DNA of 46,281 bases from Oscillospiraceae bacterium (GTDB lineage: Bacteria > Bacillota > Clostridia > Oscillospirales > Oscillospiraceae), in NCBI GenBank assembly GCA_009781695.1, contig WQVH01000011.1, positions 1-46,281 on the forward strand, in the 5' to 3' direction. The notes beneath the pieces were generated by a model, which was not told the origin of the DNA, made no database searches, and worked only from the letters and a program-made list of their open reading frames with translations. Shown here piece by piece: positions 1-46,281 of the stretch. Numbering within the stretch: the stretch's first letter is position 1; every line of letters starts with the position of its first letter. A program made the translations under genes and the position numbers.

Positions 1-209
1 ACGAAAGCAAGGCATTGATTTTGCAGGGTTTTTCCCACATGGTTTTTCTGTTTTCTGTACCCGCTACATACCCACTATAGAAAATGGATATAAAATGCGT
101 AACGGGTAACTTAGTGGGTAAATCGCTTTTTTCTATATCTTTTGGCATTTGTTAAATGCTCAAAAACGTTGCAACTAGGAACTTCTATAAGATTCTCTTA
201 CTTACCGAA
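1..209. other. Probable end of an integrated element (arm-site region)
   Basis: No coding region is visible here. The stretch lies directly beyond the break in the truncated tRNA-Thr. It holds a nine-base motif TACCCACTA at 69-77 and its inverted copy at 112-120. Each is paired with a shorter TACCCG-type copy (58-63 and 103-108 inverted), about 11-12 bases away. Short repeated sites near a tRNA-located core are the usual layout of arm-type binding sites of tyrosine integrases. That reading is inference; no integrase gene is in the window. Confidence 0.45.
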
Positions 210-232
210 GCACTTCCTTACCAAGGGAGTGC
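210..232. mobile_element. Putative attachment-site core in tRNA-Thr anticodon arm
   Basis: The arms GCACTTCC and GGGAGTGC (one mismatch when folded) flank the 7-bp centre TTACCAA. One arm is the natural tRNA anticodon stem. The other departs from a functional tRNA sequence and mirrors the first, as in a hybrid attL/attR. The element would extend leftward out of the window. Confidence 0.5.
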
Positions 233-255
233 TCTGCCTACTGAGCTACGAAAGC
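210..255 (-). pseudogene. Truncated tRNA-Thr (GGT), 5' half only
   Basis: Read on the minus strand from 255, the sequence gives a tRNA acceptor strand (GCTTTCG), a D arm (GCTC...GAGC) and an anticodon loop TTGGTAA with anticodon GGT (threonine) at 220-222. Beyond the anticodon stem no T arm and no matching acceptor strand CGAAAGC can be found, so the 3' half is missing. The break coincides with a 23-bp imperfect inverted repeat (210-232) whose 7-base centre is exactly the anticodon loop. That is the form of a tyrosine-integrase core site. It lies just downstream of tRNA-Asp, a common Asp-Thr order in Firmicutes. Confidence 0.75.
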
Positions 256-283
256 ATATGCGGCAAGCGCCGCTGATTTAATT

Positions 284-360
284 TGGCGACCCAGAACGGA
301 CTCAAACCGTCGGCCTCCAGCGTGACAGGCTGGCGTTCTAACCAACTGAACTACTGGGCC
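284..360 (-). tRNA. tRNA-Asp (GTC)
   Basis: The 77-nt cloverleaf has a 3' CCA encoded at 284-286, acceptor stem GGCCCAG/CTGGGTC, and anticodon loop CTGTCAC with anticodon GTC. The T loop reads TTTGAGT rather than TTCGAGT, so the near-universal C56, which normally pairs with G19 of the D loop, is U56 here. The D loop keeps GG. It may still be functional through a G19-U56 wobble, or may be decaying together with the adjacent broken tRNA-Thr. Confidence 0.93.
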
Positions 361-421
361 TCATCGAGCTTTGCTTCGCGTAACGACAGAATTTCAACAA
401 ACTGCATTCCACTATGTCAGC

Positions 422-1501
422 CTAAGTATGGTAGCACATCCTATTGTAAATTGCAAGGGTAATTTTTCGCATCAATTGCGGACTTTTTTCCATATCTGCC
501 GGAACTTTCCAAGGCGCAGTTATTTCCATATATGCTCCCGATAATGGCTCAGTAAGCGCAAGCAACTGTGCATGAAGCGCTTGGGTTTCTACACCCAGCA
601 TTTGAGATGTCGCCATTGATTCGTTGGTGCAATAAAGCTTATCACCCAGAATCGGATGCCCTATGTGCAAACCATGCACTCTGATCTGATGTGTCCGCCC
701 GGTCTCCAGCCGAAACCGAACAAGAGATACAGCAGAAGACACCCCCTTTATAGCCGGTATCATAAGCGCACCAGCAACATACCCTTGCTCTGACGGACTA
801 GCGCTTTCATTACCATCCACTATATCAAAGACCTCAAGTGTCTCAAAATGCGTAACCGCTCTTTGCCCATCCGGAGCTACAACCCTAAGCAAATTACGCT
901 CTTCAAATCGCTTAATTGGCGCATCAATCGTACCGCATTCCGGCATTTTACCATACACCAGCGCAAGATATTCTCTCCTTGCTTCCGATGCGGACAGGGC
1001 TTTTGAAGCGAGATCTTTCATATAGCTATTTTTTGCAAAAAGCACAACCCCGCTTGTATCCCTATCTAACCTATTGACAGCATGACACGCCATCTGTGTG
1101 CCCATGGGCGGTGTCGCACATAACACATCATCGTCTTTCATTCCGCTTATGTACCCGGCTACAAAATTTGATAACGTCCCTGTATTTCTTGACCGTGACG
1201 GATGAACCAGCACCCCGGACGGTTTATTCACCGCCAACAGCCCCTCATTTTCAAATAACATCTCAAGTGCACCATATTCAGGCAGATTATCACATGGCTG
1301 CTCCGCACCACCGATGTCCACCTCCAATGTCTCCCCCGGCGAAAGCTTGTAATTCGTGAACACAGACTTCCCGGAAACATGAATCACATCAGCCAGTTTC
1401 AGGCGTCGAAGCATGGTGGCAGAAACTTTCAAATCACGGCGCAACACCGAATGGACCGTTTTATCCCTATCTTTTTCTTCTACATAAAACTTTAACAGCA
1501 T
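422..1501 (-). CDS. RluA-family 23S rRNA/tRNA pseudouridine synthase
   Basis: About 359 residues. An N-terminal S4-like RNA-binding region (residues 1-70) is followed by the RluA catalytic domain. The catalytic motif VNRLDRDTSG carries the nucleophilic Asp (HRLD/NRLD type), and the RTHQIRVH motif follows in the second half. It would isomerise uridines to pseudouridine in structured RNA; the exact target (RluD-like or other) cannot be told from sequence. An ORF start three codons upstream at a GTG (1510) is possible, but an AGGTG element lies 7 nt before the ATG at 1501, so ATG is preferred. It is a single gene downstream of a terminator hairpin, with no visible partner. Confidence 0.9.
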   Translation of the reverse strand: MLLKFYVEEKDRDKTVHSVLRRDLKVSATMLRRLKLADVIHVSGKSVFTNYKLSPGETLEVDIGGAEQPCDNLPEYGALEMLFENEGLLAVNKPSGVLVHPSRSRNTGTLSNFVAGYISGMKDDDVLCATPPMGTQMACHAVNRLDRDTSGVVLFAKNSYMKDLASKALSASEARREYLALVYGKMPECGTIDAPIKRFEERNLLRVVAPDGQRAVTHFETLEVFDIVDGNESASPSEQGYVAGALMIPAIKGVSSAVSLVRFRLETGRTHQIRVHGLHIGHPILGDKLYCTNESMATSQMLGVETQALHAQLLALTEPLSGAYMEITAPWKVPADMEKSPQLMRKITLAIYNRMCYHT

Positions 1502-1556
1502 CAATATCACCTATTGGTAAGATAACGTACAACAGATATTATTTAAAAGTATAAGC

Positions 1557-1586
1557 AAAAAACCCGGCTATGCCGGGTTTTTTCTG
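1557..1586. terminator. Bidirectional Rho-independent terminator
   Basis: Perfect stem AACCCGGC/GCCGGGTT with a short TAT-centred loop, flanked by T runs on both strands. It sits after the small membrane protein gene at 1601-1777 and before the pseudouridine synthase, both leftward, so it mainly ends the small gene's transcript. Confidence 0.85.
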
Positions 1587-1600
1587 CGATGCACTGGGGT

Positions 1601-1777
1601 TTATTCAAATTCGTCTGCGAATTCCCCTGCCGAACCCAATCTCTTCTCATCGATTCTGGCTTTGATATCAACAAAAAAGTCTGCTATTTCATTTCTGAAA
1701 AGATAAACCGCTGTAACTGCTGCAGCAACCGCTACAAATCCGCAAATGGCATAGATCAGTATTTTGTTATTATTCAT
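1601..1777 (-). CDS. Small single-pass membrane protein (58 aa)
   Basis: An ATG at 1777 preceded by a strong AAGGAG (7-nt spacing) opens a 58-codon frame ending at a TAA just before a terminator. The product starts MNNNKILIYAICGF. It has one hydrophobic segment (about residues 6-27, alanine/valine rich) and a charged, mainly acidic C-terminal half ending ADEFE. The layout (short N-terminus, one helix, charged cytosolic tail) resembles small YtxH-like envelope proteins, but no family is assigned. It has its own promoter at 1817-1845 and its own terminator, which supports it being real. Confidence 0.75.
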   Translation of the reverse strand: MNNNKILIYAICGFVAVAAAVTAVYLFRNEIADFFVDIKARIDEKRLGSAGEFADEFE

Positions 1778-1816
1778 TTCAACAACTCCTTAAATTATGA
1801 ATGACTTCCTACTTTA

Positions 1817-1845
1817 ATTGTACACTACTTGCTCCAAAAAAACAA
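1817..1845 (-). promoter_or_regulatory. Promoter for the 58-aa membrane protein
   Basis: On the minus strand, TTGTTT (1840-1845), a 17-base spacer and TACAAT (1817-1822). It is divergent from, and close to, the rightward -10 TATAAT at 1869-1874. Confidence 0.55.
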
Positions 1846-1865
1846 CTGCTATTTTTCTACATATA

Positions 1866-1874
1866 TGTTATAAT
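1866..1874 (+). promoter_or_regulatory. Extended -10 promoter for the transporter gene
   Basis: TGTTATAAT is an extended -10 (TGN plus consensus TATAAT at 1869-1874), about 50 bases before the transporter start codon. No good -35 is visible at the matching distance, which is common for extended -10 promoters. Confidence 0.5.
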
Positions 1875-1924
1875 ACCACACGCAGTTATAGTGCTCAATT
1901 GCAATTCACCATCCGGAGGAATAC

Positions 1925-3346
1925 ATGAACATAGTGCCATCAAATATTCTATCGCCCAGACTCATCCTGACACTCTTATTTATAGTCCTAGCATCCGTAT
2001 TAGCGCTCGTCAGCCCATTCGAAGGACTGGACACCCAAGGCCACATCATGCTCTCAACCATGCTGGCAGCGCTCTCCGCATGGGTATTTCGCCCGGCAGG
2101 CGGCACACTCATCATAGGCGCAGTGATTATCATACTCGGCGGACTCATTGCCGGAATCCCCATAGCTGACTTGACTGTGGGATTTTCAGGAGGATCACTT
2201 TGGCTCTTAATCCCTGCCATGTTTATCGGATCTTCATTACGCTTTACCGGACTGGGCAAAAGAATTGTACTATTTTTATTTCGGCGATTAAACCTCAATT
2301 ACGCAAAAATACTCGGCGGTTGGTTCGTCATAGGAATACTCTTCGCAATCATCACCCCACTAGCCACCGTCCGTTTTCTCATGCTGACCCCTATTGCTGT
2401 CAGTGTCGCAGACGCTTGCCTGCTTGAAAAAGGCAGTAAAGGCCGCTCTCTGATCGTCATTTCCTGTTGGGTCTTGAGTATATTTCCCTCCATCGCTTGG
2501 CTAAACGGCTCTCTGTTCGGCCCTGCATTTACTAATTTTCTACCCGAAGGCCCCATGAGAGACATGGCTACGCCTGAGACATGGTTTCTTGTCATGGCAC
2601 CGTGGCTGCTTTTTAGCTTAGTTTTTGTTATCGCACTTTACTTTCTGCTCAAACCTGAACAGGACGTACACGTCTCCAAAGATAAAATTCAACAAATGTA
2701 CGATGAATTAGGACCTATGAGCACTAAGGAAAAAGGATGTCTGATTTCACTCATATTCCTATTTACTTGCCTGATTTTACAGACATTCCTGCCCATCACA
2801 GCCAATCAGGTGCTACTCGCTTCACTGGTAATGATGTTGCTTCTGGGTGTATTGTCCACACCGGACATTTCAACCGGCGGCAACTGGGACGTCATCATGT
2901 TCTTGGGTATCATGCTGAGCTTTACGAATATCTTTAATGTCTCAGGACTCACAGCTTGGCTCACGCCATATTTGGCATCTATCATTGAAGCGATCGCATT
3001 TAATCCACTGGTGTTCGTGCTTGCACTCTTTGGCATTTGCATCATACTCAGATTCTTTGATGTCACGCAGGGATGGATCATCGCATCCATTTTTTCACTC
3101 GCCACACCGATTCTCTATATCTATTATGGCATTCACCCGCTGATATCTACCGCAGTTTTCGTCAGCGCCTCCTGTCTCTTTTTCTTCCGATACGCACAAG
3201 CTTGGATCGTACAAGTTGAATCTGTTTGCGGCGAAGGCGGTTGGAATCCTGCACACCTAAAGACGGCTTCAATACTCTATGTTGTGGTTGCAGCCGTTCA
3301 GCTCGTATTTAGCAGATTTTATTGGGTGCTTGTTGGCATCTTGTAA
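1925..3346 (+). CDS. DASS/SLC13-type anion:sodium symporter-like permease
   Basis: 473 residues with about 11-12 hydrophobic segments spread along the whole length and no soluble domain. The N-terminal region (HIMLSTMLAALSAW, then an IPIADLTVGFSG segment) and the repeated half near residue 300 fit the divalent anion:Na+ symporter / ArsB-NhaD ion transporter superfamily, which moves dicarboxylates, sulfate or similar anions with sodium. The substrate cannot be read from the sequence. Start ATG at 1925 has GGAGG 5 nt upstream. It is followed by, but separately promoted from, the DUF1576 gene. Medium confidence in the family, low in substrate. Confidence 0.7.
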   Translation: MNIVPSNILSPRLILTLLFIVLASVLALVSPFEGLDTQGHIMLSTMLAALSAWVFRPAGGTLIIGAVIIILGGLIAGIPIADLTVGFSGGSLWLLIPAMFIGSSLRFTGLGKRIVLFLFRRLNLNYAKILGGWFVIGILFAIITPLATVRFLMLTPIAVSVADACLLEKGSKGRSLIVISCWVLSIFPSIAWLNGSLFGPAFTNFLPEGPMRDMATPETWFLVMAPWLLFSLVFVIALYFLLKPEQDVHVSKDKIQQMYDELGPMSTKEKGCLISLIFLFTCLILQTFLPITANQVLLASLVMMLLLGVLSTPDISTGGNWDVIMFLGIMLSFTNIFNVSGLTAWLTPYLASIIEAIAFNPLVFVLALFGICIILRFFDVTQGWIIASIFSLATPILYIYYGIHPLISTAVFVSASCLFFFRYAQAWIVQVESVCGEGGWNPAHLKTASILYVVVAAVQLVFSRFYWVLVGIL

Positions 3347-3359
3347 TAATTATGTTATA

Positions 3360-3388
3360 TTGTGAACAATACATGCTATGCGTATAAT
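3360..3388 (+). promoter_or_regulatory. Promoter for the DUF1576 gene
   Basis: TTGTGA (3360-3365), a 17-base spacer and consensus TATAAT (3383-3388). This is followed within 20 bases by the GAGGGGGG ribosome binding site of the next gene, so the 5' leader would be very short. Confidence 0.7.
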
Positions 3389-3405
3389 GATTGAGGGGGG
3401 AAGCT

Positions 3406-4683
3406 ATGAACCATTCGTCCCACAAACGCATGACGCTGCCATTTCCCTTTGCACTGATGCTTGCAATCAATGTCGGCTTTTTAATCATTGCGTTTGTTAT
3501 TGACCGTCCGGCAAGTATAATCGAGGGTTTTGTTACAATTGTCACCTCGCGTGTTGTTCTGGTTACGGACTTCATCGCAGTTGGCGGCTTGGGCGCAACC
3601 TTGGTCAATGTCGCAATCATTGGCATCTTGAGCGTCATCATGTTTATCAAATCAGGCGCAAAACCCAGCGGTGCAACAATCATGGCACTCTGGGTCACCG
3701 CAGGTTTTGCCTTTTTCGGCAAAAATGTCTACAACATGATCCCGCTGACTATCGGCGTGTGGCTTTTTTCAAGATTCAAAAAAGAGCCTTATTCAAACTA
3801 CCACCTTGCTTCACTGCTCGTTGGCACACTCTCCCCCATTGTCAGTGAAATTAGTTTTCTCGGCATTTTCAGCCCACCGATAGAAATCGCTTTGGGATCA
3901 CTTCTGGGCATCTGTATTGGTTTTATCTTCCCTGCAGTTTCGGCACATATGGTCAGAATGCACAGCGGTTATGACCTGTATAGCATGGGATTTGCAGGCG
4001 GACTGATCGCAATGATTCTTTCAACAACAGCAAACAGTATGGGCCTGAGAACCTACCCTGTCAGTGTATATAGCTATGGCAATAATACGGTCATGGCTAT
4101 CATTATGTACGCTGTTGCTGCCACCTTGATCATCAGTGGTCTTTTCACCGGCGGCGGTGTAAAGGCCAATCTCGCCACATACCGAAAGTTCTTTTCACAT
4201 TCCGGCCGACTCATCACGGATTTTTACTTTTTGTACAAGAATACAATATACATCAACATGGGACTTCTGTGCGCATTTGCAACCACTGTAACACTGCTGA
4301 TTGGGGCTGAACTTAACGGCATATCCGCCGCCGGAATCTTCACTATGGTCGGTTTTGGTTGCTTTGGCAAGCATATAAAAAATGTACCTCCCATCATCAT
4401 TGGCGCACTCTTGTCTGCCTATTTGAACATCTGGCCCTTTACTTCCCCTGCGAATGTCGCCTCTATACTCTTTGCGGCAGCCCTTGCGCCACTTGCAGGG
4501 CAGTTCGGCATTATTTGGGGTATCGTTGCAGGATTTTTACACGTCAGCGTTGCCATGCACGTTGGTGCGCTCTGCGGCGGCTTGAATCTATACAACAATG
4601 GATTTGCGGCAGGCTTCATCGCAATGATTTTGCTTCCAATAATCACCATCTCAGAAAGGATGCGAAAAAATCATGAAGATTAA
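3406..4683 (+). CDS. DUF1576-type polytopic membrane protein
   Basis: 425 residues with about 12 membrane segments. The two halves look alike: both contain a glycine-rich segment with a GFAGGLIAMIL / GFAAGFIAMIL motif (near residues 200 and 405) preceded by SGYDLY / GGLNLY. This points to an internal duplication as in the DUF1576 membrane proteins of Firmicutes, whose function is unknown. The ORF is open five codons further upstream from a TTG, but GAGGGGGG at 3393-3400 places the start at ATG 3406. Its last 11 bases overlap the next gene, so the two are translated together. Confidence 0.75.
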   Translation: MNHSSHKRMTLPFPFALMLAINVGFLIIAFVIDRPASIIEGFVTIVTSRVVLVTDFIAVGGLGATLVNVAIIGILSVIMFIKSGAKPSGATIMALWVTAGFAFFGKNVYNMIPLTIGVWLFSRFKKEPYSNYHLASLLVGTLSPIVSEISFLGIFSPPIEIALGSLLGICIGFIFPAVSAHMVRMHSGYDLYSMGFAGGLIAMILSTTANSMGLRTYPVSVYSYGNNTVMAIIMYAVAATLIISGLFTGGGVKANLATYRKFFSHSGRLITDFYFLYKNTIYINMGLLCAFATTVTLLIGAELNGISAAGIFTMVGFGCFGKHIKNVPPIIIGALLSAYLNIWPFTSPANVASILFAAALAPLAGQFGIIWGIVAGFLHVSVAMHVGALCGGLNLYNNGFAAGFIAMILLPIITISERMRKNHED

Positions 4684-5014
4684 GTTCGAAAAAATCATGG
4701 CCATTACCAGCGAATTGCTTTCATATTGCCACAGTAATGGCGCTAAGGAGTTCCATCTGGATATTTCTGAAAGCGATGATGCCATCGTGCTCACCATGCG
4801 GGCTTGTTTGGAGCATATGCCGGATAAGGAAATGGAGCGATTACACACTGCACTCAGCGCTCCGCGCCAACGAGAGATCGAGCAAGACTACTGGGAACTC
4901 ATCGGCGAATCAGAGACTCATTCTGAAATGACATTAGTAGGTATGCTGTGTGATGAAACTGCTGTACAATATAGAGATAATGAACTGAGCATTACGCTCA
5001 AGCGGTATGCATAG
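4673..5014 (+). CDS. Small soluble protein coupled to DUF1576 gene
   Basis: 113 residues, acidic, with no membrane segment or signal peptide. It starts 11 bases inside the DUF1576 gene, which implies translational coupling and a shared process. The N-terminal pattern (helix with SELLSYCHSNGAKEFHLDI, then a strand IVLTMRA) recalls the N-box part of a GHKL ATPase fold, but the usual DxGxG motif is absent, so this is only a structural guess. A region PRQREIEQDYWELIGES follows, then a beta hairpin at the C-terminus. Function unknown. Confidence 0.8.
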   Translation: MKIKFEKIMAITSELLSYCHSNGAKEFHLDISESDDAIVLTMRACLEHMPDKEMERLHTALSAPRQREIEQDYWELIGESETHSEMTLVGMLCDETAVQYRDNELSITLKRYA

Positions 5015-5042
5015 AAGCTTGCCAAATAACCCGGAATTAACT

Positions 5043-5075
5043 GAGACGCCCTAACAAATAAGGCGTCTCGGTTGT
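5043..5075 (+). terminator. Hairpin terminator
   Basis: Eight-base-pair stem GAGACGCC/GGCGTCTC with an 11-base loop, then a T-rich but interrupted tail. It ends the DUF1576 operon and faces the 3' end of the convergent gene. Confidence 0.7.
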
Positions 5076-5108
5076 ATTATTGTATTAAATCTTGACTTCC
5101 CGGATCGG

Positions 5109-6125
5109 CTATTCCATGATTTCTCCGTCTCTGTCAATGACGATCTGACCTTCGAACGCATAAGCATTGTTGATGCCAATCGCTCTGAAGAAATCCATAG
5201 GAACAAATGTCACTCCATCAATCAGCACCGGAGCTGCGCTGATGGTCTGCGGGGCCATTCTGCCGATGTGAATCTCGGTATTCCCTATCCACAGTGAAAT
5301 AGCCACACCGAGTCTGACACTGCTTTGCGTACCATCCCAGTTTACACCATAACCCAGCGCTTCGGCAACAGCTCTGAGCGGAAGCATCATTGTGCCGCCT
5401 ACACTTTGGTAAGCTGCCGGTGCTGTGATTTGTCTGCCATTTACGAGAATCGGCCAGCCTGATGCATCAATCGTATCGTCAATGTCCAGAGGCATAGGAG
5501 TTTGGTATCCCGGATCGATTGTGCCAATTGGGTGTACAGCATCTTCAAAGAGTACGATGAGCTTAATCGCTGTGGTTTGAGCCGGAATGCTTCTGGTTGA
5601 TGGGCCGTAAATCACAACAATGCGTCTGCCATCAAAATCTCCATCCCTAAAGTTCGTTCCATCGGCCAATATAATCTCAGTGTCTTCGCCCACAGTAAAT
5701 TGCAACATTCCACCTTGCGCAAGATATACACCTTCGCCCACAGAATTAAAGCGATCCACTGCGACATTCCGATCATCCGGCATACCATTGACCAACACGG
5801 CTACAGTATACTGCGGCGGATAAATCATAATCATCGGCGCATTGGCGAGATAATATGCGGTCACGGTGTCGCCTTGGGCAAGATTGTCTTCAAACGGAAA
5901 TACGGTTCTGTCTGTGATGTTCAAATAGGCTCTTGCTTCGCGATCTGCATCGGGCAATGCAATTTGTGCGCGTAGCGTACCTTCCAGTTCTTCAACGCCG
6001 AGCACAGTTCCGGTTATGGACAGATAGTACGGAGTTTCCGCATCAGCTTCAACAGCTGATGCCAGACCAACGAAAGATACGGTCATTAGTGCTGCGACTA
6101 AAAGAATTGTTAATGCTTTTTTCAT
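5109..6125 (-). CDS. Secreted protein with copper-amine-oxidase-N (stalk) domain
   Basis: 338 residues. Residues 1-24 form a signal peptide (MKKALTILLVAALMT... ending LASAVEA). A middle region of about 200 residues has beta-rich, OB-like character and no clear family. The C-terminal ~110 residues match the copper amine oxidase N-terminal domain (PF07833 type): ILVNGRQI, MLPLRAVAEALGY, VNWDG, then VLIDGVTFVPMDFF. In Firmicutes this domain is a cell-surface stalk or wall-binding module, not an oxidase. The start has GGAGG 8 nt upstream. It is a single gene facing the DUF1576 operon. Confidence 0.85.
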   Translation of the reverse strand: MKKALTILLVAALMTVSFVGLASAVEADAETPYYLSITGTVLGVEELEGTLRAQIALPDADREARAYLNITDRTVFPFEDNLAQGDTVTAYYLANAPMIMIYPPQYTVAVLVNGMPDDRNVAVDRFNSVGEGVYLAQGGMLQFTVGEDTEIILADGTNFRDGDFDGRRIVVIYGPSTRSIPAQTTAIKLIVLFEDAVHPIGTIDPGYQTPMPLDIDDTIDASGWPILVNGRQITAPAAYQSVGGTMMLPLRAVAEALGYGVNWDGTQSSVRLGVAISLWIGNTEIHIGRMAPQTISAAPVLIDGVTFVPMDFFRAIGINNAYAFEGQIVIDRDGEIME

Positions 6126-6325
6126 GGTTTCAATCCTCCAATTTTAAAATAACGGTGAGTGGTTTCGTCTTTTCAGACGAGGATACGGTGCGAAAGTTCC
6201 AAGGTTTTTGTGAACATTTTGTTAACCTATTTTTCTCGCCCTCCTTAGCTGAATTCAGATAGTGATGACATGCATCCGACTATCCGGTTTGCCTGAAATT
6301 CTACCATTGCGTCCATGAACCACGC
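6126..6325. other. Intergenic leader, no gene seen
   Basis: AT-rich, holding the ribosome binding site of the stalk-domain gene and a short hairpin (TCGTCT/AGACGA around 6166-6181). I see no coding region or known RNA motif here. Confidence 0.4.
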
Positions 6326-6484
6326 GGCCTTGTTTGAAAAATCAGCGCAACCGGCTTTTTGATGTACTTTTCGTCATGCGAGGCAAATTTTTGCGAGAAA
6401 ATACCATGGAACTTCAAAAATTTTAACAATGCAGGTCGGAAAAAGATACATAAAAACTGTTGCGTGGACTTTTCAAACAAGGCC
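6326..6484. repeat. 159-bp imperfect inverted repeat
   Basis: The left arm begins GGCCTTGTTTGAAAAATC at 6326. The right arm, read on the minus strand from 6484, begins GGCCTTGTTTGAAAAGTC. Similarity continues through CGCAAC, TTTTTGATGTA/TTTTTATGTA and AAATTTTTG to a CCATGG centre at 6404-6409. Each arm is about 80 bases. The whole would fold into one long hairpin in RNA or a cruciform in DNA. It resembles a non-coding palindromic MITE-like element. It lies just past the gatD stop codon. Confidence 0.8.
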
Positions 6485-6500
6485 TTATACACATTATATA

Positions 6501-7274
6501 CTATTTTTCTATCCTTGCCAATAGTTCTTTTAACGCCTTTTGGTATGCATCCTCTTGAAATGTAAAAAATGAGTGACCATAAGTATCCGACTCACCCTCA
6601 TCGATATCATTCGAGCCAAAACGTATCACCGCTTCCGCCTCCCTGCCTTCGGTGAGTTTATCCGTAAAATATCGAAGCAACGGCGGATTGCGAACCAAAA
6701 TCGGCCCGGTCATATAGGTTCCCAGCAAATTTTTATATCGTATGCCCTCGGTTTTCGAAGCATCGTTGGCTCCCGGCCCAAGCGCATACGCAAACGGACG
6801 ATGAGTCGTGCCGGTTTGTCCGATACTTGCACGATTGATAAAGCCTATCAACTGATCTTGAAGAAAATCCGTAGCACCCACACAATCCCCGGTCACACGT
6901 GCGCTTCCTTGCACTGTTTCAAAATCCAATACACCCAACGCATCATGCCTTTTAGCATCAGCATCTATGATCGCATATCCAAAAATCTCGTGCGCATTTC
7001 CAGTTGCAAGTATATTCATGCCATTTTCAATACGTTCTACCAGTGTATCTTTGTATTGCACAATGTCACGTAGGCAAGCATGTACACTTCGTTCAGTACC
7101 GCTGCCTATATACAAAAAATCATAAGCCCCTATATCTATATCATCACCAACGCTTTTTTTCTCTATGATTGAGGCCAGCCCACGTGCCCTAAGCGCAAGC
7201 GTCAGCACTTCGGCATTCGCACGATCTCCGTATAGATTCATCAGGTCGTGGTAGAGGTGTAGAATCTTAATCAT
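6501..7274 (-). CDS. gatD: GatD-like subunit of lipid II isoglutaminyl synthase, glutaminase residues lost
   Basis: 257 residues, a class I glutamine amidotransferase-like protein of the MurT/GatD complex, which amidates D-Glu of lipid II in the cytoplasm. The fold is well conserved along its length (LYGDRAN, YIGSGTERS, LGVLDF, KNLLGTY...GPIL..NP). The nucleophile region, ICGGYQ in active GatD, reads TGNAHE, with Gly92 in the Cys94 position. The catalytic His of GTYLHGPIL is replaced by Thr189 (GTYMTGPIL). It should therefore be unable to release ammonia from glutamine. Start ATG overlaps the murT stop by one base (TAATG), so the two are coupled. Confidence 0.88.
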   Translation of the reverse strand: MIKILHLYHDLMNLYGDRANAEVLTLALRARGLASIIEKKSVGDDIDIGAYDFLYIGSGTERSVHACLRDIVQYKDTLVERIENGMNILATGNAHEIFGYAIIDADAKRHDALGVLDFETVQGSARVTGDCVGATDFLQDQLIGFINRASIGQTGTTHRPFAYALGPGANDASKTEGIRYKNLLGTYMTGPILVRNPPLLRYFTDKLTEGREAEAVIRFGSNDIDEGESDTYGHSFFTFQEDAYQKALKELLARIEK

Positions 7275-8704
7275 TATTTCCCAAGGCCTAGCCCTTCCAG
7301 TAGTTTCGCTTTATCTGAAAAACATGTCAGCACATAAATTGCTCCGGATGTATTTTTCTCAATATACGTCCGCAACGCATCAATGTCTGCGACATATCCT
7401 ATTTTACTTTGATCAATCCCGGTCAGTGCAAATCGCGCCGCAAGTTCACTGACATATCTTCCGGCCAGAACAATATGCTCAACCATGGCATGGTTTGCAA
7501 TCTCAAAGTCAATATCCCAAAGCCAAGACGTCTCACTCGTATAATATTTCCGGCTTATGTCATTGACCAGTATCACTAACGTGCAAGGCTTTTTCTGTCT
7601 CACCGCCCAAGTCAGCGATTGATCGTATGCCAGTGAGTTTTCGTGCTTTGAAATCAATAGCGTACCTTCACGCGCTTGGATCAAAAAATGAACCGTTCTA
7701 CCGCCTTTGAGCATATACCCATCGATGGCACTTGCCGCTGTCTGTGCGCTTACGCCTGTCGTAGAGACCGCTGCTATAGCCGCAACCACATTATATGCGC
7801 CAATGAGACCGGGCAATACCAGATGTGTTTTGATCAGCGATGTTGCGTGCAGTGACTGTGCCGCTCTCGATGTTACATTTCCGGTTATTTCCATCATGCC
7901 CGATTCATAATCCAGCTTGGTCACTTCAAAGTCCGGCACTTGTCGCTTAAATGGGCATGAATTACAGCAAAATGCGCCATAATTACCCGCTATACGAAAG
8001 TCATATTTCATTTCACTTTTACAAACAGGGCAAAATGCGCCATCATCATAGCGAGGCGTCGCTTCAATTTCAAAATGCGATGTACCAAAGTCCGCACATG
8101 CCCCGAACCATATTATATTGGCATCGAGCTTTATTGCTCCATCCCCATCATTTTCTAATGCGGCTTCTTGAACCCCCAATGTTGAGACATAAGGATCATC
8201 AGCATTGAGTACCAGCGTCGTCTCGCTTCCGGCTTCATCTACTGCCCTTTGTATGTAGTCTAAAACAAATTCATGATGTCCATTACGCGTGAGCTGATCT
8301 CTGCACAGATTGGTAATGAGCAGTGCTGAGGGCTTAATGTAGGTAAATATTTGCCTTGCATAGCGCTCGTCACACTCTAAAACAAGCGCATCCTTTTTTA
8401 CTTTTCCACTAAGCGCCGCAACACGAAGCAGCAGCGTTGCTACACCTTCAATCTGGTTCGAGCCTTCATGATTCCAGCCTACACTTTTGCCGGAGGCTTT
8501 GAGCGCATGAGCGATAAGCTCAGCCGTTGATGTCTTGCCATTGGAGCCTGTAACGGCAATGACATGTTCCGGCAGTTGTAAGTGCGCTAAAACATTCGGA
8601 TAAATTTTGAGCGCAATTTTACCGGGAAGGCTGCTGCCTTTGCCCATCAGCTTTCCTATCATGTATAAAATTTTGCATATGGCGATGGCTATAAACACTT
8701 GCAC
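7274..8704 (-). CDS. murT: MurT, Mur-ligase-like subunit of lipid II isoglutaminyl synthase
   Basis: 476 residues. It has a Mur ligase central domain with P-loop VTGSNGKTSTAE (near residue 51), then an inserted four-cysteine zinc ribbon (CPVC...CNSC, near residue 220) typical of MurT, and a C-terminal Mur ligase domain with the SETSWLWDIDFE segment. It activates the alpha-carboxylate of D-Glu in lipid II with ATP and transfers ammonia supplied by GatD. Its own motifs look intact. The active MurT family usually has an Asp just before the SW of that segment, and here it reads SETSW, which is worth checking. GTG start with AGAAGG 5 nt upstream; a strong promoter lies at 8756-8784. Confidence 0.9.
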   Translation of the reverse strand: MQVFIAIAICKILYMIGKLMGKGSSLPGKIALKIYPNVLAHLQLPEHVIAVTGSNGKTSTAELIAHALKASGKSVGWNHEGSNQIEGVATLLLRVAALSGKVKKDALVLECDERYARQIFTYIKPSALLITNLCRDQLTRNGHHEFVLDYIQRAVDEAGSETTLVLNADDPYVSTLGVQEAALENDGDGAIKLDANIIWFGACADFGTSHFEIEATPRYDDGAFCPVCKSEMKYDFRIAGNYGAFCCNSCPFKRQVPDFEVTKLDYESGMMEITGNVTSRAAQSLHATSLIKTHLVLPGLIGAYNVVAAIAAVSTTGVSAQTAASAIDGYMLKGGRTVHFLIQAREGTLLISKHENSLAYDQSLTWAVRQKKPCTLVILVNDISRKYYTSETSWLWDIDFEIANHAMVEHIVLAGRYVSELAARFALTGIDQSKIGYVADIDALRTYIEKNTSGAIYVLTCFSDKAKLLEGLGLGK

Positions 8705-8755
8705 TTGTGCCTTCTTTCGAGGTTATTTTGAGCATAGATTACTCATTTTCCGGGT

Positions 8756-8784
8756 ATTTTATCCTCTATAGGCGTAAATGTCAA
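8756..8784 (-). promoter_or_regulatory. Promoter for murT-gatD
   Basis: Minus strand TTGACA (8779-8784), a 17-base spacer and TAAAAT (8756-8761), 52 bases before the murT start. Confidence 0.8.
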
Positions 8785-8796
8785 ATAAACTCATGA

Positions 8797-10401
8797 TCAC
8801 CGCGATGGCGGCACAGGCGCTGTGAATCCGCTTGATCTTGCCACCTCTTGCGCTCTAATTGATTCCAGACTTAGCATATGACTCCTGCCGGCTTCGAAAC
8901 TATGCGCCGAAATATACCGCCGCAAATCATTGCGCAGATTTTCATCCTGTGTCCACTCATACACCTCAGTCGCAGCCAACACCCCGGCAGTTCTTGACCT
9001 CCAGACAATTTCCACATCAAATTCATGCAATGTTCCGCTCATATATCTATTGGCATTATATCTGACCACCATGGCATCCGGATTGGACAAGCATAGCGCA
9101 ACAATCATTATCGTACCTACCGCAAGAGCGCATTTAACAATTGAGAAATTCCATTTTTGCAGTGCAATCAGTGCCATGAACACAATCGCCATAAACACCA
9201 TAAATATACAGGGCAGAAGCCTCGGCATCGTGAGCCCAAATGTACTGATATACAGTGCCATTTTACTAAACGCAGTGGCTATTAGTACCAAAGTAATTGC
9301 CGCAAGTATCACATTAAATAACTTTAATAATGTCTTAGATTCCAGTCGAAACTTCTTGCTGCTTATGTTCGCAGCCGTCAGTAGCGCCAGATTAATCGCA
9401 GCGATCCAACATAACTCAAAGAACCCATGTCTTGCAAATTCGGAATAATATAACCATCCGTCCGGACGTACCCCTGTAAAAGCTGAAAAGAAGTACGGCA
9501 CTTGACTGAAAATGAATACCAAGTACAATACGCTCACTGCGCCCAACACAATGTTTATGCTCAAAGAAGGAACAATACGCATTGAGGTTACTACCTTTTC
9601 TGCTGATTCAGGCTTTATTACATCTGTTCCCTTTTTGTGTGCAGCGCCTGAGATCAATCCGTATAAATACGCTGCAACCGGAATCGCAAGCACCATGTAA
9701 AAGATAATTTCACCAAAATCTACATCATATGACATCCTAAAAAATTCTAAGACCATACCAAATCCACCGGCATCAGCCGTTTCAAGCAGCGGAATGATTA
9801 TCGCCGCCATGATCACTGCAACAACGATTCCGAAAATAACCGGCAGCACTTTTCCCCGCCGCTTCCCTCTCGCCAGTGCGGAAAAACTCACATACTGATT
9901 GAGAAAGTTCCGAAATGGGATGATCATTGTCGCCCTGATGCCATCAATCAGCAGATAATTGCCGCTCTTTGCCTTTAATGTGCTGCCCGTGGCAATAATG
10001 ACAAAATAAACTGCACTGCAAAACAAGAACAAACTCCTGATTCCGGCAAATCCGGCATTGCTCCACAGTGCATACGACATGCCGATAAGCCAAGTGACAG
10101 CCAGCCAAAAAATAGTTGCGGGGTTTATTAAGAGGACTTTTTTCTTAAAAAGATATCCCGAAACGCTCGCCAGATATATTGTGGTAAACACGGATACGCC
10201 CCAGCCGCGCCAAGAAGCAAATACCCATCTCGAAAACAGATATCCCAGCACAAATGCAATCATGGCGAAAGCAAAATCGATCATGTCCGGCTTAAAGGGA
10301 TTAACATATTGCTCCTTTACTATGTGATGATGCCATTGTGATGGGTTGACTTGTCCCGGATGTGATGGCTCATGTGTTATCTGATTATGGTCTGTATTCA
10401 T
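8797..10401 (-). CDS. DUF4173-family polytopic membrane protein
   Basis: 534 residues with about 13 hydrophobic segments after a histidine-rich N-terminal tail (residues 1-35). The segment YYSEFARHGFFELCWIAAINL and the C-terminal VVRYNANRY are typical of the DUF4153/DUF4173 family of Firmicutes. Its function is unknown but the genes are commonly next to DUF2975 and YozG-like regulators, as here. The start overlaps the 3' end of the regulator gene by 17 bases, with AAGGA 7 nt upstream, so it is the last gene of a three-gene operon. Confidence 0.8.
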   Translation of the reverse strand: MNTDHNQITHEPSHPGQVNPSQWHHHIVKEQYVNPFKPDMIDFAFAMIAFVLGYLFSRWVFASWRGWGVSVFTTIYLASVSGYLFKKKVLLINPATIFWLAVTWLIGMSYALWSNAGFAGIRSLFLFCSAVYFVIIATGSTLKAKSGNYLLIDGIRATMIIPFRNFLNQYVSFSALARGKRRGKVLPVIFGIVVAVIMAAIIIPLLETADAGGFGMVLEFFRMSYDVDFGEIIFYMVLAIPVAAYLYGLISGAAHKKGTDVIKPESAEKVVTSMRIVPSLSINIVLGAVSVLYLVFIFSQVPYFFSAFTGVRPDGWLYYSEFARHGFFELCWIAAINLALLTAANISSKKFRLESKTLLKLFNVILAAITLVLIATAFSKMALYISTFGLTMPRLLPCIFMVFMAIVFMALIALQKWNFSIVKCALAVGTIMIVALCLSNPDAMVVRYNANRYMSGTLHEFDVEIVWRSRTAGVLAATEVYEWTQDENLRNDLRRYISAHSFEAGRSHMLSLESIRAQEVARSSGFTAPVPPSR

Positions 10402-10630
10402 CGTCTATTCCTTCGCTTTCTTTAGTTTCCGGGTCGTATGCCAAAATATCTCCCGGCTGGCATTGCAATGCTTCACATATCGCTTCCAGAGTCGAAAATC
10501 TGATGGCTCTTGCTTTTCCGGTTTTTAAAATGGACAAATTCGCCTGGCTCAGCCCAATTTTCACAGCAAGCTCTCCCGATGATATCCTGCGCTTGGCCAT
10601 CATGATGTCCAGATTCACCCTTATAGACAT
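10385..10630 (-). CDS. XRE-family (YozG-like) transcriptional regulator
   Basis: About 81 residues. One Cro/C1-type helix-turn-helix fills the protein: MMAKRRISSGELAVKIGLSQANLSILKTG contains the two helices, followed by ALQCQPGDIL and an acidic tail. The DUF2975-linked members of this group repress or activate their own operon. Two in-frame ATGs lie after GGAGGCG. The second (10630) has the better spacing (8 nt), the first (10636) only 2 nt. It sits between the DUF2975 and DUF4173 genes. Confidence 0.9.
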   Translation of the reverse strand: MSIRVNLDIMMAKRRISSGELAVKIGLSQANLSILKTGKARAIRFSTLEAICEALQCQPGDILAYDPETKESEGIDDEYRP

Positions 10631-10643
10631 ACTCATCGCCTCC

Positions 10644-11093
10644 TTAAATCGTATGGTCTGCATCGTCTTGAAGCGCAACCGCTCTGGCGATAACATTCTT
10701 AACCACGCGAACCACCAGTCCCATAAATGCTGCGGCAATTCCAATAGGAAGCCAAGGCGCATAATACAAAGACGATGCCATACAAATTATGCCTCCAACA
10801 AAAAAACACCATGAAATGAAACGCAGGTAAATTATATTTTCGTTTACAAAAACTTCACCCCATGAAATCCTGCGCAACAGTAAATACATACTCATGAGAA
10901 GTGCCGCCGCCGGAATCATACCGATGTACAAGGTGGTCAAAAACAGTGCTGCTCCTGCTCTACTCGCCATTGCCGACATGCTTAATACACGCGCCACGAG
11001 TCTCGGGGAAAAAATCGCACCCAGACCCAATAGCACCATAAACAGTATGACAAATATTTTGCTGAGCACCAGCGCCTTATTACTTTCGGACAT
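10644..11093 (-). CDS. DUF2975-type membrane protein
   Basis: 149 residues with four hydrophobic segments, the last two surrounding YLRFISWCFFVGG. The size, topology and position before a YozG-like regulator fit DUF2975 membrane proteins, of unknown function. The start ATG at 11093 follows GGAGG by 7 nt; an open frame further upstream is not used. It is the first gene of the DUF2975/XRE/DUF4173 operon and is directly preceded by a promoter. Confidence 0.82.
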   Translation of the reverse strand: MSESNKALVLSKIFVILFMVLLGLGAIFSPRLVARVLSMSAMASRAGAALFLTTLYIGMIPAAALLMSMYLLLRRISWGEVFVNENIIYLRFISWCFFVGGIICMASSLYYAPWLPIGIAAAFMGLVVRVVKNVIARAVALQDDADHTI

Positions 11094-11134
11094 AATATAA
11101 CCTCCAATAGCCTCCAAAATTTTAGTATGGAGGC

Positions 11135-11163
11135 AGTTTAGCATAACAAATATCGAATTGCAA
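11135..11163 (-). promoter_or_regulatory. Promoter of the DUF2975-XRE-DUF4173 operon
   Basis: Minus strand TTGCAA (11158-11163), a 17-base spacer and extended -10 TGCTAAACT (TAAACT at 11135-11140). Upstream are repeated TATCGA/TATCGATA motifs (about 11150-11200) that could be operator sites of the encoded regulator. Confidence 0.65.
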
Positions 11164-11287
11164 TACTTTTTTATTGTTTTTCGATATATTTTTATCGATA
11201 AATGAAAATCCGTCTGTTCCGAAGCAAAAAACAAGGACCGATCATTGCTGATTAGTCCTCGTCTGACATTCAATTTGATCTAAATAT

Positions 11288-11647
11288 CTATGCGCCGATC
11301 GCCTTTTTTGCGGTTCCGACAAGCCCTGCAAATGCGCTTGGCTCATGAATGGCCATCTCAGAGAGCATCTTGCGGTTGAGGGTGATGCCCGAAAGCTTCA
11401 AGCCATACATGAAACGTGAGTAGTTCATGCCATTCGCTTTGCAAGCTGCGCTGATTCTTGTAATCCAAAGCTGACGGAAGTCTCTCTTTTTGAGCTTACG
11501 GCCTACATAGGCATAAGTCAATGATTTCATGACCGCTTGGTTCGCCATTTTAAAATGCTTAGACTTTGATCCCCAATAACCTTTAGCTAACTTTAAAACT
11601 TTTTTTCTTCTTGCGCGCGTAGTTACAGCGCGTTTTACTCTAGCCAT
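11288..11647 (-). CDS. rplT: 50S ribosomal protein L20
   Basis: 119 residues, the usual length. It is strongly basic with the typical [29 protein letters not shown]-type opening and [19 protein letters not shown] in the middle. It binds 23S rRNA early in 50S assembly and in Firmicutes also represses its own operon through the infC leader. Third gene of infC-rpmI-rplT; 12 bases separate it from rpmI. Confidence 0.98.
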
Positions 11648-11659
11648 AACACTATCCTC

Positions 11660-11857
11660 CTATTTGTACGGGATCAATTTCTTGATCGTTGCTTCGTTTG
11701 TGACATCAGCGTAACCACCCATACGGAGACCTCTTTTACGCTTGGTTGTCTTCTTATTGAGGATGTGGTTCTTATAAGCGTGTGCACGCTTGACCTTACC
11801 TGATTTAGTGAGACGGAATCTTTTCTTTGCCCCACTGTGTGTCTTTATTTTCGGCAT
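11660..11857 (-). CDS. rpmI: 50S ribosomal protein L35
   Basis: 65 residues, standard length, [14 protein letters not shown] opening, and a lysine/arginine-rich [11 protein letters not shown] centre. Component of the 50S subunit. Located between infC and rplT in the canonical order, with GGAGAG before the start. Confidence 0.98.
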
Positions 11858-11874
11858 TTTTTCTCTCCTAAATT

Positions 11875-12426
11875 CTACTTACTGCTATCAGGTTTATCCT
11901 GATTAGATTGTTTGGTTGCTTTCGGGGTAAGGAACATTGACATGTGTCTGCCCTCAAGTTTGGGGTTTTTGTCAACTGTTCCATATTCTGTACATTGTTC
12001 GGCAAAATTCTTGAGTAGCTTCTCACCAATGTCTGTGTGAGCCATTTCTCTGCCTCTGAAACGGACTGTGATCTTTAGTCGATCGCCTTCCTTGAGGAAT
12101 TTTTGCCCGTGATTCAGCTTAACGTTAAAATCGTTGATACCGATACTTGGAGACATGCGTATTTCCTTGACCTCCACAATATGCTGGTGACGACGCGCCT
12201 CTTTATCCCGCTTGGCTTGCTCAAAGCGGTACTTACCATAATCCATGATTTTACATACGGGTGGATTTGAGGTCGGAGCAATTTTTACCAAGTCAAGTTC
12301 TTTTTCGACTGCAATTTTAAATGCTTCCTGTGACGACATAATCCCAAGTTGACTACCATCCTCGTCAATCATCCGGACTTCTTTATCGGTGATATCTTCG
12401 TTAATCTGATAACTCACGCTGCTAAT
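11875..12426 (-). CDS. infC: Translation initiation factor IF-3 (ATT start)
   Basis: 183 residues. N-terminal domain starts [16 protein letters not shown], with a linker rich in Lys/Arg around residue 75 and a C-terminal domain with [10 protein letters not shown] and [11 protein letters not shown]. It binds the 30S subunit and checks start-codon pairing. The AGGAGG element lies 8 nt before an ATT codon at 12426, which is the classical autoregulatory infC start, because IF-3 discriminates against ATT. The longer open frame to 12495 runs through leader RNA and should not be annotated as coding. Confidence 0.95.
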
Positions 12427-12630
12427 AGTGAAAACACCTCCATCGAAATATACTATTGTCCAATGGGCTTGCGTCCCACCCAGAGCACTTGCCACATAAC
12501 AAAACGCGGACGCCTTTGCATCCGCGAACTCAAGACCGCCCCTTATGTTGGGCGTAATTGTCTGTCATTGACCTCGGCGCACTTAAGGTGTGGCCGGGTG
12601 AGTACGGAGGATGCCGTTCTGCTTACTACC
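12427..12630 (-). ncRNA. infC-rpmI-rplT 5' leader (L20-leader-like) with attenuator
   Basis: About 200 nt of untranslated RNA lies between the promoter and the ATT start. It contains several potential helices and a GC-rich hairpin (12504-12526, GCGGATGC/GCGTCCGC on the minus strand) followed by GTTTTGTT, an intrinsic terminator. Low-GC Gram-positives control this operon by L20 binding to such a leader and premature termination. The size, position and terminator match that scheme; the L20 binding fold itself was not modelled. Confidence 0.7.
12500..12526 (-). terminator. Attenuator hairpin in infC leader
   Basis: Minus-strand stem CGCGGATGC/GCGTCCGCG with an AAAG loop and a following GTTTTGTTA tract. 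It lies inside the leader, so it acts before the coding region. Confidence 0.75.
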
Positions 12631-12635
12631 GATGA

Positions 12636-12665
12636 ATTATAGCATCTTTGCTGATTTCCTGTCAA
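12636..12665 (-). promoter_or_regulatory. Strong promoter for infC-rpmI-rplT
   Basis: Minus strand consensus TTGACA (12660-12665), an 18-base spacer ending TGC, and consensus TATAAT (12636-12641). It is the best promoter match in the window. Confidence 0.9.
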
Positions 12666-12721
12666 CATTTTTTTTATTAATGTTTCGATATTTTTTGGTG
12701 AGCGTTACTTTACAGAGTCAC

Positions 12722-12750
12722 TTGTTTTTTGCCATGCACGGATATATAAT
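12722..12750 (+). promoter_or_regulatory. Promoter for rmuC
   Basis: TTGTTT (12722-12727), a 17-base spacer and TATAAT (12745-12750), 40 bases before the rmuC start. It is divergent from the infC promoter. Confidence 0.75.
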
Positions 12751-12790
12751 GCTTTTCAGAAAGATAACATAACAAACGGAGGATGGTTCA

Positions 12791-14173
12791 TTGGAATATA
12801 TTCTGTTGGCACTCAGTATTCTCATCTTAATTATCTCAGTTTTAGCCCTATTAAAAAAGACAAAAGAGCCGGACAGTCTCCGGATAGAAGATGCCGTACA
12901 AAAGTCCCTGACTGATCTCAGATCTTTAATTTTACAGGAAAACAGCGTACTACGCGACGAATTCGATCAAAAACTTGACCGCACACGTGCCGCATTGACC
13001 ACAATGCTTGCCGACACTAGGGAATCTCAACAAAAAGCAGTCGGAGAACTCGCCGTCAAAACAGGTGAAAATATGGATCGTCTGAGACAGGGCATTGACG
13101 AGCGGCTCAGTCAGACCAGCGAGCGTCAAAGCAAGCGCCTGTCCGAACTCATGACCTCAAGTGCCGGTAGTATGGAGAACGTCCGTAACAAGGTTGATGA
13201 AAGACTGGACAAGATTCAGACAGAGTTAGAGAAGGATCTCAGCGCTCTGATGACTTCAAACGAGAAAAAACTCGAAGAAATGCGCCTGACTGTCAACGAA
13301 AAGCTCGAAAAGACACTCGAAACCCGCCTGCAAAAGTCTTTTGAAACCGTCAGCACACAGCTTGAGAGTGTCAACAAAGGTTTGGGAGAAATGAAGACCG
13401 TTGCCGAATCCGTAGGTTCGCTCAACAAAGTCCTCTCCGGTGCCAAGACGCGCGGCATCTTAGGTGAGTTGCAGTTGGGGCAGATTATCGAAGATATGCT
13501 CCCATCACAGCTCTATGATGTTGAGATTCCAACAATTTCAGGCTCAAAAGACCGTGTTGAATACGCCATCAAGTTCCCCGGAGCCGAAGAGGGCAAATAT
13601 GTATACCTGCCAATTGATTCCAAGTTCCCTCTCGAAGACTATTATCGCCTACTGGACGGCTACGAAGCCGGAGATACGACACTTATTGAGACCTCGCGCA
13701 AGGCCTTACTTGATCGGGTCAAGATGTTTGGCCGAGATGTCAAGAAAAAATATGTTCTGCCGCCCGAAACAACAAATTTCGCCGTGATATTTCTACCAAC
13801 TGAAGGACTTTATTCAGAAATTGTGCGTGATGCCGCTTTTTTAGATGCATTACGCAAAGATGGGATCATTGTGACCGGCCCTTCAACAATTTCGGCCATG
13901 CTCAACGCACTACAGATCGGCTTCAAAACACTGCAAATACAAAAAGGTGCCGCTGAGATCGAGCGGATGCTTGGCGCTGTTAAAAAGGAGTTTGAGAGCT
14001 TTGAAGCAGTGCTGACCAAAGCCAGAGATAGGGTCAGAAAGGCCGGTGACGAACTGGATCTCCTTGCCGGGACAAGGACGCGGGCTATTAACAGAAGCCT
14101 GCGCGAAGTCCAGATTTACACGGATGACAACGCACAGGCTATTTTGGGCATCACTGAGGGGGATTTAGACTAA
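12791..14173 (+). CDS. rmuC: RmuC-type DNA recombination protein
   Basis: 460 residues. Residues 1-20 form a membrane anchor (YILLALSILILIISVLALL). Residues 30-200 are a long heptad coiled coil with repeated NMDRLRQ, VDERLDK and MTSSAGSM-like units. The RmuC nuclease-fold domain follows from about residue 215 (RGILGELQLGQIIEDMLP, VYLPIDSKFPLEDYYRL, FLPTEGLYSEI, GPSTISAMLNALQIGF). RmuC limits inversions at short repeats. The start codon is TTG, placed 8 nt after GGAGG; no ATG is available at the correct spacing. Convergent with gatB. Confidence 0.95.
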   Translation: MEYILLALSILILIISVLALLKKTKEPDSLRIEDAVQKSLTDLRSLILQENSVLRDEFDQKLDRTRAALTTMLADTRESQQKAVGELAVKTGENMDRLRQGIDERLSQTSERQSKRLSELMTSSAGSMENVRNKVDERLDKIQTELEKDLSALMTSNEKKLEEMRLTVNEKLEKTLETRLQKSFETVSTQLESVNKGLGEMKTVAESVGSLNKVLSGAKTRGILGELQLGQIIEDMLPSQLYDVEIPTISGSKDRVEYAIKFPGAEEGKYVYLPIDSKFPLEDYYRLLDGYEAGDTTLIETSRKALLDRVKMFGRDVKKKYVLPPETTNFAVIFLPTEGLYSEIVRDAAFLDALRKDGIIVTGPSTISAMLNALQIGFKTLQIQKGAAEIERMLGAVKKEFESFEAVLTKARDRVRKAGDELDLLAGTRTRAINRSLREVQIYTDDNAQAILGITEGDLD

Positions 14174-14196
14174 GACTAGGACTAGGACTAAGACTA
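14164..14196. repeat. Short hexamer tandem repeat at rmuC 3' end
   Basis: About five imperfect copies of GACTA(A/G) follow the last rmuC codons and run up to the gatB stop codon. It spans the convergent junction; no hairpin terminator is visible there. Confidence 0.7.
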
Positions 14197-15627
14197 AGCA
14201 TCAAGCTTTGCTCTAAGCAGTGCATTGACGGTCTGCGGATCGGCTTTGCCTGCTGTTTTTTTCATCACTTGCCCAACAATAAAACCAAACACTTTTTGAC
14301 TTCCAGCACGATATTCGCTCACAGATTTCTCATTTTCCTTAATGACTTCAGCGATGGCCGCCTCTAAGAATCCTGTGTCGCTCACCATGCCTAGCGCATT
14401 TTCTTTTACATAAGCCTCCGGATCGATGCCCTCTTCAAAAACTTTTACAAGGACTTTCTTTCCCACTGCGCGATTGATTGTCTTGTTATCAACCAATCCA
14501 ATCAGCTGTGCAAACTTTTTGCAGTCGATATCAATATCATCATCACCCACACCGGAAGCCTTTGTTATACTAAGCAAGTCACCCATTATCCAGTTGACCA
14601 CTTCCTTGGGCTTATTTATGACCTCCAAAACCTCATCAAATATACGACAGAGATTTAAACTCCCGGTAATAATACCACTATCATATTCAGGAAGCCCCAG
14701 CACCCCGGTCATCCTTTCAAACCGCACGTGTGCCGGTTCAGGCAAAGTGCGTTCTATACTATCGATCCACGAGGTATCAATATGTATCGGCAAAATTTCC
14801 GGATTGGGGAAATATCTGTAGTCGGCCTCCTGCGCTTTCTCTCTCATCGAAAACGACATACCTATATCATCGTCCCAACGTCTGGTCTCTTGAACAAGCT
14901 CCTCACACCCAGTCTCCAAAGCATTGATGTGCCGCTGTGATTCATATTCAATAGCTCTGGCTATGGCCTTTAACGAGTTCATATTCTTGATTTCTGTGCG
15001 CGTTCCCAGAATATCACTGCCAACTTCACGCACGGAAATATTTACATCGCAACGCATTGAGCCTTCTTGCATCTTACAATCGGACACTCCTGCAAAGCTG
15101 AGTAAAGAGCGCAGCTTATCCAAGTACTCCGTAACCTCTTCAGCAGTGCGAAAATCAGGATTTGAGACAATTTCAATCAGCGGCACAGAAGCACGATTAA
15201 AATCAACAAGCGTTGAGCGCGTTCGTGCATCATGCACCAACTTACCTGCATCTTCCTCGATATGAATTTGCTTGAGCGTAATGTGTTTGCTGCCCATTTC
15301 GGTTTCGATATCAATCCACCCATTGGTGCAAATAGGCGCAAATAGCTGGGTGACTTGATAACCTGTGGGCAAATCCGGATAGAAATAATTCTTTTTATCA
15401 AATGCAATCACCGGGCTTATCTCACAATTGGTTACCAAACCTGCAGCAATTGCCAAATCAATAGCCTTTTTATTAATGCGTACAGGCAACCCAGGCATCC
15501 CGGCACATGCCGGGCAAACATTTTCATTGGGCTCTGCACCAAATTTCGCCGAGCAAGAGCAAAACAGCTTCGATTCTGTTGACAGTTCAACATGGACTTC
15601 CAGGCCCATTACAATTTCATAATTCAT
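14194..15627 (-). CDS. gatB: Aspartyl/glutamyl-tRNA amidotransferase subunit B
   Basis: 477 residues, the usual length. It starts EIVMGLEVHVELSTESKLFC with the conserved Glu and His of the kinase site, then a zinc knuckle CSC...CPAC, and ends with the helical YqeY-like tail domain (FGFIVGQVMKKTAGKADP). It phosphorylates the side chain of Glu/Asp mischarged on tRNA-Gln/tRNA-Asn and transfers ammonia. No catalytic residue appears lost here, unlike in GatA. ATG start overlaps the gatA stop (TAATG) with GAGG before it. Last gene of gatCAB. Confidence 0.96.
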   Translation of the reverse strand: MNYEIVMGLEVHVELSTESKLFCSCSAKFGAEPNENVCPACAGMPGLPVRINKKAIDLAIAAGLVTNCEISPVIAFDKKNYFYPDLPTGYQVTQLFAPICTNGWIDIETEMGSKHITLKQIHIEEDAGKLVHDARTRSTLVDFNRASVPLIEIVSNPDFRTAEEVTEYLDKLRSLLSFAGVSDCKMQEGSMRCDVNISVREVGSDILGTRTEIKNMNSLKAIARAIEYESQRHINALETGCEELVQETRRWDDDIGMSFSMREKAQEADYRYFPNPEILPIHIDTSWIDSIERTLPEPAHVRFERMTGVLGLPEYDSGIITGSLNLCRIFDEVLEVINKPKEVVNWIMGDLLSITKASGVGDDDIDIDCKKFAQLIGLVDNKTINRAVGKKVLVKVFEEGIDPEAYVKENALGMVSDTGFLEAAIAEVIKENEKSVSEYRAGSQKVFGFIVGQVMKKTAGKADPQTVNALLRAKLDA

Positions 15628-16700
15628 TAGCTTTTCCTCAATATTGAATAAAGGGTTTCTTCACATCCGGCATTTGCTATCAGCGTCAGCGCCCCCGCAT
15701 CGCTCGGCATGGTCACTGCCGGTAACCCGCAGAGTCTCGCAAGATGTGCATTCGGGGCTAAAACTGCGTCATATTCTTGAAAATCCAGTGCATTTTTCAT
15801 GCGCCGTCTGATACGCATAGCATGATCATAGTACTTTGAATAATTGCCTTCCGAAAGCACCATTGCACCCACAATCGCTGCAAATTTCACATCAGCGCCC
15901 AACGCTTCGGTTCGGCTTTTTTTGTAAAGCGCTTCTAAATCTGAATATTTTTCAGCTCTAAATCCGAACTTGATCCCATCATATCGACTGATACTGGCGC
16001 TGAGTTCAGCGCAGCACAGAATGTGCATCACCTGCTCACATACATCAAAGTGCTCAAGCGCAATTTCGACTGTATCACATGAGTCAAAAATTGCTGAGAC
16101 GGACTGCGATACCATCTCACCCATACCGTGCGGCATACCAACCCGCAACTTTCCTGCGCCGCTAGCTCCTGTAGGCTGATCCTTGCAGAGCATCACCCCA
16201 TCTTGCTCATCAAAACCTGAAATGATAGAAAGTATGTGCGCCCCAGCTTCAATCGACTTGCACACAACCCCAATTTGATCCATTGATGGCACAGCAGATA
16301 TCAGCCCATATCTTGAAACTGAACCATAAGTTGGATGCATGTAAAAAAGATTCTGAGCGGCAGCAGCTGCACCAATAGCACCTGTATAATCATTACATAG
16401 CGCAACATCAGCCGCACCCGAAGCAATCGCCTCAACAGCCTCACAGACAATAGTATCATGCTTGTCTGTTAAAAACAGACCGCGCACGCCGAACTCGTCC
16501 ATCTTCGCACTGCCAACTATGACGATATCGGCTTTTTCGAGTTTGGTCACGGCAGTTGCAGTGATTGGTGATATAAATCCCTCAAGCATCTTCGAACCAG
16601 CCGTAACAGGCTGTCCTTTATGCATAATGGAACCATCCAGAATTACACGTACTGCACCTTTAGGACAATCTACATTATATTTATTGACAAAATGACCCAC
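15627..16700 (-). CDS. gatA: GatA-like subunit lacking the amidase active site and N-terminus
   Basis: 357 residues against about 485 in normal GatA. The N-terminal ~60 residues are absent; the GTG start is fixed by GGAGGG 5 nt upstream. The amidase-signature core aligns without gaps over the key stretch (MDEF, then PTYGSVSRYGLI and DQIG) but all three catalytic positions are changed. The Lys of AIKDNI is Asp22, the cis-Ser of GGSSGGS is replaced (around Ile84-Val85), and the nucleophile Ser of DTGGSIR is Ala108 (DYTGAIG). It cannot be a glutaminase as normally understood. It is probably kept as a structural partner of GatB/GatC, with ammonia taken directly. Confidence 0.88.
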   Translation of the reverse strand: MGHFVNKYNVDCPKGAVRVILDGSIMHKGQPVTAGSKMLEGFISPITATAVTKLEKADIVIVGSAKMDEFGVRGLFLTDKHDTIVCEAVEAIASGAADVALCNDYTGAIGAAAAAQNLFYMHPTYGSVSRYGLISAVPSMDQIGVVCKSIEAGAHILSIISGFDEQDGVMLCKDQPTGASGAGKLRVGMPHGMGEMVSQSVSAIFDSCDTVEIALEHFDVCEQVMHILCCAELSASISRYDGIKFGFRAEKYSDLEALYKKSRTEALGADVKFAAIVGAMVLSEGNYSKYYDHAMRIRRRMKNALDFQEYDAVLAPNAHLARLCGLPAVTMPSDAGALTLIANAGCEETLYSILRKS

Positions 16701-16741
16701 GTCAACCCTCCTGATCGTTGTAGTATAGTATATTGCGTATG

Positions 16742-17017
16742 CTATTCAATGGCACCCGGAACTTGAAAATATCCATCGTATTGTTCAGGTGCATTAGACA
16801 AAAGTGCGTCTCTTGAGATCATTTTCACAGCAACATCTTCACGCAAAATGCTCTGTCCGTCTACCACTGATACAAGCGGCAGCACTCCATCGGTATCTAT
16901 CTGCTCAAGAGCCGAAAAACTTTCGATTAGCGTATCAAGGCGCTTGCTCAACTGCATACGCTCATCATCAGATAACTCTAACATGACCATATGCTCGTAA
17001 TGTTTCATATCCACCAT
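16742..17017 (-). CDS. gatC: Aspartyl/glutamyl-tRNA amidotransferase subunit C
   Basis: 91 residues, typical GatC size. It has the LSDDERMQLSKRLDTLIESFSALEQIDTDGV pattern and ends with DGYFQVPGAIE, the usual FxVPxxxE close. It wraps between GatA and GatB and stabilises the complex, which is why its survival beside a dead GatA suggests that the trimer still forms. Start ATG at 17017, with AAGGA 9 nt upstream; the ORF continues upstream without a ribosome site. Confidence 0.93.
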   Translation of the reverse strand: MVDMKHYEHMVMLELSDDERMQLSKRLDTLIESFSALEQIDTDGVLPLVSVVDGQSILREDVAVKMISRDALLSNAPEQYDGYFQVPGAIE

Positions 17018-17062
17018 AATTTTATATCCTTCTATCAAAAAATCAAAATTCCTCTTCGACCG

Positions 17063-17092
17063 ATTGTAGCATGAGGCAACGCATTGCGTCAA
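17063..17092 (-). promoter_or_regulatory. Promoter for gatCAB
   Basis: Minus strand TTGACG (17087-17092), an 18-base spacer ending TGC, and TACAAT (17063-17068), located just below the terminator hairpin that follows carB-dapF. It allows gatCAB to be expressed apart from carAB. Confidence 0.75.
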
Positions 17093-17111
17093 TGTACCGC
17101 AAAAAGAAATT

Positions 17112-17132
17112 CCGGGACTTTAAAAGTCCCGG
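17112..17132 (-). terminator. Terminator after carB-dapF
   Basis: Perfect 10-bp stem CCGGGACTTT/AAAGTCCCGG followed on the minus strand by AATTTCTTTTT. It separates the carAB-dapF and gatCAB units. Confidence 0.7.
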
Positions 17133-17139
17133 CTCCTTG

Positions 17140-17166
17140 GCTGCTGGGAGTTCAACTCCCAGCAGC
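17140..17166. repeat. Perfect palindrome with GGGAGT-AACTCCC core
   Basis: Thirteen-base arms GCTGCTGGGAGTT and AACTCCCAGCAGC with one base between. No T run follows at once. Its core resembles the larger palindrome at 45938-45985. Confidence 0.75.
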
Positions 17167-17189
17167 TTAAATCAAAAAGCAATCATGTC

Positions 17190-20100
17190 CTATATTTCTA
17201 TAACACCGTCAAAACACTTCGTTGCAGTACCGGTCATGAACACATGTTCGCCATTATAACGGATGACCAAATCTCCACCCGGCATCTTGACTGTGATGTC
17301 CGTGTCCTTCTTACAAAAACCATTCTCGACCGCAGCCACCGCAGCCGCACAAGCGCAAGTGCCGCACGATTGTGTCTCTCCATTGCCCAGCTCCCACTGG
17401 CGCATGAGCAAAGAATTTTCACCCAAGACCTGAACAAACTCAACATTGACTCTTTCAGGGAAAAGCGCATCGTTTTCTATCTTAGGCCCAATCTCTGCAA
17501 GGTCAAGCATATGCACATCATCACAGAAAATAACACTGTGTGAATTGCCAATATTCAAGCAAGAAATATTATAGCTTGCATCATCAATCTGAACAGACTT
17601 ACCTATGATCTTATCGCCATCAAGTGCCACTGGAATCTGCGTAGGATTAAATGCAACCGGCCCCATATCTACCGTGATCATTGAAACAATATCACCTGTT
17701 GTGGACACCTGCATCCGACGAATAAAACCATCCGTATCAATTTGCACCTCAGGCTTGCGCACGATGCCCTCATCGTACAGATATTTTGCAACACAGCATA
17801 ATGAATTCCCGCCGACACCGCCGGGTGTTCCATCCATATTGTATATACCGATTTTTGCATCCGCTTTATCCGATGGCTCAATCAGCACAACACCATGACC
17901 ACCGATACCCAAGTGGCGGTCACTGAGTTTGATGCTCAGACTCTCAGGATCGGTAATCCTCTTATAATCTAAGCAATTGAAGTAGATATAGTCGTTTCCA
18001 CACGCTTGCATCTTCGTAAATGGAAGTTTACGTGCTCCGGAACGCATATTGTTGATATCTACAAGCTCAATGGTTGTATCCCAATACTTGCTCATAAGGC
18101 AATCGGCTATGGCATTTGCAGTATCTACAGATGTCAGACACGGAACCGAACGCTCAACAGCCTTTCTCCTCATTTTTACGCTGTCACGGTCAGGATCACG
18201 ACCTTTGGTTGAAGTCGAAATCACATAGCTGATTTTTCCGCTTTCGATCAGAGGCAAAACATTGTTTTCGCCTTCGTAAATTTTTCCGACTTCGATAATC
18301 TCCAACCCGACACTCTTTAGCTTTTCGGCAGTACCACCGGTGGCATATAGGCTAAATCCAAGCTTAGCAAACTTGTGTGCGACGTGAATCATTTGTGCTT
18401 TGTCCTGGTCTTTGACCGAGATAAAGATTCCGCCCTTTTTGTTCATTTTGTATCCCGCCGCACGCATACCTTTGTACAGCGCCTCTTCACGCGTTGAGGC
18501 AATGCCGAGCACCTCACCGGTCGATTTCATTTCCGGTCCAAGTTGCGTATCAACATTACCGAGTTTTTCAAAGGAGAACACCGGCACTTTCACCGCAACA
18601 TACGGCGGCTGCTTGGCTATACCTGTGCCATATCCCATATGGGCAAGATTTTCTCCGAGCATACAACGAGAAGCCAGTTCAATCATCGGCACGCCTGTCA
18701 CCTTGCTAATATATGGGACAGTACGAGACGAGCGCGGATTGACCTCAATAACATATAGCTCGTCTTCGCTGAGCAAATATTGAATATTGACGATTCCGCT
18801 GACCTTCAGCGCCATGGCCAAACGCTTGGTGTGGTCGATTATTTTTTTACACAGGTAATCATTGACATTCCATGCAGGATAAACCGCAATTGAGTCGCCT
18901 GAATGGACACCGGCTCGCTCAATGTGTTCCATAATACCGGGAATCAGAATGTCCGTACCATCACAAATCGCATCAACTTCAAGCTCGGTGCCTATGAGGT
19001 ATTTGTCTATAAGTATCGGGTTTTCAATGTTTTGCCTGAGAATAATTTCCATATACTCTCGGATATCTTCCTCCGAAAACGCTATGATCATATTCTGGCC
19101 GCCCAACACATATGACGGACGCATCAACACCGGATAACCAATCTGCGCAGCCGCCTTTACAGCCTCTTCCACAGTCATGACTGTTGTACCCTCAGGTCTG
19201 AGAATATTCAGGTCTTCAAGCAACGCATCAAAGCGCTCACGGTCTTCGGCTGCATCAATTGCATCAGGCTGAGTACCCAGAATCTTCATGCCTATCTTTT
19301 TGAGATACGATGTGAGCTTGATTGCAGTCTGTCCACCGAAAGCGACCACTACAGCGTATGGGTTTTCGGTCTTTATGATATTGTGTACATCCTCGCCTGT
19401 AAGCGGATCGAAATATAGCCTGTCTGCTGTGTCATAGTCAGTTGAAACGGTCTCTGGATTATTGTTTACGATAACCACATCGTATCCGGCATTTTTAAGT
19501 GCCCAAACACAGTGCACCGAGGCATAGTCAAATTCTATACCCTGACCAATACGAATCGGACCCGATCCAAATACAATTACGGTTTTCTTTTCTTCCGCTA
19601 CGCCATTTTGCATTTTAAGTTTATCATTGGCCCTCTGCTTGCCCTTGATTTCCAACGCTTCGTTTTCATGGTCAAAAGTGGAGTAAAAATACGGTGTATC
19701 TGCCTGGAACTCCGCAGCGCACGTATCTACCATCTTGTAGACCGGAGCGATCGGATTTTTTATCTTTTGTCCTGAAAGCCGCTCTATCACTTGGTCAGGC
19801 CAGCCCATACGCTTTGCCTTGTGATAGATGTCCTCATCCAGCCCACCCGCAATGAGCTTTTGCTCCATCTCTACGAGGTTTCTGAGCTTGCATAAAAACC
19901 ACTCATCAATTTGATTGATTTCATATATTTCATCGACTGTGATGCCTCGTCTGAGCGCTTCGTACACAACGAACAAACGCTCATCTGTGCTGTCGGCCAG
20001 TCTTTTCCTGATTGTCTCGGTATCCAAGAGTTCTAAGTGTCTGTCAATCAGGCAGTCTTTTCCAAGTTCAGCGCCTCTGACCGCTTTCATGATGGCTTCT

Positions 20101-21275
20101 TCAAAGGTCGTGCCTATTGCCATGACCTCGCCGGTGGCCTTCATCTGTGTGCCAAGTGTGCGTTTTGCATAGACAAATTTGTCAAATGGGAATTTAGGGA
20201 ATTTAACTACCACATAGTCCAGTGAAGGCTCAAAGCAAGCACTCGTCCTTTTGCCTGTGACTGCATTTTTGATTTCATCCAATGTGTAACCAATCGCTAC
20301 TTTTGTTGCGACTCTGGCGATTGGATATCCGGTCGCCTTTGATGCAAGCGCCGATGAGCGCGAAACTCTTGGGTTTACCTCTATTACAGCATAGTCAAAG
20401 CTGTCGGGATGCAGTGCAAGTTGTACATTACATCCACCTTCAACACCGAGTGAGCAAACGATATCGAGGCTGGCTTTGCGCAGCATTTGATATTCTCTGT
20501 CCGCAAGTGTGACTGCAGGCGCAATGACAATACTGTCGCCTGTATGAACACCCACCGGGTCAATGTTTTCCATTGAGCAAACGGCAATCGCATTATTTTG
20601 CGTATCGCGCATGATTTCAAATTCGACTTCTTTCCATCCGGCGATGGATTTTTCGACCAGAATCTGTCCAATCGGAGACATGCGGATTCCGTTTCCGGCA
20701 ATCTCAGTCAGCTCTTCGGTGTTGTGCGCAATACCTCCGCCTGTTCCGCCAAGCGTAAATGCAGGGCGAATGATGCATGGAAATCCGATCACTTCATTGA
20801 CGAATGTATGTGCATCTTCCAGCTTTGTCACTACCTTTGAGGGGATAACGGGCTGACCGATTTCAATCATCGTGTCTTTAAACAGCTGTCTGTCTTCTGC
20901 CTTGTCAATAGTCACCGGGTTTGCTCCGAGCAACTGTACATTGTGCTTTTCTAAAAATCCTGATTTTGCGAGTTGCATGGACAAAGTCAGACCGGTCTGT
21001 CCACCAAGCGTGGATAGCAGGCTATCGGGCTTTTCTTTTTTGATGATTCTTTCAAGCACCGGTATAGTGAGCGGCTCAATATATATCCTATCTGCCATTT
21101 GGTTGTCGGTCATAATCGTTGCCGGGTTAGAGTTTACCAGGACTATTTCGATGCCTTCTTCACGCAGTGCACGACAAGCTTGAGTACCGGCATAGTCAAA
21201 CTCCGCTGCTTGTCCTATGACTATGGGGCCTGAACCTATGACGACGATTTTTTTAATACTTTTATTCAGAGGCAT
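17190..21275 (-). CDS. carB: Carbamoyl-phosphate synthase large subunit fused to DapF-like domain
   Basis: 1361 residues in one uninterrupted frame. Residues 1 to about 1078 are a full CarB: two ATP-grasp synthetase halves (SGPIVIGQAAEFDYAG near 14 and SGPIRIGQGIEFDYAS near 570) and a C-terminal methylglyoxal-synthase-like regulatory domain. Residues about 1083-1361 are a diaminopimelate-epimerase fold (PFTKMQACGNDYIYFN, DRHLGIGG, GTCACAAAVA). In that domain the first catalytic Cys (MCGNG in DapF) is Gly1155, and the Asp of GIGADG is His1127; the second Cys (SCGTC, Cys1304) remains. CarB makes carbamoyl phosphate from bicarbonate, ATP and ammonia. carA overlaps its start by 14 bases. Confidence 0.93.
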   Translation of the reverse strand: MPLNKSIKKIVVIGSGPIVIGQAAEFDYAGTQACRALREEGIEIVLVNSNPATIMTDNQMADRIYIEPLTIPVLERIIKKEKPDSLLSTLGGQTGLTLSMQLAKSGFLEKHNVQLLGANPVTIDKAEDRQLFKDTMIEIGQPVIPSKVVTKLEDAHTFVNEVIGFPCIIRPAFTLGGTGGGIAHNTEELTEIAGNGIRMSPIGQILVEKSIAGWKEVEFEIMRDTQNNAIAVCSMENIDPVGVHTGDSIVIAPAVTLADREYQMLRKASLDIVCSLGVEGGCNVQLALHPDSFDYAVIEVNPRVSRSSALASKATGYPIARVATKVAIGYTLDEIKNAVTGKRTSACFEPSLDYVVVKFPKFPFDKFVYAKRTLGTQMKATGEVMAIGTTFEEAIMKAVRGAELGKDCLIDRHLELLDTETIRKRLADSTDERLFVVYEALRRGITVDEIYEINQIDEWFLCKLRNLVEMEQKLIAGGLDEDIYHKAKRMGWPDQVIERLSGQKIKNPIAPVYKMVDTCAAEFQADTPYFYSTFDHENEALEIKGKQRANDKLKMQNGVAEEKKTVIVFGSGPIRIGQGIEFDYASVHCVWALKNAGYDVVIVNNNPETVSTDYDTADRLYFDPLTGEDVHNIIKTENPYAVVVAFGGQTAIKLTSYLKKIGMKILGTQPDAIDAAEDRERFDALLEDLNILRPEGTTVMTVEEAVKAAAQIGYPVLMRPSYVLGGQNMIIAFSEEDIREYMEIILRQNIENPILIDKYLIGTELEVDAICDGTDILIPGIMEHIERAGVHSGDSIAVYPAWNVNDYLCKKIIDHTKRLAMALKVSGIVNIQYLLSEDELYVIEVNPRSSRTVPYISKVTGVPMIELASRCMLGENLAHMGYGTGIAKQPPYVAVKVPVFSFEKLGNVDTQLGPEMKSTGEVLGIASTREEALYKGMRAAGYKMNKKGGIFISVKDQDKAQMIHVAHKFAKLGFSLYATGGTAEKLKSVGLEIIEVGKIYEGENNVLPLIESGKISYVISTSTKGRDPDRDSVKMRRKAVERSVPCLTSVDTANAIADCLMSKYWDTTIELVDINNMRSGARKLPFTKMQACGNDYIYFNCLDYKRITDPESLSIKLSDRHLGIGGHGVVLIEPSDKADAKIGIYNMDGTPGGVGGNSLCCVAKYLYDEGIVRKPEVQIDTDGFIRRMQVSTTGDIVSMITVDMGPVAFNPTQIPVALDGDKIIGKSVQIDDASYNISCLNIGNSHSVIFCDDVHMLDLAEIGPKIENDALFPERVNVEFVQVLGENSLLMRQWELGNGETQSCGTCACAAAVAAVENGFCKKDTDITVKMPGGDLVIRYNGEHVFMTGTATKCFDGVIEI

Positions 21276-22332
21276 TTGGACATCCCCCTTCCATTATTGT
21301 TTTAAATTTGTTGAATATCTCCTCATCGGGGGCAAATTGTATTGAAAACGCCGGAATGTTTTTGTATTCAATACCTTCACAAGTTCCGTCGTTTACATTG
21401 ACAAAGCTCATTATGGCATTTTCCGGCAAAGAGCCCACATTGACTGCATAACCGTGATTTTGGGTGGTTACAAATGCGCGTGTGGAGCATACTTCTTTGA
21501 CTGCTTGATTTGCACCTCTATGTCCAAAATGGAGTTTTTCGGTTTTCGCTCCGTTTGCAAGCGCCAACATCTGATGTCCCAGATCCAAACCAAGCATCGG
21601 TACATTTTTGCCGCATAGTTTTTTGATCTGTTCAATAATTTGCACATTTTCTGCCGGGTCTCCCGGCCCACCTGATAGCACAATGCCATCGGGTTTCTTT
21701 TCAAGCAGCTGATCAGCGGTGGCATCAAATGGCATCACGGTCGCATGGCAACCATGTGCTTCCAGCCATTTTACCGCTTTATGTGCGCCGCCAAAATCCC
21801 AAACGGCGACATGCTTTCCTGATTTTCCATTTTCGATTTCCCATTTTCCATCGGCTACCGAAACAGCTTTTATCGCATCGGTGATTTTTGTATTACGTAA
21901 GGTTGCCCACTCATCTTTACTCAGTTCAGATTTTTTGGAAACCTTCGCATTCATAACGCCATGTTCTCGAATTTCGCGAGTCAGCTTCCGGGTATCAATG
22001 CCAAACAGACCCGGAATTTTCTTTTCGCGTAAAAAAGAGTCAAGATTTCCTTCGCTTCTAAAGTTCGAAGGCTCTTGACACCAATCTCTAACAATATACG
22101 CTTTTAAGTGTGCCGTTCCGGGGCCAAAGTCTTCGTGAATCGCTCCATAATTTCCAATCAATGGGAATGTCTGCAATAAAATCTGTCCATGATATGCAGG
22201 ATCTGATAATGCTTCCATATAACCTGTCATGCTCGTTGAGAAAACTAATTCTCCGATGGCTTCTCCATCGTATCCGAACGATTTCCCTTTGAAAACTGAA
22301 CCGTTTTCAAGTATCAAATATGCTTCGCTCAA
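21262..22332 (-). CDS. carA: Carbamoyl-phosphate synthase small subunit with lost glutaminase triad
   Basis: 356 residues from a TTG start (22332) placed 8 nt after GGAGG. The N-terminal CarA domain (GELVFSTSMTGYMEALSDPAY, PLIGNYG) and the C-terminal class I amidotransferase domain (VLSGGPGDP, FGHRGANQ, QNHGYAV) are well conserved. The nucleophile motif GICLGHQ reads GLDLGHQ (Asp250 for Cys), and the HPE motif reads APD (Ala334, Asp336). The spacing of 84 and 2 residues matches E. coli Cys269-His353-Glu355 exactly, so the positions are secure. It can still cap and gate CarB, but should not hydrolyse glutamine. First gene of the carA-carB unit. Confidence 0.92.
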   Translation of the reverse strand: MSEAYLILENGSVFKGKSFGYDGEAIGELVFSTSMTGYMEALSDPAYHGQILLQTFPLIGNYGAIHEDFGPGTAHLKAYIVRDWCQEPSNFRSEGNLDSFLREKKIPGLFGIDTRKLTREIREHGVMNAKVSKKSELSKDEWATLRNTKITDAIKAVSVADGKWEIENGKSGKHVAVWDFGGAHKAVKWLEAHGCHATVMPFDATADQLLEKKPDGIVLSGGPGDPAENVQIIEQIKKLCGKNVPMLGLDLGHQMLALANGAKTEKLHFGHRGANQAVKEVCSTRAFVTTQNHGYAVNVGSLPENAIMSFVNVNDGTCEGIEYKNIPAFSIQFAPDEEIFNKFKTIMEGGCPNASE

Positions 22333-22360
22333 AAACTTCACCTCCACAATTATTCGTCAA

Positions 22361-22389
22361 ATAATATCATAATCACACATACATGGCAA
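22361..22389 (-). promoter_or_regulatory. Promoter for carA-carB
   Basis: Minus strand TTGCCA (22384-22389), a 17-base spacer and TATTAT (22361-22366), 28 bases before the TTG start. No pyrimidine attenuator or PyrR-binding hairpin was recognised between it and carA. Confidence 0.7.
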
Positions 22390-22515
22390 GGTAAAATTTT
22401 ATTATTTTTAAGAAAAATTTTGTGATTTAAATGCACAAAGTGGCCAATTGCTGTTGCATATACAATATAATAACACATTAAAAACAAGTGCATCAAAAAA
22501 TAATAAAAATAATAC

Positions 22516-22544
22516 TTGAATCTTTGCACAACCTGTTGTATACT
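22516..22544 (+). promoter_or_regulatory. Promoter for tRNA-Pro
   Basis: TTGAAT (22516-22521), a 17-base spacer and TATACT (22539-22544), 45 bases before the tRNA. Confidence 0.6.
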
Positions 22545-22588
22545 GGTTTGCGTTCGGCAATTGACGAATTGTAGTTGAATATCGGGAT

Positions 22589-22664
22589 CGGGGTGTGGCG
22601 CAGTTGGTAGCGTGCGTGCTTTGGGAGCATGAGGCCGAGAGTTCGAGTCTCTCCACTCCGACCA
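22589..22664 (+). tRNA. tRNA-Pro (TGG)
   Basis: 76-nt cloverleaf with acceptor CGGGGTG/CACTCCG, encoded ACCA end, anticodon loop TTTGGGA with anticodon TGG, and a normal T loop TTCGAGT. It stands alone between the divergent carA promoter and the surface-protein gene. Confidence 0.97.
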
Positions 22665-22712
22665 TGCGCCTTGTTCTTACGCTAGTGGCCTGTAAAGCCC
22701 AAAAATCACCAA

Positions 22713-25700
22713 CTACCCCAATATATCCTCCGGTCGAGAGTCCGGACGCTCCAACACCGTCCAATTGCGCGGCGATATCAGTTCCACCCACCGCTCATAC
22801 CCATCAGGAGTATCCATGTGCATATGCGAATTCGTCGCCTCTTGGATGTACAGATAGTACCACGCACGCGTATCCATATTATCCGCCCAAGTAATCATTC
22901 CCGGCAAAAGACTGTCCACATTTTGAGGCAAACGGTGTAGCACACGATTGACAATTGCAGCAGCCTGAGCACGTGTCGTGAGGCGTTCGGGCTGGAATGT
23001 ACCATCGTCAAAGCCCGCTACCCAACCTGCATCCGCCATCGCACCTATATAATCAGCCGCCCAATGATCCGCAATATCTGTAAGCAGATGCACACCATCA
23101 CTTGCAACAAGTCCTGCGGCTCTGGCCATTACCGCAGCAAATTCTGCCCGAGTAATTGGCGCATTTGGAGCAAACCCACCGGTACGTCCCTGAAATACCC
23201 CCGCCGCAGTCATGGTAGAAACCGCATTATTAAACCAATCTGCGCTACTTACATCAGAGAAGGTATTCTGCTGCGTCCAAAACTCAGCCCTATACTCATC
23301 GCTAATCAAACGAAATAAAATCGTAGCCACTTCGGCTCGGGTAATCTCCCCGGCGGGACGAACAAACCCCCGCCCATCCCCTATGAGATAGGCATGATGT
23401 ATCGGCGACCAAAACGCCGGAGACTCCTCCAACTCCTCCGGCAACACCGGCGGCGCAGGCGGCTCAGGCCGTGTTGACGGTATTGATGATCCGGGTGATC
23501 CCGGCGGCTCAATCGGAGGCACAATATCCCCGCCGCTCTGCGAAAATACGCCATATATAATAAGGTCTCCTGTTATATCGCTGATTTGATCCCCCACCAC
23601 AATCGCTTGAGAAAAGTCCGGGTTCATCGGATCAGGGGTTGTCAAAATCCGAAAATCTTGGAATGTCCAATCCGGCATCCCTGTCGGAACAGGCAGATTC
23701 ACTGTCTGCCCGCCGTAATAGCGTGTTGCATAACTTTGCAAATTTGTAGGCATGAGCTGCATCCCCGTAGCCGAGTCTACCAGATCACGTCCTGCCGTAT
23801 CCACCCACTTATAGGTGATCGAATATCCAAAATTTCCGGTCGGCGGCACATCAAGAATCGGCGCATAGAACTTTGCAAACATCGTGATTGAGCCCACCAC
23901 CCCTACCCCATCGTAGTTGTTGGGGATGGCATTTCCGGTAGGGTAAACCTGTGTCGGAGAAAATCCGCCCAACTGGTTAAATTGTATACCCCAACCTGCA
24001 AATTCCAAAAACGTACCGGGTGCCATTATGTTTGGCATGATCGGATCAGCTAAAGCAATCGGCAACTGTCCAATCCCATATCGCGTAACATAGCTCGAAA
24101 CATTAAGCGGTACAAGCTGCGTACCATCAATATCTGAAAGTTCATTATAGCTCCCATCGGCATTGACAAACCCTCCGCCCGGAGTTACAAGCACCCAGTG
24201 ATAGGTGATGGTATAAGATATCCCCACAATAGGCGGCAGTGTTACAAACGAATCCATCGTGAATACGGCATATATCGTAAGGTCTTGTCCACCCATTGTC
24301 GCAGGTATCTGTGTCAATGGTGTCCGGGTTAAATCAATGTATGTCACAAACTCTTGGAATGTCCAGTTCTGAATAAGTGGGGTGGGCAACACAATAGGCA
24401 AACTATCATCCTGATAGCTCGTAACAAAACCGGCCACATTCATTGGACGCACTTGCAAGCCAAACTGGTCTACGATGTCGTATAGGTTGCCATCCGTTCC
24501 TTCAAAGACCCAACGATAGTTGATCGTATGCGGAAGACTCACCTCAGGCGGCGGTAGTGTGTCAATTCCTATCGTAAAATATGCCGTCACAGTAATTGCT
24601 CCGCCAACAGGCACGACACTTCCCAAGTCATTGGTCATATCGTTGGGTATCCAACCATTGAGCAATCCGTTGGTGATCCCTTGTCCTACGCTGGTGAGTG
24701 TAAATTCTTGAAAAATCCAACCCGGCATATCCGGTTCAGGCAAATTGATTGGCAAGTTACCTAATGAATAACTGGTGATGTAGCTGTCTATATTTGTCGG
24801 TAACATCTGATTCCCAAAAGCATCCACAATATCTCCACCGGCCCAGATCCAATTATATTGTATGTGATAAACCGGGGGTGGAACAGAGATCATACCGACA
24901 TCCGGCTGTTGAAATGGAGGACCGTCAGGATTCGGAGGTTGATTGATGTCGTAGTTATTATATCCTTGATTCATTCGGGTATAGAGTGGATCGTTTGCAG
25001 GGTTCGGATCTACTGTAACCGCAGACCATCGAGACACCATACCCGCACCAATATTACTGGCATATATCGCATCAAGATAAGGGGCTCTTACAAAATATGC
25101 ACCATTACCTGCACGGTTGCCATAGAACTGGCCACCGCTCCAAGGTGTGCCTCCATTAAACGTATTTATAAAAATCTGCCCGAGCACATCAACAGACGGC
25201 ACAAAAATAGCCCCACCATCGTGAGTTGCTGTATTCGTCCGCATCACGGCATTTCCTGTAATTTGGACTAAAGAGTTACCATCCACATACATACCGCCGC
25301 CGTTTGTTGCAACATTATTTTGTATGCTTCCATCAGTAAAGTTAATCGTTGAATCCACTGCATAAATTGCCCCGCCATTTCCGGAGGCGACATTGCTATC
25401 AATAATTCCACCATTTAAATTCACTGTAGCGCCATTGATTGCATAAATAGCTCCACCGTTTATGGCATTGTTGTTTCGGATCGTTCCACTATCAAAGTTA
25501 AATGTGCCGCCATCCACTATAATTGCACCGCCATTTTGTGTGCTTCTGTTCATATTGTAGAACGTCGTTCCTTCAATATACAAGGTCGCACCTACAGGAA
25601 TCTCCACCGGATAGCTTCCGGTGATATTTCCCCCTACAAAGCGGATGGCACTGCCCACCGGTATGATTAGAGGACTGCCCAAAGGGATCGCTGCCGTGGG

Positions 25701-25919
25701 GCTGAGGACAATGTCTGTAATCGTACCAGGAGGCTGTGTCCCAACTGCTGCGATTGCTGATCTGAGTGCGCCGTCGTTTGTGATGGCAAATGGGCTGATT
25801 GGAACATATGCTGTGGTTTGCACGCCCGAAATAGGTGTGCTTATGGATATGGTAAGTACAGTGATTAACAAAATGGCTGCGAGTCTTCGTAAGCGTCTGT
25901 TTATGTGTATGTTTTCCAT
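22713..25919 (-). CDS. Large S-layer-homology surface protein with beta-helix and four beta repeats
   Basis: 1068 residues. Start ATG at 25919 after AAGGAGG. Residues 1-37 form a signal peptide with an arginine-rich start. Residues about 45-330 form a right-handed beta-helix with repeated NGGAI(Y/I)/NNxA units, as in polymorphic outer-surface or adhesin proteins. Residues about 350-797 hold four divergent ~100-residue repeats (opening Y.I.Y.W, a middle TSY/TRY strand, then W.FQEF and a final Y..F strand). A proline-rich linker (about 800-830) leads to three SLH domains (about 833-1025, with ITRAEVATILFRL, ITRAEFAAVMARA, TTRAQAAAIVNRV) that bind pyruvylated wall polymer. Probably an adhesin or carbohydrate-facing surface protein. 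Confidence 0.92.
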   Translation of the reverse strand: MENIHINRRLRRLAAILLITVLTISISTPISGVQTTAYVPISPFAITNDGALRSAIAAVGTQPPGTITDIVLSPTAAIPLGSPLIIPVGSAIRFVGGNITGSYPVEIPVGATLYIEGTTFYNMNRSTQNGGAIIVDGGTFNFDSGTIRNNNAINGGAIYAINGATVNLNGGIIDSNVASGNGGAIYAVDSTINFTDGSIQNNVATNGGGMYVDGNSLVQITGNAVMRTNTATHDGGAIFVPSVDVLGQIFINTFNGGTPWSGGQFYGNRAGNGAYFVRAPYLDAIYASNIGAGMVSRWSAVTVDPNPANDPLYTRMNQGYNNYDINQPPNPDGPPFQQPDVGMISVPPPVYHIQYNWIWAGGDIVDAFGNQMLPTNIDSYITSYSLGNLPINLPEPDMPGWIFQEFTLTSVGQGITNGLLNGWIPNDMTNDLGSVVPVGGAITVTAYFTIGIDTLPPPEVSLPHTINYRWVFEGTDGNLYDIVDQFGLQVRPMNVAGFVTSYQDDSLPIVLPTPLIQNWTFQEFVTYIDLTRTPLTQIPATMGGQDLTIYAVFTMDSFVTLPPIVGISYTITYHWVLVTPGGGFVNADGSYNELSDIDGTQLVPLNVSSYVTRYGIGQLPIALADPIMPNIMAPGTFLEFAGWGIQFNQLGGFSPTQVYPTGNAIPNNYDGVGVVGSITMFAKFYAPILDVPPTGNFGYSITYKWVDTAGRDLVDSATGMQLMPTNLQSYATRYYGGQTVNLPVPTGMPDWTFQDFRILTTPDPMNPDFSQAIVVGDQISDITGDLIIYGVFSQSGGDIVPPIEPPGSPGSSIPSTRPEPPAPPVLPEELEESPAFWSPIHHAYLIGDGRGFVRPAGEITRAEVATILFRLISDEYRAEFWTQQNTFSDVSSADWFNNAVSTMTAAGVFQGRTGGFAPNAPITRAEFAAVMARAAGLVASDGVHLLTDIADHWAADYIGAMADAGWVAGFDDGTFQPERLTTRAQAAAIVNRVLHRLPQNVDSLLPGMITWADNMDTRAWYYLYIQEATNSHMHMDTPDGYERWVELISPRNWTVLERPDSRPEDILG

Positions 25920-25952
25920 GGGTATCCCCTCCTTGGAAACTGTTATATGTTG

Positions 25953-25982
25953 ATGATACTTCCCTTGAGTGATGTTTGTCAA
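25953..25982 (-). promoter_or_regulatory. Promoter for the SLH surface protein
   Basis: Minus strand TTGACA (25977-25982), an 18-base spacer and TATCAT (25953-25958), 33 bases before the start codon. Confidence 0.7.
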
Positions 25983-26077
25983 GAAAGTTTGTTCAATTAA
26001 AACAATTATACAACTATTTCATATCACAGTTCTTTTCACTAAACTTTAATCATCTTTTCATCGCGCCTCAATTGTTA

Positions 26078-26106
26078 TTGCCTGTACAGAACCGTTATGA
26101 TATGAT
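26078..26106 (+). promoter_or_regulatory. Promoter for the zinc-ribbon membrane protein
   Basis: TTGCCT (26078-26083), a 17-base spacer and TATGAT (26101-26106), giving a leader of about 60 nt. Confidence 0.6.
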
Positions 26107-26171
26107 GAGATACGTTGCATGTCCCAAAGCAACAAACGTAACCCCTAATAACAACTAAAAGGAGTACGGAT

Positions 26172-26939
26172 ATGTTTTGTCCAAAATGTGGTTTTGAAAA
26201 CCTCGCTGATGCACAGTTTTGCACCAAATGCGGCACCCCACTCGTTACACAAGCTGCTCATGGCGGTTATGCTCACCCTGCGCCTCCAAGTTTTTTCGGT
26301 GATGTTTATGCTAAAGCTTTTACCGGATTCTTATTTAAGAAACCCATTATGTTATGGGGCATCTCTCTGCTCAGCACATTGCTGACTTTACTGGCAATCC
26401 TTTTCAGCGCCGGGATTCCGATCATTTGGATCCCAATCGTCTTAGTCTTGCAAATTGGTCTATGCAATGTCTTCCTCAGAGGCTTTCGCGGTCAGCAAAT
26501 CAATGCAAATCTGCTGTTTGAAGGCTTTAAAAAAGATGTGTTTTTCAGAAATGCCGGAGGAATGGCTTGGACAGAACTTTGGCTGCTTATTTGGCTGCTC
26601 ATCCCATTTGCAGGTTTGGTATTTGTCTTTATAAAGTACTATTCGTACCGCTTCGTTCCATTCATCATGCTTGAAGACCCCGACATATCCGCAGCTGATG
26701 CGCTCAAAAAATCAATGACCATGACGCATGGATATAGAGGCAAAATGTTTGCTGCCGATATCGTTATTATTGCGGGGGCTATTGTTTTGACACTCATCTT
26801 TGTGCTCATTGCACTTGTTCCTTTCCTCAGGATCTTATTGTTCCTGTATATTATCGTCTTGGCGGCATTGCTTCCACTCATTTTATACACCTTGGGCGCT
26901 GTTTATTATGACAAAGTCTCAAAGTTAAATGCCATGTAG
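26172..26939 (+). CDS. Zinc-ribbon DUF975-like membrane protein
   Basis: 255 residues. The N-terminal zinc ribbon (CPKCG...CTKCG, residues 3-21) is followed by a linker and a membrane region with about five to six hydrophobic segments. The segment YYSYRFVPFIMLEDPDISAADALKKSMTMTHGYRGKMF is characteristic of the DUF975 (YciC-like) family of Firmicutes integral membrane proteins with no established function. The start has AAAGGAG 8 nt upstream. A terminator hairpin follows its stop codon. Confidence 0.82.
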   Translation: MFCPKCGFENLADAQFCTKCGTPLVTQAAHGGYAHPAPPSFFGDVYAKAFTGFLFKKPIMLWGISLLSTLLTLLAILFSAGIPIIWIPIVLVLQIGLCNVFLRGFRGQQINANLLFEGFKKDVFFRNAGGMAWTELWLLIWLLIPFAGLVFVFIKYYSYRFVPFIMLEDPDISAADALKKSMTMTHGYRGKMFAADIVIIAGAIVLTLIFVLIALVPFLRILLFLYIIVLAALLPLILYTLGAVYYDKVSKLNAM

Positions 26940-26980
26940 CGCAAGTTGCTGTAGGACCTCTGTCAGCTTAAGCTTTCAAG

Positions 26981-27009
26981 TTGAATTAAAACCTCCCTTA
27001 TGGTACACT
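26981..27009 (+). promoter_or_regulatory. Promoter embedded in a terminator hairpin
   Basis: TTGAAT (26981-26986), a 17-base spacer and TACACT (27004-27009). The -10 lies in the loop of the hairpin at 26989-27029, so a transcript started here lacks the left arm of that hairpin. Confidence 0.55.
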
Positions 27010-27032
27010 GTCGTAACGTATGGGAGGTTTTT
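26989..27032 (+). terminator. Hairpin terminator overlapping the next gene's ribosome site
   Basis: Stem AAACCTCCC/GGGAGGTTT with a loop of about 24 bases, then TTTTTG. The 3' arm GGGAGG (27022-27027) is also the ribosome binding site of the following gene. Read-through RNA from upstream would therefore be terminated or translationally masked. Confidence 0.7.
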
Positions 27033-27036
27033 GTAT

Positions 27037-27624
27037 ATGTACAAACGCACTGATGGCTCAATCGAATTTAAATACTCCGTTTCAAAACTCGTCACACGCA
27101 TGGTCGTAGGCGCTTTGTTGGCTGTGGTCGGCTATTTCGCCGCTGAGGCTTTTATCAGCCTTTTGGAAAACATGCGCATTGAACGGATACTTGTATATAT
27201 AGAGCAGGGACTCAGACCATCAATTGGCGACCCGACATGGGCAGTGCTTGTGCAAATGGGCATCATCTTTTTTGTCGCTTTTGGTATTGCCAAATTTTCA
27301 CTTTCTCTTTTCTATCTCGTTTCAAGACAGAGGGTCTTTATGCGCATTGACGATGAGGGTATTACTTATTATAGGTTTAAATTCTCTGTCAAGAGAACTC
27401 CACATGTTGAAGAAATGTTTATTCAGTGGGATGACTTTTTTAGCATCACGGGTAAGAAGGGACTTTATTTTAATGATGTGATCGCCTTTTCAAAGACTGA
27501 AATGAGCGAAAGCGATCCAAAGCGCACGATTGATGTCACCATTAAATGTGCAGAAGATCATCCGGAAGATATCATCGCTGCGCTCAGCGCTCATAAAAAA
27601 GCGCTCCATATCAAAGCGCAGTGA
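27037..27624 (+). CDS. Membrane protein with PH-like C-terminal domain
   Basis: 195 residues. Two membrane segments lie at about residues 18-40 and 68-92. The C-terminal ~90 residues form a beta-rich region (VFMRIDDEGITYYRF, MFIQWDDFFSI, ending in an alpha helix) like bacterial PH-type (STM3941/YdbT-like) domains. Function unknown. ATG at 27037 has GGGAGG 9 nt upstream; the frame is open further upstream, but that part overlaps the preceding gene's end and the terminator hairpin and is not coding. Confidence 0.72.
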   Translation: MYKRTDGSIEFKYSVSKLVTRMVVGALLAVVGYFAAEAFISLLENMRIERILVYIEQGLRPSIGDPTWAVLVQMGIIFFVAFGIAKFSLSLFYLVSRQRVFMRIDDEGITYYRFKFSVKRTPHVEEMFIQWDDFFSITGKKGLYFNDVIAFSKTEMSESDPKRTIDVTIKCAEDHPEDIIAALSAHKKALHIKAQ

Positions 27625-27631
27625 TGGCTAA

Positions 27632-27662
27632 CATTTTTTCGTCATTGCGAGGCAATCCGGAA
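27632..27662. repeat. Short copy of a dispersed repeat motif
   Basis: CGTCATTGCGAGGCAATCC here resembles CGTCATGCGAGGCAAATT in the left arm of the inverted repeat at 6326-6484. It may be a remnant of the same palindromic family. Confidence 0.4.
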
Positions 27663-27689
27663 ACCCGCTTTTAAATGGAGGATATGAGC

Positions 27690-28280
27690 TTGGACAAAAA
27701 TACGAATTGGCCGGAGTTTATCAAACTGACCTTAGACACTCCACCGAGATGGTTACTCAAAAAAGCACTGGAGCTGTGCGATGGGTTTAGCGGTCATGCC
27801 ATCGACTTAGGTTGCGGAAGCGGTCTGGATACCATCGCACTGGCCAAACACGGCTGGACTGTCACCGCTGTTGATTCCACTCCCGATGGATTTGAAAACA
27901 TACAAACAAAGCTGCCGACAGAGCTTCAAGACCGTGTCAGATACATGCAGGCAAGTTTTGAGGATGTGGATATCCCGGAGGCCGACCTTGTCTATTCGGC
28001 ATTTAGTGTGCCTTTTTGCAGACCTGAATATTTTGATCAGTTTTGGGGTAAGATTGTACGCGCTATAAAACCCGGCGGAAGATTTTGCGGAAATCTTTTT
28101 GGTGTCAAAGATGAATGGGCATATATGACGGATGCTACTTTTATTACCAAGGAGCGCTTTGATGCGCTTTTTGATGGTTTTGAGATCGAACATTTCAGAG
28201 AGCAATATTCAGAGGGCCCTTCTGTCTTAGTACCGACAAAGTTATGGCATCTTTTCGATGTTGTGGCGAAAAAGTCGTAG
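27690..28280 (+). CDS. Class I SAM-dependent methyltransferase
   Basis: About 196 residues. Motif I is AIDLGCGSGLDTIAL (near residue 35), the acidic ribose-binding strand is VTAVDSTPDGF, motif IV is EADLVYSAFSVPFC, and a later IKPGGRFCGNLFG strand is of the usual methyltransferase type. The TehB-like small size suggests a small-molecule methyltransferase; the substrate is unknown. GGAGG (27677-27681) lies 8 nt before the TTG at 27690 but only 2 nt before an ATG at 27684, so TTG is preferred; the start is uncertain by two codons. Confidence 0.85.
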   Translation: MDKNTNWPEFIKLTLDTPPRWLLKKALELCDGFSGHAIDLGCGSGLDTIALAKHGWTVTAVDSTPDGFENIQTKLPTELQDRVRYMQASFEDVDIPEADLVYSAFSVPFCRPEYFDQFWGKIVRAIKPGGRFCGNLFGVKDEWAYMTDATFITKERFDALFDGFEIEHFREQYSEGPSVLVPTKLWHLFDVVAKKS

Positions 28281-28345
28281 GGGTCAGCTGCGCGTGATCG
28301 CAAGATTGTGCATTTTTGCGGGCTACCGAGGACAGCCTCCCCTAC
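28277..28345. repeat. Imperfect inverted repeat between convergent genes
   Basis: Arms GTAGGGGTCAGCTG (28277-28290) and ACAGCCTCCCCTAC (28332-28345) pair with one or two bulges. The outer GTAGGGG/CCCCTAC is related to TTTAGGGGCG of the palindrome at 35811. It may terminate both converging transcripts. Confidence 0.5.
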
Positions 28346-28360
28346 AGTGATACATTTGCC

Positions 28361-30808
28361 CTACACATTGTCCCAGAATATCTCAAGCGCCTCTTCGAGG
28401 TCTTCTGCCGTGCGCACCACCCGCCAATGCTGCCAATGCTCAGGGAAAAGCTGCGCATATTGCCGCGTTGTAAGTCGCTCATCAATAAGCAACACTACAC
28501 CCTTATCCGCATCACTTCGAATCACACGTCCTGCTGCTTGCAGGACTTTATTCATACCCGGAAAGCGATAGGCAAAATCAAACCCACACCCGCTCTGCTC
28601 ATAATGCGCACGCACTGTATCGAGTTCCAAATTCAGTTGCGGCAACCCTACACCCACTACAATGACTCCGATGAGCCTGTCTCCTGCCAAATCAATCCCT
28701 TCGGAAAAGACCCCGCCTAGCACGCAAAACGCAATCATGGTTTCATCACGATAGTCAAATAATGTGAGAAATCCATACCGCTCACTTTCCGCCATACCCT
28801 GCATCTGTCGCATTGCGTTTATTTCCGGATATTTTTCACAAAAGACAGCATACACCTCGGCCAAATACTTATACGATGGGAAATACACCATATAATTCCC
28901 ATTTTTCATATGCGCGGTTTGATATATCAAGTCGGCAATCTGTTCATAACTATGATCACGCCTTGTATACTTTGTGCTGATATGATCTGCAATCATAAGC
29001 AGCATATTTTTATGCGGAAATGGCGACGGCAATGCCAGATGCTTGCAGTCCTCACCACCGCCCAACACATCGGAAAAGTACCGCAGAGGCATCAGTGTAG
29101 CTGAAAACAAAATCGCAGCGCTACCACTTTCAAATCTCTTTTTGAGCAAGTCAGAAGGATCAGCGCAAAATTGCTTGACCCTTAATTCACCTTGCCCTCC
29201 CGTTTCATAGAGCATTCGAAATCGCTCATCATAAAGCTCGGCAATATTCAAATATGAGAGCACGTCAAAGTACACTTGCAAAAGTTCCGGATCAGGATCA
29301 AAATTTTCTGTAAGCCATGCGGAAAATTCGTATGCAAAAATCTCCAATGTGTTACCCAGCGTTTCCGGCTTTGCTTTTTCAACCAGAAATCCGGTTTCTT
29401 CACATGCACTGCGCATTTCGATCAGAAGCTTATTGAGCTTTGTGAGCGTCTTTACACAGGGTGTAGATGCATTGCCCTTGCGCTTTCGTGTCGTCATGGT
29501 CAATAAGTCCGGACTCTGTGATGCCGATACCATCTCTGATAATGCCAATGCTTCACATGGCGCATCGGTGAACAAATCCACACTGCTTTTGCTGCTTTGT
29601 GTTATGAGTTGCTTGGCCTTGAGCAAACTGCGCTTACTGATGGATGCCGAATACATTTCTCGTGCACGATCAGCCATATTGTGCGCTTCATCTATTAAAA
29701 ATATATAGTCACCCTGCTCACTAAAAAATCTCCTGAGATACACCTGCGGATCAAAAACATAATTGTAATCGCAAATAATGACATCACTCCACAGTGTCAG
29801 CTCAAGTGACAGCTCATACGGGCAAACCTTGTGCCGCTCTGCAATATCTTGTACCACCTCCGCAGTAAAATCATCACAACTGTGCAGCCCATCCATTACT
29901 GCATCATTGATTCTATCGAAATGCCCCTGTGCATATACACAATGTGTCGGCTTGCAAATTCGCTCTTCCAGAGGGCATATTTTATCCTTTGCGGTGATCG
30001 TGACCGACTTTATACACAACCCATTTTTACGCAAGAGCGACAGCGCCGCACCCGCTGCCTGTCCGGTGATCGTCTTGGCCGTGAGATAAAAAATTTTTTC
30101 ACCTCTACCCTCCCCCATTGCCTTGAGCGCAGGGAAAATCGTAGATATCGTCTTGCCAATCCCGGTCGGCGCCATCGCAAAAAGACGACCATGTGCGATA
30201 ATCGTCTTATATACCGCCGCTGCCAACTTGCGTTGCCCTTCACGATAAGTTTCAAAAGGAAATTCCAGTGCCTGCATGGATGCCGTGGTTATCTCTTTCC
30301 AATTTTTTTCAAAATGTACCCAAACGGCATATTTTTCAAGTAATCCGGCAAAAAAAGACGCCAACTCACTGATCAAGTACGTGCGAACAAATCGCTTGAT
30401 TGCGCCACTGTCCATTTCATAATAAGTTAAGCGTATATCAATATCATGCAAGTCATTTTTCATGCCATACATATACCCATAGCACATCGCCTGCGCCCAA
30501 TTGATCATCGAAAAATCTTCAGAAATCTCACTCAGCGGTGTGAGCGTTGATTTTATTTCATCAATCGTCACGCCGCTGTCTGTTATGATCACACCATCCG
30601 CACGACCCTCTACAGTAAAAGACACACCCGCGTGTGCTTCCGTTATCGAAAGATGCACTTCGCTCTGATAGTTTTCGGCTTTTTGAAGTTTGCGATGCAC
30701 AGCGGCACCTTCTTCAAGCCTATTGCGTCCGGTAAATCGGCTGTCAATATTTCCACTGCGCAAAATAAAGGTTACAAGATTTCTGACTGATATACGTTTT
30801 ATTGTCAT
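28361..30808 (-). CDS. XPD/DinG-type Fe-S helicase with N-terminal PD-(D/E)XK nuclease-like domain
   Basis: 815 residues. Residues 1-185 look like a RecB/Cas4-type nuclease fold (VEGRADGVII then VTIDEIKS, giving D..ExK). The helicase part follows: Walker A MAPTGIGKT (near 212), an Fe-S cysteine group (KICPLEERIC, THCVYA, KVCPYEL, near 290-340), the DEAH box FLIDEAHNMAD (near 375), and C-terminal motifs V-VI (GVFSEGIDLAGDRL, QAAGRVIRS). It would unwind branched or damaged DNA 5'-3' and may cut it. It lies 10 bases after purC and has a poor ribosome site, so it is probably translated from the purC transcript. Confidence 0.9.
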   Translation of the reverse strand: MTIKRISVRNLVTFILRSGNIDSRFTGRNRLEEGAAVHRKLQKAENYQSEVHLSITEAHAGVSFTVEGRADGVIITDSGVTIDEIKSTLTPLSEISEDFSMINWAQAMCYGYMYGMKNDLHDIDIRLTYYEMDSGAIKRFVRTYLISELASFFAGLLEKYAVWVHFEKNWKEITTASMQALEFPFETYREGQRKLAAAVYKTIIAHGRLFAMAPTGIGKTISTIFPALKAMGEGRGEKIFYLTAKTITGQAAGAALSLLRKNGLCIKSVTITAKDKICPLEERICKPTHCVYAQGHFDRINDAVMDGLHSCDDFTAEVVQDIAERHKVCPYELSLELTLWSDVIICDYNYVFDPQVYLRRFFSEQGDYIFLIDEAHNMADRAREMYSASISKRSLLKAKQLITQSSKSSVDLFTDAPCEALALSEMVSASQSPDLLTMTTRKRKGNASTPCVKTLTKLNKLLIEMRSACEETGFLVEKAKPETLGNTLEIFAYEFSAWLTENFDPDPELLQVYFDVLSYLNIAELYDERFRMLYETGGQGELRVKQFCADPSDLLKKRFESGSAAILFSATLMPLRYFSDVLGGGEDCKHLALPSPFPHKNMLLMIADHISTKYTRRDHSYEQIADLIYQTAHMKNGNYMVYFPSYKYLAEVYAVFCEKYPEINAMRQMQGMAESERYGFLTLFDYRDETMIAFCVLGGVFSEGIDLAGDRLIGVIVVGVGLPQLNLELDTVRAHYEQSGCGFDFAYRFPGMNKVLQAAGRVIRSDADKGVVLLIDERLTTRQYAQLFPEHWQHWRVVRTAEDLEEALEIFWDNV

Positions 30809-30818
30809 GATCGTTTAT

Positions 30819-31496
30819 TTAATCCAGAACCAAACGCACAAGATCCAGAGGCGCTACAATATGACCTCCCTGATAAACGCGCATATTTCCCCCGGAAATC
30901 TCATCAATAAGCACAATATCGCTCCCCACACGCCCGAACTCCAGCTTTATATCAAATAATTCCAGACCCTTTAACGCCAATTCATCTCTGATCAAACCGG
31001 ATATATTCTTCGTCAACTCCCTAAGTTTATCATACTCATCCGCAGTAAGAATCCCCAGCGCCGCAAGCGCATCCTTAATGATCAGCGGATCACCCCGATC
31101 ATCATCTTTGAGCGTGATCTCAACCAACCCATGGAGCTTTTGCCCTTCTTGCACATATTGACCATACCTTCTTAAGAAACTTCCCACCGCATGAAAACGA
31201 CACACCACTTCGATGCCCTGCCCAAATATCTGAGCAGGCAAGACCGTCATTTCCGCCCGATCTATATCTGCACTGACAAAATGCGTAGCAAATCCCGCAT
31301 CATTGATCTTCTTAAAGAAAAATTCCGTCAACCTCAAGCCGCCCAAACCCATACCATCAATCGACAGTGCAACAGTATTCGCTCCGGGATCAAATACGCC
31401 ATCTGTACCTGTCACATCATCTTTGAATTTGAGTAGGTACTGCTTGTTGTCCAGTTCATACACATCCTTGGTTTTGCCCTTATAGATCAGTTTCAT
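30819..31496 (-). CDS. purC: SAICAR synthetase (short clostridial type)
   Basis: 225 residues. It opens MKLIYKGKTKDVYEL (ATP-binding strand), then FKDDVTGTDGVFDPGANT, VCRFHAVGSFLRRYG, LKDDDRGDP and FDIKLEFGR, ending LIDEISGGNMRVYQGG. It joins aspartate to CAIR in purine synthesis. The family is the short SAICAR-synthetase-like group seen in Clostridia; the second Arg of the usual VVRNRAAGS loop is His here. Strong ribosome site GGAGGA 6 nt before the ATG. Operon with the nuclease-helicase. Confidence 0.9.
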   Translation of the reverse strand: MKLIYKGKTKDVYELDNKQYLLKFKDDVTGTDGVFDPGANTVALSIDGMGLGGLRLTEFFFKKINDAGFATHFVSADIDRAEMTVLPAQIFGQGIEVVCRFHAVGSFLRRYGQYVQEGQKLHGLVEITLKDDDRGDPLIIKDALAALGILTADEYDKLRELTKNISGLIRDELALKGLELFDIKLEFGRVGSDIVLIDEISGGNMRVYQGGHIVAPLDLVRLVLD

Positions 31497-31660
31497 TGCG
31501 TCCTCCTCTTTTGAATCATCGTTTCGGTATTGTCATGTTGCCTGTTTTACATTATAATAGCATAAATCTTATGCGGACATCTTCATATGTTCGATCATGT
31601 CCGAACAATCCTCGGACGTGACCCACTGCGTTCGATTATAACACATTATTTGATTTAAAG
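31497..31660. promoter_or_regulatory. Divergent control region of purC and the MBL hydrolase
   Basis: A -10-like TATAAT lies on the minus strand (about 31551-31556). A 7-bp stem CGGACAT/ATGTCCG spans 31574-31603, with a third CGGACG copy a few bases on. No known purine riboswitch core was recognised. The hairpin could be a protein-binding site or a leader structure of the purC transcript. Confidence 0.35.
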
Positions 31661-31674
31661 GAATGATCATTGTT

Positions 31675-32289
31675 ATGCTAATTAAAACTTTACCTGTAGG
31701 CATGCTGGGAACCAACTGCTATATCCTCACCGATGAAAACACACTAAAGTGCGCAATTATCGATCCGGGTGGCGACTCTAATACAATCTTAGACTATATC
31801 GAGTCCAACGGACTCAAAACAGAGGCAATTTTCCTAACGCATGGTCATTTTGATCATCATATGGCCTTTGAAGCGGTCATGGACTACACAGGCGCTCCGG
31901 CCTACATCAATGATAAAGATGCCACCAATGGCGGCGCACCCGACCCGCACAAAATCGATGATGGCGGACTGCTCAAATGGTACAGCGAGGGCGATACTTT
32001 TAAAATCGGCGGATTGGATGTGCTCGTCATGGAAACTCCGGGGCATTCACCGGGATCTGTAACCCTCAAGTGCGAATCCGCTTTATTTACCGGAGACACT
32101 TTATTCAGAGACAGTTGCGGACGCACCGATTTAGGCGGCGGCAGCATGGAAGTCTTGCTCAAATCGCTCAAGAGATTGTCTGATTTAGAGGGGGATTATG
32201 AAGTCTATCCGGGACATGCCGAGTCTTCAACCATGGAGCGTGAGCGCAAGTTTAACTATTATGTCCGTCATGCCAATGGCGAAGCATAG
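31675..32289 (+). CDS. Metallo-beta-lactamase-fold hydrolase (glyoxalase II-like)
   Basis: 204 residues. The metal site THGHFDHH (HxHxDH) is near residue 56, followed by GDTLFRDSCGRTD and the C-terminal VYPGHAESSTMERE histidine, all in family order. It opens with KTLPVGMLGTNCYIL, the standard strand of the YcbL/glyoxalase-II-like group. It hydrolyses thioesters or related small substrates; the substrate is unproven. An ATG at 31663 is directly against the AAAGGA site, so the second ATG at 31675 is preferred. Confidence 0.9.
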   Translation: MLIKTLPVGMLGTNCYILTDENTLKCAIIDPGGDSNTILDYIESNGLKTEAIFLTHGHFDHHMAFEAVMDYTGAPAYINDKDATNGGAPDPHKIDDGGLLKWYSEGDTFKIGGLDVLVMETPGHSPGSVTLKCESALFTGDTLFRDSCGRTDLGGGSMEVLLKSLKRLSDLEGDYEVYPGHAESSTMERERKFNYYVRHANGEA

Positions 32290-32354
32290 AGCTGATTACA
32301 CTACACCGGGCATCTGCATCCCATAACTCCACTCATCGGAGGATTATTGTTGTA

Positions 32355-32378
32355 ATGGTTAAAAAAAATGATACTTGA
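32355..32378 (+). other. Seven-codon leader frame with A8 run before hemZ
   Basis: An ATG at 32355, 12 nt after GGAGG (32338-32342), reads seven codons (MVKKNDT) and stops at TGA 32376. It runs across eight A residues (32361-32368) and overlaps the hemZ ATG at 32368. Loss of one A, by transcriptional slippage, would fuse it in frame to hemZ. Confidence 0.45.
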
Positions 32379-33849
32379 GCTGATTGGACATGATTATAAA
32401 TACGCTGTCGAACAAATCATGTTGACCCTTTTCCCGGACGAAAGACCTGTTTACGCAAACGGCCTTGATACGAAGGCCAAGGATCTCGTTGCGCAATCTC
32501 GCCTCTCGTCCGGCGCTGTATTTGCACAGTGTACAACCACGATACGCTGTAACGGCAACACTTGTCATGGCACAGCAAAGGTGCGCCTTAATCAGCTGAC
32601 CGACAAACTCATCACAGATCGGCTGTTGCAACGCATCGTCAAGCAATCTTTTTACAGAGCTGCATGTCAGATGATTACTACCCCTCCTGTTTGGGGTTCA
32701 CTCACCGGCATCCGTCCGGCGCAAATCGCCGCAAGAATGATGAAAGATGGCCACAGTGCAAGCTTCGCCATCAATACGCTGAGCAATGCATACTATGTTT
32801 CTCCGGTGCGGTCAAAGATGTGTGTTGCAGCCGCAAACACAGCCATTGACTTAAAGCAGACGCTCACCTCCAAAGATATCGCACTGTACATCGGCATTCC
32901 ATTTTGTCCAACGCGGTGTACCTATTGCAGCTTCGTCAGCAATTCAGTGGAAAAATCGTTTGGCATGATCCATCCATTTGTCCAGATGTTGCGCACGGAA
33001 ATAGAAATGGCCGCCCGATTGACTGATGAACATGGCCTTCGAGTCACTTCTGTTTACATCGGTGGCGGAACACCGACAACACTGCCTGAAGAGGCGCTGG
33101 AAACGATGGTGGCAGATATCCATCGCTTATTTGATTTGCGCTATGTTCGAGAATACACTTTCGAAGCAGGCCGACCCGAAACCATCACACCGGAAAAACT
33201 AAGCATCATGCGAAAGTACGGAGCTGACCGCATCTGTGTCAATCCGCAATCTATGTCCGATGAAGTCTTAAAAGCAATTGGGCGAAAGCACTCAGCTCAA
33301 GATGTACTTGATGCCGTTACACTGGTCAAAAGCAGCGGTGCTGCGCTCAATCTTGATGTAATCGCAGGACTTCCGGGTGATTCTTTCGAGAGTTTTAAAA
33401 ATACCATGGACACAATCGTCAATCTCAATCCGGAAAATATAACCGTTCACACATTGTCACTCAAAAAAGGTACTAAAATCACACTTGAAGGTACACTACT
33501 ACCCTCAGGCGAAGATGTTGGGAAGATGCTGGATTATGCTGCGCTACGATTGAATCAAAGCGGATTTGAGCCATATTATCTGTACAGGCAAAAATTCACA
33601 TCCGGTGGTTTTGAAAATACCGGTTGGTGCAGACCCGGTCATGAGGGTATTTATAATGTTTGTATGATGGAAGAGCTTTGTACGGTTCTGGCGCTTGGGG
33701 GCGGCGGCGCAACCAAACTGGTCAGCAAAAGCGGCAAATTAGAGCGTATTTTCAACGCTAAATACCCACGCGAATATATCTTACTCGAAGATAAGCTCAT
33801 GGCAAAATATGATATGATCAAGCGTTTTATGGCAAAGGATATAAATTAA
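32368..33849 (+). CDS. hemZ: HemZ-like coproporphyrinogen III oxidase-family radical SAM protein
   Basis: 493 residues. An N-terminal ~160-residue HemZ domain (VWGSLTGIRPAQIAARM) precedes the radical SAM core. The iron-sulfur motif IPFCPTRCTYCSF (CxxxCxxC) is near residue 175, followed by YIGGGTPTTLPEEALE and NPQSMSDEVLKAIGRKHSAQDV, as in the HemN/HemZ family. It is an oxygen-independent porphyrin or related enzyme; in many Clostridia its true substrate is uncertain. The ATG at 32368 has no ribosome site at the correct distance (GGAGG is 25 nt upstream), so translation may depend on the leader frame just before it. Confidence 0.88.
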   Translation: MILELIGHDYKYAVEQIMLTLFPDERPVYANGLDTKAKDLVAQSRLSSGAVFAQCTTTIRCNGNTCHGTAKVRLNQLTDKLITDRLLQRIVKQSFYRAACQMITTPPVWGSLTGIRPAQIAARMMKDGHSASFAINTLSNAYYVSPVRSKMCVAAANTAIDLKQTLTSKDIALYIGIPFCPTRCTYCSFVSNSVEKSFGMIHPFVQMLRTEIEMAARLTDEHGLRVTSVYIGGGTPTTLPEEALETMVADIHRLFDLRYVREYTFEAGRPETITPEKLSIMRKYGADRICVNPQSMSDEVLKAIGRKHSAQDVLDAVTLVKSSGAALNLDVIAGLPGDSFESFKNTMDTIVNLNPENITVHTLSLKKGTKITLEGTLLPSGEDVGKMLDYAALRLNQSGFEPYYLYRQKFTSGGFENTGWCRPGHEGIYNVCMMEELCTVLALGGGGATKLVSKSGKLERIFNAKYPREYILLEDKLMAKYDMIKRFMAKDIN

Positions 33850-33893
33850 CGGTTGCTAAAAAATATAACAATGCAACAAACAGGAGGAAAAAC

Positions 33894-34835
33894 ATGCCAT
33901 TTCCATATAGTCTCGAAGAGATTAATGCGCGCGTCAGAATCGAAAAAGAAGGATTCGCCCGAGAGTGTGAGGCCATCTACAACAGAAAAGTCATGGAAGC
34001 CGCAGCAATGATCAAGGAAAGAGCGGATTTTTCCCATGTTGTTTTCCTGTCCGGTCCTTCCGGCTCCGGAAAAACAACCACTGCACTCAAGGTTTGCCAT
34101 GCGCTTGAAAGCATCGGCGTGCAAGCCACTACAATCTCCCTCGATAAGTATTATACACCATTTGATCCTGAAACCTCTCCGCTTACAGAAGATGGCGAAC
34201 CGGATCTCGAATCCCCATATTGTCTGGATCTCGATCTGCTTAATGAGCATTTTCGTGCACTCGATCGTGGGGATGAGGTCATTATTCCGCACTATAGTTT
34301 TAAGCTCCAAGCGCGTGACCCCTCTAAAGAAAAACCGCTTCGCCTCACCGGGGGCGCTGTCGCAATATTTGAGGGCATTCATGCGCTCAATGATATGCTC
34401 TCTGACGAGCATCCCGAATCATTTAAGCTCTACATCAGTGCGCGTTCGGATATTGAAAAAAACGGCAATATTTTGTTCAAGCGCACATGGACAAGGTTAC
34501 TCCGAAGAGTTGTCCGGGATGAGAATTTCCGCGGTACAGGGGCATCCGAGACTTTGACCATGTGGGCTAATGTGCGCCATGGGGAGAAGACATATATCTC
34601 TCCTTTTAAGCATAAGGCTGATGTTCTTTTCGACTCTTCTATGCCATACGAAGTACCCATCATGAAAAAATTCGCACTTCAGGCGCTACGCAATGTGCCT
34701 AAAGAGGCAGATCGGCTCAACGAGCTGCTTGATTTGCTGTCGGCGCTTGAGGAATTTGAGGAGATGGATGATGCATTGGTTCCATCGGATTCTATTCTTA
34801 GAGAGTTTATCGGCGGCGGAAAATTTAAATACTAA
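33894..34835 (+). CDS. Nucleoside kinase (uridine kinase-like)
   Basis: 313 residues. An N-terminal region of about 45 residues precedes the P-loop LSGPSGSGKTTTALKV (near 53). The motif ISLDKYYTP is typical of uridine kinase/phosphoribulokinase-type enzymes, then LDLDLLNEHFRAL, IPHYSFKLQAR and IFEGIHALND (the Glu-Gly of Walker B). It would phosphorylate uridine/cytidine or a related nucleoside in salvage. Start ATG with AGGAGG 7 nt upstream. Possibly in one transcription unit with hemZ. Confidence 0.88.
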   Translation: MPFPYSLEEINARVRIEKEGFARECEAIYNRKVMEAAAMIKERADFSHVVFLSGPSGSGKTTTALKVCHALESIGVQATTISLDKYYTPFDPETSPLTEDGEPDLESPYCLDLDLLNEHFRALDRGDEVIIPHYSFKLQARDPSKEKPLRLTGGAVAIFEGIHALNDMLSDEHPESFKLYISARSDIEKNGNILFKRTWTRLLRRVVRDENFRGTGASETLTMWANVRHGEKTYISPFKHKADVLFDSSMPYEVPIMKKFALQALRNVPKEADRLNELLDLLSALEEFEEMDDALVPSDSILREFIGGGKFKY

Positions 34836-34916
34836 ATTCAATTGTGATCGGCCAAATATGATTGTTGGTCTCAGTTGTAAACATTGTATTAAGGGTCTGT
34901 ATTTCCCTTTGAAACA

Positions 34917-34925
34917 ATGCTATAA
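34917..34925 (+). promoter_or_regulatory. Extended -10 promoter for the zinc-ribbon protein
   Basis: TGCTATAAT (consensus -10 at 34920-34925), 50 bases before the GTG start; no strong -35. Confidence 0.5.
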
Positions 34926-34974
34926 TGAGATTCCAATAGAACATTTTAGTTACGTGAGTATGGGGGCAATTATT

Positions 34975-35373
34975 GTGATCAGAAATTTTCTTCGCAATTT
35001 TATGATAGGCAGATACGGACCGGATCATCTAAACATAGCGATGATCATTGTTTCGTTTGCCCTATCTCTTGCCCATGGCATCTTCCGTTTTACACCGCTT
35101 TTGTACATTTCATATCTACTGCTCGCTTTAACTCTATTTCGCATGCTCTCACGAAACATCCTACGGCGGCGAGCCGAAAATGATAAGTTTATACGCTATT
35201 GGTGGCCTATCAGAACCAAATTGAGCCGCATCTTGGCGAATATCAGGCACAGAAAGACTTTTAAGTATTTTAGTTGCCCCAGTTGTGGTAATACACTACG
35301 CGTTCCGCGAGGCAAAGGTAAACTTCAAGTGACCTGCCCTAAATGCGGAGAAAGATTTTTCAAAAAGACTTAG
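34975..35373 (+). CDS. Small membrane protein with C-terminal zinc ribbon
   Basis: 132 residues. The start is IRNFLRNFMIGRYGPDHLN, followed by two hydrophobic segments (about 20-60) and a zinc ribbon CPSCG...CPKCG (residues about 103-126) ending FFKKT. This layout is a known small family of Firmicutes membrane proteins without assigned role. GTG at 34975 has GGGGG 8 nt upstream; a longer open frame reaches back into the kinase gene, but nothing supports it. ndk follows 21 bases after the stop. Confidence 0.8.
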   Translation: MIRNFLRNFMIGRYGPDHLNIAMIIVSFALSLAHGIFRFTPLLYISYLLLALTLFRMLSRNILRRRAENDKFIRYWWPIRTKLSRILANIRHRKTFKYFSCPSCGNTLRVPRGKGKLQVTCPKCGERFFKKT

Positions 35374-35394
35374 GATTTTTTGGAGGGATTCATC

Positions 35395-35802
35395 ATGACC
35401 AGAGAAAGAACATTCGTTATGCTCAAGCCGGATTGTCTCAAAAGAGGACTGGTCGGCAATGTCATTTCACGTATTGAAAACAAAGGCTGGCATATTACTG
35501 AGGCCAAGACCAGACAGCTCAATCCGGCATTTCTCTATGACTTTTATGATCACATCAAAGACAAACCGTACTTTCTGGATGTTTTTAATTACATGCTTTC
35601 GGGTGTTGTTCTGGGCATCATCGTTGAAGGCGAGGATACTGTGGGCGGTATGCGCCGCATCATTGGTTCTACGGTGATCGAAGAGGCGCTTCCGGGGACA
35701 ATCAGGGGTGATTTTGCCACCAGCAGCGCAAACAGCCTTATTCATGCTTCACGTTCGGCTGAGCAAGTCAAAAAGGAAATTGAAATATTTTTTGGCGTGT
35801 AA
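35395..35802 (+). CDS. ndk: Nucleoside diphosphate kinase
   Basis: 135 residues, normal size. It has TFVMLKPDCLKRGLVG (Lys11), GTIRGDF (Arg104) and the phosphorylated His117 in NSLIHASRS. The usual NxxH motif has Ser at position 114 instead of Asn, and the following HGSDS reads HASRS, so two well-conserved active-site positions differ. It exchanges the gamma phosphate between NTPs and NDPs. TGGAGG precedes the start. It converges with the DnaC-like gene across a shared palindrome. Confidence 0.92.
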   Translation: MTRERTFVMLKPDCLKRGLVGNVISRIENKGWHITEAKTRQLNPAFLYDFYDHIKDKPYFLDVFNYMLSGVVLGIIVEGEDTVGGMRRIIGSTVIEEALPGTIRGDFATSSANSLIHASRSAEQVKKEIEIFFGV

Positions 35803-35810
35803 TCTTCGAA

Positions 35811-35853
35811 AATATGCTTTAGGGGCGAATTGCATTCGCCCCTAAAGCATATT
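35811..35853. terminator. Perfect 43-bp palindrome shared by ndk and the helicase loader
   Basis: Two 20-base arms (AATATGCTTTAGGGGCGAAT and its inverse) around TGC. The right arm contains the last codons and stop codon (TAG, 35842-35844) of the minus-strand DnaC-like gene. It is probably a bidirectional terminator; the core TAGGGGCGAA resembles dispersed palindromes found in many bacteria. Confidence 0.75.
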
Positions 35854-36831
35854 CCGTTTGCGGCGAATATCATCACCTCTGAACGTAAGTACCTGATACT
35901 CCCCTTCCAAACGCGACATAATCTGCTCTGTATACTGCTTTCGGAGCTCATCGATAGTCAGATTTGAACTGACTATCGTTTTTTTGCCTGTAACCAACCG
36001 CGTATTGATCAGCTCATAAAGCGCACTGACTGTATAAGCATTGGCCATCTCCGTACCCAAATCATCAATGATCAGCAGATCACAACTCAAATACCTCTTC
36101 ACTTCGGCAGCCATCGCTTCATCATCTTCAATGCGCCTAAATTTCACATCCACCATTTTGGACAGCATGGTCGTGGCCATATCATACACCACAGAAAATC
36201 CATTGTCCGCAACCACACGTGCGATACACGCAGACAAAAAAGTCTTCCCCAGCCCCGGCGCACCATTAAAGAATAAATTCATGGATTTCAGACCAAATTT
36301 GCGCGCATACTCAACACAAGTTTCGTATATGATTTCCATAGTTCTGCGCGGTGAAATACCTGCTTCTGCAAGCGGCGCATCATCGTAGTATGACAACTCA
36401 AAACTATCAAATGTCTCATTGCCTAGTTTCAAAAGACTACTGAGGGATTTTGCCAGTTCCGACTTATAAATATCCACAAGACATGCGCATACCGCACCAT
36501 TAACATAACCTGTATCCGAGCACACGACACACATCGGCTCATCATTCAAATAATCCTCAGCAAATCCTGCCTTTAACAGCTCAAGGCGGCGCTGATCTTG
36601 AAGCTCTAAATTTCTCAGCCGAATATCTTCCGCTTCTTCGCCCAGATCAACACCAAGGGAAAATCCAACCAGATCAGACATGGTTTCTCTGATTGCAGTA
36701 TCCAATACCCGCACACGCGGCGCATCCCGGTACACATTTTTTAAGCGACGCTCATAGTTATCATCTTTTGCTTTTTTCTTATCGCTCAAGGTATTTCTCG
36801 CTTTTGCAAGTATCTTTCCATCCATAGCCAT
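35842..36831 (-). CDS. dnaC: DnaC-like helicase loader (AAA+ ATPase)
   Basis: 329 residues. The N-terminal ~150 residues include a CxxC...CxC zinc-like group (CVVCSDTGYVNGAVCACL), then an AAA+ module: Walker A FFNGAPGLGKTFLSACI (near 187), Walker B LLIIDDLGTE (near 255) and a sensor region SSNLTIDELRKQY. It loads the replicative helicase onto DNA. It is third in an operon after the GTPase and DnaD genes, with AGAGG before the ATG. Its C-terminus ends inside the palindrome at 35811-35853. Confidence 0.9.
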   Translation of the reverse strand: MAMDGKILAKARNTLSDKKKAKDDNYERRLKNVYRDAPRVRVLDTAIRETMSDLVGFSLGVDLGEEAEDIRLRNLELQDQRRLELLKAGFAEDYLNDEPMCVVCSDTGYVNGAVCACLVDIYKSELAKSLSSLLKLGNETFDSFELSYYDDAPLAEAGISPRRTMEIIYETCVEYARKFGLKSMNLFFNGAPGLGKTFLSACIARVVADNGFSVVYDMATTMLSKMVDVKFRRIEDDEAMAAEVKRYLSCDLLIIDDLGTEMANAYTVSALYELINTRLVTGKKTIVSSNLTIDELRKQYTEQIMSRLEGEYQVLTFRGDDIRRKRNML

Positions 36832-36844
36832 AAAGCGACCTCTT

Positions 36845-37876
36845 TTACTCTTCTTTGAGCTTATTTAACAGACGCTGCATGCGCTCAAATTCTTTTTTAT
36901 CCGCTGCGCCAAATTTCTGTTTTGATGATTTCGGAGCAGTGTCGGCTATATTTTTCCCGATTGTCCGATCACTGTCCATGATGTCTCGTATCGTGTGCAA
37001 ACCACTACTATGCCAACTGTTTAATATGGCATCAATATACTTCCATTGAAGCTTCCCGGTCTTTATGATAGTCTTATCATAAGCAACCGCAATGGCATCA
37101 GCGCCAAAGCCCAGTGCAATCCAGCCATCAACATATCGTCCTTCGGTCTCTGATAACTCCCGGTCACGAATCTGCAAGACGGATTTTATGGTTCCTCTGG
37201 CACTCCTGCGTGCATCAAGCTCCTTTATGTATTGCTCCGCTGCGTTCAGTGTTCTAATGCCTTCACGTTCCCAAGTATAGGCCGCTTTTTCGATATACCT
37301 GATGGAAGGCATACGCCCTTTACTGCGTGCACGGCTTTCTGTAATACAATGCGTAATCAGTTGCAAAATCACTTCCGGCTCCATTTTGAGATTATCATAC
37401 ATCCCAAAAAGGCGGAGCAATTCGTCGTTTGAAAGAATTTTACCGAGACTGCGTTGTGTCTCACCAATCAGGGCTGAAAAAACACTGCCGGACTCAAGCG
37501 CTCTTTTCATATCCTCAACAGTTGGCTCATCGTCAAATGCATTCGTTCCATTTCCCGGCGCCTGTACATTCTGTGGGTTGTTATTGAAATTTCCGGCTTC
37601 CATATGCTCCCCGGCGCTTAATGTCTTTTCTGTATCATCATTTCCATCTAATCGTACAAGCCCCAGATGTGACAATACTTCCATCGACTTTGCAATGCCG
37701 CCGGAACTCCGTCCAAGCGCAGCAGCTGCCTCAGTTGACGAACACTCCCCGCGGGTTTTGAGGATGTACAAATAGAGCAATGTCGCATCCCCATCTCCCG
37801 CACGTATCAGTTTATCAATCGTCTGCCCGGTCAGCGTTACAGTCTCGGAACCGGGCAGTGAGTATTTCATTTCCAC
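36845..37876 (-). CDS. DnaD-domain replication protein
   Basis: 343 residues. The N-terminal winged-helix region (ATLLYLYILKTRGECSSTEAAAALGRSSGGIAKSMEVLSHLGLVRL) is followed by a DnaD domain (ILSNDELLRLFGMYDNLKMEPEVILQLITHC) and a second C-terminal helical domain (WIALGFGADAIAVAYD). DnaD proteins remodel DNA and help load the helicase. The GTG start is 2 bases after the GTPase stop, with AAAGG upstream. The next gene, a DnaC-like loader, is 13 bases downstream. Confidence 0.88.
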   Translation of the reverse strand: MEMKYSLPGSETVTLTGQTIDKLIRAGDGDATLLYLYILKTRGECSSTEAAAALGRSSGGIAKSMEVLSHLGLVRLDGNDDTEKTLSAGEHMEAGNFNNNPQNVQAPGNGTNAFDDEPTVEDMKRALESGSVFSALIGETQRSLGKILSNDELLRLFGMYDNLKMEPEVILQLITHCITESRARSKGRMPSIRYIEKAAYTWEREGIRTLNAAEQYIKELDARRSARGTIKSVLQIRDRELSETEGRYVDGWIALGFGADAIAVAYDKTIIKTGKLQWKYIDAILNSWHSSGLHTIRDIMDSDRTIGKNIADTAPKSSKQKFGAADKKEFERMQRLLNKLKEE

Positions 37877-37877
37877 T

Positions 37878-39215
37878 TTAACCTTTTATTCTCCGGATGA
37901 AATCCTTAAGTATATCTTCCATATCAGGATGGCCGATTTCTTGCAGCTCGTACTGTACGCGTGTGTATGGCTTGCTGATATTTATCACACGAGCCAAATC
38001 TATCGGTGTCGCAACAATTACGCTATCACAATCTGTTGCATCTATTGTCGCAGCTAAATCACGCATCTGCTCTTCCCCATATCCCATAGCCGGAAGCAAG
38101 TTTCCGATATTGGGGTAAATGGCAAATGTCTCTGCCAGTTTTCCAACTGCATATGGTCTGGGATCAATTATTTCAGCGGCACCAAAGCGTTTGGCCGCAA
38201 CCATACCTGCACCGATTTTCATATCTCCATGAGTCAGCGTCGGACCATCTTCAACAACAAGGACTCTTTTGCCTTTGATTGCGCCGGCATCATCAACCGA
38301 GATGGTAGAGGCCGCATCAACCACAATTGCTTGCGGGTTGACGCTTTCGATACTCTCTCTGACCGAGAGTATATTTTCGTAATCTGCACTATCAATTTTG
38401 TTGATAACTACCACGTCTGCCAGGCGCAATGTCACCTCACCGGGGTAGTATGACAGTTCATGACCGGGACGGTGCGGGTCTGTAACCGTCACCATCAGGT
38501 CTGGTTTATAAAATGAGAAATCATTATTTCCCCCATCCCACAAAATCACATCACAACCGTCCGGGTCACTTTCTGCCGCCCGAAGAATTGCCTCATAGTC
38601 CACACCGGCGTAAATCACATTACCTCTTTCAATGTGCGGCTCATATTCTTCCATTTCTTCTATTGTGCAATTGTGTTTTTTAAGATCTTCTATCGTTGCA
38701 AACCGCTGGACTTTTTGAGATTCAAGATCACCATAGGGCATGGGGTGACGGATCGCTATAACTTTAAGTCCTTCTGCCATAAGAATTTCTGCTATGCGGC
38801 GTGAAGTTTGACTTTTGCCGCATCCGGTGCGCACCGCACCCACTGCGATGACGGGTTTTGTGCTTTTGATCATCGTATTTTTGTGGCCGAGCATTGAAAA
38901 TGCCGCACCGGCTGCATTGACTTTGGCACCCAGGGACATGACATAGCTGTAAGGCACATCGCTATATGAAAATACGCATTCGTCTGCGTCAAATTCTTTT
39001 ATTATTTTTTCGAGCTCAGTTTGCTCGTAAATTGGAATTCCATCCGGATATAGACTTCCGGCGAGTGATGCCGGATATTTTCGTCCTGCTATATCAGGTA
39101 TCTGTGCAGCAGTAAATGCTACTACTGTATAGTCGGGATTGTCTCGGTAAAATGTATTGAAATTATGAAAATCTCTTCCGGCTGCTCCGATGATTATTAC
39201 TTTGCGTTGTGACAT
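37878..39215 (-). CDS. Cyclic 2,3-diphosphoglycerate synthetase-like GTPase
   Basis: 445 residues from ATG 39215. It opens VIIIGAAGRDFHNFN (N-terminal Rossmann-like region), then a P-loop AVGAVRTGCGKSQTSRRI (near residue 130), LWDGGNNDFSF (near 230) and VVINKID (near 275, the NKxD motif). This matches the COG2403 family, related to cyclic 2,3-diphosphoglycerate synthetase, whose bacterial role is not established. The upstream part of the open frame (39216-39332) has no ribosome site. It shares an operon with dnaD and dnaC-like genes, separated by 1-2 bases. Its own promoter is at 39357-39385. Confidence 0.85.
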   Translation of the reverse strand: MSQRKVIIIGAAGRDFHNFNTFYRDNPDYTVVAFTAAQIPDIAGRKYPASLAGSLYPDGIPIYEQTELEKIIKEFDADECVFSYSDVPYSYVMSLGAKVNAAGAAFSMLGHKNTMIKSTKPVIAVGAVRTGCGKSQTSRRIAEILMAEGLKVIAIRHPMPYGDLESQKVQRFATIEDLKKHNCTIEEMEEYEPHIERGNVIYAGVDYEAILRAAESDPDGCDVILWDGGNNDFSFYKPDLMVTVTDPHRPGHELSYYPGEVTLRLADVVVINKIDSADYENILSVRESIESVNPQAIVVDAASTISVDDAGAIKGKRVLVVEDGPTLTHGDMKIGAGMVAAKRFGAAEIIDPRPYAVGKLAETFAIYPNIGNLLPAMGYGEEQMRDLAATIDATDCDSVIVATPIDLARVINISKPYTRVQYELQEIGHPDMEDILKDFIRRIKG

Positions 39216-39356
39216 TTTATGACCATTCCTTTCTGACGTGCTCAGGCACAAATGACCATGCGTGACCATAAAATGTGCGCAGAGCGGTGGTTTTGCGCAA
39301 GCGAGAGTCGCAAGCACCTTCCAAATAAGCACCCAAAACGTTCTTGAGTGCTTAAC

Positions 39357-39385
39357 AGTATATCAAAAATGACTATGCAATTCAA
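39357..39385 (-). promoter_or_regulatory. Promoter for GTPase-dnaD-dnaC operon
   Basis: Minus strand TTGAAT (39380-39385), a 17-base spacer and TATACT (39357-39362). It gives a long leader of about 140 nt to the GTPase start. Confidence 0.6.
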
Positions 39386-39399
39386 ATGTTTTTCAAGAA

Positions 39400-40107
39400 T
39401 CATCCGCAACAGCATCCCGTAGTCGTATCACCCAGCAATGGAAGCCCCGCAAACACGCTGTTGAGCAGTCCGGTCATCATCAAAATGCCCACCACAATCA
39501 GAAACAAACCGGAAATAAGATTGATCACTTTGTGATGCTTTTTTATCCAATCCATCGTTGATTTGAGTCTGTCTATGAGTAGTGTAAATATGAAGAAAGG
39601 AAGCCCTAGGCCAAGCGAATAAAATAGCAATAGCATCGTACCTTCAAAGACCAATGCTTGATGGGCAGCTTTTAGCAGAGCTGAGCCAAGAAACACTCCG
39701 ATACATGGCATCCATATCAGCGCAAAAACAAATCCAAAAAGAACCGCTGAAAAAAAGCCTGTAATAGGTTTTCTTATTTCCGATCCCACTCTGGCATGAC
39801 TGAGCATCTTGATATTGATCACACCTATGTAATTGAGTCCAAAGCAGATCATGATAAAACCGGAAACAAGATTTACGACCACTTGATATCTGCTCACAAA
39901 ATTGCCAACCAATCCTGCAAATGCGCCTAGCGCAACAAAAATCAGCGTAAAGCCCAGAATAAAACCAAAAGCCCTAATTACAATTTTTCTGGTACTTTTT
40001 ATGACTTCCCCACCAGCAAAGTACATTATGTAAATGGGCAGCATATGTAACAGACAGGGCGATAAGAATGTGATTAGCCCTTCCAGAAAGGTTAAAGTAT
40101 ATAGCAC
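39400..40107 (-). CDS. ccdA: CcdA-type thiol-disulfide transmembrane electron carrier
   Basis: 235 residues with six hydrophobic segments. It has FLSPCLLHMLPIYIMYFAGG with a conserved Cys in the first helix and WMPCIGVFLGSALL with the second Cys near residue 145, both characteristic of CcdA/DsbD membrane domains. It carries reducing equivalents from cytoplasmic thioredoxin across the membrane. The C-terminus ends TTTGCCCG, which is unusually cysteine rich. The start is GTG at 40107 after GGAGGG; the open frame extends seven codons upstream without support. Confidence 0.88.
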   Translation of the reverse strand: MLYTLTFLEGLITFLSPCLLHMLPIYIMYFAGGEVIKSTRKIVIRAFGFILGFTLIFVALGAFAGLVGNFVSRYQVVVNLVSGFIMICFGLNYIGVINIKMLSHARVGSEIRKPITGFFSAVLFGFVFALIWMPCIGVFLGSALLKAAHQALVFEGTMLLLFYSLGLGLPFFIFTLLIDRLKSTMDWIKKHHKVINLISGLFLIVVGILMMTGLLNSVFAGLPLLGDTTTGCCCG

Positions 40108-40176
40108 GAGTTCCCTCCAACACGCCAATCAGCGGTATCAATTTTGACGTTTCGCTACCACTTGCGACATTAGAGT

Positions 40177-40206
40177 ATTATATAGCGAAGTCTGTTTATA
40201 ATGCAA
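40177..40206 (-). promoter_or_regulatory. Promoter for ccdA
   Basis: Minus strand TTGCAT (40201-40206), an 18-base spacer and TATAAT (40177-40182). Confidence 0.7.
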
Positions 40207-40297
40207 GGGAAGATTATTGGGACTTTTCGGACTTTAATACTCGCAAAAACACTATCTCTTTTTGCATACAGCGGATGTTGCAAAATTATAGTTGTAT

Positions 40298-40343
40298 TTG
40301 ACAATAGAAATAACTTGCTTATATCCGACATTTAAGCTAAAAT
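40298..40343 (+). promoter_or_regulatory. Two overlapping promoters for ppa
   Basis: TTGACA (40298-40303) with TATATC 16 bases on, and TTGCTT (40315-40320) with TAAAAT 17 bases on (40338-40343). They divide the 329-base region between ccdA and ppa; nothing else was found in it. Confidence 0.6.
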
Positions 40344-40436
40344 GTGTGCAAGTCCGCTATGGTACAACTCATCGCCAATTGACCGCACACTATGAAGGTC
40401 AAAAGGGCGATGTCATTAAATTTTGGTGGTGTAACA

Positions 40437-40976
40437 ATGAACATTTGGCATAATGTCAGCCCCGATAGAATCAAGCCCCACGACTATCTCGGCGTAATTG
40501 AAATTTCAGAAGGTTCAAAGACTAAGTACGAACTTGACAAGGAAACCGGTGCACTGATTTTGGATCGAGTCCTATACACAAGCACAATCTATCCGGCAAA
40601 CTACGGTTTCATACCCCGCACATTTGCCGATGACAGTGATCCTTTGGACATTCTCGTTCTTTGCTGCGAAAAAATCCAACCCATGTCCCTTGTCAGATGC
40701 TATCCCATAGGTGCAATCATTATGACAGACGGCGATGCGCGAGATGAAAAGATCATTTCTATTCCTTTCAACGACCCACACTACAATGTCTATCATGATA
40801 TCAACGAACTGCCTCCTCATGTCTTCGAAGAAATGACTCACTTTTTCTCAGTCTATAAAAAGCTTGAGCATAAAGATACTGCGGTTTCGGAAGTGGTCGG
40901 CAGAGACGAGGCTATAAAATTTGTCGAACAGGCCATTGAGCAGTACAATGTACAGTTCGGAAAATATGGTGTATAA
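40437..40976 (+). CDS. ppa: Inorganic pyrophosphatase (family I)
   Basis: 179 residues. The signature DDSDPLDILVL lies near residue 65, preceded by EGSKTKYELDKETGAL and YPANYGFIPRT, and followed by RCYPIGAIIMTDGDARDEKI, as in family I soluble enzymes. It hydrolyses pyrophosphate in the cytoplasm. ATG at 40437 has GGTGGTG 6 nt upstream; the open frame further upstream lacks support. A strong hairpin follows its stop codon. Confidence 0.95.
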   Translation: MNIWHNVSPDRIKPHDYLGVIEISEGSKTKYELDKETGALILDRVLYTSTIYPANYGFIPRTFADDSDPLDILVLCCEKIQPMSLVRCYPIGAIIMTDGDARDEKIISIPFNDPHYNVYHDINELPPHVFEEMTHFFSVYKKLEHKDTAVSEVVGRDEAIKFVEQAIEQYNVQFGKYGV

Positions 40977-41018
40977 ATAGTTAATCTCTAATCAAACCGC
41001 AACAAAACAGCACTATAT

Positions 41019-41059
41019 AGCACATGCGCAGTAGATATTCCCACTGCGCATGTGCTTTT
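41019..41059. terminator. Terminator after ppa and the M6 protease
   Basis: Perfect 14-bp stem AGCACATGCGCAGT/ACTGCGCATGTGCT, 10-base loop, then TTTTG on the plus strand. A similar hairpin (45987-46021) follows the second gene of the C-terminal domain family. Confidence 0.85.
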
Positions 41060-41092
41060 GTTATTCACATTTTTCGTGCAAACTTGGGGCAG

Positions 41093-44000
41093 TTATTGCC
41101 CAAACAGGTCATTTGTGAGCAGAAGCTCCACAGTTTGGCCTGTACCCAATGTAAGCGTCAGATCCATGGTCTCCCAGTTTGCATCACGCTTGGTGACATC
41201 TATGAGATTGACATAACCGGTATTGTTCCATACACGATTGACTCGGACAAACTGCATTGCAGGGTTTTCATCCTGATCATACGCAGTCACTATCAATCCG
41301 GCATATGGTATCAACGCATTGACTCCGTCAAGCTGTGTCCAAATACGGATGATGCCCGCATTAGCCAATGATGCATTGCTACTATTTCCGTTGTTAAAGG
41401 CATTGAGACCCAAAACAGGAAGTTGCTCTGCAACAAACAAGTTGTTTATGAGCAGCACTTCAACACTTTGACCAAAGATCGTTACCGTAAAGAGGATCGT
41501 CTGCCACTGAGCATTCTTATCTACATCAAAGTTGACGTAGTTGTCCTGCCAACCTGAACCATCAATCCACTGACGATTCCTTGTGATCAGACCCAGTGCA
41601 TTATTGCCATCTTGATCAACAGCTGTCAGCACTGCGGACATTGGGATTGGCGCACCGACTCCGCCAAGCTGCGGCCAGATGCGGATATTGCCCGCCATGC
41701 TCGGAACTTCGTCACATGTACCGTTGTTGAAGGCTCTAAAGCTCAGGAACATATTGTTTATGAGCTGTACTTCAAACACTTGTCCACGATACTCCACGAC
41801 CATATCAATGTGCTGCCATGGCGCATGTTTGTTTACATCTATCAGACTCACATAATCTTGATTATTCCATATGCGGTTCACGTTGACAAATCCCATGGCC
41901 GGCGCACCGTCTTGATCATATGCTGTTACAGTCAGATTCGCATGTGACAGATTGCTGCCTGCGCCGTTGATTTGCGGCCACATACGGATTATGCCCATGT
42001 TCGCAAGACTTGCATTGTTGTTATTGCCATTGTTGAAGATGTTAAATGAGAGTGCGAAAGGCAAATTCACTTCAGCGCCGTTTACATATGCATACTTGTC
42101 GGAGTTGGTTTCTGAGCTTGCTCTTACATCCAAACGGCCGGTGGTATCAAATGTTATACCTGTATGATCTGTGGGAACTCTGATGAACACATCGAACTCA
42201 ATGGTTTCACCCGGCGAGATGGCAAAGAGATTGTTGAGAATCACAACATTTTGATCCATAGTATGCGCTTTATACTCAAACCCACCGTCAGTGGTATTCA
42301 TCACCGGAAGCCCCAACGCACCTTGAAGGACAACACGAACGATATCTGTCGCTGTGGCATCACCTGTGTGCGTCAGCGCCATTGTCTGAACCGAGAAATT
42401 TCCCGGAGATGCGATACTCGGTGTACCTACAGTTACAAGTTCGAGGCCACCGCCAACAACATACGCATCAGGCGCAGTGTTTCTGACTGCCACGTCATAG
42501 GAAAGAAATGTGCCAAAACGTCCGGAATTGTTGTGTCTTTGCAGTATATAGAAGTGGAACTCGTTGTGCGTATCTACCCACTCATTAACTGTATGTCCCG
42601 CAACACCCGGTCTCGGATCATCTGCACGGAATTTTTCAGGGAATTGCTCACGTAAGAATCTTGGATCGTTGTGCAAACCCGCATGGAATGTTGCCGCAGC
42701 CATATTGACATAATGACAATCCGCTTTCATGTAGTAGCTTCCATCCGCTTCAATAAACTGTACAATATCAAATGGACCGGGATTTGCATCAATTATGAAG
42801 GAAGCCGGATTTTCCATACCTCCCGCACGCGGGGCATTCGTATGGGTTATTCGGTTGATGAACACGCCATGATCATGCATGAAAGAGTCATATCCTGTCC
42901 TATCAACCACTTCCACTGAGAAGCCATGCTGACGTCCGGTAAGCGGAATTCCGTCCGGTGTACCAAAAATGCGTGTTTCACCGCCCACCGTAATCGACGT
43001 TTCAGGCCCGATATTGGTCAGCCCTATGCCCAAACTTCCCGGGCCATCTGTACGCATATAGTTCCATCGCACCGGATCAATTCGCCTAAATCCGGTACGC
43101 GGATCATATCCGTTCGGATCAAGGCTTCTTCCATCCCAAAGTGTAGCTCCGCCGGGCAGAAGATTTGCCGCCCAGTTCGAGGCAACCGCCGGAGTTCTGT
43201 TATCAAACTCAGCCCCCTGAATAACAATGCCTATGAAGCCTTCTATTTCCGCTCCATGATAGTCTAAAAACCCTTGATTCACCGGAACATTTCTTCCAAA
43301 AACTTCTCCGACAACAGGCGGACCTGCTCTAAACTGTGTATAGGGTACATACAAGATATCACGTGAATATTGCGGATCCGGACGTACCCAGTTCACCAAG
43401 CGGCCTGTAGGACTCGTGACGACACCTTGAATCCCGGAGACATTGTCTCTGCCTTCAATTGTGAGATCGGTAAAGCCGTTGGCTATTTTGCCCCTAATAT
43501 TCTGATGTGCGCCAACCGATGCACCATAAGTGGCGGGAATCATCCATCTTGTATGACCGCCTCCCGGACCGACAAATGTTCCGCGAGCCATTATATCCCA
43601 AGCACCTTGCAAACTGCGTCTTGGAATGGCTGCGTAAGGTGAGTTGTCATTATCAGGTAACCCCACCAGATGCCCTAGTTCATGAGAATAAGTGGACATA
43701 CCTGTACTTTCGCTCTGTGCAGATACCGGCATGCCTCTGACTATTGCGTCAAGACCAACGACATTAAATCCGGTATTGGCATGTGACCAAGTTCCGGCGG
43801 TGCCATACCATGAAGACCACGGCACATAGCGTGAAGGAACCGCTCCGAAATAGGGGTTGACTGCATTAGTCCGGGCATCATACATCGCCTCTTCAAGACG
43901 CCGTATAAGTTCACCTTGCACCCATTGCGAGTCACTCCAGTTGGCATAGAATGCAAGCCACTGTTCTGAGTACACAGGAGCATCTTCTTCCAGTAGTACA

Positions 44001-45634
44001 AAAGGTGAATCTTCATTCCATGTCTCACCAAATATCTCAAGTACTTCATCCGGAATGATATAGGTCACTGACTTTTCGTATACAGTACCTCCATCTTCAA
44101 GGAAAAGCTCGGCAACCACTACGTATTCGTATTCAAACTGCATATCCGCAAATCCTGCGATCTCCACCTGCATCACATCATCTGCCAATGCAAGTTTACG
44201 CAGGTTTGCATAGCTGGCAATAAACTGCGGACGAAATACTGTAGTTTGGAACTGCGCTTGGGTTAGATTTGTGTCCGGAAATTCTATTCTAAACGCATTA
44301 AATGCACTGACTAAATTCGCCGTTTCATAGGCGCTTCTTGCAGCGGTGAAGCCCGCAGTCAAAGTCCTGTTACCCAAGAGATTGGGCGGATTGGTCGTAA
44401 CTTCCGCTCTCCACATGGCTTCATAATCAAGCATAAAGAAATTCGGCCAAGCTTCCGCTATATCAAATCCCGGCGCAGTGACTTGATTGTATAGGTTTCT
44501 GACTCTTGCATATCCTGTGAAGTCCATACCTGTCATTCCCGGCATAACTTCCCTTGTAATCGGATGCACAATATCGGTAGTCTCCGCAATTTGACCCCAA
44601 TCGATCACACCTTCAGGTCTGACATCAAACATCATTGAACCCATTTCCTGCCATGTTGCCGTCTGCGCATAACCTGCACCTGTGATAAAGATAAATTCGT
44701 ACATGACATTTCCATCTTCGTCAACAAAATTGTCAACAAAATAAGGATCCTGCTCCATCGCCGCTCTGACAACAGTCGGGGTGAATGTGGCATTTGAAGC
44801 GAGTGTTGTTCCGGCACCCGGTACAGGAATTGCGCTTGCGAAGTTGACATCCATGAGATTACCGGTTCCCCATCCCCACTGCGGGAACTGATTGCCAAAA
44901 TGGAAGTTATCTCCAAAATCGTAACGGCCTCCGAAAATGCCACCCGAAGGACGTGGATCTCTGTTCCAGAAGCTGCCTGTCGGAGCAAATTGGAACTCAA
45001 ACATAGGCATCATAAATGGGCCGTAGATGTCTAACGTGATGTTCCACTGACCGAGTGAGTTTTCAAGCCAATATCCACCGATTGTAATGCTGTTATTTAA
45101 CTCTGTGTATGGTCGGTTAAAGAAATCGTCCCAGAGTTGAGCCACACACATGTCACAACCGACTCCGGTCTCGACATTGCAGCCAAGTTTCTCAAGTGGA
45201 CAAACAAATACATTTACTACACGCTGCGGATTGCCCATCAACCCTGCACCGGCAGGCCCTCTGGTCATGAGCGGCCGATCCGGAAATTCTACGATGATGA
45301 GTGCACCTCTAAAGTCAATTGCATCAGAAACATCAGGCCGATCGCTGCGATATCCATCCCAATCGACAATCGGGTGACGTGTATAATCTTCCCAGGTTTG
45401 GTGCTCGGGTAATCTCCACGATTGGGGATCGATAGCCATTGCGTTGAGCTGCTCCGGAGTGACACCCATCGTACCCCTTGCAAGCCCCTGATCAACCGGG
45501 ATAACGATCCCAAACTGCTCTGGTGTCGGCTCTTGTATGGCATTCACCATACTGACTGTTGGCAAAAGAAGAATAACTGCTAATGTGATTGCCAACGCCT
45601 TAAGCCCTAAACGCTTTTTTAATGTAGACTTCAT
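41093..45634 (-). CDS. Secreted M6-type metalloprotease with three C-terminal repeat domains
   Basis: 1513 residues. Residues 1-32 form a signal peptide (ITLAVILLLPTVSMVNA). The catalytic domain carries SHELGHLVGLPDND (HExxH, His651) and a WDIMARG turn shortly after, as in immune-inhibitor-A-like M6 peptidases. A beta-rich region (about 700-1190) follows, and then three repeats of about 105 residues (1198-1300, 1300-1410, 1411-1513) with the pattern FNNG, IRIWPQL, a DQDG turn, an N..W turn, V.K...W and a closing L..N.LFGQ. The repeats look like an undescribed or unassigned beta-sandwich module. It is likely a secreted, surface-attached protease for host or food protein. A short ribosome site GGAAGG precedes the ATG. 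Confidence 0.92.
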   Translation of the reverse strand: MKSTLKKRLGLKALAITLAVILLLPTVSMVNAIQEPTPEQFGIVIPVDQGLARGTMGVTPEQLNAMAIDPQSWRLPEHQTWEDYTRHPIVDWDGYRSDRPDVSDAIDFRGALIIVEFPDRPLMTRGPAGAGLMGNPQRVVNVFVCPLEKLGCNVETGVGCDMCVAQLWDDFFNRPYTELNNSITIGGYWLENSLGQWNITLDIYGPFMMPMFEFQFAPTGSFWNRDPRPSGGIFGGRYDFGDNFHFGNQFPQWGWGTGNLMDVNFASAIPVPGAGTTLASNATFTPTVVRAAMEQDPYFVDNFVDEDGNVMYEFIFITGAGYAQTATWQEMGSMMFDVRPEGVIDWGQIAETTDIVHPITREVMPGMTGMDFTGYARVRNLYNQVTAPGFDIAEAWPNFFMLDYEAMWRAEVTTNPPNLLGNRTLTAGFTAARSAYETANLVSAFNAFRIEFPDTNLTQAQFQTTVFRPQFIASYANLRKLALADDVMQVEIAGFADMQFEYEYVVVAELFLEDGGTVYEKSVTYIIPDEVLEIFGETWNEDSPFVLLEEDAPVYSEQWLAFYANWSDSQWVQGELIRRLEEAMYDARTNAVNPYFGAVPSRYVPWSSWYGTAGTWSHANTGFNVVGLDAIVRGMPVSAQSESTGMSTYSHELGHLVGLPDNDNSPYAAIPRRSLQGAWDIMARGTFVGPGGGHTRWMIPATYGASVGAHQNIRGKIANGFTDLTIEGRDNVSGIQGVVTSPTGRLVNWVRPDPQYSRDILYVPYTQFRAGPPVVGEVFGRNVPVNQGFLDYHGAEIEGFIGIVIQGAEFDNRTPAVASNWAANLLPGGATLWDGRSLDPNGYDPRTGFRRIDPVRWNYMRTDGPGSLGIGLTNIGPETSITVGGETRIFGTPDGIPLTGRQHGFSVEVVDRTGYDSFMHDHGVFINRITHTNAPRAGGMENPASFIIDANPGPFDIVQFIEADGSYYMKADCHYVNMAAATFHAGLHNDPRFLREQFPEKFRADDPRPGVAGHTVNEWVDTHNEFHFYILQRHNNSGRFGTFLSYDVAVRNTAPDAYVVGGGLELVTVGTPSIASPGNFSVQTMALTHTGDATATDIVRVVLQGALGLPVMNTTDGGFEYKAHTMDQNVVILNNLFAISPGETIEFDVFIRVPTDHTGITFDTTGRLDVRASSETNSDKYAYVNGAEVNLPFALSFNIFNNGNNNNASLANMGIIRMWPQINGAGSNLSHANLTVTAYDQDGAPAMGFVNVNRIWNNQDYVSLIDVNKHAPWQHIDMVVEYRGQVFEVQLINNMFLSFRAFNNGTCDEVPSMAGNIRIWPQLGGVGAPIPMSAVLTAVDQDGNNALGLITRNRQWIDGSGWQDNYVNFDVDKNAQWQTILFTVTIFGQSVEVLLINNLFVAEQLPVLGLNAFNNGNSSNASLANAGIIRIWTQLDGVNALIPYAGLIVTAYDQDENPAMQFVRVNRVWNNTGYVNLIDVTKRDANWETMDLTLTLGTGQTVELLLTNDLFGQ

Positions 45635-45937
45635 TATATCATTTACCTTCCAATCTTTTTGTAATAAAAAGTGACATCAATGTCAGCCTAACGCAAGTCG
45701 ATGGCCATACATGCGAAAAACACGCTCGTCCGGATGCATTGACTAGTGTAACGTATTCTAAATAACTAGGTCTTATCAAAAACTATAATGTAAACGTGAA
45801 ATTACTCGGTGTAAACTACGAGCAGCAACAATCCTCCCTTCTTCTAATTATCGCATGAATCTACATGATTTAACACTTTATAGGATTAAATCACACTATG
45901 CCAAAAACGTCAACCGGCTTTTTGAATTCCATCACCC

Positions 45938-45985
45938 TAAGCTGGCGGGAGTCGAACTCCCATCGGTTCGACTCCCGCCAGCTTA
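45938..45985. repeat. Perfect 20-bp-arm palindrome
   Basis: Arms TAAGCTGGCGGGAGTCGAAC and the exact inverse, 8-base loop. Its GGGAGTCGAAC core looks like a tRNA T arm, but no cloverleaf can be formed. It is related in design to the palindrome at 17140-17166. Confidence 0.8.
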
Positions 45986-45986
45986 A

Positions 45987-46021
45987 CACACATGCGACGA
46001 GATATATCCCGCCGCATGTGT
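45987..46021. terminator. Hairpin downstream of the edge gene
   Basis: ACACATGCG...CGCATGTGT stem around an AGATATATCCC loop. Its loop and outer stem match the hairpin after the M6 protease gene (41019-41056), as if duplicated with the gene end. Confidence 0.6.
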
Positions 46022-46070
46022 ATGTCTTTCTATGCGCACTGATGAGCGCAAACTTGAATTATTGGACTAC

Positions 46071-46281
46071 TTATTGCCCAAACAAATCATTTTGCAGGAG
46101 CAATGTTACCGTTTGACCTGTGCCTAGTGTAACTGTCAAATTGATGATCTCCCAGTTCGCATCACGCTTGGTGACATCTATGAGATTGACATAGTTTGTA
46201 TTGTTCCATATGCGGTTGACTCTGACAAATTCCATTGCAGGAGCACCGTCTTGATCAGTAGCCGTCACAACCAATCCCTCA
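46071..46281 (-). CDS. C-terminal end of a second surface protein, cut by the window edge
   Basis: Only the last ~69 codons are in view. They match the final C-terminal repeat of the M6 protease almost residue for residue (VTATDQDGAPAMEFVRVNR, YVNLIDVTKRDANWE, closing LLLQNDLFGQ). The gene is leftward, upstream of the M6 protease gene, with its beginning outside the window. The N-terminal function is unknown; the shared C-terminal module and the shared 3' hairpin indicate duplication. Confidence 0.85.
   Translation of the reverse strand, partial: EGLVVTATDQDGAPAMEFVRVNRIWNNTNYVNLIDVTKRDANWEIINLTVTLGTGQTVTLLLQNDLFGQ

Follow-up and report, generated by a model that had tools for sequence, protein, structure and literature searches.

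As judged by alignment with solved structures and by family searches, three amidotransferases encoded within one stretch of an Oscillospiraceae genome, CarAB, GatCAB, and MurT-GatD, have glutaminase subunits that have lost their catalytic residues, and GuaA of the same genome has lost its glutaminase domain. In this bacterium and in many of its relatives, several core amidating synthetases probably work with free ammonia, which we infer to be the donor in vivo. Glutamine use is not abandoned, however, because the genome also encodes a glutamine synthetase, intact PurF and PurL, and a second, intact CarA (here called CarA2). The stretch analyzed, referred to as the window, is 46,281 nucleotides long and corresponds to contig C11 of the draft genome G000 (2.2 Mb in 106 contigs, 98.4% complete, 2.2% contamination). 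Its amidotransferase genes are listed in Table 1.

Table 1. Amidotransferase subunits encoded in the window
Product	Coordinates	Strand	Basis of assignment
GatD, Cys94 to Gly and His189 to Thr (S. aureus numbering)	6501-7274	-	Pfam, alignment
MurT, lipid II ligase, S. aureus Asp349 equivalent is Glu	7274-8704	-	Pfam, alignment
GatB, kinase/transamidase, full length	14194-15627	-	Pfam; NCBIfam 605 bits (cut-off 338)
GatA, 357 aa, amidase-signature residues lost	15627-16700	-	Alignment, NCBIfam, AlphaFold2, Foldseek
GatC	16742-17092	-	Pfam GatC
CarB, complete large subunit, C-terminal fusion to a DapF-like domain	17190-21275	-	Pfam, NCBIfam
CarA, carbamoyl-phosphate synthase small subunit, dead class I glutaminase	21262-22347	-	Pfam, structure alignment, NCBIfam

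RESULTS AND DISCUSSION

Three glutaminase subunits have lost their active sites

An earlier note on this DNA had claimed that the catalytic residues of CarA, GatA, and GatD are all replaced while the surrounding folds are conserved. The three subunits represent two glutaminase folds that are not related to each other. Each protein does fall into its expected Pfam family, and alignment with solved structures bore out the replacements claimed for CarA (Cys, His, and Glu to Asp, Ala, and Asp) and GatD (Cys and His to Gly and Thr). In CarA, the nucleophile motif GICLGHQ reads GLDLGHQ and the HPE motif reads APD; the protein has the CPSase small-chain domain and the class I GATase fold, and the Cys-His-Glu triad is gone. 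We take this triad in CarA, and the Lys-Ser-Ser residues in GatA, to be the catalytic residues. Despite the loss of its triad, CarA scores 366 bits with the NCBIfam model of the glutamine-hydrolysing subunit, above the cut-off of 307. Its partner CarB, for which a genome search detected a single copy in G000, exceeds its own NCBIfam cut-off, and the fusion to a DapF-like domain recurs in the related genomes G016, G001, and G012 and, as a split frame, in G015. Carbamoyl phosphate is needed in G000, since arginine genes, among them one resembling ornithine carbamoyltransferase, were read by eye on contig C18.

The GatA substitutions had been given as Lys to Asp, Ser to Ile, and Ser to Ala. The first and last of these are correct, KDN having become DGS and DTGGS having become DYTGA, whereas the second serine has not been replaced by Ile but deleted together with the GGSSGGS loop that carries it. 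The loss in GatA exceeds point changes, because the protein has 357 residues against 471 to 485 in the matched bacterial GatA structures, with more than 100 residues missing. It nevertheless belongs to the amidase-signature family in sequence and fold, and its gene lies between gatC and gatB. The NCBIfam gatA score is 198 bits, below the cut-off of 481, and an AlphaFold2 model of moderate confidence (pLDDT 75, pTM 0.81) found GatA structures as its best Foldseek matches (3h0l, TM 0.74 by query length).

GatD adjoins MurT and is related to GatD structures, but it scores below its NCBIfam cut-off, and the motifs TICGGYQ and YLHGP have become ATGNAHE and YMTGP; GatD of the related genome G002 has the same derived motifs. 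PMC6113224, which describes the catalytic residues of GatD and identifies MurT Asp349 as the third residue of the triad, cites a GatD C94G mutant, carrying the same change as GatD of the window, as inactive. CarB and GatB are complete, but the earlier statement that the ammonia-using partners keep their motifs fails for MurT, in which the third triad position has changed as well. MurT scores 195 bits against a strict NCBIfam cut-off of 800, yet it matches MurT structures from end to end.

Dead GatA and CarA remain under purifying selection

The earlier note had also described these open frames as selection-maintained proteins. All frames are indeed open, and pN in GatA and CarA is far below pS. 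Because synonymous sites are saturated, pN and pS are given here side by side and not as a dN/dS value. In 10 of 10 pairs drawn from five genomes (the pairs are not independent), dead GatA has a pN 1.65 to 2.4 times that of GatB, with pN of 0.26 to 0.36 against pS of 0.73 to 0.86, whereas in the one pair of intact GatA proteins pN is 0.76 times that of GatB. Between G000 and G016, pN is 0.30 for GatA and 0.12 for GatB (2.5-fold), and 0.19 for CarA and 0.07 for CarB. Since pN of the dead subunits is higher than that of their partners and still far below pS, these comparisons show constraint on the dead GatA and CarA sequences that is relaxed but not lost.

Other amidotransferases and nitrogen genes of G000

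GuaA is present in one copy in G000 and lacks a GATase domain in Pfam searches up to an E value of 1, although it passes the NCBIfam cut-offs for "glutamine-hydrolysing" proteins. Family searches of the genome found no PyrG, which the same search found in 14 of 14 control genomes, and no Amt. A search for class II glutaminases gave a single GATase_6 match, which on reading is PurF and retains its Cys; GlmS- and AsnB-type glutaminases were not found, nor was any frame of GlmS length. The one PurL retains the Cys, His, and Glu of its glutaminase. The one glutamine synthetase (704 aa), which we take to be of type III, is over the Pfam cut-off and below the NCBIfam cut-offs. A 484-aa P-loop protein in the window (37878-39332), considered as a possible CTP synthase, gave a weak CobW-type Pfam match and no NCBIfam match.

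The earlier note had proposed a lineage-wide switch to free ammonia. GuaA without its GATase domain and the missing PyrG, Amt, and GlmS- and AsnB-type proteins support the direction of this proposal and extend it beyond the three systems named; intact PurL and PurF, the glutamine synthetase, and CarA2 speak against a complete switch, and the presence of the first three rules out that G000 does without glutamine altogether.

A second, intact CarA belongs to the lineage

The class I GATase family (PF00117) has two matches in G000, dead CarA and CarA2, encoded on contig C54 with all catalytic residues intact. An intact second set of the three genes had been named in advance as the result that would overturn the proposed switch, and the search for intact second copies, which covered CarA and GatA, found one for CarA. 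CarA2 is 69% identical to a CarA of the related genome G005 and 34% identical to CarA of the window, and among the CarA sequences fetched, the G000 and G005 copies are the only ones of this type. In both genomes its gene comes after genes for an NRPS, two ABC transporters, and an Sfp-like protein, a five-gene cluster that recurs with 64 to 85% identity. Of 10 G000 stretches compared with the window, C54 has the highest tetranucleotide z-score correlation (0.81). This fit and the shared cluster rule out CarA2 as contamination: it is the lineage's own gene and, given its NRPS, ABC transporter, and Sfp-like neighbors in both genomes, its role is probably in secondary metabolism. It could nevertheless pair with the single CarB, and no other result speaks as strongly against a complete switch from glutamine.

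Distribution of the losses in related genomes

We surveyed 60 genomes of the same genus, family, and order, including G000. At least 20 of the 60 carry a dead, shortened GatA, namely, 14 of the 19 members of the window's genus and G019, G037, G041, G046, G047, and G059. Among the remaining five genus members, G004 has an intact GatA, G018 has a fragment keeping DTGGS, and G010, G014, and G017 gave no match. Dead GatA of G000 was the query in these searches; it found intact copies in relatives, with E values down to 1e-45, and matched nothing in 22 of the 60 genomes. In G000 itself it matched only the dead copy, a result that a divergent intact copy could escape. Dead copies account for 21 of the best 80 of 587 GatA loci, a ranking by likeness to the dead query and hence no measure of frequency; sources named among these best 80 include the guts of termite, goat, deer, sheep, yak, and buffalo.

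In a tree of 38 dead and 28 intact GatA sequences built with the catalytic columns removed, one branch splits dead from intact (SH-aLRT 93); the tree was made by a quick method and includes two very long rows. GatA loss thus looks old and shared, not freshly repeated. A single old loss fits the tree, with long branches that leave convergence possible. G003, G013, and G037 have both dead and intact GatA, and the intact copies of these genomes and of G004 cluster with copies from termite-gut Treponema and Defluviitaleaceae, a grouping that suggests gene transfer.

Of 26 aligned CarA rows, 5 are dead; G014 contributes two of them, and G000, G016, and G015 one each. The same residues are lost in G016, G015, and G014 with other letters in their place (Cys to Gly). 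G015 (69% complete) carries an intact CarA besides its dead one; the triad of G011 and G041 differs at Glu only. The PurL glutaminase Cys is missing from 9 of 42 aligned sequences (G002, G005, G006, G008, G009, G013, G014, G020, and G041), with His also lost in 7 of the 9, whereas the PurF Cys is visible in 12 of 13 N termini, the thirteenth N terminus not being reached.

GuaA, present in 52 of the 60 genomes (G011 and G016 gave no match of any length), shows graded forms. Seven GuaA proteins have a shortened N-terminal remnant with no Cys motif (G020, G027, G034, G038, G052, G056, and the second copy of G058), and a fragment of the GATase model still matched in all three remnants scanned, below cut-off in G020. 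Full-length and short GuaA occur together in 10 genomes (G010, G013, G018, G028, G029, G039, G049, G050, G054, and G058), the two genes being adjacent in G049 and G058; the short form was read in G010, G013, G018, G049, and G058 and assigned by frame length in the other five.

PyrG was not detected in 34 of the 60 genomes, or in 21 of the 41 of high quality. Amt occurs in 18, all of which also have PyrG; a further 8 have PyrG without Amt, 34 have neither, and none has Amt without PyrG. A sample of 23 genomes, each from a different other family, gave the same pattern, with 10 having both, 1 PyrG only, 0 Amt only, and 12 neither (Fisher P = 9.6e-6, a value that ignores descent and includes one 55%-complete genome among the 12). 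High-quality genomes with PyrG have a median of 4.5 class I GATase matches (20 genomes), against 2 in those without (21 genomes), PyrG itself counting as one. Class I matches in G002 and G006 were rejected as amidotransferases on reading, since they look like proteins of peptidase C26 type whose N terminus is signal-like. Exceptions to the pattern are G042, which has full-length GuaA without PyrG, the 8 genomes with PyrG and no Amt, and G011 and G016 with their lack of any GuaA match.

Glutamine gene clusters and the ammonia supply

In G013, one 20-kb stretch carries Amt, glutamine synthetase, glutamate synthase parts, PurB, PurA, intact CarA, CarB, full-length GuaA, and PyrG (Amt, glutamine synthetase, GuaA, and PyrG identified by family search, the others by eye). 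G021 groups PyrG and an AsnB-like protein with two glutamine synthetases and parts of glutamate synthase (most names by eye). In G003 a glutamine synthetase gene neighbors intact genes for GatCAB, MurT-GatD, and PurL, and the same contig carries GlmS and GlnA farther along. These clusters of glutamine-dependent enzymes with glutamine synthetase, glutamate synthase, and, in one case, Amt suggest that such enzymes are retained where ammonia is scarce, although the fit is not perfect, since G013 has dead GatA and dead PurL in spite of its cluster. They likely act as a low-ammonia module, of which Amt, PyrG, and full-length GuaA are missing in G000.

Three genus members are termite-gut metagenome-assembled genomes: G001 (Th196), and G002 and G016 (Emb289). 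Their hosts, Termes hospes and Embiratermes neotenicus, are both listed as humus feeders in PMC7024585, and PMC4675541 gives 69 to 900 µmol ammonia per g dry weight for termite guts. From these relatives we infer an ammonia-rich niche for G000.

Alternative explanations

Ammonia freed from glutamine by CarA2 or by an unlinked glutaminase might instead feed the synthetases in trans. G000 has both an intact CarA2 and a glutamine synthetase, and only one CarB was detected, so that CarA2 may pair with it. We consider such a supply unlikely: CarA2 is part of an NRPS-ABC-Sfp cluster that G005 shares, we know of no channel from CarA2 to GatB, MurT, or GuaA, and the missing Amt, PyrG, and GlmS matches would be left unexplained. 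It is also quite unlikely that dead GatA, CarA, and GatD are pseudoenzymes with another task, such as regulation or assembly, whose intact counterparts were unassembled or missed. The draft state of G000 would allow for such gaps, and G003 and G013 do hold dead and intact GatA side by side. However, the query that found intact GatA in relatives matched none in G000, and many related genomes share these absences, a recurrence not to be expected from random gaps.

Gene decay, assembly error, or mixed bins are very improbable and already largely contradicted. The 2.2% contamination of G000 and the coexistence of dead and intact CarA in the incomplete G015 could be read this way, but the frames are all open, pN is far below pS for CarA and GatA, and the composition of C54 fits G000. 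Assembly error in particular is unlikely because CarA has lost the same sites with other letters in G016, G015, and G014, the GatD motifs recur in G002, and dead GatA is widespread.

A model for ammonia-dependent amidation

Under the preferred explanation, direct use of free ammonia, CarA, GatA, and GatD would be kept as catalytically dead structural partners, perhaps as scaffolds, and GuaA would have dispensed with its glutaminase domain altogether. Ammonia from an ammonia-rich gut would enter the cell and reach the synthetase site directly, where CarB, GatB, MurT, and the ATP-pyrophosphatase part of GuaA would still activate their own substrates. Each of these four is a complete synthetase partner with an absent or dead glutaminase, intact CarA2 being additionally available for CarB.

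The earlier note knew of no described case spanning several amidating systems, and a literature search, with most subscription papers outside its reach, likewise found none. In mammalian CPS1 the glutaminase is dead and ammonia is the donor. Like CarA of the window, for which CPS1 structures were among the matches, it keeps the small-subunit domain; unlike the several bacterial systems of G000, it is a single animal enzyme, a fusion activated by N-acetylglutamate. Single-domain NAD synthetase (NadE type N) is likewise a synthetase without glutaminase that uses free ammonia in vivo, but it is judged ancestral (PMC3376133), whereas the loss in the G000 lineage looks derived; Table 1 of that 2012 survey, covering 490 to 800 genomes each, gives no glutaminase-less case for pyrG, guaA, purL, carAB, or gatABC. 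In two-subunit archaeal GMP synthetase (PMC10526850) the ATPPase unit is a separate protein, and in vitro such units of GMP synthetases can draw on external ammonia. The archaeal enzyme keeps a separate GATase subunit; none was detected in G000, and relatives have eroded fused intermediates.

Conclusions

Glutamine as the amide donor in vivo is close to a textbook rule, to which several exceptions would here occur together. The absence of PyrG is the sharpest point, and cytidine salvage or a novel CTP synthase would explain it. More tentatively, and with less than even confidence, we suggest that a large group of gut Clostridia, perhaps spanning the order, takes most of its amide nitrogen from free ammonia, carries a detachable low-ammonia glutamine module, and makes CTP by an ammonia-dependent enzyme other than PyrG. 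For annotation, dead CarA and GATase-less GuaA are a trap, since both pass "glutamine-hydrolysing" cut-offs. The graded intermediates would make the stepwise loss of ammonia channeling traceable, and the findings as a whole would tie enzyme architecture to the ammonia supply of the gut and point to a missing CTP synthase.

Intact CarA paralogues, CarB fusions and undetected synthetases

A DapF-like domain is fused to CarB, the large subunit of carbamoyl-phosphate synthase, and the first of its two catalytic cysteines has been lost (CGNG to GGNS) while the second is retained. The same pattern is seen in the CarB-DapF-like fusions of genomes G016, G001, G012 and G015. Intact CarA paralogues, which keep the glutaminase catalytic residues, were found in G000 and G005, with no CarB adjoining either; at both loci, a conserved NRPS/ABC transporter/Sfp-like cluster ends in the paralogue. 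The P-loop protein in the window has no NCBIfam match.

Coordinates of features in the window and at two other loci (own coordinates)
Feature	Location	Coordinates	Pfam
P-loop protein, 484 aa	window	37878-39332	CobW-type, weak
DapF-like domain fused to CarB	window	17190-18053	
Intact CarA paralogue	L033 (G000:C54)	8421-9485	
Intact CarA paralogue	L205 (G005:C20)	5035-6132	

Among the 60 genomes searched, G000 and 33 others gave no match to the CTP synthase domain, which was detected in 14/14 control genomes. GuaA of any length had no match in G011 or G016 (completeness given as 96% and 92%, respectively).

GatA groupings across taxa

One group of dead GatA sequences (L215-L218) comes from bins labelled Defluviitaleaceae, Spirochaetes and Oscillospiraceae, reflecting either transfer or mixed bins. 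The intact GatA proteins of G003, G013, G004 and G037 (L187, L188, L019 and L027) cluster with those of termite Defluviitaleaceae and Treponema (L275 and L291), a sequence grouping that suggests that they arose by gene transfer.
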